From Flavobacterium sandaracinum (GTDB taxonomy: Bacteria; Bacteroidota; Bacteroidia; Flavobacteriales; Flavobacteriaceae): 64,000 bases of DNA. Below, one piece after another: positions 1-64,000 of this stretch. Under the pieces are notes generated by a model, which worked only from the letters and a program-made list of their open reading frames with translations, searched no databases and was not told the origin of the DNA. Where the stretch lies: positions 124,001-188,000 of the forward strand of contig NZ_SMFN01000003.1 of NCBI RefSeq assembly GCF_004349135.1. Reading direction: 5' to 3'. Each line of letters starts with the position of its first letter. Position 1 is the first letter of the stretch. The translations under genes and the position numbers were made by a program.

Positions 1-71
1 AGCTCCTTCTTTGTCAATAGAAAAAAGATTTTAGACTTGTGAGTTGCAACGTACAGCTAGATTAGGTCCAA
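1..71. repeat. Dispersed intergenic repeat, copy A (3' part only)
   Basis: The window opens inside a repeat that recurs at 6897-7084 and 47775-47915. Shared pieces are an AGCTCCTT-like block, a GAAAAAAG block and the closing motif TACAGCTAGATTAGGTCC, which appears in the other copies as AGCTGGATTAGG. The left part lies outside the window. It directly precedes a small lipoprotein gene and encodes nothing visible. Confidence 0.6.
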
Positions 72-92
72 AAAAAATAAAATAAACTAAAA

Positions 93-467
93 ATGAAAAA
101 GATATTATTACTACTTCCGTTTCTGTCACTACTATCTTGTTATGATGCCGAACGCAGCTGCAAAGACTTTAAAACTGGTAAATTCAAGTTTGAATATGAA
201 GTAAACGGTGTCAAAAAAACTACTGTTTTTAAACGCAACGACAGTATTGAAATCGAAACTTTTGAAGGCAAAACTGATACCGCTTCGATCCGATGGGTAA
301 ACGATTGTGAATATGTTTTACAAAAAATTCATCCTAAAAATATGGCTGAGGAAAAAGCCATTGGTATGAAAATTTTGACAACCTCAAAAAATTCTTATAC
401 CTTTGAGTTTGGAATGGTAGGTTCAGATGCCAAACAAAGAGGAACTGTAACTAAGATTGCGGATTAA
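93..467 (+). CDS. Small hypothetical lipoprotein
   Basis: A 124-aa protein with a lipoprotein signal: a Lys-rich start, a hydrophobic stretch and a lipobox ending in Cys16 (SLLSC). The mature part is polar and contains a second Cys near residue 23, with no catalytic motif I recognise. It probably sits in the cell envelope, anchored in a membrane facing the periplasm. It is followed 26 bp later by terC on the same strand, so the two may be co-transcribed. The ATG lies downstream of an A-rich leader typical of this group. Function unknown; the existence of the gene is well supported by the signal peptide and coherent codons. Confidence 0.75.
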   Translation: MKKILLLLPFLSLLSCYDAERSCKDFKTGKFKFEYEVNGVKKTTVFKRNDSIEIETFEGKTDTASIRWVNDCEYVLQKIHPKNMAEEKAIGMKILTTSKNSYTFEFGMVGSDAKQRGTVTKIAD

Positions 468-493
468 GTAGTATAATTTATAACTAAAATAAA

Positions 494-1267
494 ATGGAAG
501 TATTTTTAAATCCTGACGCTTGGGTGGCGCTGTTAACATTGACTTTTCTTGAAATCATTTTAGGAATTGACAATATTATTTTCATATCGATTGTAACGGG
601 GAAATTACCCCCTGAAAAACGAAAAAAGGCGACACAAATTGGTTTATTCTTAGCAATGTTTATGCGAATTGCCTTATTATTTGGAATCACACTTCTTATT
701 GCAATGAAAGAACCCTGGTTTAGTATAGACTGGGGTTGGTTCTCTGCCCATTTTAATGGACAAGCAATGATTCTATTGGGTGGAGGTATGTTTCTGATTT
801 ACAAAAGTACCAAAGAAATTCACGAAAAAGTAGATTACAAAGGCGAAGAAGAAAAGGATTTAAAATCGACAGCAGCCAAATCATTTGGCAATGTAATCTT
901 TCAGATTTTATTGATTGACCTTATTTTCTCTGTTGATAGTATTCTTACTGCTGTTGGGATGACTAATGGACTAGAAGGTGCATTGTATATCATGGTCACA
1001 GCCGTTGTAATTTCGGTTTGTGTGATGATGCTGTTTGCCGTTCCAGTAGGAACATTTGTAAACAATAATCCCTCCATCCAGATCTTAGGTTTAGCCTTCT
1101 TGATTTTGATTGGTTTCATGCTAATCACGGAGAGCATGCACTTATCAGAAGCCGTATTAGTAGGACAGACTGTAGGAGCAGTGCCAAAAGCCTATCTATA
1201 CTTTGCTATTGCTTTCTCATTAGGGGTAGAATTCCTGAACATGAAAATGCGAAAGAAAAAGAAATAA
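494..1267 (+). CDS. TerC family integral membrane protein
   Basis: A 257-aa polytopic membrane protein of the TerC family. The two family signatures are visible: FLEIILGIDNIIF near residues 18-30 and LIDLIFSVDSILTAVG near 138-153. Both carry acidic residues inside membrane helices that are thought to handle metal ions. About seven hydrophobic segments span the length and the C-terminus is a Lys/Arg-rich tail (KMRKKKK), as expected for a cytoplasmic end. TerC relatives are linked to tellurite resistance and, in some bacteria, to manganese efflux or metal loading of exported proteins; which applies here cannot be read from sequence. A strong hairpin terminator follows directly. Confidence 0.9.
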   Translation: MEVFLNPDAWVALLTLTFLEIILGIDNIIFISIVTGKLPPEKRKKATQIGLFLAMFMRIALLFGITLLIAMKEPWFSIDWGWFSAHFNGQAMILLGGGMFLIYKSTKEIHEKVDYKGEEEKDLKSTAAKSFGNVIFQILLIDLIFSVDSILTAVGMTNGLEGALYIMVTAVVISVCVMMLFAVPVGTFVNNNPSIQILGLAFLILIGFMLITESMHLSEAVLVGQTVGAVPKAYLYFAIAFSLGVEFLNMKMRKKKK

Positions 1268-1279
1268 TATTTCACAAAA

Positions 1280-1307
1280 AAAGCGCTCCATGAGCGCTTT
1301 TCTTTTA
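1280..1307. terminator. Bidirectional intrinsic terminator between terC and parC
   Basis: A 9-bp perfect stem (AAAGCGCTC at 1280-1288, GAGCGCTTT at 1292-1300) with a 3-nt loop, followed by a T-rich tract and preceded by an A tract. It can serve terC on the plus strand and parC (stop at 1305) on the minus strand. Confidence 0.85.
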
Positions 1308-4016
1308 TTCTAAACTTAAAGTTATTTGACCATCATCGTCTAATTGAACATCGGAATCATCGGCACTAGTATTTCCTAAAACTTCCAACTCTTCGGGAAT
1401 TACGGCGACTGGAATGTCATAAGGCAACGACTCTAAAAGGTTTACTTGCTTCAATTTATCTGCTGTTAATTGATTCCCTAACGCCTTAAATCCTTTTATG
1501 GCAATATAGGATTCTATGTCTACGGTCATGTTTTCTTTCTGAACGCCTTTTACTTTTGTAAAAACCAATTCGGCAACAGGGCGGTAATCGGTCGATACAA
1601 TTTCAAGATGTGAGTTTGTATGTTCTGTAATAAAGCTCTCTTCTTTATTTTCCGTTTCTACCAAAAAGCGTTTGATGTAATAACGTTCTTTTTCTCCATC
1701 ATAATAAATGGCTGAAATTGGTTTCTTTGGAATCCATTTTTCAAGAACGATCATATCTTGATCAAAATGAGTGGATAACTCGGGCGTAATTACTTTAATT
1801 TTTCCGTTTTGCGTAACAATTAAAATTTTATCACTTGGTCTGAATTCGCCAAGTAACTCTCCTCGCCCATCCACATTTAGCCTTTGTACCGTGTCATCAA
1901 ACCAGACTTTTCTTGGCAATAAAGTAGAAATTCCTTTCTCTTTCAATTCGATTTTTTTGATGGGATACTTGGTTACCAAATTCCCTTTGGAAGCACGTCC
2001 CTTTATCGCTAAACTCGCAAAATCAATATCGAATTTAAGTTTTTTGACACTTCCCACCTGGCGCAATAAAATGGTAATCACTTCTGCTTCACCGTTTGGA
2101 TTACAAGAAAAATATACCACTTGAGAACCCGCAGTTTCATTGGTTAAATCATACGCTTTGTCACGCGTAACTCCCGAAACATTGAATCGTTTGATATACG
2201 ATGGACCTGATTTTCCATCACGGTAAATCATGTTGTAAATGGTACGCTTATCACTTTTGTCAAAAATAGCAATGTGAATAATATCCTTACCCACAAAGGT
2301 TTTTGCATCTACTTTGGTAATCATCATTTTTCCATCACGAAGAAAAACAATTACATCATCAATATCCGAACAATCCGTAACATATTCGTCTTTTTTCAAG
2401 CTTGTACCCACAAAACCTTCTTCTTTATTGACGTATAATTTAGTGTTTCTTAAAACCACTTTTGTAGCTTCAATATCATCAAAAATTCGAAGTTCCGTTT
2501 GGCGTTCGCGTCCTTTTCCGTATTTCTCTTTTAATTTGGTAAAGTAAGCAATCGCAAAATCAATAAGGTGTTCTAAATTGTGCTTTACTTGTTCGATATC
2601 GCCTTCAAGTGATTCTATTTTATCTTGTGCCTTATTGCTATCGAATTTAGAAATACGCATGATTCGGATATCCAATAAACGCAGAATATCGTCTTCGGTA
2701 ACCGCTCGCTTTAAATGTTTCGTATGTGGTTTTAAACCATCATCAACCGCTTTTATTACCGTTTCCCGCGTCGTCATTTCTTCAATGTCACGATAGATTT
2801 TATTTTCAATAAAAATTCGTTCCAAAGAAAGAAAATGCCATTGTTCTTCCAATTCACTCAATTGGATTTCCAATTCGCTTTTAAGCAATTGAACAGTTCT
2901 GTGCGTTGATATTTTCAACATTTCAGAAACGCCTATAAACAGCGGTTTGTTATCTTCAATCACACAACCCAATGGCGCCACCGAAGTTTCGCAAGCCGTA
3001 AATGCGAACAAAGCATCGATAGTCTTATCTGGAGAAACACCCGGAAAAAGATGAATTAATATCTCTACCTCAGCAGCGGTATTGTCTTCAATTTTTTTGA
3101 TTTTGATTTTACCTTTTTCGTTCGCCTTCAAAATACTATCAATCAAAGTTGTTGTATTTGTAGAAAACGGAATTTGGGTTATTACGAGCGTATTCTTATC
3201 GAGTTGACCAATTTTAGCCCGCACCCGAACCCGTCCGCCACGCAATCCATCATTGTAATTAGACACATCAGCAATACCTTGTGTCATAAAATCCGGATAC
3301 AGTGTAAAAGGTTTTCCCTTTAATATTTTTATCGAAGAATCAATTAATTCATTGAAATTATGAGGCAACACTTTTGTCGAAAGACCGACTGCAATACCTT
3401 CAGCTCCTTGTGCTAAAAGCAGCGGAAACTTCACCGGAAGATTGTTCGGTTCCGCTCTTCGTCCATCATAAGAAACACCCCAGTCCGTAATTTTTGGACT
3501 ATAAATAACCTCCAAAGCAAATTTAGACAAACGTGCTTCAATGTAACGCGAAGCCGCAGCACCATCACCTGTTAGAATATTCCCCCAGTTTCCCTGACAG
3601 TCTATCAATAATTCTTTTTGACCAATTTGCACCATCGCATCACCAATACTTTGATCACCGTGGGGATGATACTGCATAGTGTGCCCAACAACATTGGCAA
3701 CTTTATTATAACGGCCGTCATCTAGCTCTTTTAGCGAGTGCATGATTCGGCGTTGTACCGGTTTAAATCCATCCTCAATAGCAGGAACGGCACGCTCCAG
3801 AATTACATACGATGCATAATCTAGAAACCAGTCTTTGTACATTCCCGTAACTTTGGTAATGGTATCGTTTCCGTCTTCTTGATTATCGTAAAAATGTTGC
3901 CCTCCAGAAGAGATTATATCTTCAAAACCTTCGTCATTTGATTCGTTTGAATCATTTGTTTCGTCTTGCGATTCGTCTTCATTTGGGATGATGTTATCTT
4001 CGTCTTCGTCTTTCAT
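1305..4016 (-). CDS. parC: DNA topoisomerase IV subunit A (ParC/GyrA family)
   Basis: A 903-aa type IIA topoisomerase A subunit. The breakage-reunion domain follows an unusually acidic N-terminal stretch of about 50 residues rich in Asp, Glu, Asn and Ser. The active-site tyrosine that bonds covalently to DNA is Tyr158 in the ASRYIEARL context, and the QRRIMHSL motif lies upstream near residue 90. A long coiled-coil gate region sits around 370-490, followed by a C-terminal DNA-binding domain and an acidic tail. With ParE it decatenates daughter chromosomes by passing one duplex through another using ATP. parE lies upstream on the same strand, separated only by a 61-aa ORF, so the three form a likely operon. 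GyrA is the alternative, but pairing with a 620-aa ParE-like partner favours topoisomerase IV. Confidence 0.93.
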   Translation of the reverse strand: MKDEDEDNIIPNEDESQDETNDSNESNDEGFEDIISSGGQHFYDNQEDGNDTITKVTGMYKDWFLDYASYVILERAVPAIEDGFKPVQRRIMHSLKELDDGRYNKVANVVGHTMQYHPHGDQSIGDAMVQIGQKELLIDCQGNWGNILTGDGAAASRYIEARLSKFALEVIYSPKITDWGVSYDGRRAEPNNLPVKFPLLLAQGAEGIAVGLSTKVLPHNFNELIDSSIKILKGKPFTLYPDFMTQGIADVSNYNDGLRGGRVRVRAKIGQLDKNTLVITQIPFSTNTTTLIDSILKANEKGKIKIKKIEDNTAAEVEILIHLFPGVSPDKTIDALFAFTACETSVAPLGCVIEDNKPLFIGVSEMLKISTHRTVQLLKSELEIQLSELEEQWHFLSLERIFIENKIYRDIEEMTTRETVIKAVDDGLKPHTKHLKRAVTEDDILRLLDIRIMRISKFDSNKAQDKIESLEGDIEQVKHNLEHLIDFAIAYFTKLKEKYGKGRERQTELRIFDDIEATKVVLRNTKLYVNKEEGFVGTSLKKDEYVTDCSDIDDVIVFLRDGKMMITKVDAKTFVGKDIIHIAIFDKSDKRTIYNMIYRDGKSGPSYIKRFNVSGVTRDKAYDLTNETAGSQVVYFSCNPNGEAEVITILLRQVGSVKKLKFDIDFASLAIKGRASKGNLVTKYPIKKIELKEKGISTLLPRKVWFDDTVQRLNVDGRGELLGEFRPSDKILIVTQNGKIKVITPELSTHFDQDMIVLEKWIPKKPISAIYYDGEKERYYIKRFLVETENKEESFITEHTNSHLEIVSTDYRPVAELVFTKVKGVQKENMTVDIESYIAIKGFKALGNQLTADKLKQVNLLESLPYDIPVAVIPEELEVLGNTSADDSDVQLDDDGQITLSLE

Positions 4017-4063
4017 TAAATATATTCTCTTGAATAGTAGTTGATTGGATTTTTTCTAAAATG

Positions 4064-4249
4064 CTAAAAAGAATATTTTTCTTTACAAATATGCTCTTCC
4101 TTTTTAACTTCAATTCCATTTTGATCCACCTCTTTTTTCACAAGTGTTTCACATTCTTCATGATCATTGCTCATTATGATAAAAAAAGTAGTAGAAAAAC
4201 TAATCACAAATAATAAAGCGGTAAAAATTAATGTGTTTTTTGTAGGCAT
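4064..4249 (-). CDS. 61-aa single-pass membrane protein between parE and parC
   Basis: A small ORF lying 11 bp after parE and 47 bp before parC on the same strand. The N-terminal half is one hydrophobic helix (residues about 8-27) after MPTKNT. The rest is charged, with a Cys/Glu/Lys-rich tail containing two Cys (CETLVKKE and ICKEKY). No family recognised. Its tight position inside the topoisomerase IV operon suggests it is translated. It could be an envelope protein carried in the operon for historical reasons rather than a topoisomerase partner. Confidence 0.6.
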   Translation of the reverse strand: MPTKNTLIFTALLFVISFSTTFFIIMSNDHEECETLVKKEVDQNGIEVKKEEHICKEKYSF

Positions 4250-4260
4250 CTTATAACTTT

Positions 4261-6123
4261 TTAAACTTTGTCAATTACATCCAATTCCACCTTCAAATTC
4301 TTGATGATAAATTCCTGTCTGTCTGGCGTATTTTTACCCATATAGAAAGACAATAACTGCTCAATTGAGGTGTTCTTGTCCATCATAATAGGATCTAAAC
4401 GAATGGTTTCTCCAATGAAATTCTTGAACTCATCTGGGGAAATTTCTCCCAATCCCTTAAATCTTGTGATTTCCGGTTTTGGTTTTAGTTTTTCGATGGC
4501 TTCTTTACGTTCTTCTTCAGAATAGCAATAAATGGTTTCTTTCTTGTTCCGAACCCTAAAAAGTGGCGTTTGCAAGATATACAAATGCCCTTCTTTGATC
4601 AATTCAGGAAAAAACTGGAGAAAAAATGTAATCAATAACAATCGAATGTGCATTCCATCGACATCGGCATCGGTTGCGATTACAATGTTGTTGTACCGCA
4701 ATTTTTCTAATCCATCTTCAATATCCAATGCCGCCTGTAGTAAATTGAATTCTTCATTTTCGTAAACAATTTTCTTACTCATTCCGTAGGAGTTCAAAGG
4801 CTTACCACGCAAACTAAAAACTGCTTGTGTATTGACATCGCGAGACTTTGTAATAGACCCAGAAGCTGAATCTCCCTCAGTAATAAAAAGCGTACTTTCT
4901 AAATTCCTAGGGTTTTTTGTATCCGGAAGATGGGCGCGACAATCTCTTAATTTCTTGTTGTGTAAATTCGCTTTTTTAGCACGATCAGTTGCTAATTTTC
5001 GAATACCAGAAAGCTCTTTTCGTTCCCTTTCGGCTTGGAGAATTTTGCGTAATAATGCGTCTGAAGTTGCAGGATTCTTGTGTAGATAATTATCTAACTT
5101 TGTTTTCACAAAATCATTTACAAAAGTACGTACCGAAGGCATTCCTGGCTCAGAACCCATATCAGTTGATCCTAATTTGGTTTTGGTTTGTGACTCAAAA
5201 ACCGGCTCCATTACTTTGATACTAACTGCTGTTACAATAGATTTTCGAACATCTGAAGCTTCAAAACTTTTATTATAAAACTCCCGAATCGTTTTTACGA
5301 TTGCTTCGCGATAAGCGGCGAGATGCGTTCCTCCTTGCGTTGTATTTTGACCATTTACGAAGGAATGGTATTCTTCACTGTATTGTGTTTTGCTGTGGGT
5401 CAAAGCAATCTCTATATCATCGCCTTTCAGATGAATAATTGGGTATTCAAGATCCTCAACATTAATGGTTTCTTCTAATAAATCTTTCAGACCATTTTCA
5501 GAAAAATATTTTTCTCCATTGAATAAAATAGTTAAACCATTGTTTAGATAACAATAGTTTTTAAGCATTTTAATAATATATTCGTAACGGAATTTGTAGT
5601 TTTTGAAAATCGCTTCATCTGGAATAAAAGTAACTTTAGTTCCTTTGCGTTTCGTAGTTTCAATAATAGCTTCTTCGAGAACTAAGTTTCCTGCTGAAAA
5701 TTCTGCTGCTTTTTGTTTTTCATCCCGAACGGATTCTACACGGAAATAATTAGACAAAGCATTTACTGCTTTTGTACCAACTCCATTCAAACCAACGGAT
5801 TTTTTAAATGCCAAAGAATCGTATTTTCCTCCAGTATTCATCTTAGAAACTACATCAATCACTTTTCCCAATGGAATCCCCCGACCGTAATCCCTAACGG
5901 TAACGGTTTTATCCTTGATGGTTACCTCAATAGTTTTACCCGCTCCCATGACAAATTCATCGATACAGTTGTCGAGAACTTCTTTTAAAAGAATATAAAT
6001 ACCATCATCTGGCGAGGAACCGTCTCCCAATTTCCCGATGTACATTCCGGGACGCATGCGAATATGTTCTTTCCAGTCGAGTGACCGAATGTTATCTTCG
6101 GTATATTGATTTTGATCGGACAT
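4261..6123 (-). CDS. parE: DNA topoisomerase IV subunit B (ParE)
   Basis: A 620-aa ATPase subunit of topoisomerase IV. The GHKL ATP-binding fold is seen in [17 protein letters not shown] (the Asn/Glu Bergerat motif), DYGRGIP and [11 protein letters not shown]. The TOPRIM metal-binding region follows with TEGDSASGS (Glu416) and DADVD (Asp485, 487, 489). The length fits ParE rather than GyrB, which usually carries an extra insert in the tail. It binds and hydrolyses ATP to drive strand passage by ParC. It is the first gene of the minus-strand run parE, 61-aa ORF, parC. The start [20 protein letters not shown] is typical of this family in Bacteroidota. Confidence 0.95.
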
Positions 6124-6252
6124 TGTAGGTTTTGTGGATTTGGTGCTAATGTAGTGTAATTCGATAAAAATTAAAATAGGAAACCATCAAAGTTATCAAA
6201 AATGATATTGACATTTTCTATTTCAAGATTTAAACATTAAAAAATTAAAAGA

Positions 6253-6774
6253 TTAAAAATTCTTAACAAGTTCTTTCAACTGGTTATCCAATTCAGAGTT
6301 GGAAATCTTACCGTTTACAATATCAAAATTAGCATCGAAACTAGGTAAAGAAAATGTTTCTTTTATATTTCCACCATAAAATGGAAATGCATTTTTAGCA
6401 ATTCCCAATACGCTTGCTGCTCCTTTTGCTCCGGTAGATGTGGCCATCAGCAACATGGGTTTTTCCTGAAAAACTTTTGCATTTATTCTAGTACACCAAT
6501 CAAAAACATTTTTGAATGCCACGGAATAGTTTCCATTATTTTCTGCCATGGAAACCACCAAAATATCAGCAGTAGCAATTTTATCTAAAAACGCTTGCGC
6601 CAATGCGTGGTGTCCTGTTTCTTTCTCGATATCCACGCTATATATTGGCATTTGGAAGTCATTTAAATCTAAAACTTCAACTTCTCCATTTTCAAATAAA
6701 TGAGCTGCGTAGGTCGCTAATTTCTTATTGATGGAATTCTTACTAGGGCTTGCGCCAAAGGCAATTATTTTCAT
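6253..6774 (-). CDS. NADPH-dependent FMN reductase family protein
   Basis: A 173-aa flavodoxin-like reductase. The phosphate-binding loop for FMN is GASPSKNSINKKLA at the N-terminus, followed by SMAENNGNYSVAFKNVFDW in the middle, which forms the second flavin loop, and ATSTGAKGAASVLG. Such enzymes use NAD(P)H to reduce flavin and then quinones, metals or azo compounds; the physiological acceptor cannot be predicted. It is cytosolic, with no signal peptide or membrane helix. It lies upstream of parE on the same strand with a 129-bp AT-rich gap, so it probably has its own promoter or is the first gene of a longer transcript. Confidence 0.88.
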   Translation of the reverse strand: MKIIAFGASPSKNSINKKLATYAAHLFENGEVEVLDLNDFQMPIYSVDIEKETGHHALAQAFLDKIATADILVVSMAENNGNYSVAFKNVFDWCTRINAKVFQEKPMLLMATSTGAKGAASVLGIAKNAFPFYGGNIKETFSLPSFDANFDIVNGKISNSELDNQLKELVKNF

Positions 6775-6896
6775 GATTGTTCGTTTTTGTTAAAAGTAGT
6801 GAAAATAAAACAGTAATAAAATAATTCGCCGCTGATTCGCAGATTACAAAACAAAAAAGAAAAACGAATCTTCATTTTTTTCTCTGCATCACTTTT

Positions 6897-7084
6897 ACCC
6901 CAGATTGAAACGGAAAGCATTTTTCAAATCCATGTCATTTTTTCTTGACATAAAAGAGCGACCAACGGAAGTTCTTTTATGACTTAGAAAAAAGAGATGG
7001 ATGGGGAAATATTACTTCACCAAAGTTTTATTTTCATTGGTGTTCAGTGAACTTCGTTTGAAGAGCAAAGCTGGATTAGGTCCA
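6897..7084. repeat. Dispersed intergenic repeat, copy B
   Basis: The intergenic space 6775-7170 is mostly filled by this repeat. It begins with ACCCCAGATTGAAACGG, has a central hairpin (stem at 6951-6959 and 6971-6979, with GAGCGACC in the 5' side and loop), then TATGACTTAGAAAAAAG, and ends with AGCTGGATTAGGTCC. The same blocks in the same order occur at 47775-47915, and the 3' blocks at 1-71. No coding potential is apparent. Confidence 0.7.
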
Positions 7085-7100
7085 AAAAATGTTAGACATA

Positions 7101-7131
7101 AAAAAACCTGCAAAATTTCTTCTGCAGGTTT
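7101..7131 (-). terminator. Intrinsic terminator of ychF
   Basis: Read on the minus strand, a 9-bp stem (AAACCTGCA with TGCAGGTTT) runs into a T tract. It lies 40 bp beyond the ychF stop codon. Confidence 0.8.
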
Positions 7132-7170
7132 GGTGTTTTCGTAATGAGATTGCTTCGTTCCTCGCAAGGA

Positions 7171-8265
7171 CTAGACGTTAAAACGGAAATGCATTACATC
7201 ACCATCTTTAACAATATATTCTTTTCCTTCTACTTTGAATTTTCCAGCTTCTTTACATTTGGCTTCTGATCTATAATGAACGAAATCTTCGTATGCAATA
7301 ACTTCAGCGCGAATGAACCCTTTTTCAAAATCAGTATGAATAACTCCTGCAGCTTGTGGCGCAGTAGAACCAACATTGATAGTCCAAGCACGAACTTCTT
7401 TGACACCGGCGGTAAAATAAGTTTGTTGCTTCAATAATTTATACGCTGCACGAATCAAAACTGATGCGCCTGGCTCAGTTAATCCCATATCTTCAAGAAA
7501 AACTTGACGCTCTTCATAGCTTTCTAATTCGGTAATATCAGCCTCAGCTCCTACAGAAAGAATGATCACTTCGGCATCTTCATCCTTTACTAATTCCCGA
7601 ATCTGATCTACGTAGGCATTTCCGTTTACCGCTGAATTCTCATCTACATTACAAACGTACAAAACAGGTTTTGCAGTAATCAGTTGAAAAGATTCCATTA
7701 AAACTTCCTCATCGTTGTTTTGCGGAGTCACCGTTCTAGCTGATTTTGCTTGCAGTAACGTCTCTCTAATTCGGTCTAAAAGTGCTTTTTCGGTTTGTGC
7801 TTCTTTGTTGCCTGTTTTGGCTGCACGATTTACTTTCTCCAAACGTTTTTCAACATTCTCTAAATCTTTCAACTGCAGCTCAATATCGATGGTTTCTTTG
7901 TCACGAATGGGATTTACATTACCATCAACGTGAACAATATTATCATTGTCAAAACAACGCAATACGTGAATAATTGCATTACATTCTCTAATGTTACCAA
8001 GAAACTGATTTCCTAGACCTTCCCCTTTACTAGCTCCTTTTACCAATCCTGCAATATCAACAATATCAACAGTAGCCATTTGCACACGCTCTGGTTTTAC
8101 TAATTCTTCCAATTTCTCTATTCTGGAATCCGGAACATTTACAACACCTATATTAGGTTCGATTGTACAAAAAGGAAAGTTAGCACTTTGCGCTTTTGCA
8201 TTTGATAAACAATTGAATAATGTTGATTTTCCAACATTCGGTAATCCTACAATTCCTGCTTTCAT
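7171..8265 (-). CDS. ychF: Redox-regulated GTPase/ATPase YchF
   Basis: A 364-aa Obg-family P-loop protein of normal YchF length. The G1 loop is GLPNVGKST at residues 6-14 and the G3 region is DIAGLVKGASKGEGLGNQFL. The G4 motif is the YchF variant NVDE, which explains the family's preference for ATP over GTP. A coiled-coil insertion lies around 125-170 and a TGS domain forms the C-terminal third, ending VKDGDVMHFRFNV. YchF (OLA1 in eukaryotes) binds ribosomes and modulates oxidative-stress responses. It is transcribed alone, with a terminator just downstream and a 300-bp divergent gap before the TonB receptor gene. Confidence 0.96.
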   Translation of the reverse strand: MKAGIVGLPNVGKSTLFNCLSNAKAQSANFPFCTIEPNIGVVNVPDSRIEKLEELVKPERVQMATVDIVDIAGLVKGASKGEGLGNQFLGNIRECNAIIHVLRCFDNDNIVHVDGNVNPIRDKETIDIELQLKDLENVEKRLEKVNRAAKTGNKEAQTEKALLDRIRETLLQAKSARTVTPQNNDEEVLMESFQLITAKPVLYVCNVDENSAVNGNAYVDQIRELVKDEDAEVIILSVGAEADITELESYEERQVFLEDMGLTEPGASVLIRAAYKLLKQQTYFTAGVKEVRAWTINVGSTAPQAAGVIHTDFEKGFIRAEVIAYEDFVHYRSEAKCKEAGKFKVEGKEYIVKDGDVMHFRFNV

Positions 8266-8569
8266 CGGTAGATACTATTTTGTTTTTTTAATGGAATATT
8301 GCATCGCCCCTTTTCTATTCTAAGGATAGAATTCCGTACGAATACATGCTGCTTTTATAACTCATACGATATTAAAATTAAAATACGGAATAAGCGCTAA
8401 AAGTTTGCAAATATACCATTTTAAAAATGTTTTAAATAATTAAAAATTAGGCATTAAAAAAGGCTAATATTTTTTTTACTGAAATTTGAAAAATATGTTA
8501 TAATTGTGTTAAAAAAAAATTATATTGCGGCTGATTTCAAACCAAAACAAAAACCTAATACAACTTATT
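8266..8569. other. Divergent intergenic region ychF / TonB receptor
   Basis: About 300 bp, very AT-rich toward the receptor side. It must hold the promoters of both flanking genes. A near-consensus TATAATTG at 8499-8506 lies about 65 bp before the receptor ATG, but no well-spaced upstream element accompanies it. I see no RNA gene or repeat here. Confidence 0.4.
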
Positions 8570-11275
8570 ATGAAAAAATTTGCATTATTATTAATCCTGC
8601 TAAACGTCTCGTTTGCTTTTGCGCAGCAACAAGTTTCGGGAGTAGTAAAAGACAACACCGGCAATGCATTACCAGGTGTTAATATTGTAGAAAAAGGTAC
8701 GCAAAACGGAGTTTCTACTGACATGGATGGAGCATACAAGATTAAAGTAAAAGAAGGAGCTACTTTAGTTTTTAGCTATGTAGGCTTTTCTAAATTGGAA
8801 AAAGTAGTCACAGATGCAACCCTGAACGTGATTTTATCAGAAGAAGGTGGACAAAACTTAGATGAAGTTGTAGTTACTGGAACCAGAACGGCGCCAAGAA
8901 GTAATACGACATCAGCACTACCAATAGATGTTTTATCTTCAAAAGACTTGACATCAACTGGACAAGCTTCATTTGATAAAGCATTACAATACAAAATTCC
9001 ATCATTCAACACGGTTCAAACACCTGTAAATGATGCGACTTCATTATTGGATCCGTATGAAATTAGAAATATGGGACCTAGTAGAACGTTAATTTTGATT
9101 AATGGAAAGAGAAAAAACATGAGTTCACTTGTGTATACACAAACTTCTCCAGGACGTGGAGAAACAGGTTCGGATATCTCAGCGATTCCTACCGATGCTA
9201 TTGAAAGAGTTGAAATTCTTCGTGATGGAGCATCTGCTCAATATGGATCTGATGCCATTGCGGGTGTAATGAACATCATCTTAAAAAAGAACGCTTCTCT
9301 AGGATCTGTAACATTGAGAACAGGAATAACTAGTGAAGGCGATGGAGAAATGTATGGTGTAAGTTTAAACAATGGTTCTACTATTGGTGAAAAAGGATTT
9401 ATCAATTATACTGTTGACTTTTCAAAAGTAGCATTAGCGAATAGACCTGGAAGAGTAAATGCAGATGGCGAAATCGCTGATTTTGGTGCTAATCCTGCAG
9501 ATGTGAATGCTTTCTTAGCTTTAAAACCTGATGCTGGAAACGTAAACGGATCTCCAGAAACAGCAGCCGCTAAATTTTTAGTAAATGGTGGGGTTGATTA
9601 CAATGAAAACAATCAAATGTATTATAATGCAGCATACGTTTACAAAAAAGTAAATTCGTTTGCTAATTACAGAACTCCATACTGGAGATCAGTAGCTGAC
9701 ATGCCTTATTTAGCAACATTATTTGGCGACGGTACTGCTGCATCATACCAAGGTTATGTGCCAACATTCGAAGGTGATCTTAATGATTACAATGCAACAA
9801 TCGGCTACAAATCAACAAAAAATGGTTGGAATACAGATGTAAGTTTAACTACTGGAGGAAATACGCAAATATACACCGTTTCAAATTCTCAAAACAGATC
9901 ATTTAATGATGCTAATGGTAATGATAGTAAAGATCCAGGAGAGGACTTTTTATATGGTATATCTACTCCAATTACTTTTAAACCAGGTGGAACTTCATTC
10001 AATCATTATGTAGGGAATATCGATATTTCCAAAAATTTAAGTGATCAATTAAGCTTAGGTTTTGGATCTGAATTTAGAACTGAAAATTTTGAAATTTTCG
10101 CAGGAGATCTAGCTTCCTATATTGGAAACAGAAGTGGAGCCGATTCATTTCAAGGTAATACTCCAGAAAATTCTGGTAAATTCAACAGATACAACCTAGG
10201 TCTTTATTTAGATGTTGCATTAGACATAACAGAAGATTTCTTAGTTAATGGTACTGTTAGATATGAAGACTACAGTGATTTTGGTAGTGCAACTGTATGG
10301 AAAGCCAGTACAAGATATAAATTTTCTGACGATAAAATTACATTAAGAGCTTCTTTATCAACAGGTTTTAGAGCTCCATCTTTACACCAGATTTACACTC
10401 AAAAATCACAATCCTCATTTGTTCCAGGACAAGGTATTGTTGTGCAAGGTTTAATAAATAATGTATCATCAGCTGCTAGAGCAAGTGGTGTTCCAAAATT
10501 AGACTCAGAAAAGTCTACTAATTTTACTGCTGGAATAGGTTTGAAACCAAATAAGAATTTTAATCTTACAATAGATTATTACAATATTAAAGTGGAAGAT
10601 AGAATTGTTTTAGGAAACCCTATTACATTTTCTCCTACTAACACATCAGCATTTTTTGTGAATGGTATTGATTCTAGAACATCAGGTATTGATCTTGTTG
10701 CAGGATACAAAAATCTAATTGTAGGGTCTGGAAAAATGGGCTTTAATATATCTGGTAACTATACTTTACAAAACGAAATTGATGGACCTGTAAAAAATCC
10801 AGCAAGTGTAGTAGCAGTTAACCAATCAGTAATTGATCAAACACAAGAAGCACTATTGTTTACTTCAAGACCACAATTTAAAATTATTGGTGGTGCAGAA
10901 TATGAACTTGGAAAATTTGGATTTACTTTGAACAATACTGTATTTGGACCTACAAAATTTAAGAATGCTGGTATGTCAAATGATTTAAAAGTAGAATTTT
11001 TAACAAAAATGGTTACTGATTTAGGTGTTAATTACGCTGCTAGTGACAAACTAACAATAGCCTTAAATGTAAACAACCTATTAAATGTATTACCTGAATG
11101 GAAATTTAAAGCTGAAAACGCAGCTGGTACAGCTATTTTAAACGATCCAGCTCAAACTAGAGCTCAATTTAATTTAGTTACTTTCAATGGTCGTTATTCT
11201 CAAATGACGTATGATGGATATCACTTTAGCCAATTAGGAACGATGTTTAATTTATCTTTAAACTATAAATTCTAA
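8570..11275 (+). CDS. TonB-dependent outer-membrane receptor with carboxypeptidase-like regulatory domain
   Basis: A 901-aa outer-membrane receptor. I place the start at the ATG at 8570 because it begins a clean signal peptide (MKKFALLLILLNVSFAFAQ); an in-frame TTG 45 bp upstream would only add a polar tail. A CarboxypepD_reg-like beta domain follows (about 20-105), then the TonB box/plug region with DEVVVTGTR and VEILRDGASAQYGSDAIAGVMNI, and a long beta-barrel ending in an aromatic-rich strand (LSLNYKF). It would import a bulky ligand using TonB energy. No SusD-like partner follows, so a siderophore, vitamin or peptide is as likely as a glycan. A strong terminator closes the transcript. Confidence 0.92.
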   Translation: MKKFALLLILLNVSFAFAQQQVSGVVKDNTGNALPGVNIVEKGTQNGVSTDMDGAYKIKVKEGATLVFSYVGFSKLEKVVTDATLNVILSEEGGQNLDEVVVTGTRTAPRSNTTSALPIDVLSSKDLTSTGQASFDKALQYKIPSFNTVQTPVNDATSLLDPYEIRNMGPSRTLILINGKRKNMSSLVYTQTSPGRGETGSDISAIPTDAIERVEILRDGASAQYGSDAIAGVMNIILKKNASLGSVTLRTGITSEGDGEMYGVSLNNGSTIGEKGFINYTVDFSKVALANRPGRVNADGEIADFGANPADVNAFLALKPDAGNVNGSPETAAAKFLVNGGVDYNENNQMYYNAAYVYKKVNSFANYRTPYWRSVADMPYLATLFGDGTAASYQGYVPTFEGDLNDYNATIGYKSTKNGWNTDVSLTTGGNTQIYTVSNSQNRSFNDANGNDSKDPGEDFLYGISTPITFKPGGTSFNHYVGNIDISKNLSDQLSLGFGSEFRTENFEIFAGDLASYIGNRSGADSFQGNTPENSGKFNRYNLGLYLDVALDITEDFLVNGTVRYEDYSDFGSATVWKASTRYKFSDDKITLRASLSTGFRAPSLHQIYTQKSQSSFVPGQGIVVQGLINNVSSAARASGVPKLDSEKSTNFTAGIGLKPNKNFNLTIDYYNIKVEDRIVLGNPITFSPTNTSAFFVNGIDSRTSGIDLVAGYKNLIVGSGKMGFNISGNYTLQNEIDGPVKNPASVVAVNQSVIDQTQEALLFTSRPQFKIIGGAEYELGKFGFTLNNTVFGPTKFKNAGMSNDLKVEFLTKMVTDLGVNYAASDKLTIALNVNNLLNVLPEWKFKAENAAGTAILNDPAQTRAQFNLVTFNGRYSQMTYDGYHFSQLGTMFNLSLNYKF

Positions 11276-11297
11276 ATTTTATCCTAAAATAATTAAG

Positions 11298-11329
11298 AAA
11301 AGGGCTGTCACAATTAGACAGCCCTTTTT
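11298..11329 (+). terminator. Intrinsic terminator after the TonB receptor
   Basis: A 12-bp stem (AAAAGGGCTGTC at 11298-11309, GACAGCCCTTTT at 11317-11328) with a 7-nt loop and a T run. It separates the receptor from the methyltransferase gene. Confidence 0.9.
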
Positions 11330-11374
11330 CATTTGGTATATTTCTTCAAAACTTTACGTAAAACAACAAGCAGC

Positions 11375-12115
11375 ATGGCAAATCTTTACAACGGAAAAAT
11401 GGCAGCAATCTATGATGCTATGTACCAAACTTTTATAGATTACGATGAGGAGTTTAACTTCTACAACAATTTAATTCAGGATTGTCATGGTAAAACTGTT
11501 TTAGAAATTGGTAGCGGAACAGGCAATCTCTCGAAGCGATTTTTAGCTCATAACACTACTTACATTGGTCTAGATTATAGCGAAAGCATGATAGCAATTG
11601 CACAAGAGCGAAACAAAAAAGGGATTTTCTTGCATGGTGACATGAGGAATTTTAAATTAGAGCAACCAGTAGATTCTATTTTAATTACAGGACGCTCAAC
11701 TAGTTATTTAATCACAAATGAAGATCTAAATAACACCTTTCAATCCATATATAAAAACCTAAACGAAGAAGGAACCCTTATTTTTGATTTTATAGATGCC
11801 AATAGGTTTATTCCATTTACCAAGGATAATGAAGCTATACTTCATGAAGCTCCATTTGAAGATTTGATTTACTATCGATCCAGCAACTGGAGAACAACTT
11901 CGTCAGAAAATTTTTTACTGGAATGGAGTGCGCAATACTATACTTTTCAAAACAATAAAAAGGAAATAATTGCAGATGATTTTTCTACCGTTCGCGTTTT
12001 TACTTTAAATGAAATACAATTATTTCTGTATCTAAATGGATTTGAAGTTATACAAACAATCGATCGAAAAACTTATGCCTATGATACTTTCGTAATTGTC
12101 GCACGAAAAAAATAA
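11375..12115 (+). CDS. Class I SAM-dependent methyltransferase
   Basis: A 246-aa methyltransferase. I choose the ATG at 11375 (MANLYNGKMAAIYDAMYQTF) over a TTG at 11333, which lies only a few bases beyond the terminator of the preceding gene. Motif I is VLEIGSGTGNLSKRF near residues 40-54, followed by the acidic residue of motif II in YIGLDYSESM and the LIFDFID strand. Such Rossmann-fold enzymes transfer a methyl group from S-adenosylmethionine. The substrate is not predictable; the pattern resembles small-molecule methyltransferases of the UbiE/type-11/25 group. Cytosolic, single gene, with a bidirectional terminator downstream. Confidence 0.85.
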   Translation: MANLYNGKMAAIYDAMYQTFIDYDEEFNFYNNLIQDCHGKTVLEIGSGTGNLSKRFLAHNTTYIGLDYSESMIAIAQERNKKGIFLHGDMRNFKLEQPVDSILITGRSTSYLITNEDLNNTFQSIYKNLNEEGTLIFDFIDANRFIPFTKDNEAILHEAPFEDLIYYRSSNWRTTSSENFLLEWSAQYYTFQNNKKEIIADDFSTVRVFTLNEIQLFLYLNGFEVIQTIDRKTYAYDTFVIVARKK

Positions 12116-12120
12116 AACAA

Positions 12121-12153
12121 AAAATCCTGAGTTTTACTCAGGATTTTTTGTTT
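12121..12153. terminator. Bidirectional terminator methyltransferase / ferredoxin
   Basis: A 12-bp stem (AAAATCCTGAGT at 12121-12132, ACTCAGGATTTT at 12136-12147) with a T run on one side and an A run on the other. It fits the convergent arrangement of the two flanking genes. Confidence 0.88.
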
Positions 12154-12172
12154 TATTTCTATCAGAATAGTG

Positions 12173-12523
12173 TTATTCGTTATGTAAGAAAGCTTGTCTG
12201 TTCAATAAAGTCTCTTCGCTTTCCACGTGATTATCATCTGGGATACAACAATCTACAGGACATACTGCTGCACATTGAGGCTCATCGTGAAAACCTTTAC
12301 ATTCGGTACATTTACCTGGTACAATATAGTATACTTCATCAGAAATTGGAGTTTGAGCTTCATCAGAGTCAATTTCAGTACCATCAGGTAAAATTACCTT
12401 CCCTTTAAGTTTAGTTCCATCCTTAAATCTCCAATCGTCTGCTCCTTCATATATTGCTGTATTTGGGCACTCGGGTTCACAAGCACCACAATTGATACAT
12501 TCGTCTGTTATAATAATTGCCAT
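12173..12523 (-). CDS. 2[4Fe-4S] dicluster ferredoxin
   Basis: A 116-aa electron carrier. The first cluster motif is CINCGACEPEC followed by P (Cys9, 12, 15, 19). The second is CTECKGFHDEPQCAAVCP (Cys72, 75, 84, 88), with the eight-residue spacing between the second and third Cys seen in YfhL/alvin-type ferredoxins. About 50 residues separate the motifs, longer than in clostridial ferredoxins, and two more Cys (92, 93) follow. It would shuttle low-potential electrons in the cytosol; the partner is not evident. It is divergent from the acyl-CoA-reductase-like gene, and the 134-bp gap would hold both promoters. Confidence 0.9.
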   Translation of the reverse strand: MAIIITDECINCGACEPECPNTAIYEGADDWRFKDGTKLKGKVILPDGTEIDSDEAQTPISDEVYYIVPGKCTECKGFHDEPQCAAVCPVDCCIPDDNHVESEETLLNRQAFLHNE

Positions 12524-12611
12524 TGTTCTTTGTTTAAAAGGATCCGTTTTTAGGAATGTAGTTTGTTTTTAAAACTTCCGTTTTTTTAACAATGCCTAAA
12601 TACTTTATCCT

Positions 12612-12619
12612 TATTTTTG
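12612..12619 (+). promoter_or_regulatory. Promoter -7 element of the acyl-CoA-reductase-like gene
   Basis: TATTTTTG matches the Bacteroidota -7 consensus TANNTTTG and lies 38 bp before the ATG at 12658. No clear TTG element is seen at the expected upstream spacing. Confidence 0.45.
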
Positions 12620-12657
12620 TGCAAAATTACAATCTAAACTATTCATAAGCAAACATA

Positions 12658-13716
12658 ATGACATTAGAAACAAAAAAAAGTGTTTTTGTTGAATTAGGAA
12701 AATTTCTAGGTCAGTTTTCTAAGGACAACACGGTCAAAAACCCAGCTGTTTTGCATAACGAGACATTTTTTGATGCTTTTATCGCATTGATAAATCTGTC
12801 TCAGTCACACAATGGCTGGTATACTACGGACAACGTTTATTTCTCCATACAATCCTGGGCAGAAGCCCTAACGGACGAAAATTTGACAAAATGGCTTTCC
12901 GAATATGATTTACAAAATAGAAAATCCAAAAACATCGCTTTAATTTTGGCTGGAAATATTCCACTAGTGGGTTTTCACGATTTCCTTTCGGTTTTGATTA
13001 CAGGAAATACTGTTTTGGTAAAAACATCCTCAAATGATCAGCATTTGTTACCTTTTTTGGCGAAATACATTATTGCAGTTCAGCCAGAATTAGCTCAGAA
13101 TATTACTTTTGTAAAGGGGAAATTAGAGAATTTTGATGCCGTTATTGCTACAGGAAGCAATAATACAGCCCGATATTTTGAATATTATTTTAAAGACAAA
13201 CCTTCTATTATTCGAAAAAGCAGAAATTCAGTGGCAGTTTTAATTGGAAATGAAACCAAAGAACAACTTACCGCTTTGGGGGAAGATATTTTTCGCTATT
13301 TTGGATTGGGTTGCCGCAATGTTTCTAAACTTTTTGTGCCAAAAGGATATTCCTTTGTTCCGTTTTTTGAAGCGATATTTGCTTACCAAGACGTCATTCA
13401 TTATGAAAAATACGCCAACAATTACGATTATAACAAAGCCGTTTTTCTGATGAGTAATTTCAAATTATTGGATAACGGATTTCTTACGTTGAAAGAAGAT
13501 CAAAGTCATGCCTCGCCTATTTCGAGTGTTTTTTACGAGTTTTACGAGGATATAAATGAATTAAAAACAAGATTAAAGTCTGAAAATGAGCTATTGCAAT
13601 GTATCGTTGCTGATGAGACTATAGAAAACAGCGTGGCATTTGGACAAACCCAAAATCCCCGATTATGGAATTACGCAGATAACACCGATACTATTTCGTT
13701 TTTGTTAACAATATAG
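12658..13716 (+). CDS. Acyl-CoA reductase-like (LuxC family) protein
   Basis: A 352-aa protein resembling the LuxC-type acyl-CoA reductases, which use NADPH to reduce activated acyl groups to aldehydes. Visible family landmarks are NIALILAGNIPLVGFHDF near residues 95-113, VLVKTSSNDQHLLPFL, VIATGSNNTARYFEYYFK and the putative catalytic-cysteine region GLGCRNVSKLFVPKGY near 220-235. It is somewhat shorter than luminous-bacteria LuxC. No luxA/B/D/E partners are nearby, so this is not a bioluminescence locus. The aldehyde produced, if any, is unknown. The two genes downstream (serC, serA) are on the same strand but belong to serine synthesis. Confidence 0.75.
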   Translation: MTLETKKSVFVELGKFLGQFSKDNTVKNPAVLHNETFFDAFIALINLSQSHNGWYTTDNVYFSIQSWAEALTDENLTKWLSEYDLQNRKSKNIALILAGNIPLVGFHDFLSVLITGNTVLVKTSSNDQHLLPFLAKYIIAVQPELAQNITFVKGKLENFDAVIATGSNNTARYFEYYFKDKPSIIRKSRNSVAVLIGNETKEQLTALGEDIFRYFGLGCRNVSKLFVPKGYSFVPFFEAIFAYQDVIHYEKYANNYDYNKAVFLMSNFKLLDNGFLTLKEDQSHASPISSVFYEFYEDINELKTRLKSENELLQCIVADETIENSVAFGQTQNPRLWNYADNTDTISFLLTI

Positions 13717-13809
13717 CTGAAAAAAGTGCAATTATTCCGAATTAATTAACGCTTTTTAAACTCCTATTGTCGAAATTTGCACTTTAATTTTTTGGACATA
13801 AACTACACC

Positions 13810-14880
13810 ATGAAAAAACACAACTACAGCGCAGGACCTTGTATTTTACCGCAAGAAGTTTTTGAAAAATCAGCACAAGCAATTTTAAATTTTAATGATT
13901 CCGGGTTATCGCTTTTAGAAATTTCGCACAGAAGTAAAGATTTTGTTGCCGTTATGGATGAAGCCAGAGCACTTGCTCTTGAACTTTTAGGTCTAGAAGG
14001 AAAAGGCTACAGCGCCTTATTTCTTGCTGGAGGAGCGAGTTTAGAATTCTTAATGGTTCCCTACAACTTAATGAAAGAGGGCGGAAAAGCAGCTTATCTG
14101 GATACGGGAACGTGGGCTGCAGGAGCGATAAAAGAAGCAAAACTTTTTGGAGAAACTGTTACCGTGGCTTCTTCGAAAGAACAAAACTACAATCATATTC
14201 CAAAAGGATATACTGTACCAGCGGATGCTGATTATTTCCACTGCACGAGTAATAACACTATTTTTGGGACTCAAATGAAGGAATTTCCGTCAGTTGATAT
14301 GCCAGTAGTGTGCGACATGAGTTCGGATATATTTTCTAGAGAATTAGACTTTTCTAAATTTGATATTATTTATGCTGGAGCACAAAAAAATATGGGTCCA
14401 GCAGGAACTACACTGATTGTTGTAAAAGATGAAATTTTAGGTAAAAATGGTAGAATAATCCCAAGTATGTTGGATTACGCCAACCATATCAAAGCAGAAA
14501 GTATGTACAATACGCCGCCTGTTTTCCCTGTTTACGCTTCTTTATTGACCTTACAATGGTTGAAAAACCTTGGTGGAATTGCTGCTATTGAAAAAATTAA
14601 CAATGCTAAAGCGGCATTACTTTATGGAGAAATAGACAGAAACCCTTTATTTAAAGGTGCTGCAGCTGTTGAAGACCGTTCAAACATGAATGCTACTTTC
14701 TTATTAAATGATGAAGCACATGCTGCCACGTTTGATGCAATGTGGAAAGCAGCGGGAATTTCAGGTTTGCCTGGACACCGTTCCGTAGGTGGTTACAGAG
14801 CTTCTATGTACAATGCGCTTCCGTTAGAAAGTGTTCAAGTATTAGTTGATGTAATGCAGGCTTTGGAAAAAGCAATTTAA
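13810..14880 (+). CDS. serC: Phosphoserine aminotransferase
   Basis: A 356-aa PLP enzyme of fold type I. I use the ATG at 13810 (MKKHNYSAGPCILP), which matches the conserved SerC N-terminus; the upstream ATG at 13777 adds a non-conserved tail. The PLP-binding lysine is Lys193 in GAQKNMGPAG, and HRSVGGYRASMYNALP near the C-terminus is the substrate-binding signature. It converts 3-phosphohydroxypyruvate and glutamate to phosphoserine and 2-oxoglutarate, the second step of serine synthesis, and may also act in pyridoxal phosphate synthesis. serA follows on the same strand after a 122-bp AT-rich spacer, placing consecutive steps side by side. Confidence 0.96.
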   Translation: MKKHNYSAGPCILPQEVFEKSAQAILNFNDSGLSLLEISHRSKDFVAVMDEARALALELLGLEGKGYSALFLAGGASLEFLMVPYNLMKEGGKAAYLDTGTWAAGAIKEAKLFGETVTVASSKEQNYNHIPKGYTVPADADYFHCTSNNTIFGTQMKEFPSVDMPVVCDMSSDIFSRELDFSKFDIIYAGAQKNMGPAGTTLIVVKDEILGKNGRIIPSMLDYANHIKAESMYNTPPVFPVYASLLTLQWLKNLGGIAAIEKINNAKAALLYGEIDRNPLFKGAAAVEDRSNMNATFLLNDEAHAATFDAMWKAAGISGLPGHRSVGGYRASMYNALPLESVQVLVDVMQALEKAI

Positions 14881-15002
14881 AAATTAAAATATTGAATGAT
14901 TTAAAGATTTGAAAAATCAATTTTTAATCAATCACTACATTAAACAACCCAGATTGAATCTTTAAATATTTAAATTTTACAATCTTAAAATATAAAACAC
15001 AA

Positions 15003-15953
15003 ATGAAAGTATTAGCCAATGACGGAATTTCAAAAAGTGGAATTCTAGCTTTAGAAAAAGGTGGATTTGAAGTGATAACGACAAAAGTAGCGCAAGAGCA
15101 AGTGGCTAATTTTGTTAATGAAAATAATGTGAGTGTAGTTTTGGTGCGTAGTGCGACTAAAGTTCGTAAAGACATTATTGACGCTTGTCCTGGATTGAAA
15201 ATTATAGGACGTGGTGGTGTAGGAATGGACAATATTGATGTGGATTATGCTAAAAGCAAAGGAATTCACGTAATCAATACTCCGGCTTCTTCCTCAGAAT
15301 CAGTGGCAGAATTAGTTTTTGCACACTTATTTTCTGGTGTTCGTTTCTTGCACGATTCAAACAGAAATATGCCTCTTGAAGGCGATACCAACTTTGACGG
15401 CTTGAAGAAAGCGTACGCAAACGGAATCGAATTAAGAGGAAAAACACTTGGAATTGTTGGAATTGGCCGCATTGGTCAGGCAACCGCTAAAATGGCGTTA
15501 GGATTGGGAATGAAAGTTATCGCTGCCGATAGTTTTATCCCACAAGTGGATGTTAAAGTTGAATTTTTTGACGGACAATCTATCACGACTACCATCGTTT
15601 CACAATCATTGGAATCGGTTTTTAAAGAAGCTGATTTCATTACATTACACGTTCCCGCTCAAGATGGTTACATCATTAGCGAAAAAGAACTTGCCATTAT
15701 GAAAGATGGTGTAGGGATCGTAAACTGTGCCCGTGGCGGTGTTATTGACGAAGTGGCGTTAGTAAAAGCATTAGACAGAGGAAAAGTATTATTTGCAGGA
15801 TTAGACGTTTTTGAAAACGAACCAACTCCTGAAATGGCTATTTTGATGAACCATAAAATTTCGTTGACTCCACATATTGGAGCGGCAACAGGAGAAGCAC
15901 AAGACAGAATCGGAACTGAATTAGCTTCACAAATTATTAGTTTGTTAAGCTAG
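15003..15953 (+). CDS. serA: D-3-phosphoglycerate dehydrogenase (short form)
   Basis: A 316-aa D-isomer-specific 2-hydroxyacid dehydrogenase. The NAD-binding motif is GIVGIGRIGQATAKMA, the substrate-binding Arg is in NCARGGVIDE (Arg244), and the general-base His is in LTPHIGAATGEAQ. It ends soon after, so it lacks the C-terminal ACT domain through which serine inhibits the E. coli enzyme; feedback control by that route is not expected. It oxidises 3-phosphoglycerate to 3-phosphohydroxypyruvate, the first step of serine synthesis. It is placed just after serC and ends at a terminator. Confidence 0.9.
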   Translation: MKVLANDGISKSGILALEKGGFEVITTKVAQEQVANFVNENNVSVVLVRSATKVRKDIIDACPGLKIIGRGGVGMDNIDVDYAKSKGIHVINTPASSSESVAELVFAHLFSGVRFLHDSNRNMPLEGDTNFDGLKKAYANGIELRGKTLGIVGIGRIGQATAKMALGLGMKVIAADSFIPQVDVKVEFFDGQSITTTIVSQSLESVFKEADFITLHVPAQDGYIISEKELAIMKDGVGIVNCARGGVIDEVALVKALDRGKVLFAGLDVFENEPTPEMAILMNHKISLTPHIGAATGEAQDRIGTELASQIISLLS

Positions 15954-15978
15954 TTTTTCCTTCATAAATATTTTAATG

Positions 15979-16012
15979 AGAGGCTGTTTGATAAAAACAG
16001 TCTCTTTTTTTG
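15979..16012 (+). terminator. Intrinsic terminator of serA
   Basis: An 11-bp stem with one G-U pair (AGAGGCTGTTT at 15979-15989, AAACAGTCTCT at 15995-16005) followed by seven Ts. Confidence 0.85.
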
Positions 16013-16070
16013 TTTAAAAACCTACCAATCAATGATTTGTTTTGTAACTTTATAGTTCAATTTTTTCATC

Positions 16071-16505
16071 ATGAAAAACAGTTTCTACATCATAATGGTC
16101 CTTTTTTGTGTGTTTTTGAGTTGTAACACTTCAAAAACTACATTTCCAAGTACTGAAAAATCTGTTGCTGCTCAAGGCGATACCATCCGAATTGCTAATG
16201 ATGAACTGGAGTACGAGGTAATTATTATTGATCCCGGATTTAATAGCTGGCTTATTTCAAGAGCTTTTCCTCGCAACTATCACTCACAATCTTTTTTAGA
16301 AAACAAAAATCAGCTTTATATTACGGAATGGAACAGTCGGGTAAGGCAACCGCTACGTTTCGATCCCAATTTATACGAAATGATAATAAATTATGACCCT
16401 CAAATAGATTATGGTTATGAAGTAAATTATTTAATATACAATTACATGATTTATTTCCAAAATACCTACAAACAAAAACTTTTTGGTTTTGTCCCCATCA
16501 GATAA
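16071..16505 (+). CDS. Conserved lipoprotein (resembles the DUF6146 family)
   Basis: A 144-aa protein with a lipoprotein signal ending at Cys18 (VFLSC). The mature part has a conserved-looking core: IIIDPGFNSWLISRAFPRNYH, then ITEWNSR and a Tyr-rich C-terminus with YGYEVNYLIYNYMIYFQ. This pattern is common as a single-copy lipoprotein in flavobacteria, and I believe it corresponds to DUF6146, although I am working from memory. Function unknown. It is followed 32 bp later by another small membrane-protein gene on the same strand. Confidence 0.75.
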   Translation: MKNSFYIIMVLFCVFLSCNTSKTTFPSTEKSVAAQGDTIRIANDELEYEVIIIDPGFNSWLISRAFPRNYHSQSFLENKNQLYITEWNSRVRQPLRFDPNLYEMIINYDPQIDYGYEVNYLIYNYMIYFQNTYKQKLFGFVPIR

Positions 16506-16519
16506 TGTTACTATATTTG
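16488..16519 (+). promoter_or_regulatory. Promoter for the 100-aa membrane-protein gene
   Basis: TTTG at 16488-16491 and TATATTTG at 16512-16519 are spaced as in the Bacteroidota -33/-7 promoter (20 bp between the elements). The -7 box ends 18 bp before the ATG at 16538, and the -33 box overlaps the 3' end of the preceding gene. Confidence 0.55.
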
Positions 16520-16537
16520 TAATCATTATAAATAAAG

Positions 16538-16840
16538 ATGAATAAACTCAAACAACGTTGGGGAATTGATAGCAATTTTCAACTTACCATTATATTTATT
16601 GTTTTTGCAATAACTGGATCTGCATCCGCATGGCTTTCAAAACCGTTTTGTTTTTGGCTTGGAATTACAAAAGAAGATTTAGGCTATTGGTTTACTCCTG
16701 TTCGGTTAATTCTAATTTTTCCTATCTATCAAGTCTTATTGGTCTTAATAGGATTTCTGTTTGGACAGTTCAAATTCTTTTGGGCTTTCGAAAAAAAAAT
16801 GCTGAAACGCATGGGACTAGGATTTCTATTTAACGACTAA
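16538..16840 (+). CDS. Small two-helix membrane protein (resembles DUF6787)
   Basis: A 100-aa protein. A polar start (MNKLKQRWGIDSNFQ) leads to a first hydrophobic helix around 18-35 and a second around 57-78, and the tail is basic (FEKKMLKRMGL). The WGI opening, the GSASAWLSKP motif and the second helix followed by F-rich residues are typical of a flavobacterial family that I think is DUF6787. No enzymatic motif. It has its own promoter and a bidirectional terminator downstream, so it is probably monocistronic. Confidence 0.72.
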   Translation: MNKLKQRWGIDSNFQLTIIFIVFAITGSASAWLSKPFCFWLGITKEDLGYWFTPVRLILIFPIYQVLLVLIGFLFGQFKFFWAFEKKMLKRMGLGFLFND

Positions 16841-16842
16841 CA

Positions 16843-16877
16843 AAAAATGCCTCGAATTACGAGGCATCTTTGTTTTT
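16843..16877. terminator. Bidirectional terminator whose loop holds a stop codon
   Basis: An 8-bp stem (ATGCCTCG at 16847-16854, CGAGGCAT at 16860-16867) flanked by A and T tracts. The 5-nt loop contains the stop codon of the convergent minus-strand gene (16857-16859), so that gene's last codons form one arm. Confidence 0.82.
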
Positions 16878-17156
16878 AATTAAATAATTATAAATCCAGG
16901 TTAAGGTAAAGGTTGGAATAAAATCTGAAAATGGTAAAATTTCTTCCAGAAAAGTCACTACTCCTCCTACTCTTCCTATTGTTCCTTTATACATCCAAGT
17001 CATCAAAAAACCGGCTAAAGGAGCCCAAATCACATCTGAAAATTCTCCGATAAAAGGAACGGTAAACGAAAGCATTCCAATGGCATCAAACAGGATTCCT
17101 AACACCAGATTTCTGGTTTTATTATTTACTGCGCTAACGGACACTTGTTCTGTCAT
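16857..17156 (-). CDS. Small polytopic membrane protein, unknown function
   Basis: A 99-aa hydrophobic protein. Three membrane segments can be drawn: about 17-38 (LVLGILFDAIGMLSFTVPF), 44-56 and 78-92. The sequence GEFSDVIWAPLAGFLMTWMYKGTIGRVGG joins the first two and looks conserved. Glycines and short charged turns fit an inner-membrane protein. I do not recognise a named family with confidence. It is convergent with the upstream 100-aa gene and lies 47 bp after msrA on the minus strand, so it could be read with msrA. Confidence 0.7.
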   Translation of the reverse strand: MTEQVSVSAVNNKTRNLVLGILFDAIGMLSFTVPFIGEFSDVIWAPLAGFLMTWMYKGTIGRVGGVVTFLEEILPFSDFIPTFTLTWIYNYLIKNKDAS

Positions 17157-17203
17157 AGTATTTAGATTATTATTTTCCAGAATACGTACAAATCTAATGC
17201 CAA

Positions 17204-17851
17204 TTATTTTTTGAGTTTATCTTGGTATATTTTTTTCAATTTATCAATTTTGGGTGTGATTACATAACTGCAATATCCTTGAGTTTTGTTCTGGTTATAA
17301 TAGTTTTGATGGTAATCTTCGGCAACATAAAACTTCGTTGCTGATGAAATTTTAGTAACAATTGGTTTTCCAAATGTATTCTCAGTCGTCATCAAAGCGA
17401 TATAATCCTCGGATAATTGTTTCTGGGCTGCATTGTGATAAAATATCTCACTTCTATATTGCGTCCCAATATCATTCCCTTGACGGTTCAACGTTGTGGG
17501 ATCGTGCGTAGCAAAAAATATTTCTAGCAGCTCACCAAAACTAATTTTATTGGGATCAAAAGTAATCTCAATCGCTTCAGCATGGCCTGTATCACCCGTT
17601 CCAATTTCCTGATAAGTAGGATTCACTGTGTTTCCTCCTATATATCCTGAAACCACTTTACTTACTCCATTCAATTCTAAAAAAACTGCTTCTGTACACC
17701 AGAAACAGCCTCCTGCGAAGGTGGCTATTTCTTGTCCGTTTTGTATTTCCATATTTTTTGTCTCTATACTTTTTGGCACCATTATATCTTTTTCTTTTGC
17801 ACAAAATGAAAAAGGCAATAGTGCCAAAAAAACTCCAATTACTTTTCTCAT
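17204..17851 (-). CDS. msrA: Peptide-methionine (S)-S-oxide reductase MsrA, envelope-targeted
   Basis: A 215-aa MsrA. The catalytic motif GGCFWCTEAVF is present with the nucleophilic Cys49 and a nearby Cys52. HDPTTLNRQGNDIGTQYRSEIF and YYNQNKTQGYCSYVITPK complete the fold, the latter carrying a candidate recycling Cys. The N-terminus is a signal sequence ending in a possible lipobox (LLPFSFC, Cys17), so the enzyme probably works in the periplasm as a lipoprotein, repairing oxidised methionine in envelope proteins. No MsrB domain is fused. The divergent gap to the ABC ATPase gene is about 150 bp. Confidence 0.93.
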   Translation of the reverse strand: MRKVIGVFLALLPFSFCAKEKDIMVPKSIETKNMEIQNGQEIATFAGGCFWCTEAVFLELNGVSKVVSGYIGGNTVNPTYQEIGTGDTGHAEAIEITFDPNKISFGELLEIFFATHDPTTLNRQGNDIGTQYRSEIFYHNAAQKQLSEDYIALMTTENTFGKPIVTKISSATKFYVAEDYHQNYYNQNKTQGYCSYVITPKIDKLKKIYQDKLKK

Positions 17852-17997
17852 AATATGTCAATTTGAATCAAATTTATTTAAAAAAGAGCAGGGAATAGAG
17901 CCTATTAACTAAAGTTTATACTTTGTCAAGGCAAAATAATGGGCGTTGCATTTAATAATCATTAAAATCTTTGTTTCTTTGTGAAAATAGTTTCAAA

Positions 17998-18660
17998 ATG
18001 ATACAAGCCAAAAATCTACATAAATATTACGATCAACTGCATGTTTTAAAAGGGGTTGATTTACATATTAAGCAAGGTGAAATAGTCTCTATAGTTGGCG
18101 CTTCCGGTGCTGGAAAAACGACGCTTTTGCAAATTCTTGGTACCTTGGACCAACCAACAGTCGGAAATGGAATTGAATTGCGCATCAACAATGAAGATAT
18201 TCTGACGATGAATGACAAAACCTTATCAAAATTCAGAAACTTGAATTTAGGATTTATATTCCAGTTTCACCAGTTACTACCGGAATTTACCGCCTTGGAA
18301 AATGTGTGTATTCCCGCTTTCATTGCCAATAAACCCAAACAGGAAACAGAGACCGAAGCTAAAAAATTATTAGCTTATTTAGGGCTCTCGCATCGCATTA
18401 ACCATAAACCCAATGAGCTTTCTGGTGGAGAGCAACAACGGGTGGCAGTGGCCAGGGCGCTGATAAATAAACCCGCTATTATTTTTGCTGATGAACCTTC
18501 AGGAAATCTCGACACGGCTTCTGCTGAAAATTTACATCAATTGTTTTTTAAATTACGAGATGAGTTAGGTCAAACTTTTGTGATTGTGACACACAATGAA
18601 GAGTTAGCCAATATGGCCGACAGAAAACTGGTAATGGTAGATGGTTTAATTAGCACTTAA
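17998..18660 (+). CDS. lolD: ABC transporter ATPase, LolD type
   Basis: A 220-aa ATP-binding subunit. I start at the ATG at 17998 ([20 protein letters not shown]), the usual LolD/MacB-type N-terminus; an upstream in-frame codon at 17971 adds an unconserved tail. Walker A is GASGAGKTT (about 34-42), the signature motif is [15 protein letters not shown], Walker B is [12 protein letters not shown], and the switch His is in [23 protein letters not shown] is characteristic of the LolD/FtsE/MacB branch. With a LolC/E-type permease encoded elsewhere it would extract lipoproteins from the inner membrane. A truncated TIGR02757 gene follows 68 bp downstream. Confidence 0.85.
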
Positions 18661-18728
18661 AAAGTTTAAAGTTTCAGGTTTAAAATTCATTTGAAACGAG
18701 AACCACTTTAAACATTAAACTTTAAATA

Positions 18729-18962
18729 ATGAATCCATCGGAGCTTAAAGATTTCCTTGACGAAAAAGTCCTGCAATACAACACACTTGATTTCATAGAA
18801 AGTGATCCAGTCCAAATTCCGCATTTGTTTTCGCAAAAAGAAGATATCGAAATAGCGGGATTTTTGAGCGCGACAATCGCTTGGGGAAACCGAACAATGA
18901 TCATTAAAAATTCACAAGATGACTATTATTTGGGCAATCGACTATGTAGTAATAATTCCTGA
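18729..18962 (+). pseudogene. Truncated copy of the TIGR02757 gene
   Basis: The first 63 codons or so correspond to the N-terminus of the full-length gene at 22278. Bases 18752-18916 match 22301-22465 at 163 of 165 positions, the two differences being synonymous. After the shared TTCACA the sequence diverges and ends in an unrelated 15-codon tail with a stop at 18962. The first 23 bases differ (MNPSELKD against MTTLELKS) although the reading frame and length are the same, as if they came from a different allele. It is a broken gene left behind when the pectate lyase segment entered, and is probably non-functional. Confidence 0.85.
18752..18916. repeat. 165-bp direct repeat, left copy
   Basis: Near-identical (163/165) to 22301-22465. 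Together the two copies bracket a 3.4-kb segment that holds only the pectate lyase gene and its control region. The repeat is part of a coding sequence, not a transposon end. Confidence 0.9.
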
Positions 18963-19135
18963 AGTACGAAAAAATAATATTTGATTCCGATAACAGTACT
19001 GAAACTAGTTGTTCAGTCGGTTTAATTTCCTTTTATTACTATTATTTCATATAGCAAAGGAAATATAAATTGAAATAAACATTATACCCTAATTATCTTT
19101 TTTCCCTCCTTTTTTAATTAATTTTAAAACAATTA

Positions 19136-19148
19136 CAATCGATTACAT
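19136..19148. promoter_or_regulatory. LacI-like palindromic site 1
   Basis: CAATCGATTACAT, with the perfect palindrome AATCGATT and a central CG as in many LacI-family operators. Repeated exactly 307 bp downstream. Confidence 0.4.
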
Positions 19149-19442
19149 TTTAATTTTAATGTTGTAAGTAAATAATGCAATATTAAAATAGACAATTATT
19201 AATCCAAAAAAAAAAGAACAAACTTCAGTCTGTCGTAAATCATATAAATATACAATAATTAAAAATAATTCTTTCTTAACCCTTTTTATTATTGACTTAA
19301 ATTAAAATAATCAAGTAAACAAATTAAAAATTTTATTAGAAATAAAAAAATTAAATCTATATTTTATCCAACATAAAAAAAAGAGAAATCATTATTTTTT
19401 TTATAAATATTTGCAAAATAATAATTTTATTATACATTAGCG

Positions 19443-19455
19443 CAATCGATTACAT
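19443..19455. promoter_or_regulatory. LacI-like palindromic site 2
   Basis: The second exact copy of CAATCGATTACAT ends 12 bp before the pectate lyase ATG. A protein bound there could block transcription or translation initiation. The pair could allow looping. Confidence 0.4.
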
Positions 19456-19467
19456 AAAATTCTAATT

Positions 19468-22020
19468 ATGAAAAAATTATTACTTTTTATTACCATCTTA
19501 TTGGCCTCATTAAACTCTTGGTCAAATGTTACAATTAATGAAACTGGAGGATGGTTAGAGTCTGCTTTTGTGAAATGGGCTCCCGTTTCAGGAGCTGACA
19601 GTTACAATGTTTATTATACAGGTGTTGGTCAAATCGATAAGAAAATCGAAACACAGCTTATTCGCAGTTATGGCAGTTATTTTCGTGCCGATGTATTAGG
19701 ACTAGTTCCAGGAAATTATACCATCACAGTCAAACCTGTAACGGCAAATGTTGAAGGTACAGGGACTACAACTGGTACCATAATCGTTTCAACTCATGAC
19801 CGTACCGGTTTTGCTTTTGAAGGCGGTCGAGTTCCTGGTGGTTACAAAGCAGACGGTTCTCCTAAAACTGGAGCTGTAATTCTTTATATTACACAAAACA
19901 CAAAAAATACAATTTCAATGAACATTACCGGTGCTAGTGTAAATCCTTGTGTTGGCTTGCAAAATATTTTGTATGCAATTAAAAAAGGCAAAGATACTCG
20001 ACCATTTATAATCCGTTTGATAGGTAATATTACTGATATGACTGTAATGGAAGGTGGTGATGTAACTATTGAAAACGCTAACAATGTCAACAGTTATCTA
20101 ACTTTAGAAGGAGTTGGTGATGACGCTGTTGGTAATGGATGGGGAGTACGTCTTAAATCAGCATCAAATATTGAGGTTAGAAATCTTGGATTAATGAACT
20201 GCAACAGCACTGCAGGTGACAACATTGGAATGCAACAAAATAATGACCATATTTGGATTCATAATAACGATATTTTTTACGGTAACGCAGGTAGTGATGC
20301 AGATCAAATTAAAGGAGATGGCGCATTAGACAATAAAACTTCAACTTATTGTACGTTCTCCTACAATCACTTTTGGGACAGCGGAAAAGCGAGTCTTTTA
20401 GGTTTAAGCGAAGGAACAACGGTTGGGTTGTATGTGACTTATCATCATAACTGGTTCGATCACTCAGATTCTCGCCACCCTCGTGTTCGTTACTACTCAG
20501 CACATATTTATAACAATTATTTTGATGGGATTTCTAAATACGGATCAGGTTCTACTAATGGATCGTCTTTGTTTGTAGAAGGTAACTATTTTCGTAATAG
20601 TAAATACCCAATGTTGACCTCTATGCAAGGTACTGATATATGGGATGAAGCAAATCAAAAGAATAATGCTGGCACAATGGGAACTTTCTCTGGTGAAGCC
20701 GGCGGAACTATCAAGGCTTTCAACAATACTTTTGATGCAGATATCGCCACTAATAATATGCGTTTTGTTGCTTATGGCGACCCTAATCCACTCTATAATA
20801 TTGCAGGCAAAATTAGTTCAACCATCGATTTTGATGCTTTTGTACCAACTAATCGTGGTGACCAGGTACCCGCTACTGTTAAATCGTTTTTAGGAGCAAA
20901 TACACACAACAACTTTGATACTGATCCAAATTTATACGTTAAAAATTTAGTCATTGATGAACCTGCAGTAGCCAAAACAAAAGTAATGCAATATTCAGGA
21001 CGGGTTTCGGGTGGAGATTTAAAATGGATATTTAACAATACTGTTGATGATAAGTCATATGCTGTTATTTTGGGACTAAAAAATGCCCTTACTAACTATT
21101 CATCAAATATGGTGGCCATACAAGGCGAAACAGTAGTTGCTGTTAGTAGTCAAACCCTAGCTTCTGGCACAGACAATAACCAAACCGTGGCCTCAAATAC
21201 AGCCATTGAGTCAATGATTTTTAATTGGGGCGGAGATGCAACCGATGCAACTGTGAGCGGGCTACCTTCATCAGGAATTAGTTTTATTAAAGATATTCCA
21301 ACCAAGACAATTACTATATCTGGAACTCCTACTGCTAATGTTTCTTTCTCCATTATTACGAGTGGTACAGCAGGTACACCAGCATCAGCTTCAGGAAGTA
21401 TTTTAATTGCCGGAACTATTCCAAGTGACGAAATTCATAATTTTACAACATCCGGAAAAGTTAGTAATTTTTACACTATTGCAGGAAATATGAATTCCAC
21501 GGCCGGAATGGTTACATATGATGGTTTAACATTAACTGCACGTTTGAAAATAGAGTCTTCAACATCAATTACATATACTACGACAGCAGTGTCAACCCTG
21601 ACTTTAGTATTCGATGCTACTTTTACAGGAAAAGTTAAACTTAACGGAGTATCTTATGCTGCGAATGCTGGAATAGTTACCATTCCATCAGTTCCTTCGG
21701 GATTAAACACTATCCTAAAAACAGATACTGCAAATCTTTTTTATATTAAAACTATATTTAATAATACATTAGGATTAGCACAAAATGCAGAATTATTAAA
21801 ATTGACCTTGTATCCTAACCCCGTAACAAATACTCTATTCTTAAATTCACTCAACCAGAAAATAGAAAAAGTAGAAATTTATAGTATAACAGGGGCTTTA
21901 GTTAAAAGTATAGAAAAAGATGTAGATGCTATCGATGTGAGCAATCTAAACATTGGCAGTTATTTGGTTAAAGTGAGTACAGATCAAGGTACATCCACCA
22001 AAAGAATTATTAAAAAATAA
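19468..22020 (+). CDS. Secreted pectate lyase (PL1 family) with type IX sorting domain
   Basis: An 850-aa protein. It has a signal peptide (MKKLLLFITILLASLNSWS), then an Fn3-like beta domain (about 25-110), then a PL1-type parallel beta-helix lyase (about 115-480). Landmarks of PL1 are NDHIWIHNNDIFYG, TFSYNHFWDSGKASLLG and VTYHHNWFDHSDSRHPRVR, with the Arg-rich catalytic motif at residues 336-341. An Ig-like and jelly-roll-like stretch follows, and residues about 779-850 (LYPNPVTN onward, ending KRIIKK) form a type A T9SS sorting domain. It would cleave de-esterified pectin by beta-elimination at the cell surface or outside. The gene is isolated, with its own control region and terminator, inside a duplicated host gene. 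Confidence 0.93.
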   Translation: MKKLLLFITILLASLNSWSNVTINETGGWLESAFVKWAPVSGADSYNVYYTGVGQIDKKIETQLIRSYGSYFRADVLGLVPGNYTITVKPVTANVEGTGTTTGTIIVSTHDRTGFAFEGGRVPGGYKADGSPKTGAVILYITQNTKNTISMNITGASVNPCVGLQNILYAIKKGKDTRPFIIRLIGNITDMTVMEGGDVTIENANNVNSYLTLEGVGDDAVGNGWGVRLKSASNIEVRNLGLMNCNSTAGDNIGMQQNNDHIWIHNNDIFYGNAGSDADQIKGDGALDNKTSTYCTFSYNHFWDSGKASLLGLSEGTTVGLYVTYHHNWFDHSDSRHPRVRYYSAHIYNNYFDGISKYGSGSTNGSSLFVEGNYFRNSKYPMLTSMQGTDIWDEANQKNNAGTMGTFSGEAGGTIKAFNNTFDADIATNNMRFVAYGDPNPLYNIAGKISSTIDFDAFVPTNRGDQVPATVKSFLGANTHNNFDTDPNLYVKNLVIDEPAVAKTKVMQYSGRVSGGDLKWIFNNTVDDKSYAVILGLKNALTNYSSNMVAIQGETVVAVSSQTLASGTDNNQTVASNTAIESMIFNWGGDATDATVSGLPSSGISFIKDIPTKTITISGTPTANVSFSIITSGTAGTPASASGSILIAGTIPSDEIHNFTTSGKVSNFYTIAGNMNSTAGMVTYDGLTLTARLKIESSTSITYTTTAVSTLTLVFDATFTGKVKLNGVSYAANAGIVTIPSVPSGLNTILKTDTANLFYIKTIFNNTLGLAQNAELLKLTLYPNPVTNTLFLNSLNQKIEKVEIYSITGALVKSIEKDVDAIDVSNLNIGSYLVKVSTDQGTSTKRIIKK

Positions 22021-22042
22021 ATCTGAATAAATTCTAAATACC

Positions 22043-22080
22043 AACCTCGTTTAATGCAATTTAAACGAGGTTTTTTTTAT
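22043..22080 (+). terminator. Intrinsic terminator of the pectate lyase gene
   Basis: A 12-bp perfect stem (AACCTCGTTTAA at 22043-22054, TTAAACGAGGTT at 22061-22072) with a 6-nt loop and a run of Ts. Confidence 0.92.
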
Positions 22081-22277
22081 AAACATTTATTGGTTCTGTT
22101 GAAATTTACCAAAATATGTACTTATGTCTAAAAACGTTTTTACAAAATTCCTCTTCAAAGAAGTTCAAAACTCCTATATTTACTTCCAATAAACTACAAC
22201 AAGAATCTCTTTGCGATTTTTAAACGAATTGATTTTTTCGGGTAATTTAACAAATTTGCATTATCTGTTCCAAAATT

Positions 22278-23042
22278 ATGACAACCCTAGAACTCAAATC
22301 TTTCCTTGACGAAAAAGTCCTGCAATACAACACACTCGACTTCATAGAAAGTGATCCAGTCCAAATTCCGCATTTGTTTTCGCAAAAAGAAGATATCGAA
22401 ATAGCGGGATTTTTGAGCGCGACAATCGCTTGGGGAAACCGAACAATGATCATTAAAAATTCACATCGTATGATGGATTTAATGGGAAATGCGCCGTATG
22501 ATTTTGTCATGTCACATACTTCAACTGATTTGGAACGAATGGAAACTTTTGTTCACCGCACTTTTAACGGAATAGATTTTACCACTTTTATTAAAAGTTT
22601 ACAACACATTTACACGAATCATGGCGGTTTAGAAACGGTTTTTAGCAAACATCAGGAAACCCATTCGATGCAAAAAAGCATCTATGAATTCAAGAAAATA
22701 TTTTTCGAAATTCCACATCAGTACAGAACCCAAAAACACATATCGGATCCGCTGAATAATTCCGCAGCAAAACGAATCAACATGTACCTACGGTGGATGA
22801 TTCGACAAGACAATAAAGGGGTTGATTTAGGAATTTGGAAAAGTATTTCTCCCGCTTCCCTGTCCTGCCCATTAGATGTACATTCAGGAAATGTGGCACG
22901 AAAATTAGGACTACTGACTAGAAAGCAAAATGATGGAAAAGCAGTCGCAGAATTAGACTTGCAACTTCGAAAATTAGATAGTATAGATCCTGTTAAATAT
23001 GACTTTGCTTTGTTTGGCTTAGGAGTATTTGAGGGTTTTTAG
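22278..23042 (+). CDS. TIGR02757 family protein (full-length copy)
   Basis: A 254-aa protein of the TIGR02757/DUF2400 family, widespread in Bacteroidota and of unknown function. Recognisable stretches are DFIESDPVQIPHLFSQKEDIEIAGFLSA split by AWGNR, then AAKRINMYLRWMIRQD and WKSISPASLSCPLDVHSGNVARKLGL. It is cytosolic with no membrane helix. It is the intact partner of the truncated copy at 18729. Its 5' 23 bases and upstream region differ from that copy, and a near-consensus CAAATTTG box lies about 25 bp upstream, so it appears to have gained its own promoter. The relation suggests the ancestral gene directly followed lolD. Confidence 0.9.
   Translation: MTTLELKSFLDEKVLQYNTLDFIESDPVQIPHLFSQKEDIEIAGFLSATIAWGNRTMIIKNSHRMMDLMGNAPYDFVMSHTSTDLERMETFVHRTFNGIDFTTFIKSLQHIYTNHGGLETVFSKHQETHSMQKSIYEFKKIFFEIPHQYRTQKHISDPLNNSAAKRINMYLRWMIRQDNKGVDLGIWKSISPASLSCPLDVHSGNVARKLGLLTRKQNDGKAVAELDLQLRKLDSIDPVKYDFALFGLGVFEGF
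22301..22465. repeat. 165-bp direct repeat, right copy
   Basis: Lies inside the intact TIGR02757 gene; partner of 18752-18916, with two synonymous differences. Confidence 0.9.
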
Positions 23043-23793
23043 TACACTAAAGGGACTTTTTAGTTTTTATATCACTATTATATCTATCTTTATACCATAT
23101 AGTTGCTGTACAATAGTCCCCACTACTGTAATTGTGACATATGTATTTACAAAATTTAACTTAAATTTAACAAAAACATGAAAACCTACTTATGTCTTTT
23201 GCTACGAAATAGTATTACGTTCAATAGTCTTTTTCGTCCCCAATCAAATCACTCTCAGACCGGATTAAAAGATTCAATTTTCTGGTTTAATCTTCCCGAT
23301 GATCTGAGGATAAATTTCATAAAACTTCTTTTTCTTTTTTCACTCGTACATGCTAATAATCTACCGTTATTTATGAATCCTATTTGTGTAAACAAATAGT
23401 CATCTCACTATTCTGAATATTATTTATTCTATGTAAAATCCTTTAAATTCTTTACTAAGAGAACAATAACGGTATAATGAATAGTGTATCCCTATTTACA
23501 AAACAAGAAATAGTTCGTGTTTTGATGCACGTTGGATTAATATGAACTTTGGTGTTAAATCACTGAAATCAACTCGCCAAAACCAACAGAGGTAATTTTG
23601 CGTAAGTACAATGTTTCGTATAGTGTAATTAGAGTTCATGAGCATAAAATAAAAAATAGTAAAATTAAAGCTATGGTAAAAATTTATTTTGATTAAAAAT
23701 CATAAGAAAAATGGCAGAAAGCCTTAAACATTTACCAACAACCTACTTAAAATTAATATTTTTGCTTTCGCAAAAAAACAAAGCTAATCTAAT
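23043..23793 (+). other. 750-bp spacer with probable decayed coding sequence
   Basis: No convincing intact gene. A 73-codon ORF at 23178-23399 has no family resemblance and an improbable composition. Around 23559-23694 one frame reads about 45 codons with a plausible protein-like composition (containing SPKPTEVILRKYNVSY) but without a start codon, and an overlapping frame just upstream also reads briefly open. This looks like a gene remnant broken by frameshift. The 3' end holds the promoter of the receiver gene. Confidence 0.4.
23757..23764 (+). promoter_or_regulatory. Promoter -7 element of cassette 1
   Basis: TATTTTTG fits TANNTTTG and lies 29 bp before the receiver-gene ATG at 23794. The -33 element is weak. 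Confidence 0.45.
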
Positions 23794-24162
23794 ATGAATA
23801 GTGCTAAAAAAATAGTTCTCGCTGAAGATAACTCGATGCTTTCGATGTTGCTTAAATTCAAGTTAGAAAAAGAAGGATATTCCCTTTTTATAGCGGAGAA
23901 TGGCAAGAAAACAATTGAATTAATTGAAGAACATAATCCGGAATTAATATTAACAGACATTATGATGCCTTTTGTAAGCGGATTAGAAGTAATCAGTCAT
24001 GTAAGAAATAAATTAAATCTACTTACTCCTATTGTTGTTTTTTCAGCCGCAGGACAAGAGAAAATTGTTCTTAAAGCATTTGATCTAGGCGCTACTGATT
24101 TCATGAGTAAACCTTTGAGTCCAAACGAACTAGTACTCAGGGTAAAACGCTTATTGCCTTAA
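23794..24162 (+). CDS. Stand-alone receiver-domain response regulator, cassette 1
   Basis: A 122-aa protein consisting only of a CheY-like receiver. The acidic pocket is AEDN near residue 10-13, the phospho-acceptor Asp is in LTDIMMP, the switch Ser in VFSAAG and the conserved Lys in MSKPLSP. The C-terminus PNELVLRVKRLLP is almost identical to that of the receiver at 36501. There is no output domain and no histidine kinase nearby, so it must act by protein contact or in a phosphorelay. It opens the cassette and lies 31 bp before the HEAT protein gene. I infer that it controls the synthase complex, possibly by binding the HEAT protein; this is untested. Confidence 0.9.
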   Translation: MNSAKKIVLAEDNSMLSMLLKFKLEKEGYSLFIAENGKKTIELIEEHNPELILTDIMMPFVSGLEVISHVRNKLNLLTPIVVFSAAGQEKIVLKAFDLGATDFMSKPLSPNELVLRVKRLLP

Positions 24163-24193
24163 TAGTACGGATGAATTACCCCTGAGTTTAACT

Positions 24194-25297
24194 ATGAATA
24201 CCTCCATTTTTTTGATTGACTATTTTAATGATTCACCACCTATCATTCAAGCAGCTTGGATAATAAGTGGTCTGTTTTTCATATTAATTAGTGGCCTAAT
24301 TCTTTATTTGAAATATTTAAGAAGCTATCTAAGAAAAAAAGAAAAAATCACTGCTGCGTATGAGCAAGAATACGAATATGCTCTTATCACTTATCTTTAT
24401 GCTGGAAATGAAGAAGAAGCAATCAGCTTAGAACAACAAGCGATTATTGATTTATTAAAAAATTATGCAAAAGATCCTTTTAAAAGAAAAATTTTAATTG
24501 CAGTTTTGGTCAAGTTGAAAAATGAAATCTCAGGTGAAGTTGCTGAGTCTATCCAATATCTTTATTATCAAACGGAACTTGTAGATTATGCTTTATCTCG
24601 ATTAAGTCATAAAAAATGGTTTGTGATTGCCAAAGGAATCCGAGAATTAAAACAATTTCAGATAAAGGAAGCTTATGATCAAGTAATAATTCACCTAAAT
24701 CATCCTAGACCAGAAGTCCGAAAGGAGATGCAATTGTATATGGTCAATTTATTTGATTTTGAAGGACTTACTTTTTTAGATTTATTAGAAACACCACTTT
24801 CAGAATGGGATCAGATTCAACTATTAGAAGTACTGCAAAAATTAGAAAATCAAAATATTTCTTGCAGCACCTCTTGGCTGCAATCTTCTAATGACTCAGT
24901 GATTCTTTTTGCGCTAAAATTAGCCAAAATTTACAATCAATTAGAAGGAAAAAACGAGATCATGCAGTTGTTGCACCATATCAATAAAGAAGTAAGGCTA
25001 GAGGCCATTGATGTATTGAGCTATTTAAACGTATTAGAAGCCAAAGAAATTTTAAAATTGGATTTACAAAAACGCAGTGAAGAAGAGCAGATCGCTTTTT
25101 TTAAAATGATGGAAAATTTATACGAAAGTAATGACGAATCCTTTATAATGAAATATATCCATGATGACGTTTTTGAAATTAAGGTTGTAGCCTTGAAAAT
25201 TTTAAAAATAGTCAATAGAGAAAAATTTAGTACTTTAAAAAGCGAATCCTCTGAAGGTTCATTTCTGAAAATCGTTAATTTTATAGAAAAAAATTAA
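24194..25297 (+). CDS. Single-pass membrane protein with HEAT-like repeats, cassette 1
   Basis: A 367-aa protein. One membrane helix lies at about 18-42 (WIISGLFFILISGLILYL), followed by a basic stretch and then roughly 300 residues of alpha-helical repeats of HEAT/PBS-lyase character, for example HPRPEVRKEMQLYMVNLF and HINKEVRLEAIDVLSYL. The helical array should face the cytosol. Its stop codon is 2 bp from the start of the GT2 gene, so the two are translated as a pair. A second HEAT/GT2 pair occurs at 30466. HEAT arrays bind proteins, so I infer a scaffold or regulatory subunit of the glycosyltransferase, with the receiver protein as a possible ligand. Confidence 0.8.
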   Translation: MNTSIFLIDYFNDSPPIIQAAWIISGLFFILISGLILYLKYLRSYLRKKEKITAAYEQEYEYALITYLYAGNEEEAISLEQQAIIDLLKNYAKDPFKRKILIAVLVKLKNEISGEVAESIQYLYYQTELVDYALSRLSHKKWFVIAKGIRELKQFQIKEAYDQVIIHLNHPRPEVRKEMQLYMVNLFDFEGLTFLDLLETPLSEWDQIQLLEVLQKLENQNISCSTSWLQSSNDSVILFALKLAKIYNQLEGKNEIMQLLHHINKEVRLEAIDVLSYLNVLEAKEILKLDLQKRSEEEQIAFFKMMENLYESNDESFIMKYIHDDVFEIKVVALKILKIVNREKFSTLKSESSEGSFLKIVNFIEKN

Positions 25298-25299
25298 GC

Positions 25300-26730
25300 A
25301 TGGGAGATTCTATAATCCAAACTACAATTGAATTATTTCACTATCTATTTTTAATTTATAGTGTGAGTGCTATAGCATCTTACCTTTTACTTGCGGCAAT
25401 TTCCGCAATAGAGACTATTGAGTACAAGCGTAAAAACAGTTATGTTAATTACAAAGAAATAATGTCTTCAAATAGCGCTCCTTCCATTTCAATTATAGCT
25501 CCCGCATACAATGAAAGTTTAAATATTGTTGAAAACGTACGTTCTTTATTGTCTAACCACTATGTAAACTATGACGTAATTATAATAAATGACGGTAGTA
25601 AAGACGATAGCTTAGAGAAATTAATTGAAGTGTATAATCTAGTTAAGATAGACTACCTAATCAATGAACAAATCCCAACCCAACCTCTTAGAAACGGAAT
25701 TTACAAATCAACTAATCCTGCATTTGAAAAACTAATTATTGTCGATAAAGAAAATGGAGGAAAAGCCGACGCTTTAAACATGGGACTTAATATTAGCAAC
25801 AGTGAATATGTAGCTTGTATAGATGTAGATTGTCTCCTATTAGAAGACTCCCTTCAAAAAATGATTAAACCATTTCTTGAAATAACGGATAGAAAAGTTA
25901 TTGCTGCTGGAGGAGTAATTAGAATTGCGAATTCCTGTGTAGTAAAAGATGGTAAATTACACGATGTGAACTTTCCCAAAAAACTAATTGAGCAAGGGCA
26001 AATTCTAGAATACATTCGTGCTTTTTTATTAGGAAGAATGGCATGGAGCAGACTGAATGGCTTGTTAGTTATTTCAGGCGCTTTTGGTTTATTTGATAAA
26101 AGAATTGCGATCAAGGTTGGCGGTTATGATAAAAATACTGTAGGTGAAGATATGGAACTTGTGGTTAGGATGAGAGCCTATATGGAAGAACAGAACAAAA
26201 GATATAAAGTAGCTTATATTCCAGATCCGCTTTGTTGGACAGAAGCGCCTGACAACTATAAAATATTTATTTCTCAAAGAAACAGATGGACTCGAGGAAC
26301 CATCGAAACCTTAAGAAAACATCGCAAAATTGGATTCAATCCAAAATATAAGATCTTGGGATTACTGAGTTATCCCTATTGGTTTTTTTTCGAAAGAATG
26401 GCTCCAGTAATAGAATTTGTAGGTATACTCTACTTTGGGATTCTCATTATATTCGATAAAATCAGATGGGATTATGCATTTGCTTTGATTATTTTAGCCT
26501 ATATATTTACGGTTTTCTTTTCTTTGATAGCATTAATTACAGAGGAGTTAACCTATCATCAATACAAAAAGAAAGGAACTGGTATTCGTTTATTACAAAT
26601 TGCTTTCTTAGAACCTTTTGTTAATCACCCTTTCATTTTATATGCCGCAATTAGAGGAAATTTAGATTACTATTTTAACAAAAAAAAGAAATGGGGAGAG
26701 ATGACCCGAAAAGGAATGACCAAAGTTTAA
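25300..26730 (+). CDS. Processive family 2 glycosyltransferase (PgaC/HAS-like), cassette 1
   Basis: A 476-aa inner-membrane polysaccharide synthase. An N-terminal helix (about 12-32) precedes a GT-A domain: UDP-sugar Asp98 in NDGSKDD, the DxD metal site D175-V-D177, the GED catalytic motif (Glu283-Asp284), and the processivity motif QRNRW (Gln326 to Trp330). Three to four membrane helices follow (about 360-450). All residues expected of an active processive synthase are present. Members of this group make poly-GlcNAc, hyaluronan, cellulose or similar beta-linked chains and push them through the membrane; the sugar cannot be assigned. It is tightly coupled to the upstream HEAT gene, and a broken outer-membrane gene follows. 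Confidence 0.92.
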   Translation: MGDSIIQTTIELFHYLFLIYSVSAIASYLLLAAISAIETIEYKRKNSYVNYKEIMSSNSAPSISIIAPAYNESLNIVENVRSLLSNHYVNYDVIIINDGSKDDSLEKLIEVYNLVKIDYLINEQIPTQPLRNGIYKSTNPAFEKLIIVDKENGGKADALNMGLNISNSEYVACIDVDCLLLEDSLQKMIKPFLEITDRKVIAAGGVIRIANSCVVKDGKLHDVNFPKKLIEQGQILEYIRAFLLGRMAWSRLNGLLVISGAFGLFDKRIAIKVGGYDKNTVGEDMELVVRMRAYMEEQNKRYKVAYIPDPLCWTEAPDNYKIFISQRNRWTRGTIETLRKHRKIGFNPKYKILGLLSYPYWFFFERMAPVIEFVGILYFGILIIFDKIRWDYAFALIILAYIFTVFFSLIALITEELTYHQYKKKGTGIRLLQIAFLEPFVNHPFILYAAIRGNLDYYFNKKKKWGEMTRKGMTKV

Positions 26731-26755
26731 ACATTAATAATATAGATCTAAAAAA

Positions 26756-27054
26756 GTGGAAATTAGAAAATTGATTTCTATAATTATTTTAAAATTAATT
26801 GTTCTACTGATTTTTTTATCCGCCTTTCCAATGTTTGTACAAGAAAAAGAATTTAACAGAGATCCATACAGCGCCCTCAAGACTGCATGTGTTTTAGCGT
26901 ACAACTAGCAACGAAACAGTTAGTACACTCAATTAGGTATCACGCATTAGGAAGAACTATTTAATACTGGTGATTATTATTGGGTTTATTTAGTGGCCCT
27001 GACCTAGTATGTGTGTTTAAGATAAATTTGCTTGTGACACGAAATTTGGACTAT
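26756..27054 (+). pseudogene. Decayed YaiO-like outer-membrane protein gene
   Basis: Just after the GT2 gene, where cassette 2 has its YaiO-like gene, a GTG-initiated frame encodes 50 residues: a signal-peptide-like start (MEIRKLISIIILKLIVLLIF if GTG is read as Met), then a segment ending FNRDPYSALKTACVLAYN and a TAG at 26906-26908. That segment resembles the start of the TPR domain of YaiO-type proteins. Beyond the stop, out-of-frame fragments reading ALGRT and then TGDYYWVYL suggest further remnants. Position, order and content support a lost beta-barrel gene; the exact 3' limit is uncertain. Confidence 0.5.
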
Positions 27055-27150
27055 AAATCAACCGTAACAAGTAAAAAAATTATATTTTAGCCTTGGAAAA
27101 GCCAAGAAAGAAACTACAAATAATAAAGTATATTTCAATAAAAAATATTT

Positions 27151-29703
27151 ATGAAAAAAAACTACGCAAAAGTACTATTGATAAATCTTATCTTAATATG
27201 TACAACTTCGTTTGGACAAAATACTAATAAATATCCTTTTGCTACAAACAAGGACTTTTTAACCATTTGGAATGGAGAATCTTACGTACCTTTTTTTATA
27301 AAGGGAACTAATTTAGGCGTTAGTATTCCTGGCACATTTCCCGGAGAATTGGCTCCTACATACGAACAATATATGCATTGGTTTGGAGAAATAAAAGAAG
27401 CGGGTTTCAATTCATTTAGAATTTACACTTTGCATTATCCTCGTTTCTATAAAGCTTTGAGTGATTATAATAACTTACATCCTGACAACCCTTTACTTTT
27501 TATGCAGGGAGTTTGGCTTGACGAGGAAGCCCATAATTATAATAATGACTTGAATTTTTTGACTAATACTTTCCAGCTAGAAATCCAAGACAATATAAAA
27601 TGTTTGCATGGGAACAACACAATTCCAGAGCGATTCGGAAAAGCTTCTGGTGAATATACAACTGACGTTTCAAAATGGTGTCTGGCATACATTATTGGGA
27701 GAGAAGTTTTCCCGCAAGAGGTAGCAACAACTAATCTTTTGAATCCTAGCAACACCCAATTTACTGGTAAACATCTTAAAATAACGAATGCTACACCTGC
27801 TGAAGAGTGGGAAACTAGAATGATGAATTTCGTCCTTGAATTTGAACAAAATACTTTTGACACACAAAGACCTGTTAGTTTTTCAAGTTGGCCCACGTTA
27901 GACCCATTGAAGCATACTGGCGTAGTAAATGACCCCGAAGATAGTGAGCAAATTGATTTATCTAAAATTGAAATTGTAAATGCTCCAGCGGGGATTTTCT
28001 TGAGCTATCATGCCTATCCGTATTATCCTGATTTTATTGGTGATCAAGCCTCTTATCAAAGTACTTCTGATAATTTTGGCCCAAACAGTTATAAAGCCTA
28101 TTTAAAAGAACTTAAATCTCATTATACCAAATTCCCTTTAATTATTGCCGAATATGGAGTTCCTAGTAGTTGGACAACGGCACATTACACCTCATCTGGT
28201 ATGAATCACGGTGGATTTGACGAATACAACCAGGGACATGCAAATATGAGAATTTTGCAATCAATTTTCGATACTCAATGTGGTGGTGGTATCCAATTTT
28301 CACTTATGGACGAATGGTTCAAAAGAACTTGGATTGCAGATGCTTTGGATTATACTCCTGAAAGTAGAGTGTTATGGCAAAACCTTAATTCTGCTGAACA
28401 AAACTTTGGTTTGTTGGGCTTCGAAAAAGCCTCTCAATTTAAAACTTTGAAAGACAACAGTGCAGATGCCGTAACCAAAATAAGCGCAGATGCGAACCTC
28501 AAATTTTTGGAGATCAAGCTCGATTTAAAAGAACCTTTTAAAACCATTGATGAAATTTGGGTAGCCTTAGATACTTATGACACAACTCTGGGAGAATCTT
28601 TGCTTCCAAATGGAGCTACCATACCCAACAGAAGTGAATTTGCTTTGAAAATAACCAATCATTCTGCCGAATTATACGTTACCGAAGCTTATGATACTTT
28701 TGGTATTTGGCATAATGTTTCAACAGCAAACCAATTGTATCGTTCAACAGCCACTAATGGTAAACCTTGGAATATAGTTAGAGTTAAAAACAATGGAACT
28801 AACTCGAATGCGGATATCCAATACATAGGAAATTTACAAGTAAATTATGATTTTCAACCCTATTCTTCTAACGACGGAGTAACTATTGACGATAAATCAA
28901 TTCATATTCGTTTGCCTTGGAACTATATCAATTTTGTAGCTCCTAATACTAAAACCGTATTGAATGACATCAAAGAAACCCCGTCGAAAGAAGAAGCAAT
29001 TACTGACGGAATCAAAATAAATGCTTACTATAAGCAAAATTGGTTTCAGCACGACAGTAGATTTATTTGGAATGATTGGAATGCGAATGATTTAAAAAAT
29101 ATTTCAGAGACAAGAAAAATATCTTTTTACGTGATGCAGGACAATTTACAGAAATTTAACACAAGTGCCATCAGTGTAATTGATGAGTACACTTTTGATG
29201 ATGGTAAGTATCCTGCCTTTGTCAATGCTCCTTTCGGCTTGCTCAAGAACGACTTTGACTTAGACGGAACAGAAAAAATGACGGTTGTTTTTAAAAATCC
29301 TAAAAGTGGAATTTTAAATCTACAAACCGATGGCTCATTTGAATATTCTCCTATTGTTAATTTCGTAGGCACAGATACTTTTCAATATGCAATTTACGAC
29401 GGTTATAGTTTATCTACACCTACTACAGTGGTACTAAATGTAACAGAACCTAACCTAAATAATAACGCTGTTCAAACACAAATTAATATATATCCAAATC
29501 CAGTAGCTGAAATTTTAACTGTGGAAGTACCTACAAAATTTGATGAGTTGATGATTTTTGATGCCACTGGAAAAAAAATAAATTCATATCCTAATTTCGA
29601 TAGAACTGCAAACATAAATTTAGGCAATCTACCCACTGGTATCTATTATCTTGTAGGCATCATAGACGGAAAAACAGCTACAGCTAAAATCATCAAGAAG
29701 TAA
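27151..29703 (+). CDS. Secreted clan GH-A-like glycosidase with T9SS sorting domain
   Basis: An 850-aa protein with a signal peptide (MKKNYAKVLLINLILICTTSFGQ has its cut near residue 23). A (beta/alpha)8-type catalytic region occupies about 35-440. The probable acid/base is Glu185 in IIGREVFP and the probable nucleophile Glu334 in IIAEYGVPSS, the layout of clan GH-A. A beta-rich domain (about 450-650) and a cadherin-like/Ig-like module (about 690-765, with GTDTFQYAIYDG) follow, and residues about 779-850 (YPNPVAE onward) form a T9SS type A sorting domain. It ends cassette 1 and could trim or modify the exported polymer at the surface, or attack an outside glycan. The GH family is unassigned. 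Confidence 0.75.
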   Translation: MKKNYAKVLLINLILICTTSFGQNTNKYPFATNKDFLTIWNGESYVPFFIKGTNLGVSIPGTFPGELAPTYEQYMHWFGEIKEAGFNSFRIYTLHYPRFYKALSDYNNLHPDNPLLFMQGVWLDEEAHNYNNDLNFLTNTFQLEIQDNIKCLHGNNTIPERFGKASGEYTTDVSKWCLAYIIGREVFPQEVATTNLLNPSNTQFTGKHLKITNATPAEEWETRMMNFVLEFEQNTFDTQRPVSFSSWPTLDPLKHTGVVNDPEDSEQIDLSKIEIVNAPAGIFLSYHAYPYYPDFIGDQASYQSTSDNFGPNSYKAYLKELKSHYTKFPLIIAEYGVPSSWTTAHYTSSGMNHGGFDEYNQGHANMRILQSIFDTQCGGGIQFSLMDEWFKRTWIADALDYTPESRVLWQNLNSAEQNFGLLGFEKASQFKTLKDNSADAVTKISADANLKFLEIKLDLKEPFKTIDEIWVALDTYDTTLGESLLPNGATIPNRSEFALKITNHSAELYVTEAYDTFGIWHNVSTANQLYRSTATNGKPWNIVRVKNNGTNSNADIQYIGNLQVNYDFQPYSSNDGVTIDDKSIHIRLPWNYINFVAPNTKTVLNDIKETPSKEEAITDGIKINAYYKQNWFQHDSRFIWNDWNANDLKNISETRKISFYVMQDNLQKFNTSAISVIDEYTFDDGKYPAFVNAPFGLLKNDFDLDGTEKMTVVFKNPKSGILNLQTDGSFEYSPIVNFVGTDTFQYAIYDGYSLSTPTTVVLNVTEPNLNNNAVQTQINIYPNPVAEILTVEVPTKFDELMIFDATGKKINSYPNFDRTANINLGNLPTGIYYLVGIIDGKTATAKIIKK

Positions 29704-29790
29704 GTTTTTATTTAGCAAAAAAAAGGGGCACACACCTTGTACATAAATTTCGGAAGCTTTTTTAGACTGTTTCTTGCCTCGAAAAAAAGT

Positions 29791-29833
29791 TAACAACAAT
29801 GAGCTCGATATAATATCGAGCTCATTGTTGTTA
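29791..29833. repeat. 43-bp perfect palindrome (21-bp arms)
   Basis: The arms TAACAACAATGAGCTCGATA plus T and their exact complement are separated by one base. On the minus strand the hairpin is followed by TTAAC-free spacing of a few bases and then a run of Ts (29783-29789), so it may be a terminator for a minus-strand transcript. On the plus strand it lies 87 bp after the glycosidase stop without a T tract. Confidence 0.8.
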
Positions 29834-30085
29834 AATCCAATTTAATTCATTCTTCCTCAAATAGACTCGAATTGAAACCATCAACATCTTAAGTTGAAAT
29901 ATCTTTAAAACAACATGTTAAAATGGAAATTTTGACTTGCTTATTGTCTACCCTAAATAGAAGATCTTTTTATCATAAGAAATAAACATACAAGCTCAAA
30001 AGAACTAATAAAAAGGATATAAAATCGTTACCAATTTGACACCCTGTCTATTTTTAATCTTACTAATGCACTTTAACTATACATT

Positions 30086-30256
30086 TTAAGATTGCAACAC
30101 TTTTGGCGCAATAAATTGAGAAATATTGATAGGATTTAAAACATATCTTTTGTTTGGTGAGATTACGTGCTTTACGGGATTTAATTGCTTTACATCGGAA
30201 AGTTTTTTTTTAGCTATCAATAATCCATAACTTTGTAAGCAAATAAAGTAAAACAT
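30086..30256 (-). CDS. Possible 56-aa ORF or C-terminal gene remnant
   Basis: A minus-strand frame from ATG (30256) to TAA (30086). It encodes 56 residues with natural-looking composition, including SYGLLIAKKKLSDVKQ and a C-terminus reading PINISQFIAPKVLQS. An in-frame stop lies two codons before the ATG. It begins with hydrophobic residues but has no proper signal peptide. I recognise no family. It could be the 3' end of a lost gene, consistent with the hairpin terminator downstream on the same strand, or a small protein. Confidence 0.3.
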   Translation of the reverse strand: MFYFICLQSYGLLIAKKKLSDVKQLNPVKHVISPNKRYVLNPINISQFIAPKVLQS

Positions 30257-30465
30257 GTCTTAAAAATCATTTAATGATTTAACGTTTTAATTTCGTCCTT
30301 GTTTATACATTTTCTTTGTCCATTTCTAAACTTTAAAATCAAGAAAAAATTAATTATTATCATAATCATCAACAGTTATAAAAACGCGCACATTCCGCCC
30401 ATGAAAACTAAAAACTTTATAATTTCTATGTTAATAGTAATAAATTTATAATACCAGATCATCAA

Positions 30466-31539
30466 ATGCAACCAATCATCGACTTGTTCTTTTTACTACT
30501 AAAAAATTATATTATACCATTTCTTTTATTATTAACTGTACTTTTGATAATTTTCCTGTTGTTGAAACGAATTCACTTTGAATATACCATGCCAATTCGA
30601 GCGGCCCTAAGTGACAAAGTAGAGATTTTTTTGACTGAAATGATTCTATCAAATCACAACGATGAAAAATTAAAAAAAGAATTATTGCAATTCAAAAAAG
30701 AAGTTCCATTTCATAAATCTTGGTGTAAAGAAATGATTATTAATGCAATGATCCAATTTAAAAGAAATTTAAAAGGAAGAGCAACTGAGCAGATAAATAC
30801 ATTTTATCAGTTCTTAGAACTAGACAAATATTCGGAAAGCTTGATAAGTAATTATAGAAGCTTTTATAAATGTGCAGGCTTTTATCATTTTCAAGCTTTA
30901 GATTATAAAAAAGGAAGTATATTGATAAAGCCTTATCTAAAAAACTCTAATATTGTAATTCGGTCTAATGCTTATATGGCTTACATCTCTTTAACCGAAA
31001 ATTACATGAAAGGTTTAATAAATCAATCTGCTATTATTTCACATCTGAACTTGATCAAAATTATGGATATTCTACATGAAAAAAAAATACCATTACCTAA
31101 AAATATTGATAAGTGGATCCAAGCCGATAACAATTCAGTTGTTAAATTAGGTTTAAAAATAATGGTTTTCTTCAATTATAGAAATAGAGTTAAAGAAATT
31201 ATAGCTTTGACTAAAAGGGAAGACAACAGTGTAAAAATAGAGGCGATTAAAACAATCAAAGAACTATTTTTATTTGAAGCAAAAGATGAATTGACACTGC
31301 TGTTTGATAACGTAGCTTTGCAAGTTCAGTTAGAAATTCTAGAAACATTAATGGTAATAGGTGATGTAAATTTAATTCCATTTTTAGAAAATATAATTCA
31401 GAAAACAACCAATAAGGATCTTAAATTAAGAGCCGTAAAATGCCTAAACGAAATAAGCAACACTCAATTAGAGATTTTAGCTACAAAAGATTTTGATATC
31501 AATAAAATGATGCAACACGCCAGAGAAATATACCTATAA
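30466..31539 (+). CDS. Single-pass membrane protein with HEAT-like repeats, cassette 2
   Basis: A 357-aa counterpart of the cassette 1 HEAT protein. A strongly hydrophobic N-terminal helix (about 7-34) is followed by helical repeats, for example LIKPYLKNSNIVIRSNAYMA and KREDNSVKIEAIKTIKELFL, and a C-terminal repeat LKLRAVKCLNEISN. Similarity to the cassette 1 protein is clear in plan but low in sequence, so the duplication is old or the two were acquired separately. Its TAA overlaps the ATG of the GT2 gene by one base (TAATG at 31537-31541), a strong sign of translational coupling and of a 1:1 partnership with the synthase. The function is inferred from context. Confidence 0.8.
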   Translation: MQPIIDLFFLLLKNYIIPFLLLLTVLLIIFLLLKRIHFEYTMPIRAALSDKVEIFLTEMILSNHNDEKLKKELLQFKKEVPFHKSWCKEMIINAMIQFKRNLKGRATEQINTFYQFLELDKYSESLISNYRSFYKCAGFYHFQALDYKKGSILIKPYLKNSNIVIRSNAYMAYISLTENYMKGLINQSAIISHLNLIKIMDILHEKKIPLPKNIDKWIQADNNSVVKLGLKIMVFFNYRNRVKEIIALTKREDNSVKIEAIKTIKELFLFEAKDELTLLFDNVALQVQLEILETLMVIGDVNLIPFLENIIQKTTNKDLKLRAVKCLNEISNTQLEILATKDFDINKMMQHAREIYL

Positions 31540-32981
31540 TGAGAAATCAGATTGCACATCAATTCTATTACGTTTTTGAAATATTTATTTCAACTTTCTC
31601 ACTTACCTATATTTTATTTTACATTTTTCTATCCATTCTTTCCTATTATGCCATATTAAAACATCTAAGGTATCAAAAATATATTTCGGAGGATATTCTT
31701 ATCCGATCAAATCATTTGCTAGGTGTTTCTGTAATTGCTCCAGCCTTTAATGAGGGTGTAAGTATTGTTTATAATGTAAAATCATTATTGTCATTAACAT
31801 ATCCCAAATATGAAGTCATTATCGTCAATGATGGTAGCACAGATGATACTCTAATGAAGTTAATTACTGAATTTGAGTTGGTTAAAGTTGATTTTTATTA
31901 TCAGGAAAAGATTGTGACCAAACCAATTCGTGGACATTACAAATCGACTAATCCCATTTATTCAAAACTAATGGTTGTGGATAAAGAAAATGGAAAAAGT
32001 AAAGCGGATGGATCGAATGCAGGAATCAACTCATCTCAATATCCTTTGTTTTTGTGCACAGATGTCGATTGCATTCTGAAAAGGGACACAATATTAAAAT
32101 TAGCGAAACCTTTCATGGAAAATGAAAAGCGTGTAATTGCAACAGGCGCTGGCATCCGAATTTCAAATTCCTGCGAAGTTAAAGATGGTTTTTTACACAA
32201 AGTCCACTTCCCCGAAGACTGGTATCCTAGATTTCAGGAATTAGAATATGTACGTTCTTTCCTTTTTGGCAGAATGGCCTGGAGCCAAATCAATGGTTTG
32301 CTATTAGTTTCTGGAGGTTTGGGTATGTTTGATACAGAAATCGCCATCAAAGTAGGTGGATATTGGCATAAATCGTTAGGTGAAGATATGGAACTGATTA
32401 CCCGAATGCGAAAATACATGCATGAAAATAAACAGAAATTTTTAATTAAATATATTCCTGAATCTCTTTGCTGGACAGAAGTACCTGATACTAGAGAAAT
32501 ATTAATCAGACAAAGAACTAGATGGGCACGTGGACTAGTACAAACGCTTTTCTTACATCGAAAGATGTTTTTAAACCCAAAATATGGTAAAACAGCATTT
32601 TTGATTCTACCCTTTTTCTTTGTGTTTGAATTCCTAGTACCAATAATAGAATTAATTGGAGTTGTAATACTAACTATAGGTTTTTTTAATCATTCCATCA
32701 ATGTTGAATTTTTACTAACTGTAGCTTTGTTTGTGTATTTATTTTATTTTTTAATTACGCTAATATCTATTTTAATAGACGATTTATTGTACAAAAGCTA
32801 CGCTAATTACAAAGAACTATTAATATTAATTTTTATGGCCATCATTGAACCATTTGTATATCATCCTCTAAACGTATATGCGTCTTTAAAGGGATATTGG
32901 TTTTTTATTAGACAAACAGAACAAAAATGGGGCGTAATGATTCGAAAAGGATTTGCAACAACTGAAAAAGTAACATCATGA
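31539..32981 (+). CDS. Processive family 2 glycosyltransferase, cassette 2
   Basis: A 480-aa synthase paralogous to the one at 25300. The catalytic residues sit at matching positions: Asp98 (NDGSTDD), D175-V-D177, Glu282-Asp283 in the GED motif, and QRTRW at 325-329. The DKENGKSKADGSNAG loop carries a small insertion relative to the paralogue's DKENGGKADALN. N-terminal and C-terminal membrane helices frame the GT-A domain. It overlaps the HEAT gene by 1 bp and the YaiO gene by 4 bp. The polymer is unknown; the family supports a beta-linked homopolymer exported as it is made. Confidence 0.92.
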   Translation: MRNQIAHQFYYVFEIFISTFSLTYILFYIFLSILSYYAILKHLRYQKYISEDILIRSNHLLGVSVIAPAFNEGVSIVYNVKSLLSLTYPKYEVIIVNDGSTDDTLMKLITEFELVKVDFYYQEKIVTKPIRGHYKSTNPIYSKLMVVDKENGKSKADGSNAGINSSQYPLFLCTDVDCILKRDTILKLAKPFMENEKRVIATGAGIRISNSCEVKDGFLHKVHFPEDWYPRFQELEYVRSFLFGRMAWSQINGLLLVSGGLGMFDTEIAIKVGGYWHKSLGEDMELITRMRKYMHENKQKFLIKYIPESLCWTEVPDTREILIRQRTRWARGLVQTLFLHRKMFLNPKYGKTAFLILPFFFVFEFLVPIIELIGVVILTIGFFNHSINVEFLLTVALFVYLFYFLITLISILIDDLLYKSYANYKELLILIFMAIIEPFVYHPLNVYASLKGYWFFIRQTEQKWGVMIRKGFATTEKVTS

Positions 32982-34249
32982 TTCTAAACAAAATTATAAA
33001 AATCGGTAGTATTTTCATCTATCTATTATTTCTATGCAATGCTGACGCAACAGCTCAAAAAATTAATACTGATAGTCTCCTCACGGTCATAATAAAAGAC
33101 ATGCAAACCAATAAAAACTATCAAAAAAATATTGAAAGAGCTTTGTTAGGAAAGAAAATTGCTCCTAATTATTTGGATTATTATTTAATCCTTGGAAGAA
33201 ACTATGATTTTTTGCAAAAAAAAGATAGTGCCCGGTATTACTACAACTACTACATCCAAAAAAATCCAGATAACGAGGATACATTCAACTACTTAATTAA
33301 TCTTGAACTAGAGGATAAAAAATTTAACGATGCCGAAAATATAATAGACAAAGCCCTTACAGCTTACCCCAATAATAAAAACTTTGAACAAAAGAAACTC
33401 TCTTTGTACCAATTACAGAAGGATAGCAAAAAAGAATATGAATATTTAAAAATATTACAAGCAAAATACCCAAATGATAATGCCAATACGCAACTCATTC
33501 TGCAACTAGAATCAAAACGTAAATCAGATCGATTGGGGCTCAATTATAGCTACACTACATTTGACCGAAAAGGTTATGGACCATGGCATTTAATGGGTTT
33601 TCAGTATATAAGGGAGCGACAATGGGGTTCATTGATTGGAAGTATTAATTATGCGGATCGATTATCATCTGGACAAAGCATTGCTGATGGGATTCAATAT
33701 GAAGCCGAATCCTATTTTTTCACCGGAAAAAACAATTATTCGTTAGTAAGTGCTGCATTCAGTAATGATCTTGTTTTTCCAAAAATAAGATTGGGCTATT
33801 CATTTTATCAAAATTTTAAAAAGGGCTGGGAAGGAGACTTAGGGTTGCGCTATTTAAAGACACAGGATGGGACAGAATTTAATACAATTGTTGTTGGAAT
33901 AGGCAAATACATTGGATCCTCTTGGATAAATTTACGAACTTTCATTCAAGCAGATAAAGAGAATTTTTACCCGGCAATAACCTTGACCATGCGGTATTAT
34001 TTTGAAACACGATTTGATTACATAAGTTTGACTTCAGGATATGGATCTTCCCCAGAAGACCGAACAACTTTAGGACAGTTCAAAGAAAGAGTTTCATTAG
34101 ATTCCTATCGACTAGGTGCCGGCTATTTCAGAATGTTTAACAACCATTATCTCATGGGACTTCAGGTCAACTACAATGATCAAGAATATGTCCCTAACTT
34201 GACACAAAATGAATTGGAATTATCATTAATGTTCCAATATAAATTTTAA
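32978..34249 (+). CDS. YaiO-like outer-membrane beta-barrel with N-terminal TPR domain
   Basis: A 423-aa protein. It has a signal peptide (cut after about residue 27, ATAQ), then TPR-like helical repeats (about 30-180, e.g. DNEDTFNYLINLELEDKKFNDAENIIDKAL shortened to its core DKKFNDAENIIDKAL). From about 185 onward alternating strands with aromatic ends (GLNYSYTTFD, WHLMGFQYI, LELSLMFQYKF) form a YaiO/PgaA-like barrel of about 16 strands, ending in Phe as outer-membrane proteins do. It starts inside the GT2 gene (ATGA overlap). Plan and position match PgaA or BcsC-type exit channels, in which periplasmic TPRs guide the polymer to the pore; that role is inferred. Confidence 0.82.
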   Translation: MILNKIIKIGSIFIYLLFLCNADATAQKINTDSLLTVIIKDMQTNKNYQKNIERALLGKKIAPNYLDYYLILGRNYDFLQKKDSARYYYNYYIQKNPDNEDTFNYLINLELEDKKFNDAENIIDKALTAYPNNKNFEQKKLSLYQLQKDSKKEYEYLKILQAKYPNDNANTQLILQLESKRKSDRLGLNYSYTTFDRKGYGPWHLMGFQYIRERQWGSLIGSINYADRLSSGQSIADGIQYEAESYFFTGKNNYSLVSAAFSNDLVFPKIRLGYSFYQNFKKGWEGDLGLRYLKTQDGTEFNTIVVGIGKYIGSSWINLRTFIQADKENFYPAITLTMRYYFETRFDYISLTSGYGSSPEDRTTLGQFKERVSLDSYRLGAGYFRMFNNHYLMGLQVNYNDQEYVPNLTQNELELSLMFQYKF

Positions 34250-34252
34250 AAT

Positions 34253-36490
34253 ATGTCCAATCAGCGCTTGACCTTAATTTACATTTTGTTTTTTTTGGTT
34301 CTTGGTAACTATAAAACTATGGCTCAGTCTGAAATCATCATCGATAATAACTCGGAGGTAGTAAATACGATCCAATTCTTTAATGACAACGCAAAACCAG
34401 CTGCTATAATTTTAAAAAAATATTTAGATAAAAGCTTTTCTAATCCTTTTGTCATTCAAAGTTATGCAGATCATTCAGCCAAAAAAATTGCGCAAATACA
34501 TCTAGAAGTTACAAATTCAAAAAATATAAAAGATGAAAATAGTTTTAGCATAAAAAGCGATAACAACACTATCTTTTTGGCTGCAACCAATGAAAAACTA
34601 CTTCGTTATGCCGTTTATACTTTACTTGAAAATTGGGGTTTTAGAAAATTCACTGCAACAGACCTGTATATCCCCAAATTAAAAAGAATAGTTTTTCCAA
34701 AAAACACAACCCAACTACATACTCCTTCATTTGAATATCGAGTGATACTCTATCCAGATGCTTTTGATGAAGATTTTCGCGATTGGCATAAATTAGACTG
34801 GCATTTGGACGATTTCAGCACATGGGGACATTCCTTTCATACCATTTTGCCACCAAAAGAATATTTTAAAACAAATCCTGAATTTTTTGCTTTATATGAA
34901 GGGATAAGAAGACCCGAATCAATATGTATGACTAATGAAACTGCAGTAAAAAATGTCATAAAAAAAATAAACCAAATTATTTTGGATAATCCCAAAGCAT
35001 CATTCATTTCAGTCAGTCAAAATGACGATGCGGTTTATTGTGAATGTAGCAAATGCAAATCACTCAATGAAAATCATGGAGGACCACAAGGCTCGCTCTA
35101 TTTCTTTATGAATAAAATTGCAAAACATTTTCCTAAAACTAAAATTGTAACATTAGCATACCAGCACACTTACAAAGCACCGATAAATTTAAAAATAGAG
35201 CCTAACATTTACACTTTATTTTGCCCGATAGAATTGAATCGAGGAAAGTCAATCGTAAAAGATCCAACCAGCAAATCCTTTGTCAAAATAATGCAAGACT
35301 GGAGCAAAACGGCTTCTCATTTGTATTTATGGGATTATACCGTTCAATTTTCGAATTACTTATCCCCATTTCCAAACATTCATACTTTTTCTGATAATTA
35401 CAAACTATTCAAAAAAAACAATGTCAAAGGATTATTTGCACAAGGTTATGCAGATGTGCCTGGAGATTTTTCGGAATTAAGGCAATATCTTTTAGCCAAA
35501 TTATTATGGAATACTGAACTAGATATTGAAGCTAATACCGATGATTTTTTAAGAGGCTTTTATGGAAATGCAGCTACTTCTATTAAAGAATATTTAAATC
35601 TATTGTCCACAAACCAAGAAAATTCAAATCGCGCATTAGAGATTTACTCCGGACCAATCCAAAGTAGGAATACTTTTCTAACTCCAGAAGCGATGGATCG
35701 TTACGACCAACTATTAGATGAGGCTTCAATGGCAGTAAACGAAGATCCCATTTTATATTCCCGAATAAAAAAATTACGCCTTACATTAGAATATGCATTT
35801 TTTGAGCAATCTAAATTTTACGGCAAAGAACAACACGGTATGTTTAACGTCAATGAAAATGGCGATAAAGAAGTCAAACCTAGACTCAATGAAAGAGTAT
35901 CTAATTTTGCTGAAGCATGTAATGAATTCGGAATTTATGAACTGAGCGAAGAAGGATTAACTCCCGACCAATATTATAAAAACTGGCTCGAAATCACGAA
36001 AAACACCGCTACACATATTGGAGAAAATCTTGCAGTTAATTTACTTACACCACCATCAACAGAATATTCAGGGAAAGGAAGTGCTGGACTAGTTGATGGA
36101 ATAAATGGCCATAGAGATTACAATATTAATTGGATTGGTTGGTACGGAAACGATCCTGAAATTGAAATAATTACAAATAATTTAGATTTTAATCAAATAA
36201 AAATTCATTTTTTAGATAATCAAAGAAATTGGATTTTTCTCCCCCAAAAAATTACACTACTAGGATATAAAAATAAACAATGGAACTTGATAACTGAAAA
36301 AAAATTAGTAGCTTTAGCTGATATTTCCGAAGTACAAAGCAATGAAATTACTATCACAGATGATAGTTTTAGAAGGTTTGAAAAAATAAAATTAATAATA
36401 CAAAATCAAGAAAACTTACCGAGTTGGCGAAAACGAAAAAATAAAAAACCAATGGTAATGATTGATGAAATAGAACTTTACAACAAATAA
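34253..36490 (+). CDS. DUF4838 family secreted protein, possible polysaccharide-modifying enzyme
   Basis: A 745-aa protein with a signal peptide (MSNQRLTLIYILFFLVLGNY then KTMAQ). A small alpha/beta N-terminal domain (about 30-150), like those preceding alpha-glucuronidase or hexosaminidase barrels, leads to the DUF4838 barrel. Its marks are SVSQNDDAVYCECSKCKS (Cys263, 265, 268) and VTLAYQHTYKAP. The C-terminal 140 residues look like a carbohydrate-binding jelly roll of the F5/8 type C kind. It lies 3 bp after the YaiO gene. No enzyme activity is established for DUF4838 that I know of; the fold suggests glycoside cleavage, making it a possible counterpart of PgaB's hydrolase domain. Confidence 0.8.
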   Translation: MSNQRLTLIYILFFLVLGNYKTMAQSEIIIDNNSEVVNTIQFFNDNAKPAAIILKKYLDKSFSNPFVIQSYADHSAKKIAQIHLEVTNSKNIKDENSFSIKSDNNTIFLAATNEKLLRYAVYTLLENWGFRKFTATDLYIPKLKRIVFPKNTTQLHTPSFEYRVILYPDAFDEDFRDWHKLDWHLDDFSTWGHSFHTILPPKEYFKTNPEFFALYEGIRRPESICMTNETAVKNVIKKINQIILDNPKASFISVSQNDDAVYCECSKCKSLNENHGGPQGSLYFFMNKIAKHFPKTKIVTLAYQHTYKAPINLKIEPNIYTLFCPIELNRGKSIVKDPTSKSFVKIMQDWSKTASHLYLWDYTVQFSNYLSPFPNIHTFSDNYKLFKKNNVKGLFAQGYADVPGDFSELRQYLLAKLLWNTELDIEANTDDFLRGFYGNAATSIKEYLNLLSTNQENSNRALEIYSGPIQSRNTFLTPEAMDRYDQLLDEASMAVNEDPILYSRIKKLRLTLEYAFFEQSKFYGKEQHGMFNVNENGDKEVKPRLNERVSNFAEACNEFGIYELSEEGLTPDQYYKNWLEITKNTATHIGENLAVNLLTPPSTEYSGKGSAGLVDGINGHRDYNINWIGWYGNDPEIEIITNNLDFNQIKIHFLDNQRNWIFLPQKITLLGYKNKQWNLITEKKLVALADISEVQSNEITITDDSFRRFEKIKLIIQNQENLPSWRKRKNKKPMVMIDEIELYNK

Positions 36491-36500
36491 AATAGCTCCA

Positions 36501-36872
36501 ATGAACAGTGATAAAAAAATTCTAATTATTGAAGATGATGAGTTAATGATTAAAATCCTCACATTCATCTTAAATAAGGAAGGATATCAGTTGATCGTTA
36601 TTAGAGATGGTCTTAGTGCTACCGAACAATTAGGTACGATTCATCCCAACATGGTAATCACTGACCTACTTCTGCCCTACAAGTCTGGACTTGAAGTAAT
36701 TAGTCATGTTAAAGAAAATTTTGAAGCAATACCAATAATTGTTTTATCGGCGTTGGGCGAAGAAGAACATTCTGTGAGCGAAGCATTTAAGCTTGGTGCT
36801 GATGATTTCATTGCAAAGCCTTTTAATCCTAACGAATTAGTATTACGAGTAAAGCGATTATTACCGCACTAA
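36501..36872 (+). CDS. Stand-alone receiver-domain response regulator, cassette 2
   Basis: A 123-aa CheY-like receiver: acidic pair in IIEDDELM, phospho-Asp in ITDLLLP, Ser in VLSALGEEE, Lys in IAKPFNP. The tail FNPNELVLRVKRLLPH nearly repeats that of the cassette 1 receiver, suggesting the same binding surface or partner. It lies 10 bp after the DUF4838 gene and closes the operon, whereas the cassette 1 receiver opens its operon. No kinase is encoded nearby. An output by phosphorylation-dependent protein contact is inferred. Confidence 0.9.
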   Translation: MNSDKKILIIEDDELMIKILTFILNKEGYQLIVIRDGLSATEQLGTIHPNMVITDLLLPYKSGLEVISHVKENFEAIPIIVLSALGEEEHSVSEAFKLGADDFIAKPFNPNELVLRVKRLLPH

Positions 36873-36911
36873 TTGAAATGAAATACTATAAAACCCCTGA
36901 GCAATTTTGAT

Positions 36912-36943
36912 TTTGAGCATTACTTTCAAAAAGACTATCTTTG
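36912..36943 (+). promoter_or_regulatory. Promoter of the helicase gene
   Basis: TTTG at 36912-36915 and TATCTTTG at 36936-36943, 20 bp apart, match the Bacteroidota -33/-7 pattern. The -7 box ends 16 bp before the ATG at 36960. Confidence 0.65.
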
Positions 36944-36959
36944 CAAAAAATTTAAGCAA

Positions 36960-38312
36960 ATGACTACTTTTGAGCAATTCAATCTTCCTAAATCCGTACA
37001 AAAAGCGATAGACGATCTAGGATTTACAACACCTACTCCTATTCAGGAAAAAACTTTTTCTGTGATAATGTCAGGAAGAGATATGATGGGAATCGCTCAA
37101 ACGGGTACCGGTAAAACATTTGCTTACCTATTGCCTTTGCTAAAACTATATAAATTTACTCCGGGACATACTCCCAAAATAGTGATTCTGGTTCCTACAC
37201 GGGAGCTCGTAGTTCAAGTCGCAGAAGAAGTAGAGAAATTGACAAAATACATGTCGGTTCGAACGATTGGAATTTTTGGAGGTGTTAATATCAACACCCA
37301 AAAGACAGCCGTTTACAAAGGTTGCGATATTCTTGTAGGTACTCCAGGAAGAATAATGGATTTAACATTGGATAATGTGATTCGTTTTGAAGAAATGCAA
37401 AAGCTGGTAATCGATGAGTTTGATGAAATGCTAAATTTAGGTTTCCGTACTCAGCTTACATCAATTTTAGCCATGATGCCGAAAAAACGTCAAAACATTC
37501 TGTTTTCGGCAACGATGACAGATGAAGTAGATGCTATTTTGAACGACTATTTTGATTACCCTCAAGAAGTTACACTTTCTGCCTCAGGTACACCATTAGA
37601 GAATATCAAACAAACAGCCTATCAAGTTCCTAATTTTAATACCAAAATAAATCTTCTAAAACACCTATTGCAAAACAACGAGGACATGAGTCGTGTTTTA
37701 GTATTTGTGAATAATAAGAAGATTTCAGATATGGTTCATGAACGCATCGAGGAAGATTTCGAGGATCAATTTGGAGTAATCCACTCCAATAAATCTCAAA
37801 ATTATCGTTTGAGTACCATGGCTTCGTTCCAAGAAGGAAACTTGCGTGGTCTAATTACAACGGATATTATGGCAAGAGGTTTGGACATTTCCAATATTAC
37901 TCATGTTGTTAACTTTGAAATGCCCGAATTACCTGAATTGTATATGCACCGAATAGGTAGAACGGGTCGTGCCGATGCAAAAGGAACCGCAATAAACATG
38001 ATTGCTCCTCGCGAGGAGGAATATAAAGTAGAAATCGAAGTGCTAATGAATATGGAATTAGCCATCGAATCCTTTCCAGAAACAGTTGAAATTTCTTCAA
38101 AATTAATCGAACCTGAAAAAGACAGACAGCCGATTAAATTTATGATGAAAAAACAGAAACTAGACGGAGATGGCGCTTTTCAGGAAAAAAGTAAAAAGAA
38201 TAAAAAAGTCAATTTGGGTGGACCTGGTGTAACCAAGAAAAAAACGCACGGTTCTGTAAATAGAAACATGCTGAAAACAAGAGATAAAAAGAGAAAAGAC
38301 AAGAATAAATAG
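36960..38312 (+). CDS. DEAD-box-type RNA helicase with DEFD motif II
   Basis: A 450-aa SF2 helicase. The Q motif is FTTPTPIQ, motif I AQTGTGKT, Ia PTRELVVQ, motif III SAT, and motif VI HRIGRTGR. Motif II reads D152-E-F-D155 in VIDEFDEML instead of DEAD, keeping both metal-coordinating acids. A Lys/Arg-rich C-terminal tail (KKKTHGSVNRNMLKTRDKKR and beyond) probably binds RNA non-specifically. Such proteins unwind short RNA duplexes and act in ribosome assembly, mRNA turnover or cold adaptation. It has its own promoter and a shared terminator with the convergent lactonase gene. Confidence 0.93.
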   Translation: MTTFEQFNLPKSVQKAIDDLGFTTPTPIQEKTFSVIMSGRDMMGIAQTGTGKTFAYLLPLLKLYKFTPGHTPKIVILVPTRELVVQVAEEVEKLTKYMSVRTIGIFGGVNINTQKTAVYKGCDILVGTPGRIMDLTLDNVIRFEEMQKLVIDEFDEMLNLGFRTQLTSILAMMPKKRQNILFSATMTDEVDAILNDYFDYPQEVTLSASGTPLENIKQTAYQVPNFNTKINLLKHLLQNNEDMSRVLVFVNNKKISDMVHERIEEDFEDQFGVIHSNKSQNYRLSTMASFQEGNLRGLITTDIMARGLDISNITHVVNFEMPELPELYMHRIGRTGRADAKGTAINMIAPREEEYKVEIEVLMNMELAIESFPETVEISSKLIEPEKDRQPIKFMMKKQKLDGDGAFQEKSKKNKKVNLGGPGVTKKKTHGSVNRNMLKTRDKKRKDKNK

Positions 38313-38389
38313 AGATTGGTATTCCGTTTCTTCATGCTGCATTCTTTGTGACCATTGGAAACAAAAATAAAAAGAAGAATAAATAGTAT

Positions 38390-38430
38390 AAAAGGGTTGA
38401 AAAATAGAAATTATTTTTCAACCCTTTTTT
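38390..38430. terminator. Bidirectional terminator helicase / lactonase
   Basis: A 17-bp perfect stem (38390-38406 and 38412-38428) with a 5-nt loop, rich in A on the left and T on the right, ending CCCTTTTTT. Confidence 0.92.
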
Positions 38431-38444
38431 CTTGAATTATAAGC

Positions 38445-39557
38445 TTAACTTTTAGTAAAAACCAAGCAAACCGGCGAACATAAAGCAATCTTTTTACCAG
38501 TATCTGTTAGTGCTCCCGTCGTTTTATTTCTTTTAAAAATTACTACATCATTGGTATATTGATGTGCTACCAGAAGAAAATTCCCGGTTGGATCTATTGC
38601 AAAATTTCTAGGTCCTATTCCTAAAGTACTGGTTTGTCCTTTCAATAGTAACTTTCCGTTTTTTAGAATTTTAAAAATTGTAATGCTATTGGCTTCACCA
38701 CGATTAGAAGCATATAAAAACTTCCCGTCAGGCGAAATATGAATATCCGCAGAACTAAATGTTCCTTTAAAATCTTTAGCTAAAATAGTGGTTTCATCAA
38801 TCTTTGTTAATATTCCATTGGAGTAACTAAATACCGTTAAGGCACCATCGAGTTCTTGCAATAAATAGACAAATTTACCGTCTTTACTGAATGTCAAATG
38901 CCTGGGTCCACTACCCGATTGTACTGAAACACTATCTTTTAATTCTAAAACAGTTTGTTCATCATTAGGATTATAGGCATAGGAATAGACTTTGTCATTC
39001 CCTAAATCATTGGACAAAACAAACTTTTTATCCGGGGAAAAATGTACCATATGCACATGAGGACCTTCTTGTCTTTGCGAATTACTTCCTTTTCCATAAT
39101 GCTGAATTACTTGCTTGGCTGCCCCAAGACTTCCATCATTATTTTTACTAAAAACAGAAATATTTCCGCCAGAATAATTGGCAACAATTACATTTTTATT
39201 ATCATTTATAATATAACAAGGATCAGCACCCTTAGAGCTTTGCTTGTTGATAAAGTCTAATTTTCCGCTTGATGGATTAAAACTAAAAGCGCTTACTGTA
39301 CTTTCATTTCCAAATTCATTTACGGAATACACAAAATTATTATCTTTTGAAACCGACAAATAACTTGGATTTATAACCTTTTCAGTAGTACTTTTAAAAC
39401 TGAAATTTCCTGTGTTTGAATCAAAATCATACACATAAATTCCTTTACTGTCGCAACTTTGAGTGTAAGTTCCTATCAGCAAATTAAATTTATTTTTTTG
39501 TGCTTGAGCACTCGAAAAAATAAAAATTAAAAGAACTACAGCAAACGGATTTTTCAT
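38445..39557 (-). CDS. Secreted lactonase-family seven-bladed beta-propeller protein
   Basis: A 370-aa protein with a signal peptide (MKNPFAVVLLIFIFSSAQAQ). The body is a repeated propeller of the Pgl/lactonase family; blade motifs include NLLIGTYTQSCDSKGIYVYDF, GPHVHMVHFSPDKKFVLSNDLG, SGPRHLTFSKDGKFVYLLQEL and IGPRNFAIDPTGNFLLVAHQ. The family includes bacterial 6-phosphogluconolactonase, but a secreted form is unlikely to serve the pentose phosphate pathway and may act on other lactones. The substrate is unknown. It is a single gene with its promoter facing the BatA-domain gene. Confidence 0.85.
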   Translation of the reverse strand: MKNPFAVVLLIFIFSSAQAQKNKFNLLIGTYTQSCDSKGIYVYDFDSNTGNFSFKSTTEKVINPSYLSVSKDNNFVYSVNEFGNESTVSAFSFNPSSGKLDFINKQSSKGADPCYIINDNKNVIVANYSGGNISVFSKNNDGSLGAAKQVIQHYGKGSNSQRQEGPHVHMVHFSPDKKFVLSNDLGNDKVYSYAYNPNDEQTVLELKDSVSVQSGSGPRHLTFSKDGKFVYLLQELDGALTVFSYSNGILTKIDETTILAKDFKGTFSSADIHISPDGKFLYASNRGEANSITIFKILKNGKLLLKGQTSTLGIGPRNFAIDPTGNFLLVAHQYTNDVVIFKRNKTTGALTDTGKKIALCSPVCLVFTKS

Positions 39558-39669
39558 ATTTTTAGATTTTATTTAAAAGCTAAAATACATATTATATTCA
39601 TAATGAATGTCAATTGTTTATTCCTTTGAAAAATTAGGACAACTTCATCTAAAACTGTCAACAAATTTG

Positions 39670-39677
39670 TATTTTTG
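39670..39677 (+). promoter_or_regulatory. Promoter -7 element of the BatA-domain gene
   Basis: TATTTTTG matches TANNTTTG, 62 bp before the ATG at 39740. The upstream element is not clear. Confidence 0.4.
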
Positions 39678-39739
39678 AATCAGAAAATTCAATGAATCCC
39701 GTTGAAAATAAAATCTAGTGAAGTAAACTCAACCTCAGA

Positions 39740-41668
39740 ATGCATTTTAAACATCCCGAAATTTTATACTTTCTGTTCTTGTTGATTGTTCCAGTTTTGG
39801 TTCATTTATTTCAATTACGCCGTTTCAAAAAAGAATATTTTACCAATGTTCGTTTCTTAAAAGCACTTTCAATCCAAACCAGAAAAAGCTCCAAAATCAA
39901 GAAATGGTTGCTACTCGGCTGTCGTTTATTGCTATTAACTTGTATTATTTTAGCATTTGCGCAACCTTTTTTTGAGTCAAAAGACAGCAAAAATGCCAAC
40001 AATGAATTGTATATTATTTTAGATAATTCTTTTAGTATGCAAGCCAAAGGTAAAAAAGGGGAATTGCTAAAGAGAGCTATTCAAGAATTACTTGAAGAAA
40101 CTCCTGAGAATGTAAATTTTTCGTTGATTACCAATTCTGAAAACTATTGGAATACTGATATAAAGACGATTCGCTCTACATTACAAAATCTAAAATACAG
40201 CGCCACTCCGTTCCAATTAGACAATATAATGGCCAAAATAAAAGCACATAAATCAGCTTTTAAAAAAGATATCGTTGTCATTACCGATGCCGTAGGTCTT
40301 GATCAAAAACAATTAAAAAATAGTGACGCAACTGATTCTCCTTTATTTATAATTCCAAAAGCAGAACAGAAAAACAATGTTTCTATTGACAGCGTTTTTA
40401 TCAGTAAAACAGTAGAAAATTTCTATGAAATTAGTGTCCAAATATCCGGTTATGGAGATGACTTCAACCCGATTCCAATTTCTTTATACAATGAAAATAA
40501 GCTTATTGCCAAAACAATAGTAACTTTAGACAGTAAGAAAAAAACGCTCAATTTCACCATTCCAAAACAAGCTTTTCATGGCTATTTTTCGATAGTTGAC
40601 AATGGTTTAGCTTATGATAACACGTTGTATTTTAGTATTTCAAAAACCAAGAAAACTAATATCATCAGTATTGGAGAACCGGCAAAAAGCAACTTCCTTT
40701 CAAGAATTTACACCAGTAAAGAATTTAATTTTAACAATTATACTTTAAGCGCATTAGATTACAATAAACTGGAAGAACAAGATGCAATTGTTCTCAATGA
40801 ATTAGATGAAATTCCGCAGGCTTTGGCAACCACTTTGAAATCTTTTGTAGAAAAAGGCGGCAATGTAATTCTGATTCCTTCGGCAATAAGTTCCAGTACC
40901 AATATGAATTCATTTGTGTCAATTTTTGGAAACCTGAGATTCAATTCTTTAGAAAATAGAGAAAAGATGATTACGAAAATCAACTTCAATCATCCTATAT
41001 TCAATAACGTTTTTGAAAATAAAGTGACTAATTTTCAATATCCAAAAACAAAAAGTTCTTTTACTTTAACCAGTTCCAGTCCTGCTGCTTTATCGTATGA
41101 AGATCAAAGTGTTTTCTTGACTTCTATCGCCAATTCAGTTTCAGCAGTTGCCATTTTTGCAGCTCCTATAAACATCGAAAATTCAAATTTTCAGCAATCT
41201 CCATTAATAGTACCTACCTTTTACAAAATGGCGATGAACTATCAAAATAACGGCGTGAATGCTCTAATAATTGGAAATAACACTCCGCATTTGACGGAAG
41301 CCTCGCTAAATAAAGACGCTATTTTAACGGTAAAAGGATTAAATCAAGAATTTATTCCTATCCAACAAATCCTGAATAATAAAGTCAAAATGACTTTCGA
41401 TGATTATCCGGAACAAGCCGGAAATTTTAGTATTTACAATAAAAAAAAATGGATCGAAAACATAAGTTTCAATTACAATAGAACCGAGAGTGATTTGGCT
41501 AAAGCCAACCAAAGTATTTTTTCAGACTATAAAAAAATTGAATCCATACAATCGTTTTTTGATACACTACAAACTGACAGAAGTGATAATCAAATTTGGA
41601 AATGGTTTGTTATCTTTGCACTGTTATTTATTTTAACCGAAATGGCAATTATACGATTCGTAAAGTAA
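39740..41668 (+). CDS. BatA-domain membrane protein with VWA-like region
   Basis: A 642-aa protein. The N-terminus (MHFKHPEILYFLFLLIVPVL onward) is the BatA/aerotolerance N-terminal domain with two membrane helices (about 8-24 and 56-77). Next comes a VWA-like domain with the partial MIDAS motif ILDNSFSMQ (DxSxS-like: Asp, Ser, Ser), then a long periplasmic section with a DUF4159/GATase-like sandwich and a final membrane helix (about 620-638). These proteins occur across Bacteroidota, usually together with pseudo-dihydroorotase and small membrane genes as here. The role is unclear. The next gene starts 31 bp downstream on the same strand, indicating an operon. Confidence 0.85.
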   Translation: MHFKHPEILYFLFLLIVPVLVHLFQLRRFKKEYFTNVRFLKALSIQTRKSSKIKKWLLLGCRLLLLTCIILAFAQPFFESKDSKNANNELYIILDNSFSMQAKGKKGELLKRAIQELLEETPENVNFSLITNSENYWNTDIKTIRSTLQNLKYSATPFQLDNIMAKIKAHKSAFKKDIVVITDAVGLDQKQLKNSDATDSPLFIIPKAEQKNNVSIDSVFISKTVENFYEISVQISGYGDDFNPIPISLYNENKLIAKTIVTLDSKKKTLNFTIPKQAFHGYFSIVDNGLAYDNTLYFSISKTKKTNIISIGEPAKSNFLSRIYTSKEFNFNNYTLSALDYNKLEEQDAIVLNELDEIPQALATTLKSFVEKGGNVILIPSAISSSTNMNSFVSIFGNLRFNSLENREKMITKINFNHPIFNNVFENKVTNFQYPKTKSSFTLTSSSPAALSYEDQSVFLTSIANSVSAVAIFAAPINIENSNFQQSPLIVPTFYKMAMNYQNNGVNALIIGNNTPHLTEASLNKDAILTVKGLNQEFIPIQQILNNKVKMTFDDYPEQAGNFSIYNKKKWIENISFNYNRTESDLAKANQSIFSDYKKIESIQSFFDTLQTDRSDNQIWKWFVIFALLFILTEMAIIRFVK

Positions 41669-41699
41669 ATAACGAGGATCCAATACTTAAAAAATCAAT

Positions 41700-42953
41700 A
41701 TGAACTTAATCCTACGAAGCGCCAAAATTATCGATTCGAAAAGTCCTTTTCACAATAAGACTGTAGATATTTTAATTGTTGATGGTTTTATAAAAAAAAT
41801 TGGAACATCACTTCCAAATCCAGATAAAGCAGAAGAGATACAACTTGATAATTTACATGTTTCACAAGGCTGGTTTGACAGTAGCGTTTCTCTGGGGGAA
41901 CCTGGTTTTGAAGACCGAGAAACCATAGCAAATGGACTTACTGTAGCTGCCAAAAGTGGTTTTACGGCAATCGCATTACAACCCAACTCCTTCCCGATTA
42001 TTGACAATCAGTCCCAAGTAAATTTTGTGTTAAATAAAGCTTTAGGATGTGCAACCCAACTCTATCCTATTGGCGCATTGAGCAAAGAAAGTGCTGGTAA
42101 AGACATGGCTGAATTGTATGACATGAAAAAAGCGGGAGCAGTAGCTTTTGGAGATTATAATAAAAGTTTGGATAATGCTAATTTGCTAAAAATAGCCTTA
42201 CAATACGTTCAGGATTTTGATGGATTGATTCTGGCTTTTTCTCAAGACGAAAATATAAAAGGAAACGGAGTGGCAAATGAAGGTATTGTTTCTACCCGAT
42301 TAGGCTTGAAAGGGATTCCAAATCTCGCCGAAGAATTACAAATTGCTAGAAATTTATTTCTGTTAGAATATACTGGAGGAAAACTTCACATTCCTACAAT
42401 TTCGACTAAAAAATCAGTTCAATTAATCAAAGAAGCTAAAGCTAATGGACTAAATGTAACCTGCAGCGTTGCTGTACATCATTTAGTTTTAACCGATGAA
42501 AAATTAGAAGGTTTTGATACCAGATATAAAGTTTCACCGCCGCTTAGAACGGAGACGGATAGAAAAGCATTGTTAAAGGGGATAAAAGATGGAACGATTG
42601 ACGTGATTACCTCCGATCATAACCCAATGGACATTGAGCATAAAAAAATGGAATTTGATGGTGCTAAAAATGGAACCATTGGAATGGAAAGTGCTTTTGG
42701 CGCTTTGATGACTGTATTGCCATTAGAAATTGTAATTGAAAAATTGACGTCTGGAAAAACAACTTTTGGTATTGAAATAGAATCAATTAATGAAGGTTCG
42801 AAAGCAAATATCACTTTATTCAATCCTGAACCTAAAAGCATTTTTACAAAATCATCTATTTTATCTAAATCTAAAAACTCCGCTTTTCTAGGAACAGAAA
42901 TGAAAGGAAAAGTATATGGAATTGTGAATCAGGCAAAATTAATTTTAGCATAA
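41700..42953 (+). CDS. Dihydroorotase-like protein lacking metal ligands (probable pseudo-enzyme)
   Basis: A 417-aa amidohydrolase-fold protein clearly related to class I dihydroorotases (RYKVSPPLRTETDRKALLKG, GTIDVITSDHNPMD, GMESAFGAL). The metal-binding HxH of DxHxHxRxPG is replaced: the segment reads D60-SSVSLGEPG with Ser62 and Ser64 in place of both His and Gly66 for Arg. The later His is Thr233 in LHIPTIST, and the ligand region normally reading HxE is FSQDE. Only the Asp of SDH remains. Catalysis of carbamoyl-aspartate cyclisation is therefore unlikely. Such pDHO proteins can instead support aspartate transcarbamoylase assembly; that role here is inference. It lies between the BatA gene and a small membrane gene (2 bp downstream). 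Confidence 0.85.
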   Translation: MNLILRSAKIIDSKSPFHNKTVDILIVDGFIKKIGTSLPNPDKAEEIQLDNLHVSQGWFDSSVSLGEPGFEDRETIANGLTVAAKSGFTAIALQPNSFPIIDNQSQVNFVLNKALGCATQLYPIGALSKESAGKDMAELYDMKKAGAVAFGDYNKSLDNANLLKIALQYVQDFDGLILAFSQDENIKGNGVANEGIVSTRLGLKGIPNLAEELQIARNLFLLEYTGGKLHIPTISTKKSVQLIKEAKANGLNVTCSVAVHHLVLTDEKLEGFDTRYKVSPPLRTETDRKALLKGIKDGTIDVITSDHNPMDIEHKKMEFDGAKNGTIGMESAFGALMTVLPLEIVIEKLTSGKTTFGIEIESINEGSKANITLFNPEPKSIFTKSSILSKSKNSAFLGTEMKGKVYGIVNQAKLILA

Positions 42954-42955
42954 AA

Positions 42956-43288
42956 ATGGACAATAATAAAAATTCAGACTCAGGAAAAACAGCTGCTATA
43001 ACCAGCTATATTTTAGGAATTGGCGTGTTTATAGCCATGTCTATGAATTCCGAGGACAAAAATACGTTTGCTTCCTTCCACATTAGACAAGGACTCGGAC
43101 TCACATTAACATTCATATCACTAGGATTAATCATCAGCAATTTTGACAGCTTAATGATTTCAGCACCCATGTGGATTTTCGTATTTGTTTTATGGTCTTA
43201 CGGGATTACAAGCGCCATTAAAGGCGAAACAAAACCTGTTCCTTTGTTAGGGGCTTATTTTCAAAAATGGTTGTCAAACATATCCTAA
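42956..43288 (+). CDS. Small DUF4870-like membrane protein
   Basis: A 110-aa protein with three hydrophobic segments (about 13-29, 44-62, 68-88). The sequence NTFASFHIRQGLGLTL is the hallmark F.xRQ signature of the DUF4870/Tic20-like small membrane family, sometimes named import component proteins in flavobacteria. It begins 2 bp after the dihydroorotase-like gene, so it belongs to the same operon. Function unknown. An imperfect stem (CTTTATCAC with GTGATAAAG, 43312-43340) follows. Confidence 0.8.
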   Translation: MDNNKNSDSGKTAAITSYILGIGVFIAMSMNSEDKNTFASFHIRQGLGLTLTFISLGLIISNFDSLMISAPMWIFVFVLWSYGITSAIKGETKPVPLLGAYFQKWLSNIS

Positions 43289-43362
43289 ATTTTAATTTCA
43301 AAGATCTTTACCTTTATCACTATTTCAAACTGTGATAAAGATTCTTAAAACAATAAATAAAA

Positions 43363-44013
43363 ATGAATTTATCTTTAGAATATAAAATACGTGAACCCAA
43401 AGTAAAATTAGAGAAAAACCCCCTTTTGCTTTTACTTCATGGATACGGTAGCAATGAAGCTGATTTGTTTTCATTTGCAACTGAGCTTCCTGATGAATAT
43501 TATATTATTTCTGCCCGTGCACCATACGACATGCAATATGGTAGCTATGCGTGGTATGCAATCAATTTTGATGCAGACCAAAACAAATTTTCCGATCATG
43601 ATCAAGCTAAAGTTTCGAGAGATTTAATTGCGGTATTTATTGATGAATTGATTCAAACCTATCCAATTGACCCTGAAAAAGTAACTTTAATTGGCTTTAG
43701 CCAAGGATCGATTTTAAGTTATGCTGTGGCGCTCTCCTATCCAGAAAAGGTACAGAAAGTAGTGGCTATGAGCGGCTATTTGAATTTAGAAATTGTTAGC
43801 GATGATTACCTTAAAAACACATTTAATAATTTAAAAATATTTGCTTCACACGGAACTTCAGACCAAGTTATCCCTATAGCATGGGCCAGAAAAACACCCG
43901 CAATATTAGAAAATTTAGGAATTGACATTACGTACAAGGAGTATCCAATAGGTCATGGAGTGGCGCCACAAAATTTTTATGATTTTAAAAATTGGCTTAT
44001 CAATCAGAAGTAG
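43363..44013 (+). CDS. Alpha/beta hydrolase of the phospholipase/carboxylesterase family
   Basis: A 216-aa cytosolic esterase. The oxyanion region is LLLHGYGSNEADL (about 24-35), the nucleophile Ser113 lies in IGFSQGS, Asp167 in HGTSDQVIP, and His198 in PIGHGVAP, giving a complete Ser-Asp-His triad in the expected order. The size fits the YpfH/EstB-type esterase group. It hydrolyses carboxylic or thio-esters; the natural substrate is unknown. It is preceded by a 74-bp gap and followed by a long hairpin. Confidence 0.9.
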   Translation: MNLSLEYKIREPKVKLEKNPLLLLLHGYGSNEADLFSFATELPDEYYIISARAPYDMQYGSYAWYAINFDADQNKFSDHDQAKVSRDLIAVFIDELIQTYPIDPEKVTLIGFSQGSILSYAVALSYPEKVQKVVAMSGYLNLEIVSDDYLKNTFNNLKIFASHGTSDQVIPIAWARKTPAILENLGIDITYKEYPIGHGVAPQNFYDFKNWLINQK

Positions 44014-44016
44014 ATA

Positions 44017-44062
44017 ATTTTCAATCGCAGTTTCACTCAGTGAACTAACTGCGATTGAAAAT
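44017..44062. terminator. Long-stem hairpin after the esterase gene
   Basis: A 16-bp perfect stem (44017-44032 with 44047-44062) whose loop itself contains a smaller TCAC/GTGA stem. It starts 4 bp after the stop codon. There is no strong T run, so it may protect the mRNA 3' end or act as an unusual terminator. Confidence 0.65.
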
Positions 44063-44156
44063 CAAAAGAGTAAATAAAACCTGCTTAGATTCCGCGTCAA
44101 AGAAAAAATTGTATCAAAGCTTAAAATAAAAGATTTTTTCTCGTTTAATCTATGGA

Positions 44157-44663
44157 CTATTTTTGTTTCTGATATAATAAAGACTGGTTCACTTCAAAAG
44201 AAATACTTTCATCCTCATTGACAAAGTATTTCAATAAAACTTCACCCCAAATATCCCCATCACTAAAGTCCGCAATAATCCATCGGTGATTCAAGACTTT
44301 TACTTTATTGATGATAAATTTATTCGCACCAATCTGATCTTGTCCTGTAAAAGGATTTCCTTTTGGGTTAGCGTTTAAATCCAATAATTTTTCAGTAACA
44401 ACAGGAATTAATTTCTCGTATTGAATCCTCTTTTCTGAGCTTCCCGAATCAAAATAATTTTGAGCATTTTCATTTTTTTCTAAAGAAAAATAGTTGGCAT
44501 CTGCCAATTTAGTGGTCAGTAAATTAATACTGTCCCGTAACTTGGTAGTTGTTTTTTTGTACCTTTCTTGTTCAAATTTGACCTCGCTACCTAAGAAAGA
44601 ATAAGTAAAAACAGCAAAAAGTACTGCAAGAATAGATAGATAGAGAAACAATGATTTTTTCAT
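44157..44663 (-). CDS. Hypothetical membrane-anchored protein
   Basis: A 168-aa protein. One N-terminal membrane helix or uncleaved signal lies at about 4-24 (SLFLYLSILAVLFAVFTYSF). A coiled-coil-like segment (about 30-60) follows, then a compact C-terminal domain with GNPFTGQDQIGANKFIINKVK and NHRWIIADFSDGDIWGEVLLKY. The topology suggests a periplasmic domain. I do not recognise a family. It lies 11 bp after the MBL hydrolase gene on the same strand, so the two form an operon. Confidence 0.7.
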   Translation of the reverse strand: MKKSLFLYLSILAVLFAVFTYSFLGSEVKFEQERYKKTTTKLRDSINLLTTKLADANYFSLEKNENAQNYFDSGSSEKRIQYEKLIPVVTEKLLDLNANPKGNPFTGQDQIGANKFIINKVKVLNHRWIIADFSDGDIWGEVLLKYFVNEDESISFEVNQSLLYQKQK

Positions 44664-44674
44664 TTGTAATAGTA

Positions 44675-45439
44675 TTATAATGTGATTTCTAAATTATCAT
44701 AGGCTAGGAAAACATTTTTCGGCAGATTTTTTTGCACTTCTTCATGAAATCCCATAATATGACTAATGTGTGTGAGATAGGCCTTTTCTGGCTGTACCAA
44801 AGTTATAAAATCTAATGCTTCTTTCAAATTGAAATGCATATCATGCGGCTCTTCTCGTAAAGCATTTATAACCAATACTTTTATGTTTTTTAGCTTAAGA
44901 ATTTCACTCTTTTCAATCGTTTTTACATCCGTCAAATAAGCAAAATCGTCAATTCTGAAACCAAAAACTTGAAGATTTCCATGCATTACATTCACGGGAA
45001 TTGCGGTTTTATTTCCAATTGAAAAAGTATTACCATTGATCACTTCGATAGTTTTTATAGACGGAGCTCCAGGATACTTATTGACAGTTTCAAAAACATA
45101 TTCAAAGCGTTTTTTTAGATTATCAATGACTCTTTGATGTGCATAAATTGGCATTTCCCCTTGTTTAAAATTAAATGGGCGAATATCATCAATTCCTGCC
45201 GTGTGATCTGAATGTTCATGGGTAAAAAGAATTCCATCGAGCTTCTGGCAATTAGAGGAAAGCATTTGTTGTCTAAAATCAGGTCCGCAATCGATTACAT
45301 AGGAATAATTATCCCAGGAAATCCAAACAGAAACACGGAGTCTTTTGTCTTTACTATCAGTACTTTTGCATACGGGATGGTTACTCCCAATAACAGGAAT
45401 CCCTTGTGATGTACCAGTTCCTAAAAAATATACCTTCAA
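44675..45439 (-). CDS. MBL-fold metallo-hydrolase (PhnP/Lactamase_B_2-like)
   Basis: A 254-aa metallo-beta-lactamase-fold enzyme. The metal motif is THEHSDHTAG (His74, His76, Asp78, His79), and the N-terminus MKVYFLGTGTSQGIPVIG is typical of phosphodiesterase-type members such as PhnP. VMHGNLQVFGFRIDDFAYLTD (shortened core GFRIDDFAYLTD) supplies further ligands, and YLTHISHIMG near the end supplies the last His. It should hydrolyse a phosphodiester; PhnP acts on cyclic phosphates, but no phosphonate genes are nearby. Cytosolic. Confidence 0.88.
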   Translation of the reverse strand: MKVYFLGTGTSQGIPVIGSNHPVCKSTDSKDKRLRVSVWISWDNYSYVIDCGPDFRQQMLSSNCQKLDGILFTHEHSDHTAGIDDIRPFNFKQGEMPIYAHQRVIDNLKKRFEYVFETVNKYPGAPSIKTIEVINGNTFSIGNKTAIPVNVMHGNLQVFGFRIDDFAYLTDVKTIEKSEILKLKNIKVLVINALREEPHDMHFNLKEALDFITLVQPEKAYLTHISHIMGFHEEVQKNLPKNVFLAYDNLEITL

Positions 45440-45499
45440 CTTTCTTGATTTTATTTACAAAAATAGGGTTAATTATCTTTCATTAGAAACCTATTTCAT

Positions 45500-45507
45500 T
45501 AACTTTG
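45500..45507 (+). promoter_or_regulatory. Promoter -7 element
   Basis: TAACTTTG matches TANNTTTG and lies 26 bp before the ATG at 45534. Confidence 0.5.
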
Positions 45508-45533
45508 CAAATTATTAGCCATATTAAAAGAAA

Positions 45534-46994
45534 ATGGATACAGAAATAAAATTAAAAGGTGATCGAATCATCGAACAAATCCCTTCAATAAAAGATAAAG
45601 CACTACGTATCAATTTAAATGAAAATATCTACGGTACTTTTGCAGAGATTGGAGCTGGACAGGAAACTGTAAGACATTTTTTTAGATCTGGTGGATCGTC
45701 TGGAACAATTGCAAAAGCAATGTCAGCTTATGACAAAGACTTTAGTGATGCCGTTTATGGAATTGAGGAAGATGGGCGTTATGTTACTGAAAGCCGACTC
45801 AAAAAAATGCTATCGCATGAAGTCAATTTAATAGAAAAACGATTGAGTCGAGAAAAACATCCTAATAAAATGTTTTTTAGTTATGCCAATACTGTTGCCA
45901 CAATCGACTTTGCTAAACAATTCAAAGGACATGGTTGGGTAGGTATAAGTTATCAAATTGAGCCGGACGAAGACTATAACGAAATTATTCTTCACATTCG
46001 CTTTAAAGAAACCGATGTCCGTTTACAACAAGAAACACTTGGAATTCTTGGTGTAAACTTAATTTATGGAGCGTATTACAAATACAATGATCCAAAACGT
46101 TTGTTGCGTTATTTATACGATCATTTAGACAAAGATCAACTAGAAATAGATACGATCAACTTCTCAGGGCCTCGATTTGCCGATGTTGATAATCGCTTGA
46201 TGAGTTTACAACTTGTTAAAAATGGCATGACTGATGCCGTAATGTTTAATCCAGATGGAAAGAACATTCTTCCTGCAGCTATCTTGTACAAAAAAAATAT
46301 TCTTGCTTTCAGAGGTAGTTTTCGTCCAGTTACAAAAGTGAACATGGACATGTATGAGAAATCATTGAAAATGTTCTTGAATGAAAATAAGGTAAACAAA
46401 GAAAATACACTTGTAATTTTTGAAATTACGCTTTCAAACCTGCGTTCCGATGGAGAAATCGACGAAAGAGATTTTATGGATCGAGCGGAGTTACTTTGTT
46501 CACTTGGACAAACAGTAATGATTTCGAACTTCCAAGAATACTATAAAGTGGTTGAATATTTTGCTAATTATACTAAGGCCAGAATGGGATTAGCCATGGG
46601 TGTGAATAATTTAATAGATATCTTTGACGAAAAATATTACCGCCATTTAAGTGGTGGAATACTTGAAGCTTTTGGTAAATTATTTTACCGCGATATGAAA
46701 GTATTCTTGTATCCAATGATTGGCGAAAACGGTGAAATAATTACGTCCGAAAACTTGAAGGTACATCCAAGAATGAAAGAACTATATAAATTCTTTAAAT
46801 TCAATGGAAAAGTAGTTGATATAAATGATTTTGACCCCTCTATTTTAGAAGTCTTTTCCCGTGAAGTTTTGAACATGATAAACCAGGGAAAAATAGGCTG
46901 GGAAACAATGTTGCCGTCTGGTATTGCCGAAATAATAAAAGAACACCAACTCTTTGGCTATGATCCAAATAAAGTTTTGAAAGAAAGTAATTAA
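45534..46994 (+). CDS. Conserved soluble protein of unknown function (486 aa)
   Basis: A 486-aa protein without signal peptide or membrane helix. It looks strongly conserved: LNENIYGTFAEIGAGQETVRHFF at the N-terminus (core AEIGAGQETVRHFF), SGTIAKAMSAYDKDFSDAVYG, TINFSGPRFADVDNRLMSLQL (core SGPRFADVDNRLM) and FRGSFRPVTKVNMDMYEKSL. The dense pattern of Gly, Asp and Arg suggests an enzyme, but I cannot link it to a characterised family. It is not an outer-membrane receptor. Single gene with its own promoter and two tandem hairpins after it. Confidence 0.8.
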   Translation: MDTEIKLKGDRIIEQIPSIKDKALRINLNENIYGTFAEIGAGQETVRHFFRSGGSSGTIAKAMSAYDKDFSDAVYGIEEDGRYVTESRLKKMLSHEVNLIEKRLSREKHPNKMFFSYANTVATIDFAKQFKGHGWVGISYQIEPDEDYNEIILHIRFKETDVRLQQETLGILGVNLIYGAYYKYNDPKRLLRYLYDHLDKDQLEIDTINFSGPRFADVDNRLMSLQLVKNGMTDAVMFNPDGKNILPAAILYKKNILAFRGSFRPVTKVNMDMYEKSLKMFLNENKVNKENTLVIFEITLSNLRSDGEIDERDFMDRAELLCSLGQTVMISNFQEYYKVVEYFANYTKARMGLAMGVNNLIDIFDEKYYRHLSGGILEAFGKLFYRDMKVFLYPMIGENGEIITSENLKVHPRMKELYKFFKFNGKVVDINDFDPSILEVFSREVLNMINQGKIGWETMLPSGIAEIIKEHQLFGYDPNKVLKESN

Positions 46995-47007
46995 TACTTC
47001 TATTATA

Positions 47008-47061
47008 ATTTAAATACAAAATCCTTGATTGTGCAAACAGTCAAGGATTTTGTATTTAAAT
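47008..47061. terminator. Long-stem hairpin 1 after the 486-aa protein gene
   Basis: A 21-bp perfect stem (47008-47028 with 47041-47061) around a 12-nt loop, starting 14 bp after the stop codon. The 3' arm contains GATTTTG but no pure T run. Confidence 0.75.
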
Positions 47062-47073
47062 GTATTTGCTAAC

Positions 47074-47119
47074 TTAGATCAACAGTAACAAAGATTTATG
47101 CTTGTTACTGTCGATCTAA
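47074..47119. repeat. Long-stem hairpin 2
   Basis: An 18-bp stem with a single mismatch (47074-47091 with 47102-47119), only 12 bp beyond hairpin 1. The sequences of the two hairpins are unrelated. It lies in the convergent gap before bcp and may act for the minus strand. Confidence 0.7.
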
Positions 47120-47179
47120 ATCTTGAAATATTTAAGAATTAGATTTTAAAACAGATTGTATACTTATACTACTATAGAT

Positions 47180-47632
47180 TTACTTTAATATTTGTGCGGC
47201 GTGTTCTTTGGTTTTTACTTTTTCGATAACCTCATCAATAATTCCGTTTTCGTCTATTACAAAAGTGGTTCTATGGATGCCATCGTATTCCTTACCCATA
47301 AATTTTTTGGGACCCCAAACCCCAAAAGCCTGAATTACGGATTTATCTTCATCCGCAAGTAAGGGAAAAGGAAATTCATACTTGTCCTTAAACTTGGCTT
47401 GTGCTTTGGCTGAATCAGCGCTTACGCCTAACAAAGCATAATTATTAGCTTCAAAACGCTCAAAATTATCTCTTAAATCACAAGCTTCTGCAGTACATCC
47501 GGGAGTACTTGCTTTCGGGTAAAAGAAAACTACTAGTTTTTTTCCAGCGTAATCAGCTAATTGATGTGCTTGTCCGTCTTGATCCAAGGCAGAGAAATGA
47601 GGAGCTTTATCTCCTTTTTTTAATGTTGTCAT
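47180..47632 (-). CDS. bcp: Thioredoxin-dependent peroxiredoxin, Bcp/PrxQ type
   Basis: A 150-aa peroxiredoxin. The peroxidatic Cys46 lies in STPGCTAEAC and the resolving Cys51 follows four residues later, the arrangement of the atypical two-Cys Bcp/PrxQ group. FYPKAS, LLGVSADSAKAQAKFKDKY and HRTTFVIDENG complete the fold. It reduces hydrogen peroxide and organic hydroperoxides and is recycled by thioredoxin in the cytosol. Its upstream region is occupied by dispersed repeat copy C, so its promoter must lie in the roughly 140 bp between. Confidence 0.94.
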   Translation of the reverse strand: MTTLKKGDKAPHFSALDQDGQAHQLADYAGKKLVVFFYPKASTPGCTAEACDLRDNFERFEANNYALLGVSADSAKAQAKFKDKYEFPFPLLADEDKSVIQAFGVWGPKKFMGKEYDGIHRTTFVIDENGIIDEVIEKVKTKEHAAQILK

Positions 47633-47774
47633 AATTTTATTTATTTTTTAAACGCAACGTTCGCAACGTTGCTATTGCTTTTTTAAGACTTAGCTATTTT
47701 TACTAATGCTATTTCTATTCATTGAAAGTAACACTCTCAAATGTATCGAATTCCACCTCTATACACTATTTACT

Positions 47775-47915
47775 GCCCCAGATGGGAATGAAAAGCCCGG
47801 ACTAAAAAAACTATTTTTTCTTGGTAATAAAGAGCGACCGGTAGGAAGCTCCTTTATGACCTTAGAAAAAAGGTTTTTTGAAGGAGGACTTGCAATGTAC
47901 AGCTGGATTAGGCAC
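47775..47915. repeat. Dispersed intergenic repeat, copy C
   Basis: Fills much of the bcp/nth gap (47633-47958). Shares GCCCCAGATGGGAATG, the AAAGAGCGACC...GGAAGCTCCTTTA hairpin (47828-47835 with 47848-47856), TATGACCTTAGAAAAAAG and TACAGCTGGATTAGG with copies A and B. An 80-codon frame running through it is not a real gene. Confidence 0.7.
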
Positions 47916-47958
47916 ATACTAAAAATTATACTATTTTTACACGTATAAAAATACAAAA

Positions 47959-48624
47959 ATGAATAAGCAAGAACGTGTAACTTTTGTTATAAATACGTTA
48001 AAAGAATTATATCCAACGATCCCTATTCCGCTGGATCACAAAGATCCTTATACCTTATTAATTGCCGTTTTGCTATCGGCACAGTGCACGGATGTGCGAG
48101 TAAACCAAGTTACCCCTTTGCTTTTTGCCAAGGCAGATAATCCATACGATATGATAAAAATGTCAGTGGAGGAAATTAAAGCAATCATTCGGCCTTGTGG
48201 TCTATCGCCAATGAAATCGAAAGGAATTCATGGTTTATCTCATATTCTAATTGACAAACATGGTGGTGAAGTGCCTCAAAGTTTTGAATTTTTGGAAGAA
48301 TTGCCGGCTGTGGGACATAAAACAGCGAGTGTGGTAATGTCTCAGGCGTTTGGAGTTCCTGCATTTCCTGTTGACACACACATTCATAGATTGATGTACC
48401 GCTGGAATTTAACCAATGGAAAAAATGTTATGCAAACGGAGAAAGATGCGAAACGTATTTTTCCTAAAGAAATATGGAATGACCTGCACCTACAGATTAT
48501 TTGGTACGGGAGAGAATATTCTCCAGCTCGTGGCTGGGATATGGAAAAAGATGTGATTACCAAAACTATTGGTCGCAAAACCGTCCTTGATACTTATCTC
48601 AAAAAGCAAAGTAGCAAAAAATAA
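47959..48624 (+). CDS. nth: Endonuclease III-like DNA glycosylase without the Fe-S cysteines
   Basis: A 221-aa HhH-GPD glycosylase. The helix-hairpin-helix is LEELPAVGHKTASVV with the catalytic Lys121, and Asp139 follows in PVDTHIHRL, both at the E. coli Nth positions. It removes oxidised pyrimidines and nicks the abasic site in base-excision repair. The four C-terminal cysteines that hold the [4Fe-4S] cluster in E. coli are absent: after Cys80 there is no Cys at all, and the matching region reads WYGREYSPARGWDMEKDV. A terminator follows. Confidence 0.92.
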   Translation: MNKQERVTFVINTLKELYPTIPIPLDHKDPYTLLIAVLLSAQCTDVRVNQVTPLLFAKADNPYDMIKMSVEEIKAIIRPCGLSPMKSKGIHGLSHILIDKHGGEVPQSFEFLEELPAVGHKTASVVMSQAFGVPAFPVDTHIHRLMYRWNLTNGKNVMQTEKDAKRIFPKEIWNDLHLQIIWYGREYSPARGWDMEKDVITKTIGRKTVLDTYLKKQSSKK

Positions 48625-48626
48625 AA

Positions 48627-48663
48627 AAATCCCACAGGTTCCATTTGGAATACGGTGGGATTT
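48627..48663 (+). terminator. Terminator of nth
   Basis: Outer stem AAATCCCAC (48627-48635) with GTGGGATTT (48655-48663), plus an inner TTCCA/TGGAA stem. Confidence 0.7.
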
Positions 48664-48711
48664 ATAAGTTAGTTACAATTGAAAAATGATTTTTTTTCAA
48701 TCAAGTGAGTC

Positions 48712-48855
48712 CTAATTCGATATAATTTCGAAACTTTTATTGTCTATTTTTATTATGCTTAATGCTTTTGAATAGCCTAATAAAAAAGAAATTGTTTCTT
48801 TACTTGGTTTCATCGTTTGGGAAACTAATGATTTTTTTGAGTAAGTTTTTGCCAT
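48712..48855 (-). CDS. 47-aa small protein downstream of the sigma factor gene
   Basis: A short minus-strand ORF of 47 residues starting MAKTYSKKSLVSQTMKPSKE and ending with KIDNKSFEIISN. The core PSKETISFLLGYSKAL is like short conserved proteins of flavobacteria that share a P-S-x-x-T-I-x-F-x-x-x-Y-S-K-x-L pattern. The start codon lies 52 bp after the sigma gene stop on the same strand, so it may be co-transcribed. No membrane segment or known domain; it could be a small regulator or DNA-associated protein. Its real-gene status rests on this pattern and on clean composition. Confidence 0.6.
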   Translation of the reverse strand: MAKTYSKKSLVSQTMKPSKETISFLLGYSKALSIIKIDNKSFEIISN

Positions 48856-48907
48856 AAAGTAATACCTATTTGTTTTCTATTACAACGCAGCAACTTTCAA
48901 GATATTG

Positions 48908-49492
48908 TTAATTGGTTAAAACAATTTGGTGTTTATCAATTACTTTTCTCAAATTCATTAAAGCGTACCGCATTCTCCCTAAGGCAGTATTAATGCTCAC
49001 TCCAGTAGACTCTGATATTTCCTTAAAACTCATATCTTGATACATACGCATGACCAATACTTCTTTTTGATCCGCTGGAAGTTCTTCTATTAGTTTTTGT
49101 AAATCCATTTGGACTTGATCCGCTATAATTTTATTTTCTATAGTCAACGAATCATCAGACATGATTGAAAAAATAGAAAATTCCTCTGTTTCTCTAAACA
49201 TCGGCATTTTTTTCGTTTTTCTATAATGATCCACTACTAGATTATGAGAAATGCGCATTACCCACGGTAAGAATTTACCCTCTTCATTATAAGAATTTGA
49301 TTTCAACGTTTTTATAACCTTGATAAAGGTATCTTGAAAAATATCATTAGTTATATCTCTATCTGGGATTTTAGAATAAATAAATCCGTAGATTTTTGAT
49401 TCGTGCCTTTTTATTAGTTTAGCTAAGGCATCCTCGTTACCGGCGACATATTCCTTAATTAACGACGCGTCTGGGAGTTGTATATTAACCAT
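48908..49492 (-). CDS. ECF-type RNA polymerase sigma factor
   Basis: A 194-aa sigma-70 family protein with region 2 (IYGFIYSKIPDRDITNDIFQ, DTFIKVIKTL, WVMRISHNLVVDHYRK) and region 4 (LPADQKEVLVMRMYQDMSFK, EISESTGVSINTALGRMRYA) joined by a short linker, the ECF architecture. It would direct RNA polymerase to a stress or envelope regulon. No anti-sigma factor gene is adjacent, so regulation is probably transcriptional or by a distant partner. A 47-aa ORF follows. The upstream 344-bp gap is AT-rich. Confidence 0.92.
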   Translation of the reverse strand: MVNIQLPDASLIKEYVAGNEDALAKLIKRHESKIYGFIYSKIPDRDITNDIFQDTFIKVIKTLKSNSYNEEGKFLPWVMRISHNLVVDHYRKTKKMPMFRETEEFSIFSIMSDDSLTIENKIIADQVQMDLQKLIEELPADQKEVLVMRMYQDMSFKEISESTGVSINTALGRMRYALMNLRKVIDKHQIVLTN

Positions 49493-49836
49493 AATAATAC
49501 TTTTTAGTTGTTAATTAAAATTGGAGATTTTTCTCTAAAAAGTAGTTTTCTATTATAGGCTAAAAAGTGTTTAGGTTGTTAAGTTTTCAAATTTAACCAA
49601 TTATTATTTTAACATGCAAGTAAAATTAATAAAAATTAACATATCAAAAATAAAATTTGTTAAAATTTTTCTTCTTTTTTTCACATTAACAGTACAAATA
49701 GTATGCCTTTACTTAAAACAGTAAATTTTATGTCAAGGAATTCTTAAAAATAAAAGAACTAAAATAAGACCTGATTGTTAACTGATTAGAATCAAACCTC
49801 ATTTTAGTTATACTCTTTTTAGATGATTTTTATCAG
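49493..49836. other. Gap between sigma gene and the polysaccharide locus
   Basis: 344 bp, very AT-rich. Holds the sigma gene promoter region near 49500-49700 and the PUL terminator at 49757-49809. No gene seen. Confidence 0.5.
49750..49809 (-). terminator. Terminator at the 3' end of the PUL operon
   Basis: On the minus strand the arms 49809-49790 and 49776-49757 form a 20-bp stem in which the four non-Watson-Crick positions are all G-U pairs, followed by a T-rich stretch. In DNA the two arms match at 16 of 20 positions. Confidence 0.7.
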
Positions 49837-50592
49837 TTATTGATAGACTCTAATATAATCCACTGTGAAATCCTGCGGAAGAATTGTATCGTCCACTTCA
49901 GGACCACCAAAATTCCCTCCGATGGCCATATTCACAATAATGTAGAACGGCTGATTGAAAGGCCACACTGCCTCTGTCTTATTTTCAGGCGCAAACGTGT
50001 AAACTAAAGTCTCATCAACAAAAAAATCAATCTTGTCTTTGGTCCATTCCATCGCATAGACATGAAAACCTTCCTCAATATCATCAAATCTTGTTTTCTT
50101 AGTATTAATGGTATTTCCGTGGCTGTCTTGTGTATGCAAAGAAGTAAAAACCATGTTGGGTTCTTTTCCAACATATTCTAAAATATCTATTTCACCGCAT
50201 TTTGGCCAACCGACTTCACTGATATTGGAACCTAACATCCACAAAGCAGGCCACACCCCTTGACCGACAGGCAACTTTGCTCTGGCTTCAAAACGACCGT
50301 ATTGAAACTCTTTTTTGCCTTTGGTAGTGATGCGTGTCGATGTATATTTCTCTCCTTCTTTTTTGGCGGTAATGACTAACTGATCTTTAGTAATCTTGTG
50401 GTTTTGATTCGTGTACAACTGTCTCTCGTTATTTCCCCAACCACAGTTAGGGCACCCATCACCAAGTTCAAAATTCCAATTCTTTTCGTTTAAGGCTTTA
50501 CCACTGAAATTTTCTTCCCAAACCAGTTTGCTATTGGTTTGCTGTGCATAGGAAAAATTGACCACAAATAATAATACTATTATTTTTTTCAT
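49837..50592 (-). CDS. Secreted GH16 endo-beta-glucanase (laminarinase type)
   Basis: A 251-aa enzyme, essentially one GH16 domain after a signal peptide (MKKIIVLLFVVNFSYAQQ). The catalytic ExDxxE motif is E134-IDIL-E139 in CGEIDILEYVG, with Glu134 the nucleophile and Glu139 the acid/base. ENFSGKALNEKNWNFELGDG and GVWPALWMLG are typical of beta-1,3-glucanases. Without a lipobox it is probably periplasmic or secreted. It is the last gene of the PUL operon, 6 bp after the GH3 gene. Confidence 0.92.
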   Translation of the reverse strand: MKKIIVLLFVVNFSYAQQTNSKLVWEENFSGKALNEKNWNFELGDGCPNCGWGNNERQLYTNQNHKITKDQLVITAKKEGEKYTSTRITTKGKKEFQYGRFEARAKLPVGQGVWPALWMLGSNISEVGWPKCGEIDILEYVGKEPNMVFTSLHTQDSHGNTINTKKTRFDDIEEGFHVYAMEWTKDKIDFFVDETLVYTFAPENKTEAVWPFNQPFYIIVNMAIGGNFGGPEVDDTILPQDFTVDYIRVYQ

Positions 50593-50598
50593 TTTAGT

Positions 50599-52899
50599 TT
50601 AATTAGAATATTGGAAATCGCCTTCCAATTTAGTTACAGAACTACCTCCGATGAATACTTTAAAATCTCCAACTTCTGCTTCCCATTTCCTGTTGGCAGT
50701 GAAATATTCAATTGTTTTTTCATCGATTGTAAATACTACTTTTTTAGTTTCATTAGGCTGTAATTCAATCATCTCAAATCCTTTCAACTCTTTTACTGGA
50801 CGCGTGATACTTCCTATCAAATCCCTAATATATAATTGAACGACCTCTTTTCCGGCAACTTTTCCCGTATTTTTCAAATTTACTGAAACTTCAATTTTAC
50901 CATTTTTAGCAAATTTATTAGATGATAATTGTAAATCCGAATATTCAAATTTCGAATAACTTAATCCATGTCCAAAAGGGTACAAAGGCGTGTTCTTTTC
51001 ATCAATATAATGTGACCAAAATACACTTTCTGGCTCATTCATTACTGGTCTTCCTGTGTTTTTATAATTGTAATAAATAGGAATCTGACCTACATTTCTT
51101 GGGAAAGTCATTGGTAATTTTCCGCTTGGATTGTAATCCCCGTATAAAACTTGTGCTATGGCATTTCCACTTTGTGTCCCTAAATGCCAACCTTCAACAA
51201 TAGCAGGAATATTTTCATCAGCCCAAGGAATTGCTAATGGACGACCATTATTTAAAACCAAAATCACATTAGGATTGACTTTGTAAATTGCTTCTAATAA
51301 TTCTTGTTGCACACCTGGCAAACCAATATCGGTTCTGCTTCTACCCTCGCCGGACTGCAAACCGTGTTCTCCCAAAACCATAACTACTACATCCGCTTGT
51401 TTTGCAGCTGAAATAGCTTCTGCAAATCCACTCTTATCCGTCGTATTGATTTTAGTTTCCCAAATGAATTGCGTTCTTCCCTCGGTTACATCAGCTCCTT
51501 TTACATACTTGAGTTGATTTCCTGTGTACTTTTGTAATCCTTCCAGAACAGAAACCGCCGAATTATCATCAGCTGCGATTCTCCAACTTCCCAGCGGACT
51601 CGTTTTATCATTTGCCAAAGCACCAATTAATGCAATTTTTTGACCTGATTTTTTAAGAGGCAATAATTCGTTCTCATTTTTCAAGAGTACAATTGACTTT
51701 TTGGCCATATCCAGAACTCCTTCTTGAAAATCTGCTTTTCCAACGGTTGCCAATTCGCGATTTTCATCACAGTATTTATAAGGATCGTCAAATAAACCCA
51801 ATTCGAATTTTACTTTCAAAATACGTCTTGCCGCATCATCAATAACACTTTCTTTGACTTTGCCTTCTTTAACCAATGCTACTAAATGTTCCACATACGC
51901 ACTGGATTCCATATCCATGTCGGAACCCGCATTAATCGCTATTTCAGCTGCCTGCTTACTGTCTTTCGCATAACCATGTGGAATCATTTCGTTGATAGAA
52001 CCCCAATCCGAAACTACAAAACCATCAAATTTCCAATCTCTTTTTAAAACTTCTCTTTGCAAGTAGGCATTTCCTGTAGCAGGAATACCATTTAACTCAT
52101 TAAAAGAATTCATAAATGTTCGAACACCAGCATCAACCGCTGCTTTGAAGGGAGGAAAAATAGTATTTTGCAATACAGTTTCACTTATATCAACGGTATT
52201 ATAATCTTTCCCGGATTCTGCAAAAGCATAACCTGCAAAATGTTTGGCACAAGCCAAAATAGTATTCGTCGCTGCTAAATCTTCGCCTTGAAAACCTTGT
52301 ACACGAGCTACGGCAATTTTACTTCCTAGGAAAGGATCCTCGCCGGCGCCTTCCATAACGCGTCCCCAGCGGGCATCTCTTGCTATATCAATCATAGGAG
52401 CAAAAGTCCAGTTTAATCCCACTGCAGCTGCTTCTTCAGCAGCTATTGCAGCGGACATTTTCATCGCTTCTAAATCCCAACTTGCCGCCTCGGCTAGCGG
52501 AATTGGGCTGATTGTTTTGTATCCGTGAATCACATCAAATCCAAAAATCAGTGGAATCCCTAAGCGGGTTTGTTCTACCGCTATTTTTTGCAACGCTTTT
52601 ACATCTTTAACTCCTTTAACATTCAGCATCGATCCAACCAAACCTTTTTTTAAGTCCTCGTATTTTTTTGCTGCTTGACCTTCTTTTGGTGTCGGACCTG
52701 TGATATCCCAAAAACCATTGTACTGATTGAGTTGCCCCACTTTTTCTTCCAAAGTCATCAGTTGAAGCACAGAATCCACTTTAGTCTCTAAAACATTTTC
52801 TTTGGAAAAAGCAACAGGCGATTTCAAGATTTTATTACTGCAACCTGCAACTAGTAGAGCTGCTATAGCAAATGATGCTAACAGGGATTTATTTTTCAT
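50599..52899 (-). CDS. bglX: GH3 beta-glucosidase, BglX type, lipoprotein
   Basis: A 766-aa GH3 enzyme with a lipoprotein signal (lipobox AGC, Cys20). The nucleophile is Asp298 in VVSDWGS. GRVMEGAGEDPFLGSKIA and ILACAKHFAGYAFAESGKDY (K-H-F motif) shape the sugar site. The second domain with GEHGLQSGEGRSRTDIGLPG may supply the acid/base, and a C-terminal Fn3-like domain completes the three-domain BglX form. It releases terminal glucose from beta-linked oligosaccharides, here most likely laminari-oligosaccharides, in the periplasm. It sits between the two GH16 genes. Confidence 0.94.
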   Translation of the reverse strand: MKNKSLLASFAIAALLVAGCSNKILKSPVAFSKENVLETKVDSVLQLMTLEEKVGQLNQYNGFWDITGPTPKEGQAAKKYEDLKKGLVGSMLNVKGVKDVKALQKIAVEQTRLGIPLIFGFDVIHGYKTISPIPLAEAASWDLEAMKMSAAIAAEEAAAVGLNWTFAPMIDIARDARWGRVMEGAGEDPFLGSKIAVARVQGFQGEDLAATNTILACAKHFAGYAFAESGKDYNTVDISETVLQNTIFPPFKAAVDAGVRTFMNSFNELNGIPATGNAYLQREVLKRDWKFDGFVVSDWGSINEMIPHGYAKDSKQAAEIAINAGSDMDMESSAYVEHLVALVKEGKVKESVIDDAARRILKVKFELGLFDDPYKYCDENRELATVGKADFQEGVLDMAKKSIVLLKNENELLPLKKSGQKIALIGALANDKTSPLGSWRIAADDNSAVSVLEGLQKYTGNQLKYVKGADVTEGRTQFIWETKINTTDKSGFAEAISAAKQADVVVMVLGEHGLQSGEGRSRTDIGLPGVQQELLEAIYKVNPNVILVLNNGRPLAIPWADENIPAIVEGWHLGTQSGNAIAQVLYGDYNPSGKLPMTFPRNVGQIPIYYNYKNTGRPVMNEPESVFWSHYIDEKNTPLYPFGHGLSYSKFEYSDLQLSSNKFAKNGKIEVSVNLKNTGKVAGKEVVQLYIRDLIGSITRPVKELKGFEMIELQPNETKKVVFTIDEKTIEYFTANRKWEAEVGDFKVFIGGSSVTKLEGDFQYSN

Positions 52900-52968
52900 C
52901 TTTATCCATTTTGTTATATTTAAAAGGCCGAAATAAATTCCGACCCTTTTTTATATTAATTCCTTGTT

Positions 52969-54612
52969 TTATTGATAAATCCTTACATAATCAATCTCCA
53001 TTGAAGATTGTGTGAAAGCAGGATCAATAGCTCCACCAAAAGTTCCTCCCATTGCCACATTCAAAATCATGAAAAAATCACTATTAAAAGGTACTGAACT
53101 ACTGTTGGTAAACGAATGGAATAACTTATCATCTACAAAAAACTGAATCGACGTAGGGCTCCAAATTGTTTTATAAACATGAAATTCTGAAGATGCATTT
53201 GCTATTGTAGTTTTTGCCGTGTTTGCATTTCCACCAAAATTCCCCGGATAATGTAGTGAACCATGTATTACATTTTGATCATTTCCTCTGTGCTCCATGA
53301 AATCAATTTCACCACAATTTGGCCAGGCATTTGTTTTGTAATCTTGTCCCAAAGACCAAATTGCAGGCCAAGTTCCTCCACCTACTGGCAATTTAGCTCT
53401 TACTTCAATTTTACCATAGGTAAATTCATATTTATCCTCTGTCTTTAATCTTGTAGAAGTGTAACCTGTTCCTACCTTTTTAGCAGTAATTTTTAAACTT
53501 CCGCCTTGAACAATTACATTATCAGCAGCACTAGTATACGTTTGTGCTTCACCATTCCCCCAACCGCCAGCACCAAGATCATAACCCCATTTTGTAGGAT
53601 CTGGAGCACCGTCAGTATTGAATTCATCAGAAAATTTCAAAACAGTATAATCAACTGTAGGAGTTGGTGTTACAGCTGCACCTGGAGGCGAAGTGGTAAA
53701 AGTATGATACCAAACTAAAAATGGATTTCCAGATTGAATCACGCGTACTACCATTCTATTATCAGTAATTGATAAGATTTCGTAAGAACTAGTTCCAACA
53801 AAGTACCCCATAAAACCACCATCTGCGATATTAATTACAGTTCCTCTGGTTTGCGTTGCACTATCTGGATTCTTAGTTACGAAAGATTCGGATTTGCTCA
53901 ACGTGACTGTTTTTAACCCGCTAGTGTTTAAGTCATAACAAGCATCCTCACCACCGCCTTTGAAAGCACCGTTATAATACGTTTGTCCTTTGTTATCCAA
54001 TTCAAATTTCATTTGTTGACCAACTATAGAAAAAGTCATTACACTATTGTATAAACAGGTAGCTGATTTTTCATTTGCCACAGCACTGTAAAATGAAGGA
54101 TAATAATTCTGTGTACCAAAAGTTGGATCTGACCAAGCAACATTTGGACCTACTCCTAAATGTCCTGGCTCAGTTTGCGCCCAATACCATTTTCTGGACG
54201 TTCCAGCTGTTAAAAATTGTACCGCTTGTTCATCTTTAAAATCACTAAAAACAGTTACTTCCATAGTCATATTAGTTGCTACTCCTCCGGCTCCAGAAGC
54301 GATTACAGTAACTGTGTATGTATTTGTACCTGGTGTAGCAAAAGTGTTTTCCAAAATCCCACTAGGTGAATTCTGAGTAGTGCCATCGCTGAAAATATAT
54401 TTATACGAAATTGCATTTTCTGCCGTACTGGTAAATTTAACTTTTCCAGAACCATCTCCGTTTGGAAAAGCTGCTGTTTTACCTATTACTTCTGCCGTTA
54501 CCTGAAGATTGGTTGGTGTATCTAACGCTCCAAAACCTAAATTATCTTCCTGACAATTGACCATCAAAAGAAGGACAAAAACGGATACTAAGTTTGTTAT
54601 TATTTTTTTCAT
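52969..54612 (-). CDS. Cell-surface GH16 lipoprotein with PKD-like domain
   Basis: A 547-aa protein. Lipobox at Cys20 (MVNC), then a PKD-like domain (about 35-125, with YKYIFSDGTTQNS), a middle beta domain of about 180 residues (about 130-310, containing SRKWYWAQTEPGHLGVGPN), and a C-terminal GH16 catalytic domain (about 320-547). The ExDxxE motif is Glu435, Asp437 and Glu440 in GEIDFMEHRG. It would attack long beta-glucan at the cell surface before import. It follows the SusE-like gene by 89 bp, and the GH3 gene follows 69 bp later. Confidence 0.92.
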   Translation of the reverse strand: MKKIITNLVSVFVLLLMVNCQEDNLGFGALDTPTNLQVTAEVIGKTAAFPNGDGSGKVKFTSTAENAISYKYIFSDGTTQNSPSGILENTFATPGTNTYTVTVIASGAGGVATNMTMEVTVFSDFKDEQAVQFLTAGTSRKWYWAQTEPGHLGVGPNVAWSDPTFGTQNYYPSFYSAVANEKSATCLYNSVMTFSIVGQQMKFELDNKGQTYYNGAFKGGGEDACYDLNTSGLKTVTLSKSESFVTKNPDSATQTRGTVINIADGGFMGYFVGTSSYEILSITDNRMVVRVIQSGNPFLVWYHTFTTSPPGAAVTPTPTVDYTVLKFSDEFNTDGAPDPTKWGYDLGAGGWGNGEAQTYTSAADNVIVQGGSLKITAKKVGTGYTSTRLKTEDKYEFTYGKIEVRAKLPVGGGTWPAIWSLGQDYKTNAWPNCGEIDFMEHRGNDQNVIHGSLHYPGNFGGNANTAKTTIANASSEFHVYKTIWSPTSIQFFVDDKLFHSFTNSSSVPFNSDFFMILNVAMGGTFGGAIDPAFTQSSMEIDYVRIYQ

Positions 54613-54701
54613 TTTTTACTATTTTTAAAAATATAATTGTGATACTTGTCGTATATCAATTTATTTTACATTCATAATTAGTTGCTACTATCTCTTTATT
54701 A

Positions 54702-56297
54702 TTAATTATGAAAATAAACATTGTCGATATAAACAGTGTTGTTTCCAGATGGCGCTCCAACATAGATTAACTGAGCGATATGAGCACGAGTAGTCAATCC
54801 TGTAAAATCACTTAAGGGAATATCTAAACTCACCCAAGTTCCTTTTGCAGGTGCATTAATTGTTATTTCATGCTCTTTGTCATCACCACCACCAAAAGCT
54901 CCATTCGCACCAAAATCAACTAATTTTATTTTGATTTGTGTGAAATCTGAAGACCAAACGTCAGTATGAAAATGGGTCATAGCTGTTGCATTTATAGGAG
55001 TCGTTGTTGCTTCTATACCAACAAAATCCAAAGCACTGTATTTTTTAGTTGCATTTCCATTGATACTTAAATCAGTTAATGTGGCACTTGACCAAGAAGT
55101 TCTCCACGTGTCTACGGCTACATTTGTATAAGCATCACTGAACATAGAAATCACTTTAGAAGCTGCTAAAGTTGGCGTTGGCGCTGCTGTTATTGAACCT
55201 GCTTGATTGTAAAAGAAAACATTATCTACATAAACCGTAGTATTTCCTGAAGGCGCTGCTACAAAAATTAATTGTGCTATATGAGAACGAGTAGTCAATC
55301 CCGTGAAGTCACTCAAAGGTATATCTAAACTAACCCATTTTTCCTTTTCGGGATTTGAGATTGTGATTTCATGTTCTTTATCATCACCTCCACCAAAAAC
55401 TCCATTGGCACCAAAATCAACCAATTTAACTTTAAATTCAGTCAATTCTGATGACCAAATATCGGTATGGAAGAAAGTCATTGCTGATGCATTTATAGGA
55501 GTTGTAGTCGCTTCAATACCTACAAAATTCAAGGCACTATATTTTTTAGTTTTATTGCCACTGATATCAATATCCTCCAAATTTGCCTGAGACCATGAAG
55601 TTCTCCAAGTATCAACAGCAACATTTGTATAACTATCGCTAAACATAGAAATTACATTTGCCGCAGGAATCGTAGGAATAGGTGCTGCAAATAAATTAGT
55701 TACGGTAATTGCCTGTGTTTTTTCTGTTGTTGCAAGTCCGCCACTTAAGGCAACCACTCTTACTTGATACGTTCCTGGATTTAAGTAGGTGTGTGTAATC
55801 ACTTCATCTTCCATAAAATCAACCGGAACTTCATTTGCAACATCACCAAAATACACCTGAAAGAAAGTTTCTAATTCTGCTTTAGCAGTTACATTAATCG
55901 AAAGGTTACTGCCTAAAGTTATGGTAGGTTCAAAATTGGTTGGTGCTAAAAAAGAAACCGTTACTTCTTGAATCGCTTCTGTTTTTTTTCCGTTAATAGT
56001 TACACCAACAATTTTAGCCTGAAATTTACCCTCAGTATATTTGTGCGTAATAGCCCCACCCGGATTTACATAGACAGGTGTTGTAGTTGCATCACCAAAA
56101 TAAATTTCGAATTGAGTAACTCCTTCGCCTCTTGGTAAAAAAGTAACATTTCCAGAATTATCCTGCGTAATTGTCGTAAGTGCAGAGATATTGGAAGGAG
56201 CGTTAACTCCATCCAAATCCACATCATTATTTTCGTCTGAACATCCTAGAAAGAAGGTTACAGCAAAAACACTTAGTATTAATTTTAACTTTTTCAT
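54702..56297 (-). CDS. SusE-like glycan-binding lipoprotein with duplicated C-terminal module
   Basis: A 531-aa lipoprotein (lipobox LGC, Cys19). Two PKD/Ig-like domains occupy about 35-205. The C-terminal part is a tandem duplication: residues about 210-365 and 375-531 are roughly 80 percent identical, each opening VISMFSD.YTNVAVDTWRTSW and closing with a Tyr/Val-rich strand. Shared cores include KLVDFGANG.FGGGDDKEHEI and VSLDIPLSDFTGLTTR. These look like carbohydrate-binding jelly rolls. Position right after SusD and the lipid anchor fit a surface glycan-binding protein that concentrates substrate for SusC/SusD. Confidence 0.82.
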   Translation of the reverse strand: MKKLKLILSVFAVTFFLGCSDENNDVDLDGVNAPSNISALTTITQDNSGNVTFLPRGEGVTQFEIYFGDATTTPVYVNPGGAITHKYTEGKFQAKIVGVTINGKKTEAIQEVTVSFLAPTNFEPTITLGSNLSINVTAKAELETFFQVYFGDVANEVPVDFMEDEVITHTYLNPGTYQVRVVALSGGLATTEKTQAITVTNLFAAPIPTIPAANVISMFSDSYTNVAVDTWRTSWSQANLEDIDISGNKTKKYSALNFVGIEATTTPINASAMTFFHTDIWSSELTEFKVKLVDFGANGVFGGGDDKEHEITISNPEKEKWVSLDIPLSDFTGLTTRSHIAQLIFVAAPSGNTTVYVDNVFFYNQAGSITAAPTPTLAASKVISMFSDAYTNVAVDTWRTSWSSATLTDLSINGNATKKYSALDFVGIEATTTPINATAMTHFHTDVWSSDFTQIKIKLVDFGANGAFGGGDDKEHEITINAPAKGTWVSLDIPLSDFTGLTTRAHIAQLIYVGAPSGNNTVYIDNVYFHN

Positions 56298-56316
56298 ATT
56301 TAGATAATATTAGTTT

Positions 56317-57795
56317 TTAATATCCTGGATTTTGTGTCCAATTTCCATTTGCAAATTGAATCTCCTCGATAGGAATAGGAAACAATTCATTTTTGTTAGC
56401 GGTAAATCCAGTAATTTCCTGTGCTGCTTTTCCTGTACGAACTAAATCGAAGAAACGGTGTCCTTCACCTACCAATTCCACTCTTCTTTCAGCTAAAATA
56501 AAGTCAGTCAACGCAGCTCCAGAAGAGGAGATATCATGATTTAAATCTCCAAAAGCACGTCTTCGAACTTGGTTCAAATACCCTCTTGCTTTTGCATCAT
56601 CAATTCCACCACGATTGAAGGCCTCCGCAGCCATCAAAAGAACATCTGCGTATCGAATCGCTCTGTAATTATTTGGATTGGTTAGATTTAAATCCCCTTG
56701 GGCATCAGAACGTCTTTTTCTTGGAATGTATTTTCTATTAAAAAAACCAGTATGTTCGTATCCTTTTCCAAAAGTAGCGCCTGTTGCAGTAGCCCAAGCT
56801 TCGATGTCTAAAATTGCCACTGCTTTTCTTCTGTCTCCAGCTTCAAAAGCGTTTACCACTTTCTGAGTTGGTACATTAAAACTAAAACCAGACGTAAATA
56901 AATCCCCTGAATAATTTCTTGGTCCACTAAAACCTACTGCTACATTTCCTTCACTGCATTGGAGACAACCAAAACCAGCACCTTCCACATCAGTATACTG
57001 CACTTCAAAAACCGATTCTAAACCATTCTCTCCTGCGTTTTCAAATATAGTATTGTAGTCTGAAACTAGAGAATAAGGTGATGCCGTAATTAAACTTTCA
57101 AGAGTGGTTGCTGCTTGGGGATATTTATTTTGATATAAATAAGCTTTCCCTAGTAATGCTAAAGCAGCGCCTTTAGTTGCTCTTCCTTTTTGTGCTGCTG
57201 TTGCAGATAAATTATTAGAAGCAAAAATTAAATCGGCTTCAATTGAAGCATATACCTCTGAAATAGAAGAGCGAGGAATTACTTTTTCGTCACCAGGATT
57301 GAAGCGTGCATCCCCTTTCATAGGAATTCCACCAAACCATTTTACTAATTCAAAATGATAATAAGCCCTAAGAAAACGTGTTTCTGCGAGTACTTGATTT
57401 TTGCCTTCAAAATCAGTTTTATCTTTAAATTCTAAAATAAAATTCGTTCTTTGAACACCAGCAAACATCCAATCCCATAAATTTTTAAGATTACTGTTCA
57501 CGGGAGTATGAATCATTTTGTCAATCTGCTGAAAACCGGGCGTATCAGATTGACTTTCGCCACCGGCCAAGGTATTGTCTGAAGCGATTTCACCTAATAA
57601 AGCATTAAGATAAGTAGATTGCAACAAATCATAAGAAGCAATTAAAGCATTGTCATAATCGGATTTTGAGTTAAAATAATTCTCAGAATCAATCGAATAT
57701 TCAACAGGTCGGTCAACAAAATCATCACTACAAGAAATGGTTACAGTGGAGAGTACAATTGTTGTTATGAGGGTAATAAATAGATACTTTTTCAT
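56317..57795 (-). CDS. susD: SusD/RagB family glycan-binding lipoprotein
   Basis: A 492-aa lipoprotein (lipobox ISC, Cys22) of the SusD family. It has TPR-like helices in the N-terminal half (NLWDWMFAGVQRTNFILEF; ETRFLRAYYHFELVKWFGGI, where the RAYYYF/RALYYF-type motif is diagnostic) and the typical C-terminus LVGEGHRFFDLVRTG followed by FPIPIEEIQFANGNWTQNPGY. It forms a lid over the SusC barrel and binds oligosaccharide. The gene follows susC by 11 bp. The nearby enzymes suggest a beta-1,3-glucan ligand. Confidence 0.95.
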   Translation of the reverse strand: MKKYLFITLITTIVLSTVTISCSDDFVDRPVEYSIDSENYFNSKSDYDNALIASYDLLQSTYLNALLGEIASDNTLAGGESQSDTPGFQQIDKMIHTPVNSNLKNLWDWMFAGVQRTNFILEFKDKTDFEGKNQVLAETRFLRAYYHFELVKWFGGIPMKGDARFNPGDEKVIPRSSISEVYASIEADLIFASNNLSATAAQKGRATKGAALALLGKAYLYQNKYPQAATTLESLITASPYSLVSDYNTIFENAGENGLESVFEVQYTDVEGAGFGCLQCSEGNVAVGFSGPRNYSGDLFTSGFSFNVPTQKVVNAFEAGDRRKAVAILDIEAWATATGATFGKGYEHTGFFNRKYIPRKRRSDAQGDLNLTNPNNYRAIRYADVLLMAAEAFNRGGIDDAKARGYLNQVRRRAFGDLNHDISSSGAALTDFILAERRVELVGEGHRFFDLVRTGKAAQEITGFTANKNELFPIPIEEIQFANGNWTQNPGY

Positions 57796-57806
57796 TTTTA
57801 TACGAA

Positions 57807-60800
57807 TTAAAAATTAATGTTTAAACCTAACAAATAGGTTCTTGGAATTGGATAAAAACCATAGTCAATTCCACCGCCAATAGGAGATCCATTTGACGCA
57901 CTAGGGTCAAAACCTCTATATTTTGTAAACGTGTACAAATTATTTACACCTGCATACAACCTTAATTTAGTGATTCCAACTTTTTCAGAAAATGTAGGAT
58001 CTAAAGAATAGCCTAACTGCATGTTTTGGATTCTTAGATAAGAGGCATCTTCAACAAAATAACTGGAGAAAGTAGAATTTCCTGAAGCACTTGTAGTGAC
58101 TCTTGGATTAGAATTAGTACTTCCTTCGCCAGTCCATCTGTCCAAAACATAATTAAGACGATTGACATCCGTAAGATTTCTTTCGTAATTTCTAACCATA
58201 TCATTCCCCACAGAGGCAAAAGTATAGACTGCAAAGTCAAAGTTCTTATAATTCATTTGCAAATTGAATCCCATTGTAGCATTTGGAATTGGATCGCCAA
58301 TGTTAGTTCTATCGTTAGGATCAATGATTCCATCGCCGTTGACATCCACAAAACGAAGATCCCCAGGACTAGCCTCTGCACCTAAAGAGAGTTGAGAGGG
58401 ATGGGCAGCAACTTCGGCTTGGTTTTGAAAAATACCATCCGTTTGATATCCATAGAAATATCCTATTGGCTTGCCCACTTCCATTCTTGAAGGTGCTTGC
58501 TGTCCTACGCCAAATGCTCCACCTTCAATAAAACCTATTCCGTTGTTTACTTCTAAGACTTCATTTTTAAGGAAAGTAACATTGTACCCAACACTCATCG
58601 AAAAATTATCCGAGAATTTATTTTTGTAATCGACGGAGAACTCCAAACCTGAATTTCGCACCGTTCCCGCATTGATTGTTGGTGAACCTGCCCCTGGAGC
58701 TGCAGTTCCATTAATTCCAGAAACAGGAATAAAAGGGATTAATAAATCAGCTCGTGTATCAATAAAATAATCTGCAACGACAGATACTTTATTTTGTAGT
58801 AGTTTAAAATCTAAACCAACATCAAATTTTCTAGCCTCTTCCCATTTCAAATTTGCATTTGGAGTTTGGCCCGTTGCTAAACCATTTACTAAAACATCAT
58901 CAAAAACATAAGTAGCTTCTCCATTTAACTGCGAAATATAGCCGTTATTTGGAATTTGATCATTTCCTAAAGTACCATAACTCCCTCTCAACTTCATGAA
59001 GTTGACTATTTTGTCTTCTCCAAAAAATCCTTCATCTGAAATTACCCAACCTGCGGTAAATGACGGGAAATAACCTACTTTATTTCCGGGACCAAATTTA
59101 GTAGAGGCATCACGACGGATCATTGCTGAGAAAAGGTATTTCCCTTTATAATCGTATTGCCCTCTTGCAAAATAAGAAAGTCTACGCTCGTCAAAAACAT
59201 ATGAACTATTAGACAGTACTTCAGGGATTCCTCTAGTCAAAGCTATATCAGCAAATTCCCAAGAATTATAAGGTACATCAAACCCAGTTGCAAACAATCC
59301 GTTTCCAAACTGCTTAAAAATAGTATTTCCTATTGTAGCCGTTATATTGTGATCCTCAGCAACTTTCTTAGTGTACGTTCCAAATAAATCAAAAGAATAA
59401 TCATTATCATTGATGGCACTTTGAGAAACAGAACTTCTTGGCACATCAAAAACTTTTCCACCATAACTAATTTGCTGAGCAAAAGATTTAGACTCACTAT
59501 TAGACGTATTAAAACCAATGGAACTCGAAATCGTAAAATCCTTGAAAACCTTGTAATCCAACCCAAAATTACCATTCAATTTTTTGAAGTTGTAGTCGTT
59601 ATAGGTATTCGCTATTTGAGCCAATGGATTTATAATTTCGATTCCTAAACCAGTATTGCTGGGCACTAAAGTAAAATCCCCATTGGCATCAAAAGGTGAA
59701 AATGTAGAAGGTGTGTTCAAAGCATTAAACAAAACAGAACCTAAACCACTTTCATTTAATGATTTTCTATTAAAATAAGTATAGATTACGTTCGTTTTCA
59801 ATTTCAATTTGTCAGTAACATCTGCTCCCAAAGAGACTCTGGCAGTATTTCTTAAAAACCCAGATTTACTTTCGCCAATAATACCTTCTTGATCCAGATG
59901 AGAACCACTTACGGCGTACGTAATTTTATCAGAACCTCCAGAAAAGGAAATGTCATGGTTGATGATAGGAACACTCGTACTAAAAACCTCTTTTTGCCAG
60001 TTTGTCCCTTTACCTAGACCAGAAACATTAGGAAAAGGAACCGGGTTGCCTCCATTAGCATAGCTTTCGTTTAATAATAATGCATATTCGGTAGCATTCA
60101 ATGTCGGTAATGTTCGTGACGTTTCCTGAAAACCGGTATAGGTATTATAGTTAATTCTAGCTTTTGAATTTTTTTTACCCGACTTAGTGGTAATAAGAAT
60201 GATCCCATTAGCGCCAATAGTACCATAAATAGCTGCTTGAGCATCTTTTAAAACCGTGATAGATTCTACATCATTTGGATTTAACAATCCCAACTCTCCC
60301 ACATATCCATCAATTATAGTGGTAGGCCTGTTCTCCCCATTGGTGGCAATACCTCTAATACGAATATCCAAAGCGGCACCAGGTGCACCTGAGGTAGTAG
60401 TCACGTTCACCCCAGAGACAGTTCCTTGTAAAGCTTGTTCAATTCTTACAGGTTTTAAATCCTCTAAAGTTTTACTGTCAACTACAGATACTGCTCCTGT
60501 TACTTCTCTTCTTTTCTGAGTTCCGTATCCAATCACCACTACTTCATCTAGTACTTTCGAATCTTCTTCCAACGAAATTGAAAGCGCACTATTGCTAGCT
60601 ACAACTTTATATTCCCTATTTTTAAATCCTATATAAGTAAAGACAAGTGTGGCGTCTGCGGCAACTCCTTTTAGAGAGAAACGACCATCCATATCTGTCG
60701 ATGTACCAATTGTTGAATTTTTAACTTGAATATTTACTCCTGGAATAGGTAAACCAGAACCTGCTTCCTTAACAACTCCTCCAACATCATATCCTTGGGC

Positions 60801-60854
60801 GAAACCAAAAGAGGATAGAAATAGAAAAAGGATTAGTAGATAGTTTGACTTCAT
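57807..60854 (-). CDS. susC: SusC/RagA family TonB-linked outer-membrane transporter
   Basis: A 1015-aa transporter. Signal peptide (MKSNYLLILFLFLSSFGFAQ), carboxypeptidase-like regulatory domain (about 22-105), TonB box and plug (DEVVVIGYGTQKRREVTGAV, VESITVLKDAQAAIYG) and a large barrel. NPNDRTNIGDPIPNATMGF and the C-terminus RTYLLGLNINF are standard for the family. With SusD it imports oligosaccharides into the periplasm using TonB energy. It is the first gene of the structural PUL operon, just downstream of the regulator's terminator. Confidence 0.96.
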   Translation of the reverse strand: MKSNYLLILFLFLSSFGFAQGYDVGGVVKEAGSGLPIPGVNIQVKNSTIGTSTDMDGRFSLKGVAADATLVFTYIGFKNREYKVVASNSALSISLEEDSKVLDEVVVIGYGTQKRREVTGAVSVVDSKTLEDLKPVRIEQALQGTVSGVNVTTTSGAPGAALDIRIRGIATNGENRPTTIIDGYVGELGLLNPNDVESITVLKDAQAAIYGTIGANGIILITTKSGKKNSKARINYNTYTGFQETSRTLPTLNATEYALLLNESYANGGNPVPFPNVSGLGKGTNWQKEVFSTSVPIINHDISFSGGSDKITYAVSGSHLDQEGIIGESKSGFLRNTARVSLGADVTDKLKLKTNVIYTYFNRKSLNESGLGSVLFNALNTPSTFSPFDANGDFTLVPSNTGLGIEIINPLAQIANTYNDYNFKKLNGNFGLDYKVFKDFTISSSIGFNTSNSESKSFAQQISYGGKVFDVPRSSVSQSAINDNDYSFDLFGTYTKKVAEDHNITATIGNTIFKQFGNGLFATGFDVPYNSWEFADIALTRGIPEVLSNSSYVFDERRLSYFARGQYDYKGKYLFSAMIRRDASTKFGPGNKVGYFPSFTAGWVISDEGFFGEDKIVNFMKLRGSYGTLGNDQIPNNGYISQLNGEATYVFDDVLVNGLATGQTPNANLKWEEARKFDVGLDFKLLQNKVSVVADYFIDTRADLLIPFIPVSGINGTAAPGAGSPTINAGTVRNSGLEFSVDYKNKFSDNFSMSVGYNVTFLKNEVLEVNNGIGFIEGGAFGVGQQAPSRMEVGKPIGYFYGYQTDGIFQNQAEVAAHPSQLSLGAEASPGDLRFVDVNGDGIIDPNDRTNIGDPIPNATMGFNLQMNYKNFDFAVYTFASVGNDMVRNYERNLTDVNRLNYVLDRWTGEGSTNSNPRVTTSASGNSTFSSYFVEDASYLRIQNMQLGYSLDPTFSEKVGITKLRLYAGVNNLYTFTKYRGFDPSASNGSPIGGGIDYGFYPIPRTYLLGLNINF

Positions 60855-61022
60855 AATTTATGTTTTTTGTGAATCATAAAATTAATCGGAACCATTAATA
60901 ATAAATCAAAAAGAACCTCAACAAAAAACATACAATGCAAAAATTTTGGTATTTAATTTATAATACTGAAAAAAGTATTGAATATTAAGAAGAAATTATG
61001 ATAGTTGCTTTTCATATAAAAT

Positions 61023-61054
61023 AAAAAAAACACAACAATAACGTTAATGTTGTG
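61023..61054 (-). terminator. Terminator of the PUL regulator gene
   Basis: A near-perfect 24-bp palindrome (61031-61054, core TAACGTTA) followed on the minus strand by eight Ts, 37 bp beyond the regulator stop. It separates the regulator from the susC operon, which must have its own promoter in 60855-61020. Confidence 0.85.
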
Positions 61055-61090
61055 GTAATGTATAGTTGAATTTTTATGAATTGAAGAAAA

Positions 61091-63892
61091 CTATACAGCT
61101 AAAATGTACTCAACAAGCCCCTGTTCATGCGATAATTCCATTTTTTTACGCAAACGATATCTTTTTATTTCAACACTTCGAACTGAAATGTTTAACAAAG
61201 GAGCCACTTCTTTAGATGAAAGATTTAATCTTAAGTAGGCACACAATCGCAGATCGTTTGGAGTTAAGGAAGGATGAGCTAGCTTTACTTTTTTCAAAAA
61301 ATCTTTATCCGCATTATCAAAAGCTTCCTTAAAAACACTCCAGCTATCTCCTTCTGAAATATTCTTATTAATAGTAGAAATAACCGATTTGATACTTCTA
61401 TTTCCATCATCTGTTGTTTTCTTTAAGTCATCTTTGATAAAAGCTAGCAATTCATTTTTACTATTCAAACTCATCGTAGAAACAGCTAACTCTCTGTTTT
61501 TAGTATCTACATCTTGAGAAAGCTGTTCGTTTCTAACTCGCATTACTTCCTGCTCGTTTTCAAGCTCCTTAATTTCTAATAAAAGATTGTTCTCTTCTAT
61601 CAGTTTTTCTTTTTGTTTTTGATAGTAGTTTTTGTAAGTTTTGTGAATAAGTCGAGCCATTATCAAAAAGAAAATAAAATAGACAAAGAGTGCAAGATTG
61701 GATAAATACCAAGGTTTTTCTACTTTAAAAGAATATACAACGGCATCATTCAAACTAGAATTAGCAAATTTTGCACGCACTTTAAAAGTATAATCACCTG
61801 GTGGCAAATTTTTAAAACTTACGGATGTTTTTGCATTCCACTCACTCCAATCTGCTTGAAAACCATCTAATAAATACTGAAATTCAGCATTTATGTACTT
61901 ATTGTACTCTGGAACAGTATAATTAATAGTGATGTTATTTTCATCGTAGGTAAAAAGACCTTCATTTAAGATAGATTGATTTTTAAAAATTTCATTTTGC
62001 CGATTTGTTATAACATCAGTTATTAAAACCGTATGGTTTTTAAAACTTAATTCATTAAGATTTAGAATATAATACCCATCAGTAGTTCCAATCAAATAGT
62101 TAGAATTCGAAATTTGGGTAATATTTTCATAACCTAACATGGAATTAGTCAATGAAGCCGGAATAGGAATTACATTTTGTTTCAGCTGGTTACTTAATTT
62201 ACTTAATGAAAAATAATGAATGTAATTTTTCGAGAAAAGCCATATTTTATTGGAATTATCCACAATTAATTTTCCTGATGTGTATTCCTCCTTTTCAAAA
62301 ATAGAACTCAACAAGTTGTCTTTATTGAACTGTTTTGTCTTGTCATTCAATTTGAAGATCCCTTCCTTATTTGCATAATAAATGGTGTTATTGAATTTAG
62401 TCAAACTGGCATTTTTCCCTTTTGTAGGTGTTTTATAAGTTTTAAAAGGATTTGTTTTCAGTAGTTTAGGATCCAACTGTAACCTAAAGACTCCTTTGTA
62501 TTCATGACTAACAAAAACTTCCAAAGTATTAGTGACTTCAAAATATTTAGAGGAATAATCAAATCCAGCTACTTTATTTCTAAAACTCCACTGATTATTA
62601 ATTTTAGTAAGGACTGATATTCCGTAATAATTTCCTTGAAGTAAAATACCTTTTTGATTAGGGACTGTTTCAAACTTCCAAGTTCCTGATGCTGAAAATA
62701 TGTTTTTTGCAATCGTATTTTCAATTACAAAGGTTCCCGAATCATGACCACAAAAAAGTGTTCCGTCGTATTCAAACAAAGACCAAACCTGCCCTTTGGT
62801 ACCATTTACAAACTTGAATTCATCATTTGTCTGATAGTTTTTATAAAACAAACCTTGATTGGTTCCTACATACAGTTTGCCATTGTGCAACTTGGACGTG
62901 TATACAGTTCCTAAAATTCCTGTATCATCCACAAAACTTTGTATTGGAGATTGCAGATTAATACAATTGATTCCATTGTCTAAACCTGCCCAAAGATTTT
63001 TATCGGCATCTTCAAATAAAGAAAGTACCGTATTATTACTCAAACCTTTATTTTGAGTGATGTGGTATTTGATTTTTCCATCATTTTTTAGGATAAAAAT
63101 CCCATTTGAAACCGTTCCTAAAGCAAAGCTTCCGTCTGACAGTAACTGACTACTGTACACGCTGCTTGCCGCCAACTCTGAGTCAACCTCTGTAGAAAAT
63201 TTAGTCAATACAGTCCCTATGAGTTTGTAAAATCCGTTGCTCTGGGTTTGGATTAAAAGGCCTTCATCGATTGCAAAAATATTGACAATTTTATTGGTTT
63301 TCAAAATTGCATTGTCAGAAACCAATCGTCCTTTTCCACTTTCAATTTCAAAAAGTCCTTCATTAATTGTTTGAAAAAAGAGCGCATTTTTTGTTCGAAA
63401 CGATTTAATTATATTGTTTTTAGGAGCAATAATTTGAAACCCACCCGTTTTAGAATCATAAATATAAATGCGATTCAAGGATTGAAAAATCACCCATTGA
63501 TCATAATTTAAGATGTTCCAAAATTGTTCATCGTCAAGAATTTTATTTTTTATTGTTTTGCTGAGTGAAACGTATTTGAGCTTGCCATTTGCCTTTCGTG
63601 TCCAGAAACCAAATTCCATATAACAACCCGTGAAAACCTTGTTACCAATCACTTTCACTGAACGGATAATGGTTTCGTTTGGCGATGGATATAACTCCCA
63701 CACCGCGCCATTAAATTCTAAAAGTCCTTCATTATTAGCAAAGAAAACATAATGGCTTTGATCCTGAGAAATCATCCAATTTTGGTTTCCCGCTCCATAC
63801 GTAGAAGAGGAGTATTTAATAATTGGTGGCAATTCTTGAGAAAAAGCAGTAAAAGACAGAAAAAAAATAAAAATGTAAAGTTTTGTTTTCAA
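61091..63892 (-). CDS. Membrane-spanning propeller/triple-tyrosine HTH regulator of the PUL
   Basis: A 933-aa one-component sensor-regulator. Signal peptide (MKTKLYIFIFFLSFTAFSQE), a periplasmic double-propeller region of Reg_prop-type repeats (about 25-640), a Y_Y_Y/triple-tyrosine Ig-like domain (about 650-722, with FQYLLDGFQADWSEWN and LPPGDYTFKVRAK), one membrane helix (727-750), a coiled coil (about 755-810) and a LuxR-like HTH (about 875-933, with LTPNDLRLCAYLRLNLSSKE and VRSVEIKRYRLRKKM). No kinase domain is present, unlike hybrid two-component systems. It probably senses a beta-glucan oligosaccharide and activates susC; the ligand is inferred from the neighbours. Confidence 0.92.
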   Translation of the reverse strand: MKTKLYIFIFFLSFTAFSQELPPIIKYSSSTYGAGNQNWMISQDQSHYVFFANNEGLLEFNGAVWELYPSPNETIIRSVKVIGNKVFTGCYMEFGFWTRKANGKLKYVSLSKTIKNKILDDEQFWNILNYDQWVIFQSLNRIYIYDSKTGGFQIIAPKNNIIKSFRTKNALFFQTINEGLFEIESGKGRLVSDNAILKTNKIVNIFAIDEGLLIQTQSNGFYKLIGTVLTKFSTEVDSELAASSVYSSQLLSDGSFALGTVSNGIFILKNDGKIKYHITQNKGLSNNTVLSLFEDADKNLWAGLDNGINCINLQSPIQSFVDDTGILGTVYTSKLHNGKLYVGTNQGLFYKNYQTNDEFKFVNGTKGQVWSLFEYDGTLFCGHDSGTFVIENTIAKNIFSASGTWKFETVPNQKGILLQGNYYGISVLTKINNQWSFRNKVAGFDYSSKYFEVTNTLEVFVSHEYKGVFRLQLDPKLLKTNPFKTYKTPTKGKNASLTKFNNTIYYANKEGIFKLNDKTKQFNKDNLLSSIFEKEEYTSGKLIVDNSNKIWLFSKNYIHYFSLSKLSNQLKQNVIPIPASLTNSMLGYENITQISNSNYLIGTTDGYYILNLNELSFKNHTVLITDVITNRQNEIFKNQSILNEGLFTYDENNITINYTVPEYNKYINAEFQYLLDGFQADWSEWNAKTSVSFKNLPPGDYTFKVRAKFANSSLNDAVVYSFKVEKPWYLSNLALFVYFIFFLIMARLIHKTYKNYYQKQKEKLIEENNLLLEIKELENEQEVMRVRNEQLSQDVDTKNRELAVSTMSLNSKNELLAFIKDDLKKTTDDGNRSIKSVISTINKNISEGDSWSVFKEAFDNADKDFLKKVKLAHPSLTPNDLRLCAYLRLNLSSKEVAPLLNISVRSVEIKRYRLRKKMELSHEQGLVEYILAV

Positions 63893-64000
63893 TGGTATAT
63901 CGATGTTAATTATTTCAAAAATAATCTTAAAAATAGTATTTATTTATTGGATAGAAAACATAAAAACTATACAACAAGGAAAAAGTTTATTCCTGCCTCA

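Follow-up and report, generated by a model that had tools for sequence, protein, structure and literature searches.

The window, a stretch of 64,000 nucleotides from Flavobacterium sandaracinum, carries two neighboring plus-strand gene sets that raise the question of whether they encode a polysaccharide secretion system and what could switch its synthase on and off. On balance, we favor the view that both cassettes are a Bacteroidota variant of synthase-dependent secretion with a receiver/HEAT switch, complete in cassette 2 and reduced in cassette 1.

Two paralogous gene sets and their products

In cassette 1, a stand-alone receiver, REC1 (23794..24162, 122 aa), is followed by the HEAT protein HEAT1 (24194..25297) and the GT2 polysaccharide synthase GT2_1 (25300..26730). 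Cassette 2 comprises HEAT2 (30466..31539), GT2_2 (31539..32981), a TPR protein with a YaiO-type outer-membrane barrel (32978..34249), a DUF4838 glycosidase-like secreted protein (34253..36490), and the stand-alone receiver REC2 (36501..36872); these genes are successively separated by a 1-bp overlap, a 4-bp overlap, a 3-bp gap, and a 10-bp gap. The ORFs reproduced the coordinates and overlaps that a first-pass annotation had given for both sets. The cassettes consist of paralogue pairs, with identities of 45% between the GT2s, 50% between the receivers, and 22% between the HEAT proteins (E = 2e-10); HEAT2, similar to HEAT1, is a row of the HEAT profile A3. A scan for sigma-70 promoters returned 50 matches, fewer than in shuffles (67.7), all TTTG/TAnnTTTG promoter-motif matches of the cassette region lay within genes or 3′ of REC2, and an Rfam scan gave zero matches. 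A hairpin of 20 pairs (29790..29834), with the cassette 1 glycosidase and cassette 2 on its two sides, was terminator-like for the minus strand only and was the sole notable site of this type.

Pfam Response_reg (PF00072) matched REC1 and REC2 with 88 and 90 bits, bearing out the earlier assignment of a stand-alone receiver to each cassette. Among aligned REC1 neighbors, the phosphorylation residues D12, D55 (the phospho-acceptor), S/T84, and K106 were present in 69/71, 70/71, 71/71, and 71/71 sequences, respectively, and the position of REC2 was matched in relatives L172-L175. The two HEAT proteins scored 24.3 and 19.0 bits with HEAT_2, under the Pfam cut-off of 27.7; the AlphaFold2 model of HEAT1 (pLDDT 91.1, pTM 0.80) was a HEAT-type solenoid, which follows a single N-terminal TM helix and is predicted to be cytosolic. 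This helix was found in 55/55 aligned family members, with an excess of K/R on the HEAT side in 49 and a tie in one. Fold matches at Z 13-15 are typical for any helical repeats and gave no clue to function. Both GT2_1 and GT2_2 matched Pfam GT2 families above cut-off, and motifs D98, D175xD177, E283-D284, and Q326xxR329W330 were invariant in 18/18 aligned members, so the earlier statement that all catalytic motifs are present was correct. With these motifs and its TM helices, the GT2 is a putative inner-membrane polysaccharide synthase of the synthase-dependent type. dN/dS was 0.048 for REC1, 0.213 for HEAT1, and 0.065 for GT2_1 (against relative L172); by these sequence comparisons, the three genes are intact and under purifying selection.

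The cassette 2 exporter scored 152 bits with the YaiO Pfam family PF19413 (cut-off 23.9), of which it is the sole match in the genome, and 108.1 bits with TIGR04390 (cut-off 32), placing it among YaiO-family barrels. Its TPR_19 match (19 bits) was below the cut-off of 25. The DUF4838 protein scored 310 bits with PF16126 (cut-off 26.6), and its PDB matches to beta-hexosaminidases were weak (E = 8e-5 and 3e-4). The TPR/barrel and DUF4838 protein previously described for cassette 2 are thus both there. Cassette 2 is the complete set in this genome, and its family and position suggest that YaiO serves for export.

A lost exporter and an acquired glycosidase in cassette 1

Between GT2_1 and the glycosidase gene, within the 420 bp that separate them, lies a YaiO pseudogene remnant (26772..27022) in which the start of the gene is joined to its final ~38 codons, with stops in frame. 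In blastn, 148 bp of the remnant aligned at 72% to the start of the YaiO gene of relative L011 (E = 3e-16), and tblastn matched it to residues about 18-48 and 384-421 of the relatives' YaiO. No orthologue of the sulfatase-like protein, the usual partner in relatives (see below), was found in the window genome. With its YaiO reduced to a pseudogene and no sulfatase-fold partner, cassette 1 is now incomplete; its genes are also non-contiguous, which corrects the earlier description.

The glycosidase-like, T9SS-exported protein GH850 (27151..29703) would consist of a clan GH-A-like barrel, a cadherin-like domain, and a T9SS tail. Pfam matched cadherin/Big_9 domains and the T9SS tail only, with no catalytic domain. 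With the full-length query, 166/199 genomes matched, and among the matches listed all but its own were to the cadherin/T9SS part; a supposed homologue in L074 was rejected because only the T9SS tail matched. The idea of an orphan gene was dropped once the catalytic part alone, used as query in a 395-genome sample, gave homologues of 47-50% identity in 8 other genomes. GH850 shares its locus with HEAT-GT2 and YaiO in three of these, all of genus g95, and lies elsewhere in the genome in five; seven of the eight hold this GT2. It was missing from the remaining members of the window's genus and family in the sample.

Clan GH-A enzymes are (beta/alpha)8 barrels in which strands 4 and 7 are each followed by a catalytic Glu. 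In GH850, E164 and E313 (A6 numbering) were invariant in 9/9 members, and the model (mean pLDDT only 58.4) followed the order of such a barrel; E164 comes after beta-4 in it, and E313 lies at beta-7. Foldseek ranked GH157, GH2, and GH158 at the top for this model, with a TM of only about 0.3. A sequence search of the PDB gave no match, and Pfam over the nine members gave one marginal GH113 match. As modeled, GH850 is an acquired, putatively clan GH-A-like enzyme filling the slot of the lost YaiO and sulfatase-like genes.

Conservation and partner genes in Bacteroidota

When loci were collected by GT2 alone, the HEAT gene was immediately 5′ of the GT2 in 78/80 flanked GT2 genes. Counted over the 65 loci that had 5 kb or more on either side, HEAT was within six genes of the GT2 in 64, YaiO in 63, a receiver in 62, the sulfatase-like gene in 53, and a hybrid kinase in 31. 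Across 395 genomes of the phylum, a GT2 was directly 3′ of HEAT for 67/74 HEAT matches, and 60/64 genomes with HEAT contained the GT2. The first-pass annotation had proposed a search for a conserved HEAT/GT2/YaiO/receiver neighborhood as a check of its claim; this neighborhood was found, and because the grouping is conserved across Bacteroidota, refutation by non-conservation fails.

At the strict threshold, 67/107 strong GT2 matches had a HEAT match upstream, and HEAT was upstream in at least 16/20 loci drawn mainly from GT2 genomes without a strict HEAT match. The receiver was absent within six genes in 3/65 loci, and none was labeled in L176. The mechanical ORF picker can mask genes behind longer false ORFs, as for HEAT in L153 and for the receivers of L177, L178, and L186, which tblastn revealed. 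Loosely iterated profiles were discarded because of drift: through GT2-sulfatase fusions and TPRs in common, the sulfatase-like protein scored with the GT2 and YaiO profiles. The final counts are from length-limited clusters with score thresholds of our choosing. Both cassettes are members of a widespread, apparently undescribed kind of polysaccharide locus. Among the matches listed in literature searches, no paper was on a HEAT/GT2/YaiO/receiver locus; the available excerpts of PMC8481357 and PMC10936215 do not mention HEAT, YaiO, or glycosyl, and those of PMC8461298 and PMC7112194 do not mention Bacteroid or HEAT.

The usual fifth gene in relatives (53/65 loci) encodes a sulfatase-fold, phosphotransferase-like membrane protein with a PF00884 domain, a C-terminal TPR part and, in 3/3 sequences examined, five N-terminal TM helices. 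The GT2 was present in 37/37 genomes having this protein (E <= 1e-80), with 35/39 genes at most 6 kb away, and the two were fused into a single ORF in 8 loci. Formylglycine sulfatases carry the nucleophile motif C/S-x-P-x-R. In the partner, the nucleophile column contained T in 53/60, S in 7/60, and C in 0/60 sequences, in the context G-R-T/S-F, and a formylglycine sulfatase identity was therefore rejected. NCBIfam ranked LtaS and phosphoglycerol transferase families highest for it, at 48.3, 40.6, and 40.4 bits, none of them anywhere near its cut-off. The hybrid kinase was found in about half of the relatives' loci; both kinases scanned, from L021 and L058, had the architecture PAS-HisKA-HATPase-REC-Hpt. 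The gene composition given in the first-pass annotation thus stood for the HEAT/GT2/YaiO/receiver core but had missed the sulfatase-fold enzyme (53/65) and the hybrid kinase (31/65). A protein of about 390 aa, c12, was within six genes of the GT2 in 11/65 loci; the one member scanned matched nothing in Pfam or NCBIfam, and profile comparison did not link c12 to GH850.

Likeness to known systems and proposed control of the synthase

According to the available part of PMC7112194, synthase-dependent systems include an inner-membrane synthase, a c-di-GMP-binding regulatory domain or co-polymerase, and a periplasmic modification enzyme. The processive-type GT2, the TPR plus YaiO barrel, and the putative carbohydrate enzyme fit this anatomy, as had been proposed. 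Candidates for the modification enzyme are DUF4838, the clan GH-A-like protein and, in relatives, the sulfatase-fold enzyme. No c-di-GMP-binding regulator was found, HEAT and REC being candidate substitutes; we therefore claim that the locus works like such systems, not that it is a strict member. Neither GGDEF nor PilZ domains were found in the window genome, which fits HEAT and receiver standing in for c-di-GMP partners, but some deep relatives have c-di-GMP enzymes at the locus, and in L153 and L167 (one genus) REC-GGDEF-REC replaces the receiver. The proposed substitution of HEAT and receiver for PilZ/PgaD-type partners thus agrees with the window genome and is lineage-dependent in the phylum.

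The type II Bcs cellulose system, as described in the available part of PMC11470070, likewise combines an inner-membrane GT2 synthase with an outer-membrane barrel with periplasmic repeats (BcsC). Its synthase also recruits a phosphoethanolamine transferase (BcsG), comparable with the relatives' sulfatase-like partner, and the system has a hydrolase (BcsZ) and, in the cytosol, the accessory protein BcsE, whose REC and GGDEF domains are degenerate. In contrast, the loci here have HEAT and a phosphorylatable REC in place of BcsE/RQ and a YaiO barrel in place of BcsC, in a genome without PilZ or GGDEF. The GT2s scored 40.6 and 24.6 bits against a CelA/BcsA equivalog cut-off of 699.1; with scores this low and no PilZ in the genome, a cellulose synthase identity was rejected. 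The PNAG system PgaABCD resembles the cassettes in its GT2 (PgaC_IcaA is the nearest profile), TPR plus barrel exporter, and periplasmic carbohydrate enzyme, a role for which the cassettes have candidates. A Pga identity was also rejected, as the GT2 scores (130.8 and 113.5 bits) were far under the PgaC/IcaA equivalog cut-off of 422.3. No PgaA, PgaB, or PgaD was among the families listed for the ten window proteins, and the TPR part of the relatives' YaiO and sulfatase-like proteins gave weak PgaA matches of 15.8 and 28.1 bits. E. coli yaiO-yaiX-yaiP-yaiS also places a YaiO barrel close to a GT2 (YaiP versus GT2_1, 26% over 238 columns, E = 4e-13), but contains an acyltransferase (yaiX, a fragment) and a deacetylase (yaiS) rather than HEAT, REC, and sulfatase-like genes. 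The YaiO of E. coli, with 257 aa, consists of the barrel alone, and its BLASTP match to the window YaiO was not significant (E = 0.36). The relatives' sulfatase-like partner is similar to LtaS/OpgB in its N-terminal TM helices and PF00884 domain, with T or S and never C as nucleophile, but differs in scoring under the family cut-offs, in its C-terminal TPR part, and in its fusion to the GT2 in 8 loci.

In the favored mechanism, the GT2 would polymerize a glycan from a cytosolic nucleotide sugar, and its own membrane helices would form the passage for the chain. A periplasmic or secreted neighbor enzyme would trim or decorate the glycan, namely a sulfatase-fold, LtaS/OpgB-like phosphotransferase in most relatives, DUF4838 in cassette 2, and the acquired glycosidase in cassette 1, and the TPR/YaiO barrel would be its outlet. 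HEAT would be a single-pass anchor, holding the synthase with its cytosolic solenoid and offering a surface on which the receiver can dock. Synthesis would be switched on or off when the receiver is phosphorylated; in many relatives the kinase responsible would be the Hpt-containing hybrid kinase encoded close by, and in the window genome a remote one. By analogy, HEAT and receiver could do the job that PilZ or PgaD does with c-di-GMP elsewhere. The contacts of HEAT with the GT2 and with REC are inferred, as is the polymer itself. Cassette 1 would have retained REC-HEAT-GT2, lost the phosphotransferase and exporter, and gained a glycosidase; if active, it must borrow the YaiO of cassette 2.

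We considered whether cassette 1 is a mere decaying remnant, and its glycosidase an unrelated gene that landed there by chance. The YaiO pseudogene, the lost sulfatase-like gene, the absence of the glycosidase from other genus and family members, its start 420 bp past GT2_1, and its location away from the GT2 in 5/8 other genomes agree with this. However, the core genes are under purifying selection, and the other GH850-bearing genomes have this GT2 in 7/8 cases, with a common locus in three, though of a single genus. Decay and chance are unlikely.

Distinctly unlikely is a role of HEAT as a localization scaffold that, with the receiver, places the synthase at the cell pole, septum, or gliding tracks rather than switching catalysis. 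SPOR domains bind septal peptidoglycan, and some HEAT proteins have weak SPOR matches in the N-terminal segment before the TM helix (L064, L087, and L123) or long acidic C-terminal extensions (L108, L109, L117, and L119). The SPOR matches, in three members, reached just 16.9-17.5 bits against a Pfam cut-off of 21, and REC-GGDEF-REC at the receiver position in one deep genus points to control of activity. Also very unlikely is a product that stays in the periplasm or cell envelope (an osmoregulated glucan or a lipid-linked glycan) and carries phosphoglycerol or phosphoethanolamine, as opposed to an exported matrix polysaccharide. The LtaS/phosphoglycerol transferase matches of the sulfatase-like partner would suit such a product, but a TPR/YaiO barrel is beside the synthase in 63/65 loci, and a T9SS-exported glycosidase and DUF4838 adjoin the synthase here.

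Within synthase-dependent secretion with a receiver/HEAT switch, a more specific scheme is possible, which we put forward tentatively and with somewhat less than even confidence. A hybrid-kinase phosphorelay would act on a stand-alone receiver that docks on the membrane HEAT adaptor and gates the GT2 free of c-di-GMP, control having changed between second messenger and phosphorelay while tailoring modules were swapped round a fixed core. REC-GGDEF-REC in the receiver's place in one genus and c-di-GMP enzymes in some deep lineages would, under this scheme, record the change of control. The locus would offer a concrete, genetically simple candidate answer to how matrix synthesis is gated, by a receiver and a HEAT adaptor. 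The tailoring modules under this scheme are the fused phosphotransferase, DUF4838, and the clan GH-A-like glycosidase. The locus also hints at a phosphotransferase-decorated polymer, and in several genera the synthase and the putative decorating enzyme are one protein.

Conservation of the HEAT-GT2-YaiO-receiver grouping

The nine ORFs of the two cassettes (cassette 1, with REC1, HEAT1 and GT2_1 at 23794-26730; cassette 2, with HEAT2, GT2_2, TPR/YaiO, DUF4838 and REC2 at 30466-36872) lie where the first-pass annotation placed them, with the overlaps and gaps it described, and the GT2 catalytic motifs it called complete are complete in the alignment. When the window proteins were scanned against Pfam, the receivers, GT2s, YaiO and DUF4838 exceeded the cut-offs and HEAT_2 fell below its cut-off in both HEAT1 and HEAT2. 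GT2_1 and GT2_2 are the two full members of the GT2 subfamily in the 4.03-Mb genome, where the window is part of contig C23; the remaining matches are partial and below 32 bits.

We scanned 84,980 species genomes with both GT2s as queries, leaving the neighbour genes out of the search, and confirmed at least 532 relatives. All of the best 80 of the 532, which were used here, are labelled Bacteroidota except two metagenome bins (L073, Beijerinckiaceae; L025, Chlorobiota) whose taxon labels are probably wrong. After five GT2 genes with <1.2 kb upstream were dropped, and with the window's two and second cassettes counted, HEAT was immediately 5′ of GT2 in 78 of 80 flanked GT2 genes, and in 70 of these 78 the two genes overlapped or were at most 6 bp apart. 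The exceptions were loci L080 and L071, the latter with a 238-aa protein that has a weaker HEAT match. Sixty-five loci have ≥5 kb of sequence on each side; in these, the six-gene radius around GT2 contained HEAT in 64, YaiO in 63, REC in 62, a sulfatase-like membrane protein in 53, a hybrid kinase in 31, the neighbour-protein cluster c12 in 11, DUF4838 in 5 and CotH in 3.

We also sampled 395 genomes of the phylum separately: HEAT (E ≤ 1e-10) was detected in 64 of them and GT2 (E ≤ 1e-60) in 94. Of the 74 HEAT matches, 67 were immediately upstream of GT2. The two co-occurred by genome (Fisher p 3e-41, uncorrected for kinship); because this search scores few candidates per genome, absences are not firm. 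Twenty further loci were read, most of them from GT2-positive genomes in which HEAT had gone unmatched: seven match the HEAT profile, eight more have an upstream protein of 361-374 aa with Pfam HEAT_2 (7/8 above cut-off), and in L153 HEAT is masked by a false ORF. The remaining four (L155, L162, L165 and L166) were not counted as HEAT-positive. Receivers are present in L177, L178 and L186. The proposed grouping, for which a neighbourhood check had been suggested, is thus conserved across Bacteroidota and is a real finding; the literature matches listed include no description of such a locus.

HEAT, the receiver and c-di-GMP

In the HEAT1 model (pLDDT 91.1), a 55-residue helix containing the membrane span leads into a HEAT solenoid. 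The K/R bias places the solenoid in the cytosol in 49 of 55 cases (1 equal, 5 against), the side where the receiver and the GT2 catalytic domain are expected to lie. Receiver residues D12, D55, S/T84 and K106 are kept. The HEAT proteins of four loci from other Flavobacteriaceae genera (L108, L109, L117 and L119) carry ~330-500 extra C-terminal residues, which are acidic and include repeat-like stretches.

The candidate system works like synthase-dependent secretion but departs from it on the c-di-GMP criterion. GGDEF and PilZ were both absent from the window genome in a genome search. Among 208 genomes drawn, GGDEF occurred in 113 but in none of the members of the window's genus, family or order. 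If the 208 correspond to handles G000-G207, which their list implies, 53 were GT2-positive, 36 without and 17 with GGDEF, and in at least 9 of these 17 GGDEF was within ~3 kb of GT2. A domain scan of such neighbours in three of them (L153, L167 and L158) identified REC-GGDEF-REC at the receiver's place in the first two, both of genus g54, and in L158, from another family, a GAF-PAS-GGDEF-EAL protein followed by REC, HEAT and GT2. This sharing of a locus place by receivers and c-di-GMP enzymes is the best indirect evidence for receiver control of the synthase; against it, few genera have a c-di-GMP enzyme there. We infer that the synthase is controlled via HEAT and REC.

Locus order and candidate carbohydrate-active partners

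Flavobacteriaceae loci usually run REC-HEAT-GT2-sulfatase-like-YaiO, some of them with a hybrid kinase ahead, and Bacteroidales-type loci are mostly REC-YaiO-HEAT-GT2. The two hybrid kinases scanned (L021 and L058) have PAS, HisKA, HATPase, REC and Hpt domains. The sulfatase-like protein has a PF00884 domain and, in all three sequences examined, five TM helices. Its nucleophile column is Thr in 53 and Ser in 7 of 60 aligned sequences, which fits phosphotransferases, not sulfatases. GT2 was present in 37/37 genomes with this protein (E ≤ 1e-80), and 35 of 39 genes were within 6 kb of GT2. The two form a single-ORF fusion in 8/80 loci (L024, L060, L067, L079, L080, L085, L086 and L088) and likewise in L176-L178, loci of the window's genus. 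This pairing resembles the recruitment of BcsG by BcsA, as described for the Bcs system (PMC11470070).

In L063, L065 and L083 a CotH-kinase family protein, a candidate further tailoring module, lies between YaiO and HEAT. The conserved c12 proteins (~390 aa, e.g. L062:9976-11148) lie near YaiO and GT2; neither Pfam nor NCBIfam matched the member scanned. A nucleotide-sugar epimerase/dehydratase gene stands immediately 5′ of HEAT-GT2 in one deep family, f18 (L161:9637-10617, L171:4712-5689), and hints at the sugar substrate.

The 850-aa 'glycosidase' of cassette 1 (27151-29703) had no catalytic Pfam match. Its model (pLDDT 58.4, weak) has the barrel order and invariant Glu at clan GH-A places, and the top Foldseek hits were GH157, GH2 and GH158 enzymes at TM-scores of only ~0.3. 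Homologues 47-50% identical to its 621-aa catalytic part were found in eight other genomes of the 395, all outside the genus and family of the window; a ninth match (G035, E 3e-4) is partial. GT2 was present in 7/8 of these (all but G223) versus 94/395 (p 2e-4, kinship ignored), and the sulfatase-like partner in 0/8. In three genomes of one genus the gene adjoins YaiO; HEAT-GT2 is next to them, oriented the other way, and two of these three loci have a labelled receiver. In the remaining five genomes the gene maps elsewhere. With moderate confidence, we regard the protein as an acquired accessory hydrolase for this class of polymer. In genus g95 the glycosidase and YaiO are separated by a protein of 210-216 aa in which an HD motif was seen by eye (L202:8022-8654, L203:7989-8639).

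Loss in cassette 1 and history of cassette 2

In F. omnivorum (L009), its probable counterpart L172 and F. fryxellicola (L010), REC-HEAT-GT2-sulfatase-YaiO is followed by HEAT-GT2-YaiO-DUF4838. Alignment of the window with L009 runs at 88% until GT2_1 ends and resumes with HEAT2 at 76%. Both gaps between GT2_1 and HEAT2 lacked a sulfatase-like match at E ≤ 0.01, and no orthologue was found in the window genome, which has one 31% relative elsewhere. The cassette 1 YaiO (26772-27022) is a scrap with stops, of which residues ~18-48 and ~384-421 are left, and the genome search counted one YaiO, the intact copy of cassette 2. REC1, HEAT1 and GT2_1 are intact, with dN/dS relative to L172 of 0.048, 0.213 and 0.065, respectively. 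Just 3′ of the glycosidase gene, a 20-pair inverted repeat (29790-29834) was called terminator-like on the - strand only, opposite to the + strand cassette genes.

The whole of cassette 2 (HEAT-GT2-YaiO-DUF4838-REC) was found again in L172, L173, L174 and L175. Its dS to L172 was >1.2 in the four computable genes (HEAT2 left out), versus 0.36-0.49 for cassette 1; the cassettes therefore have separate histories. This divergence suggests that cassette 2 (30466-36872) may have been replaced or transferred.

Nearby, positions 18917-22273, flanked by an ABC transporter gene and the gene at 22278, had no match in L009 or L010 by alignment; this stretch holds an 850-aa T9SS-tailed, pectate-lyase-like protein (19468-22020; family labels by eye).
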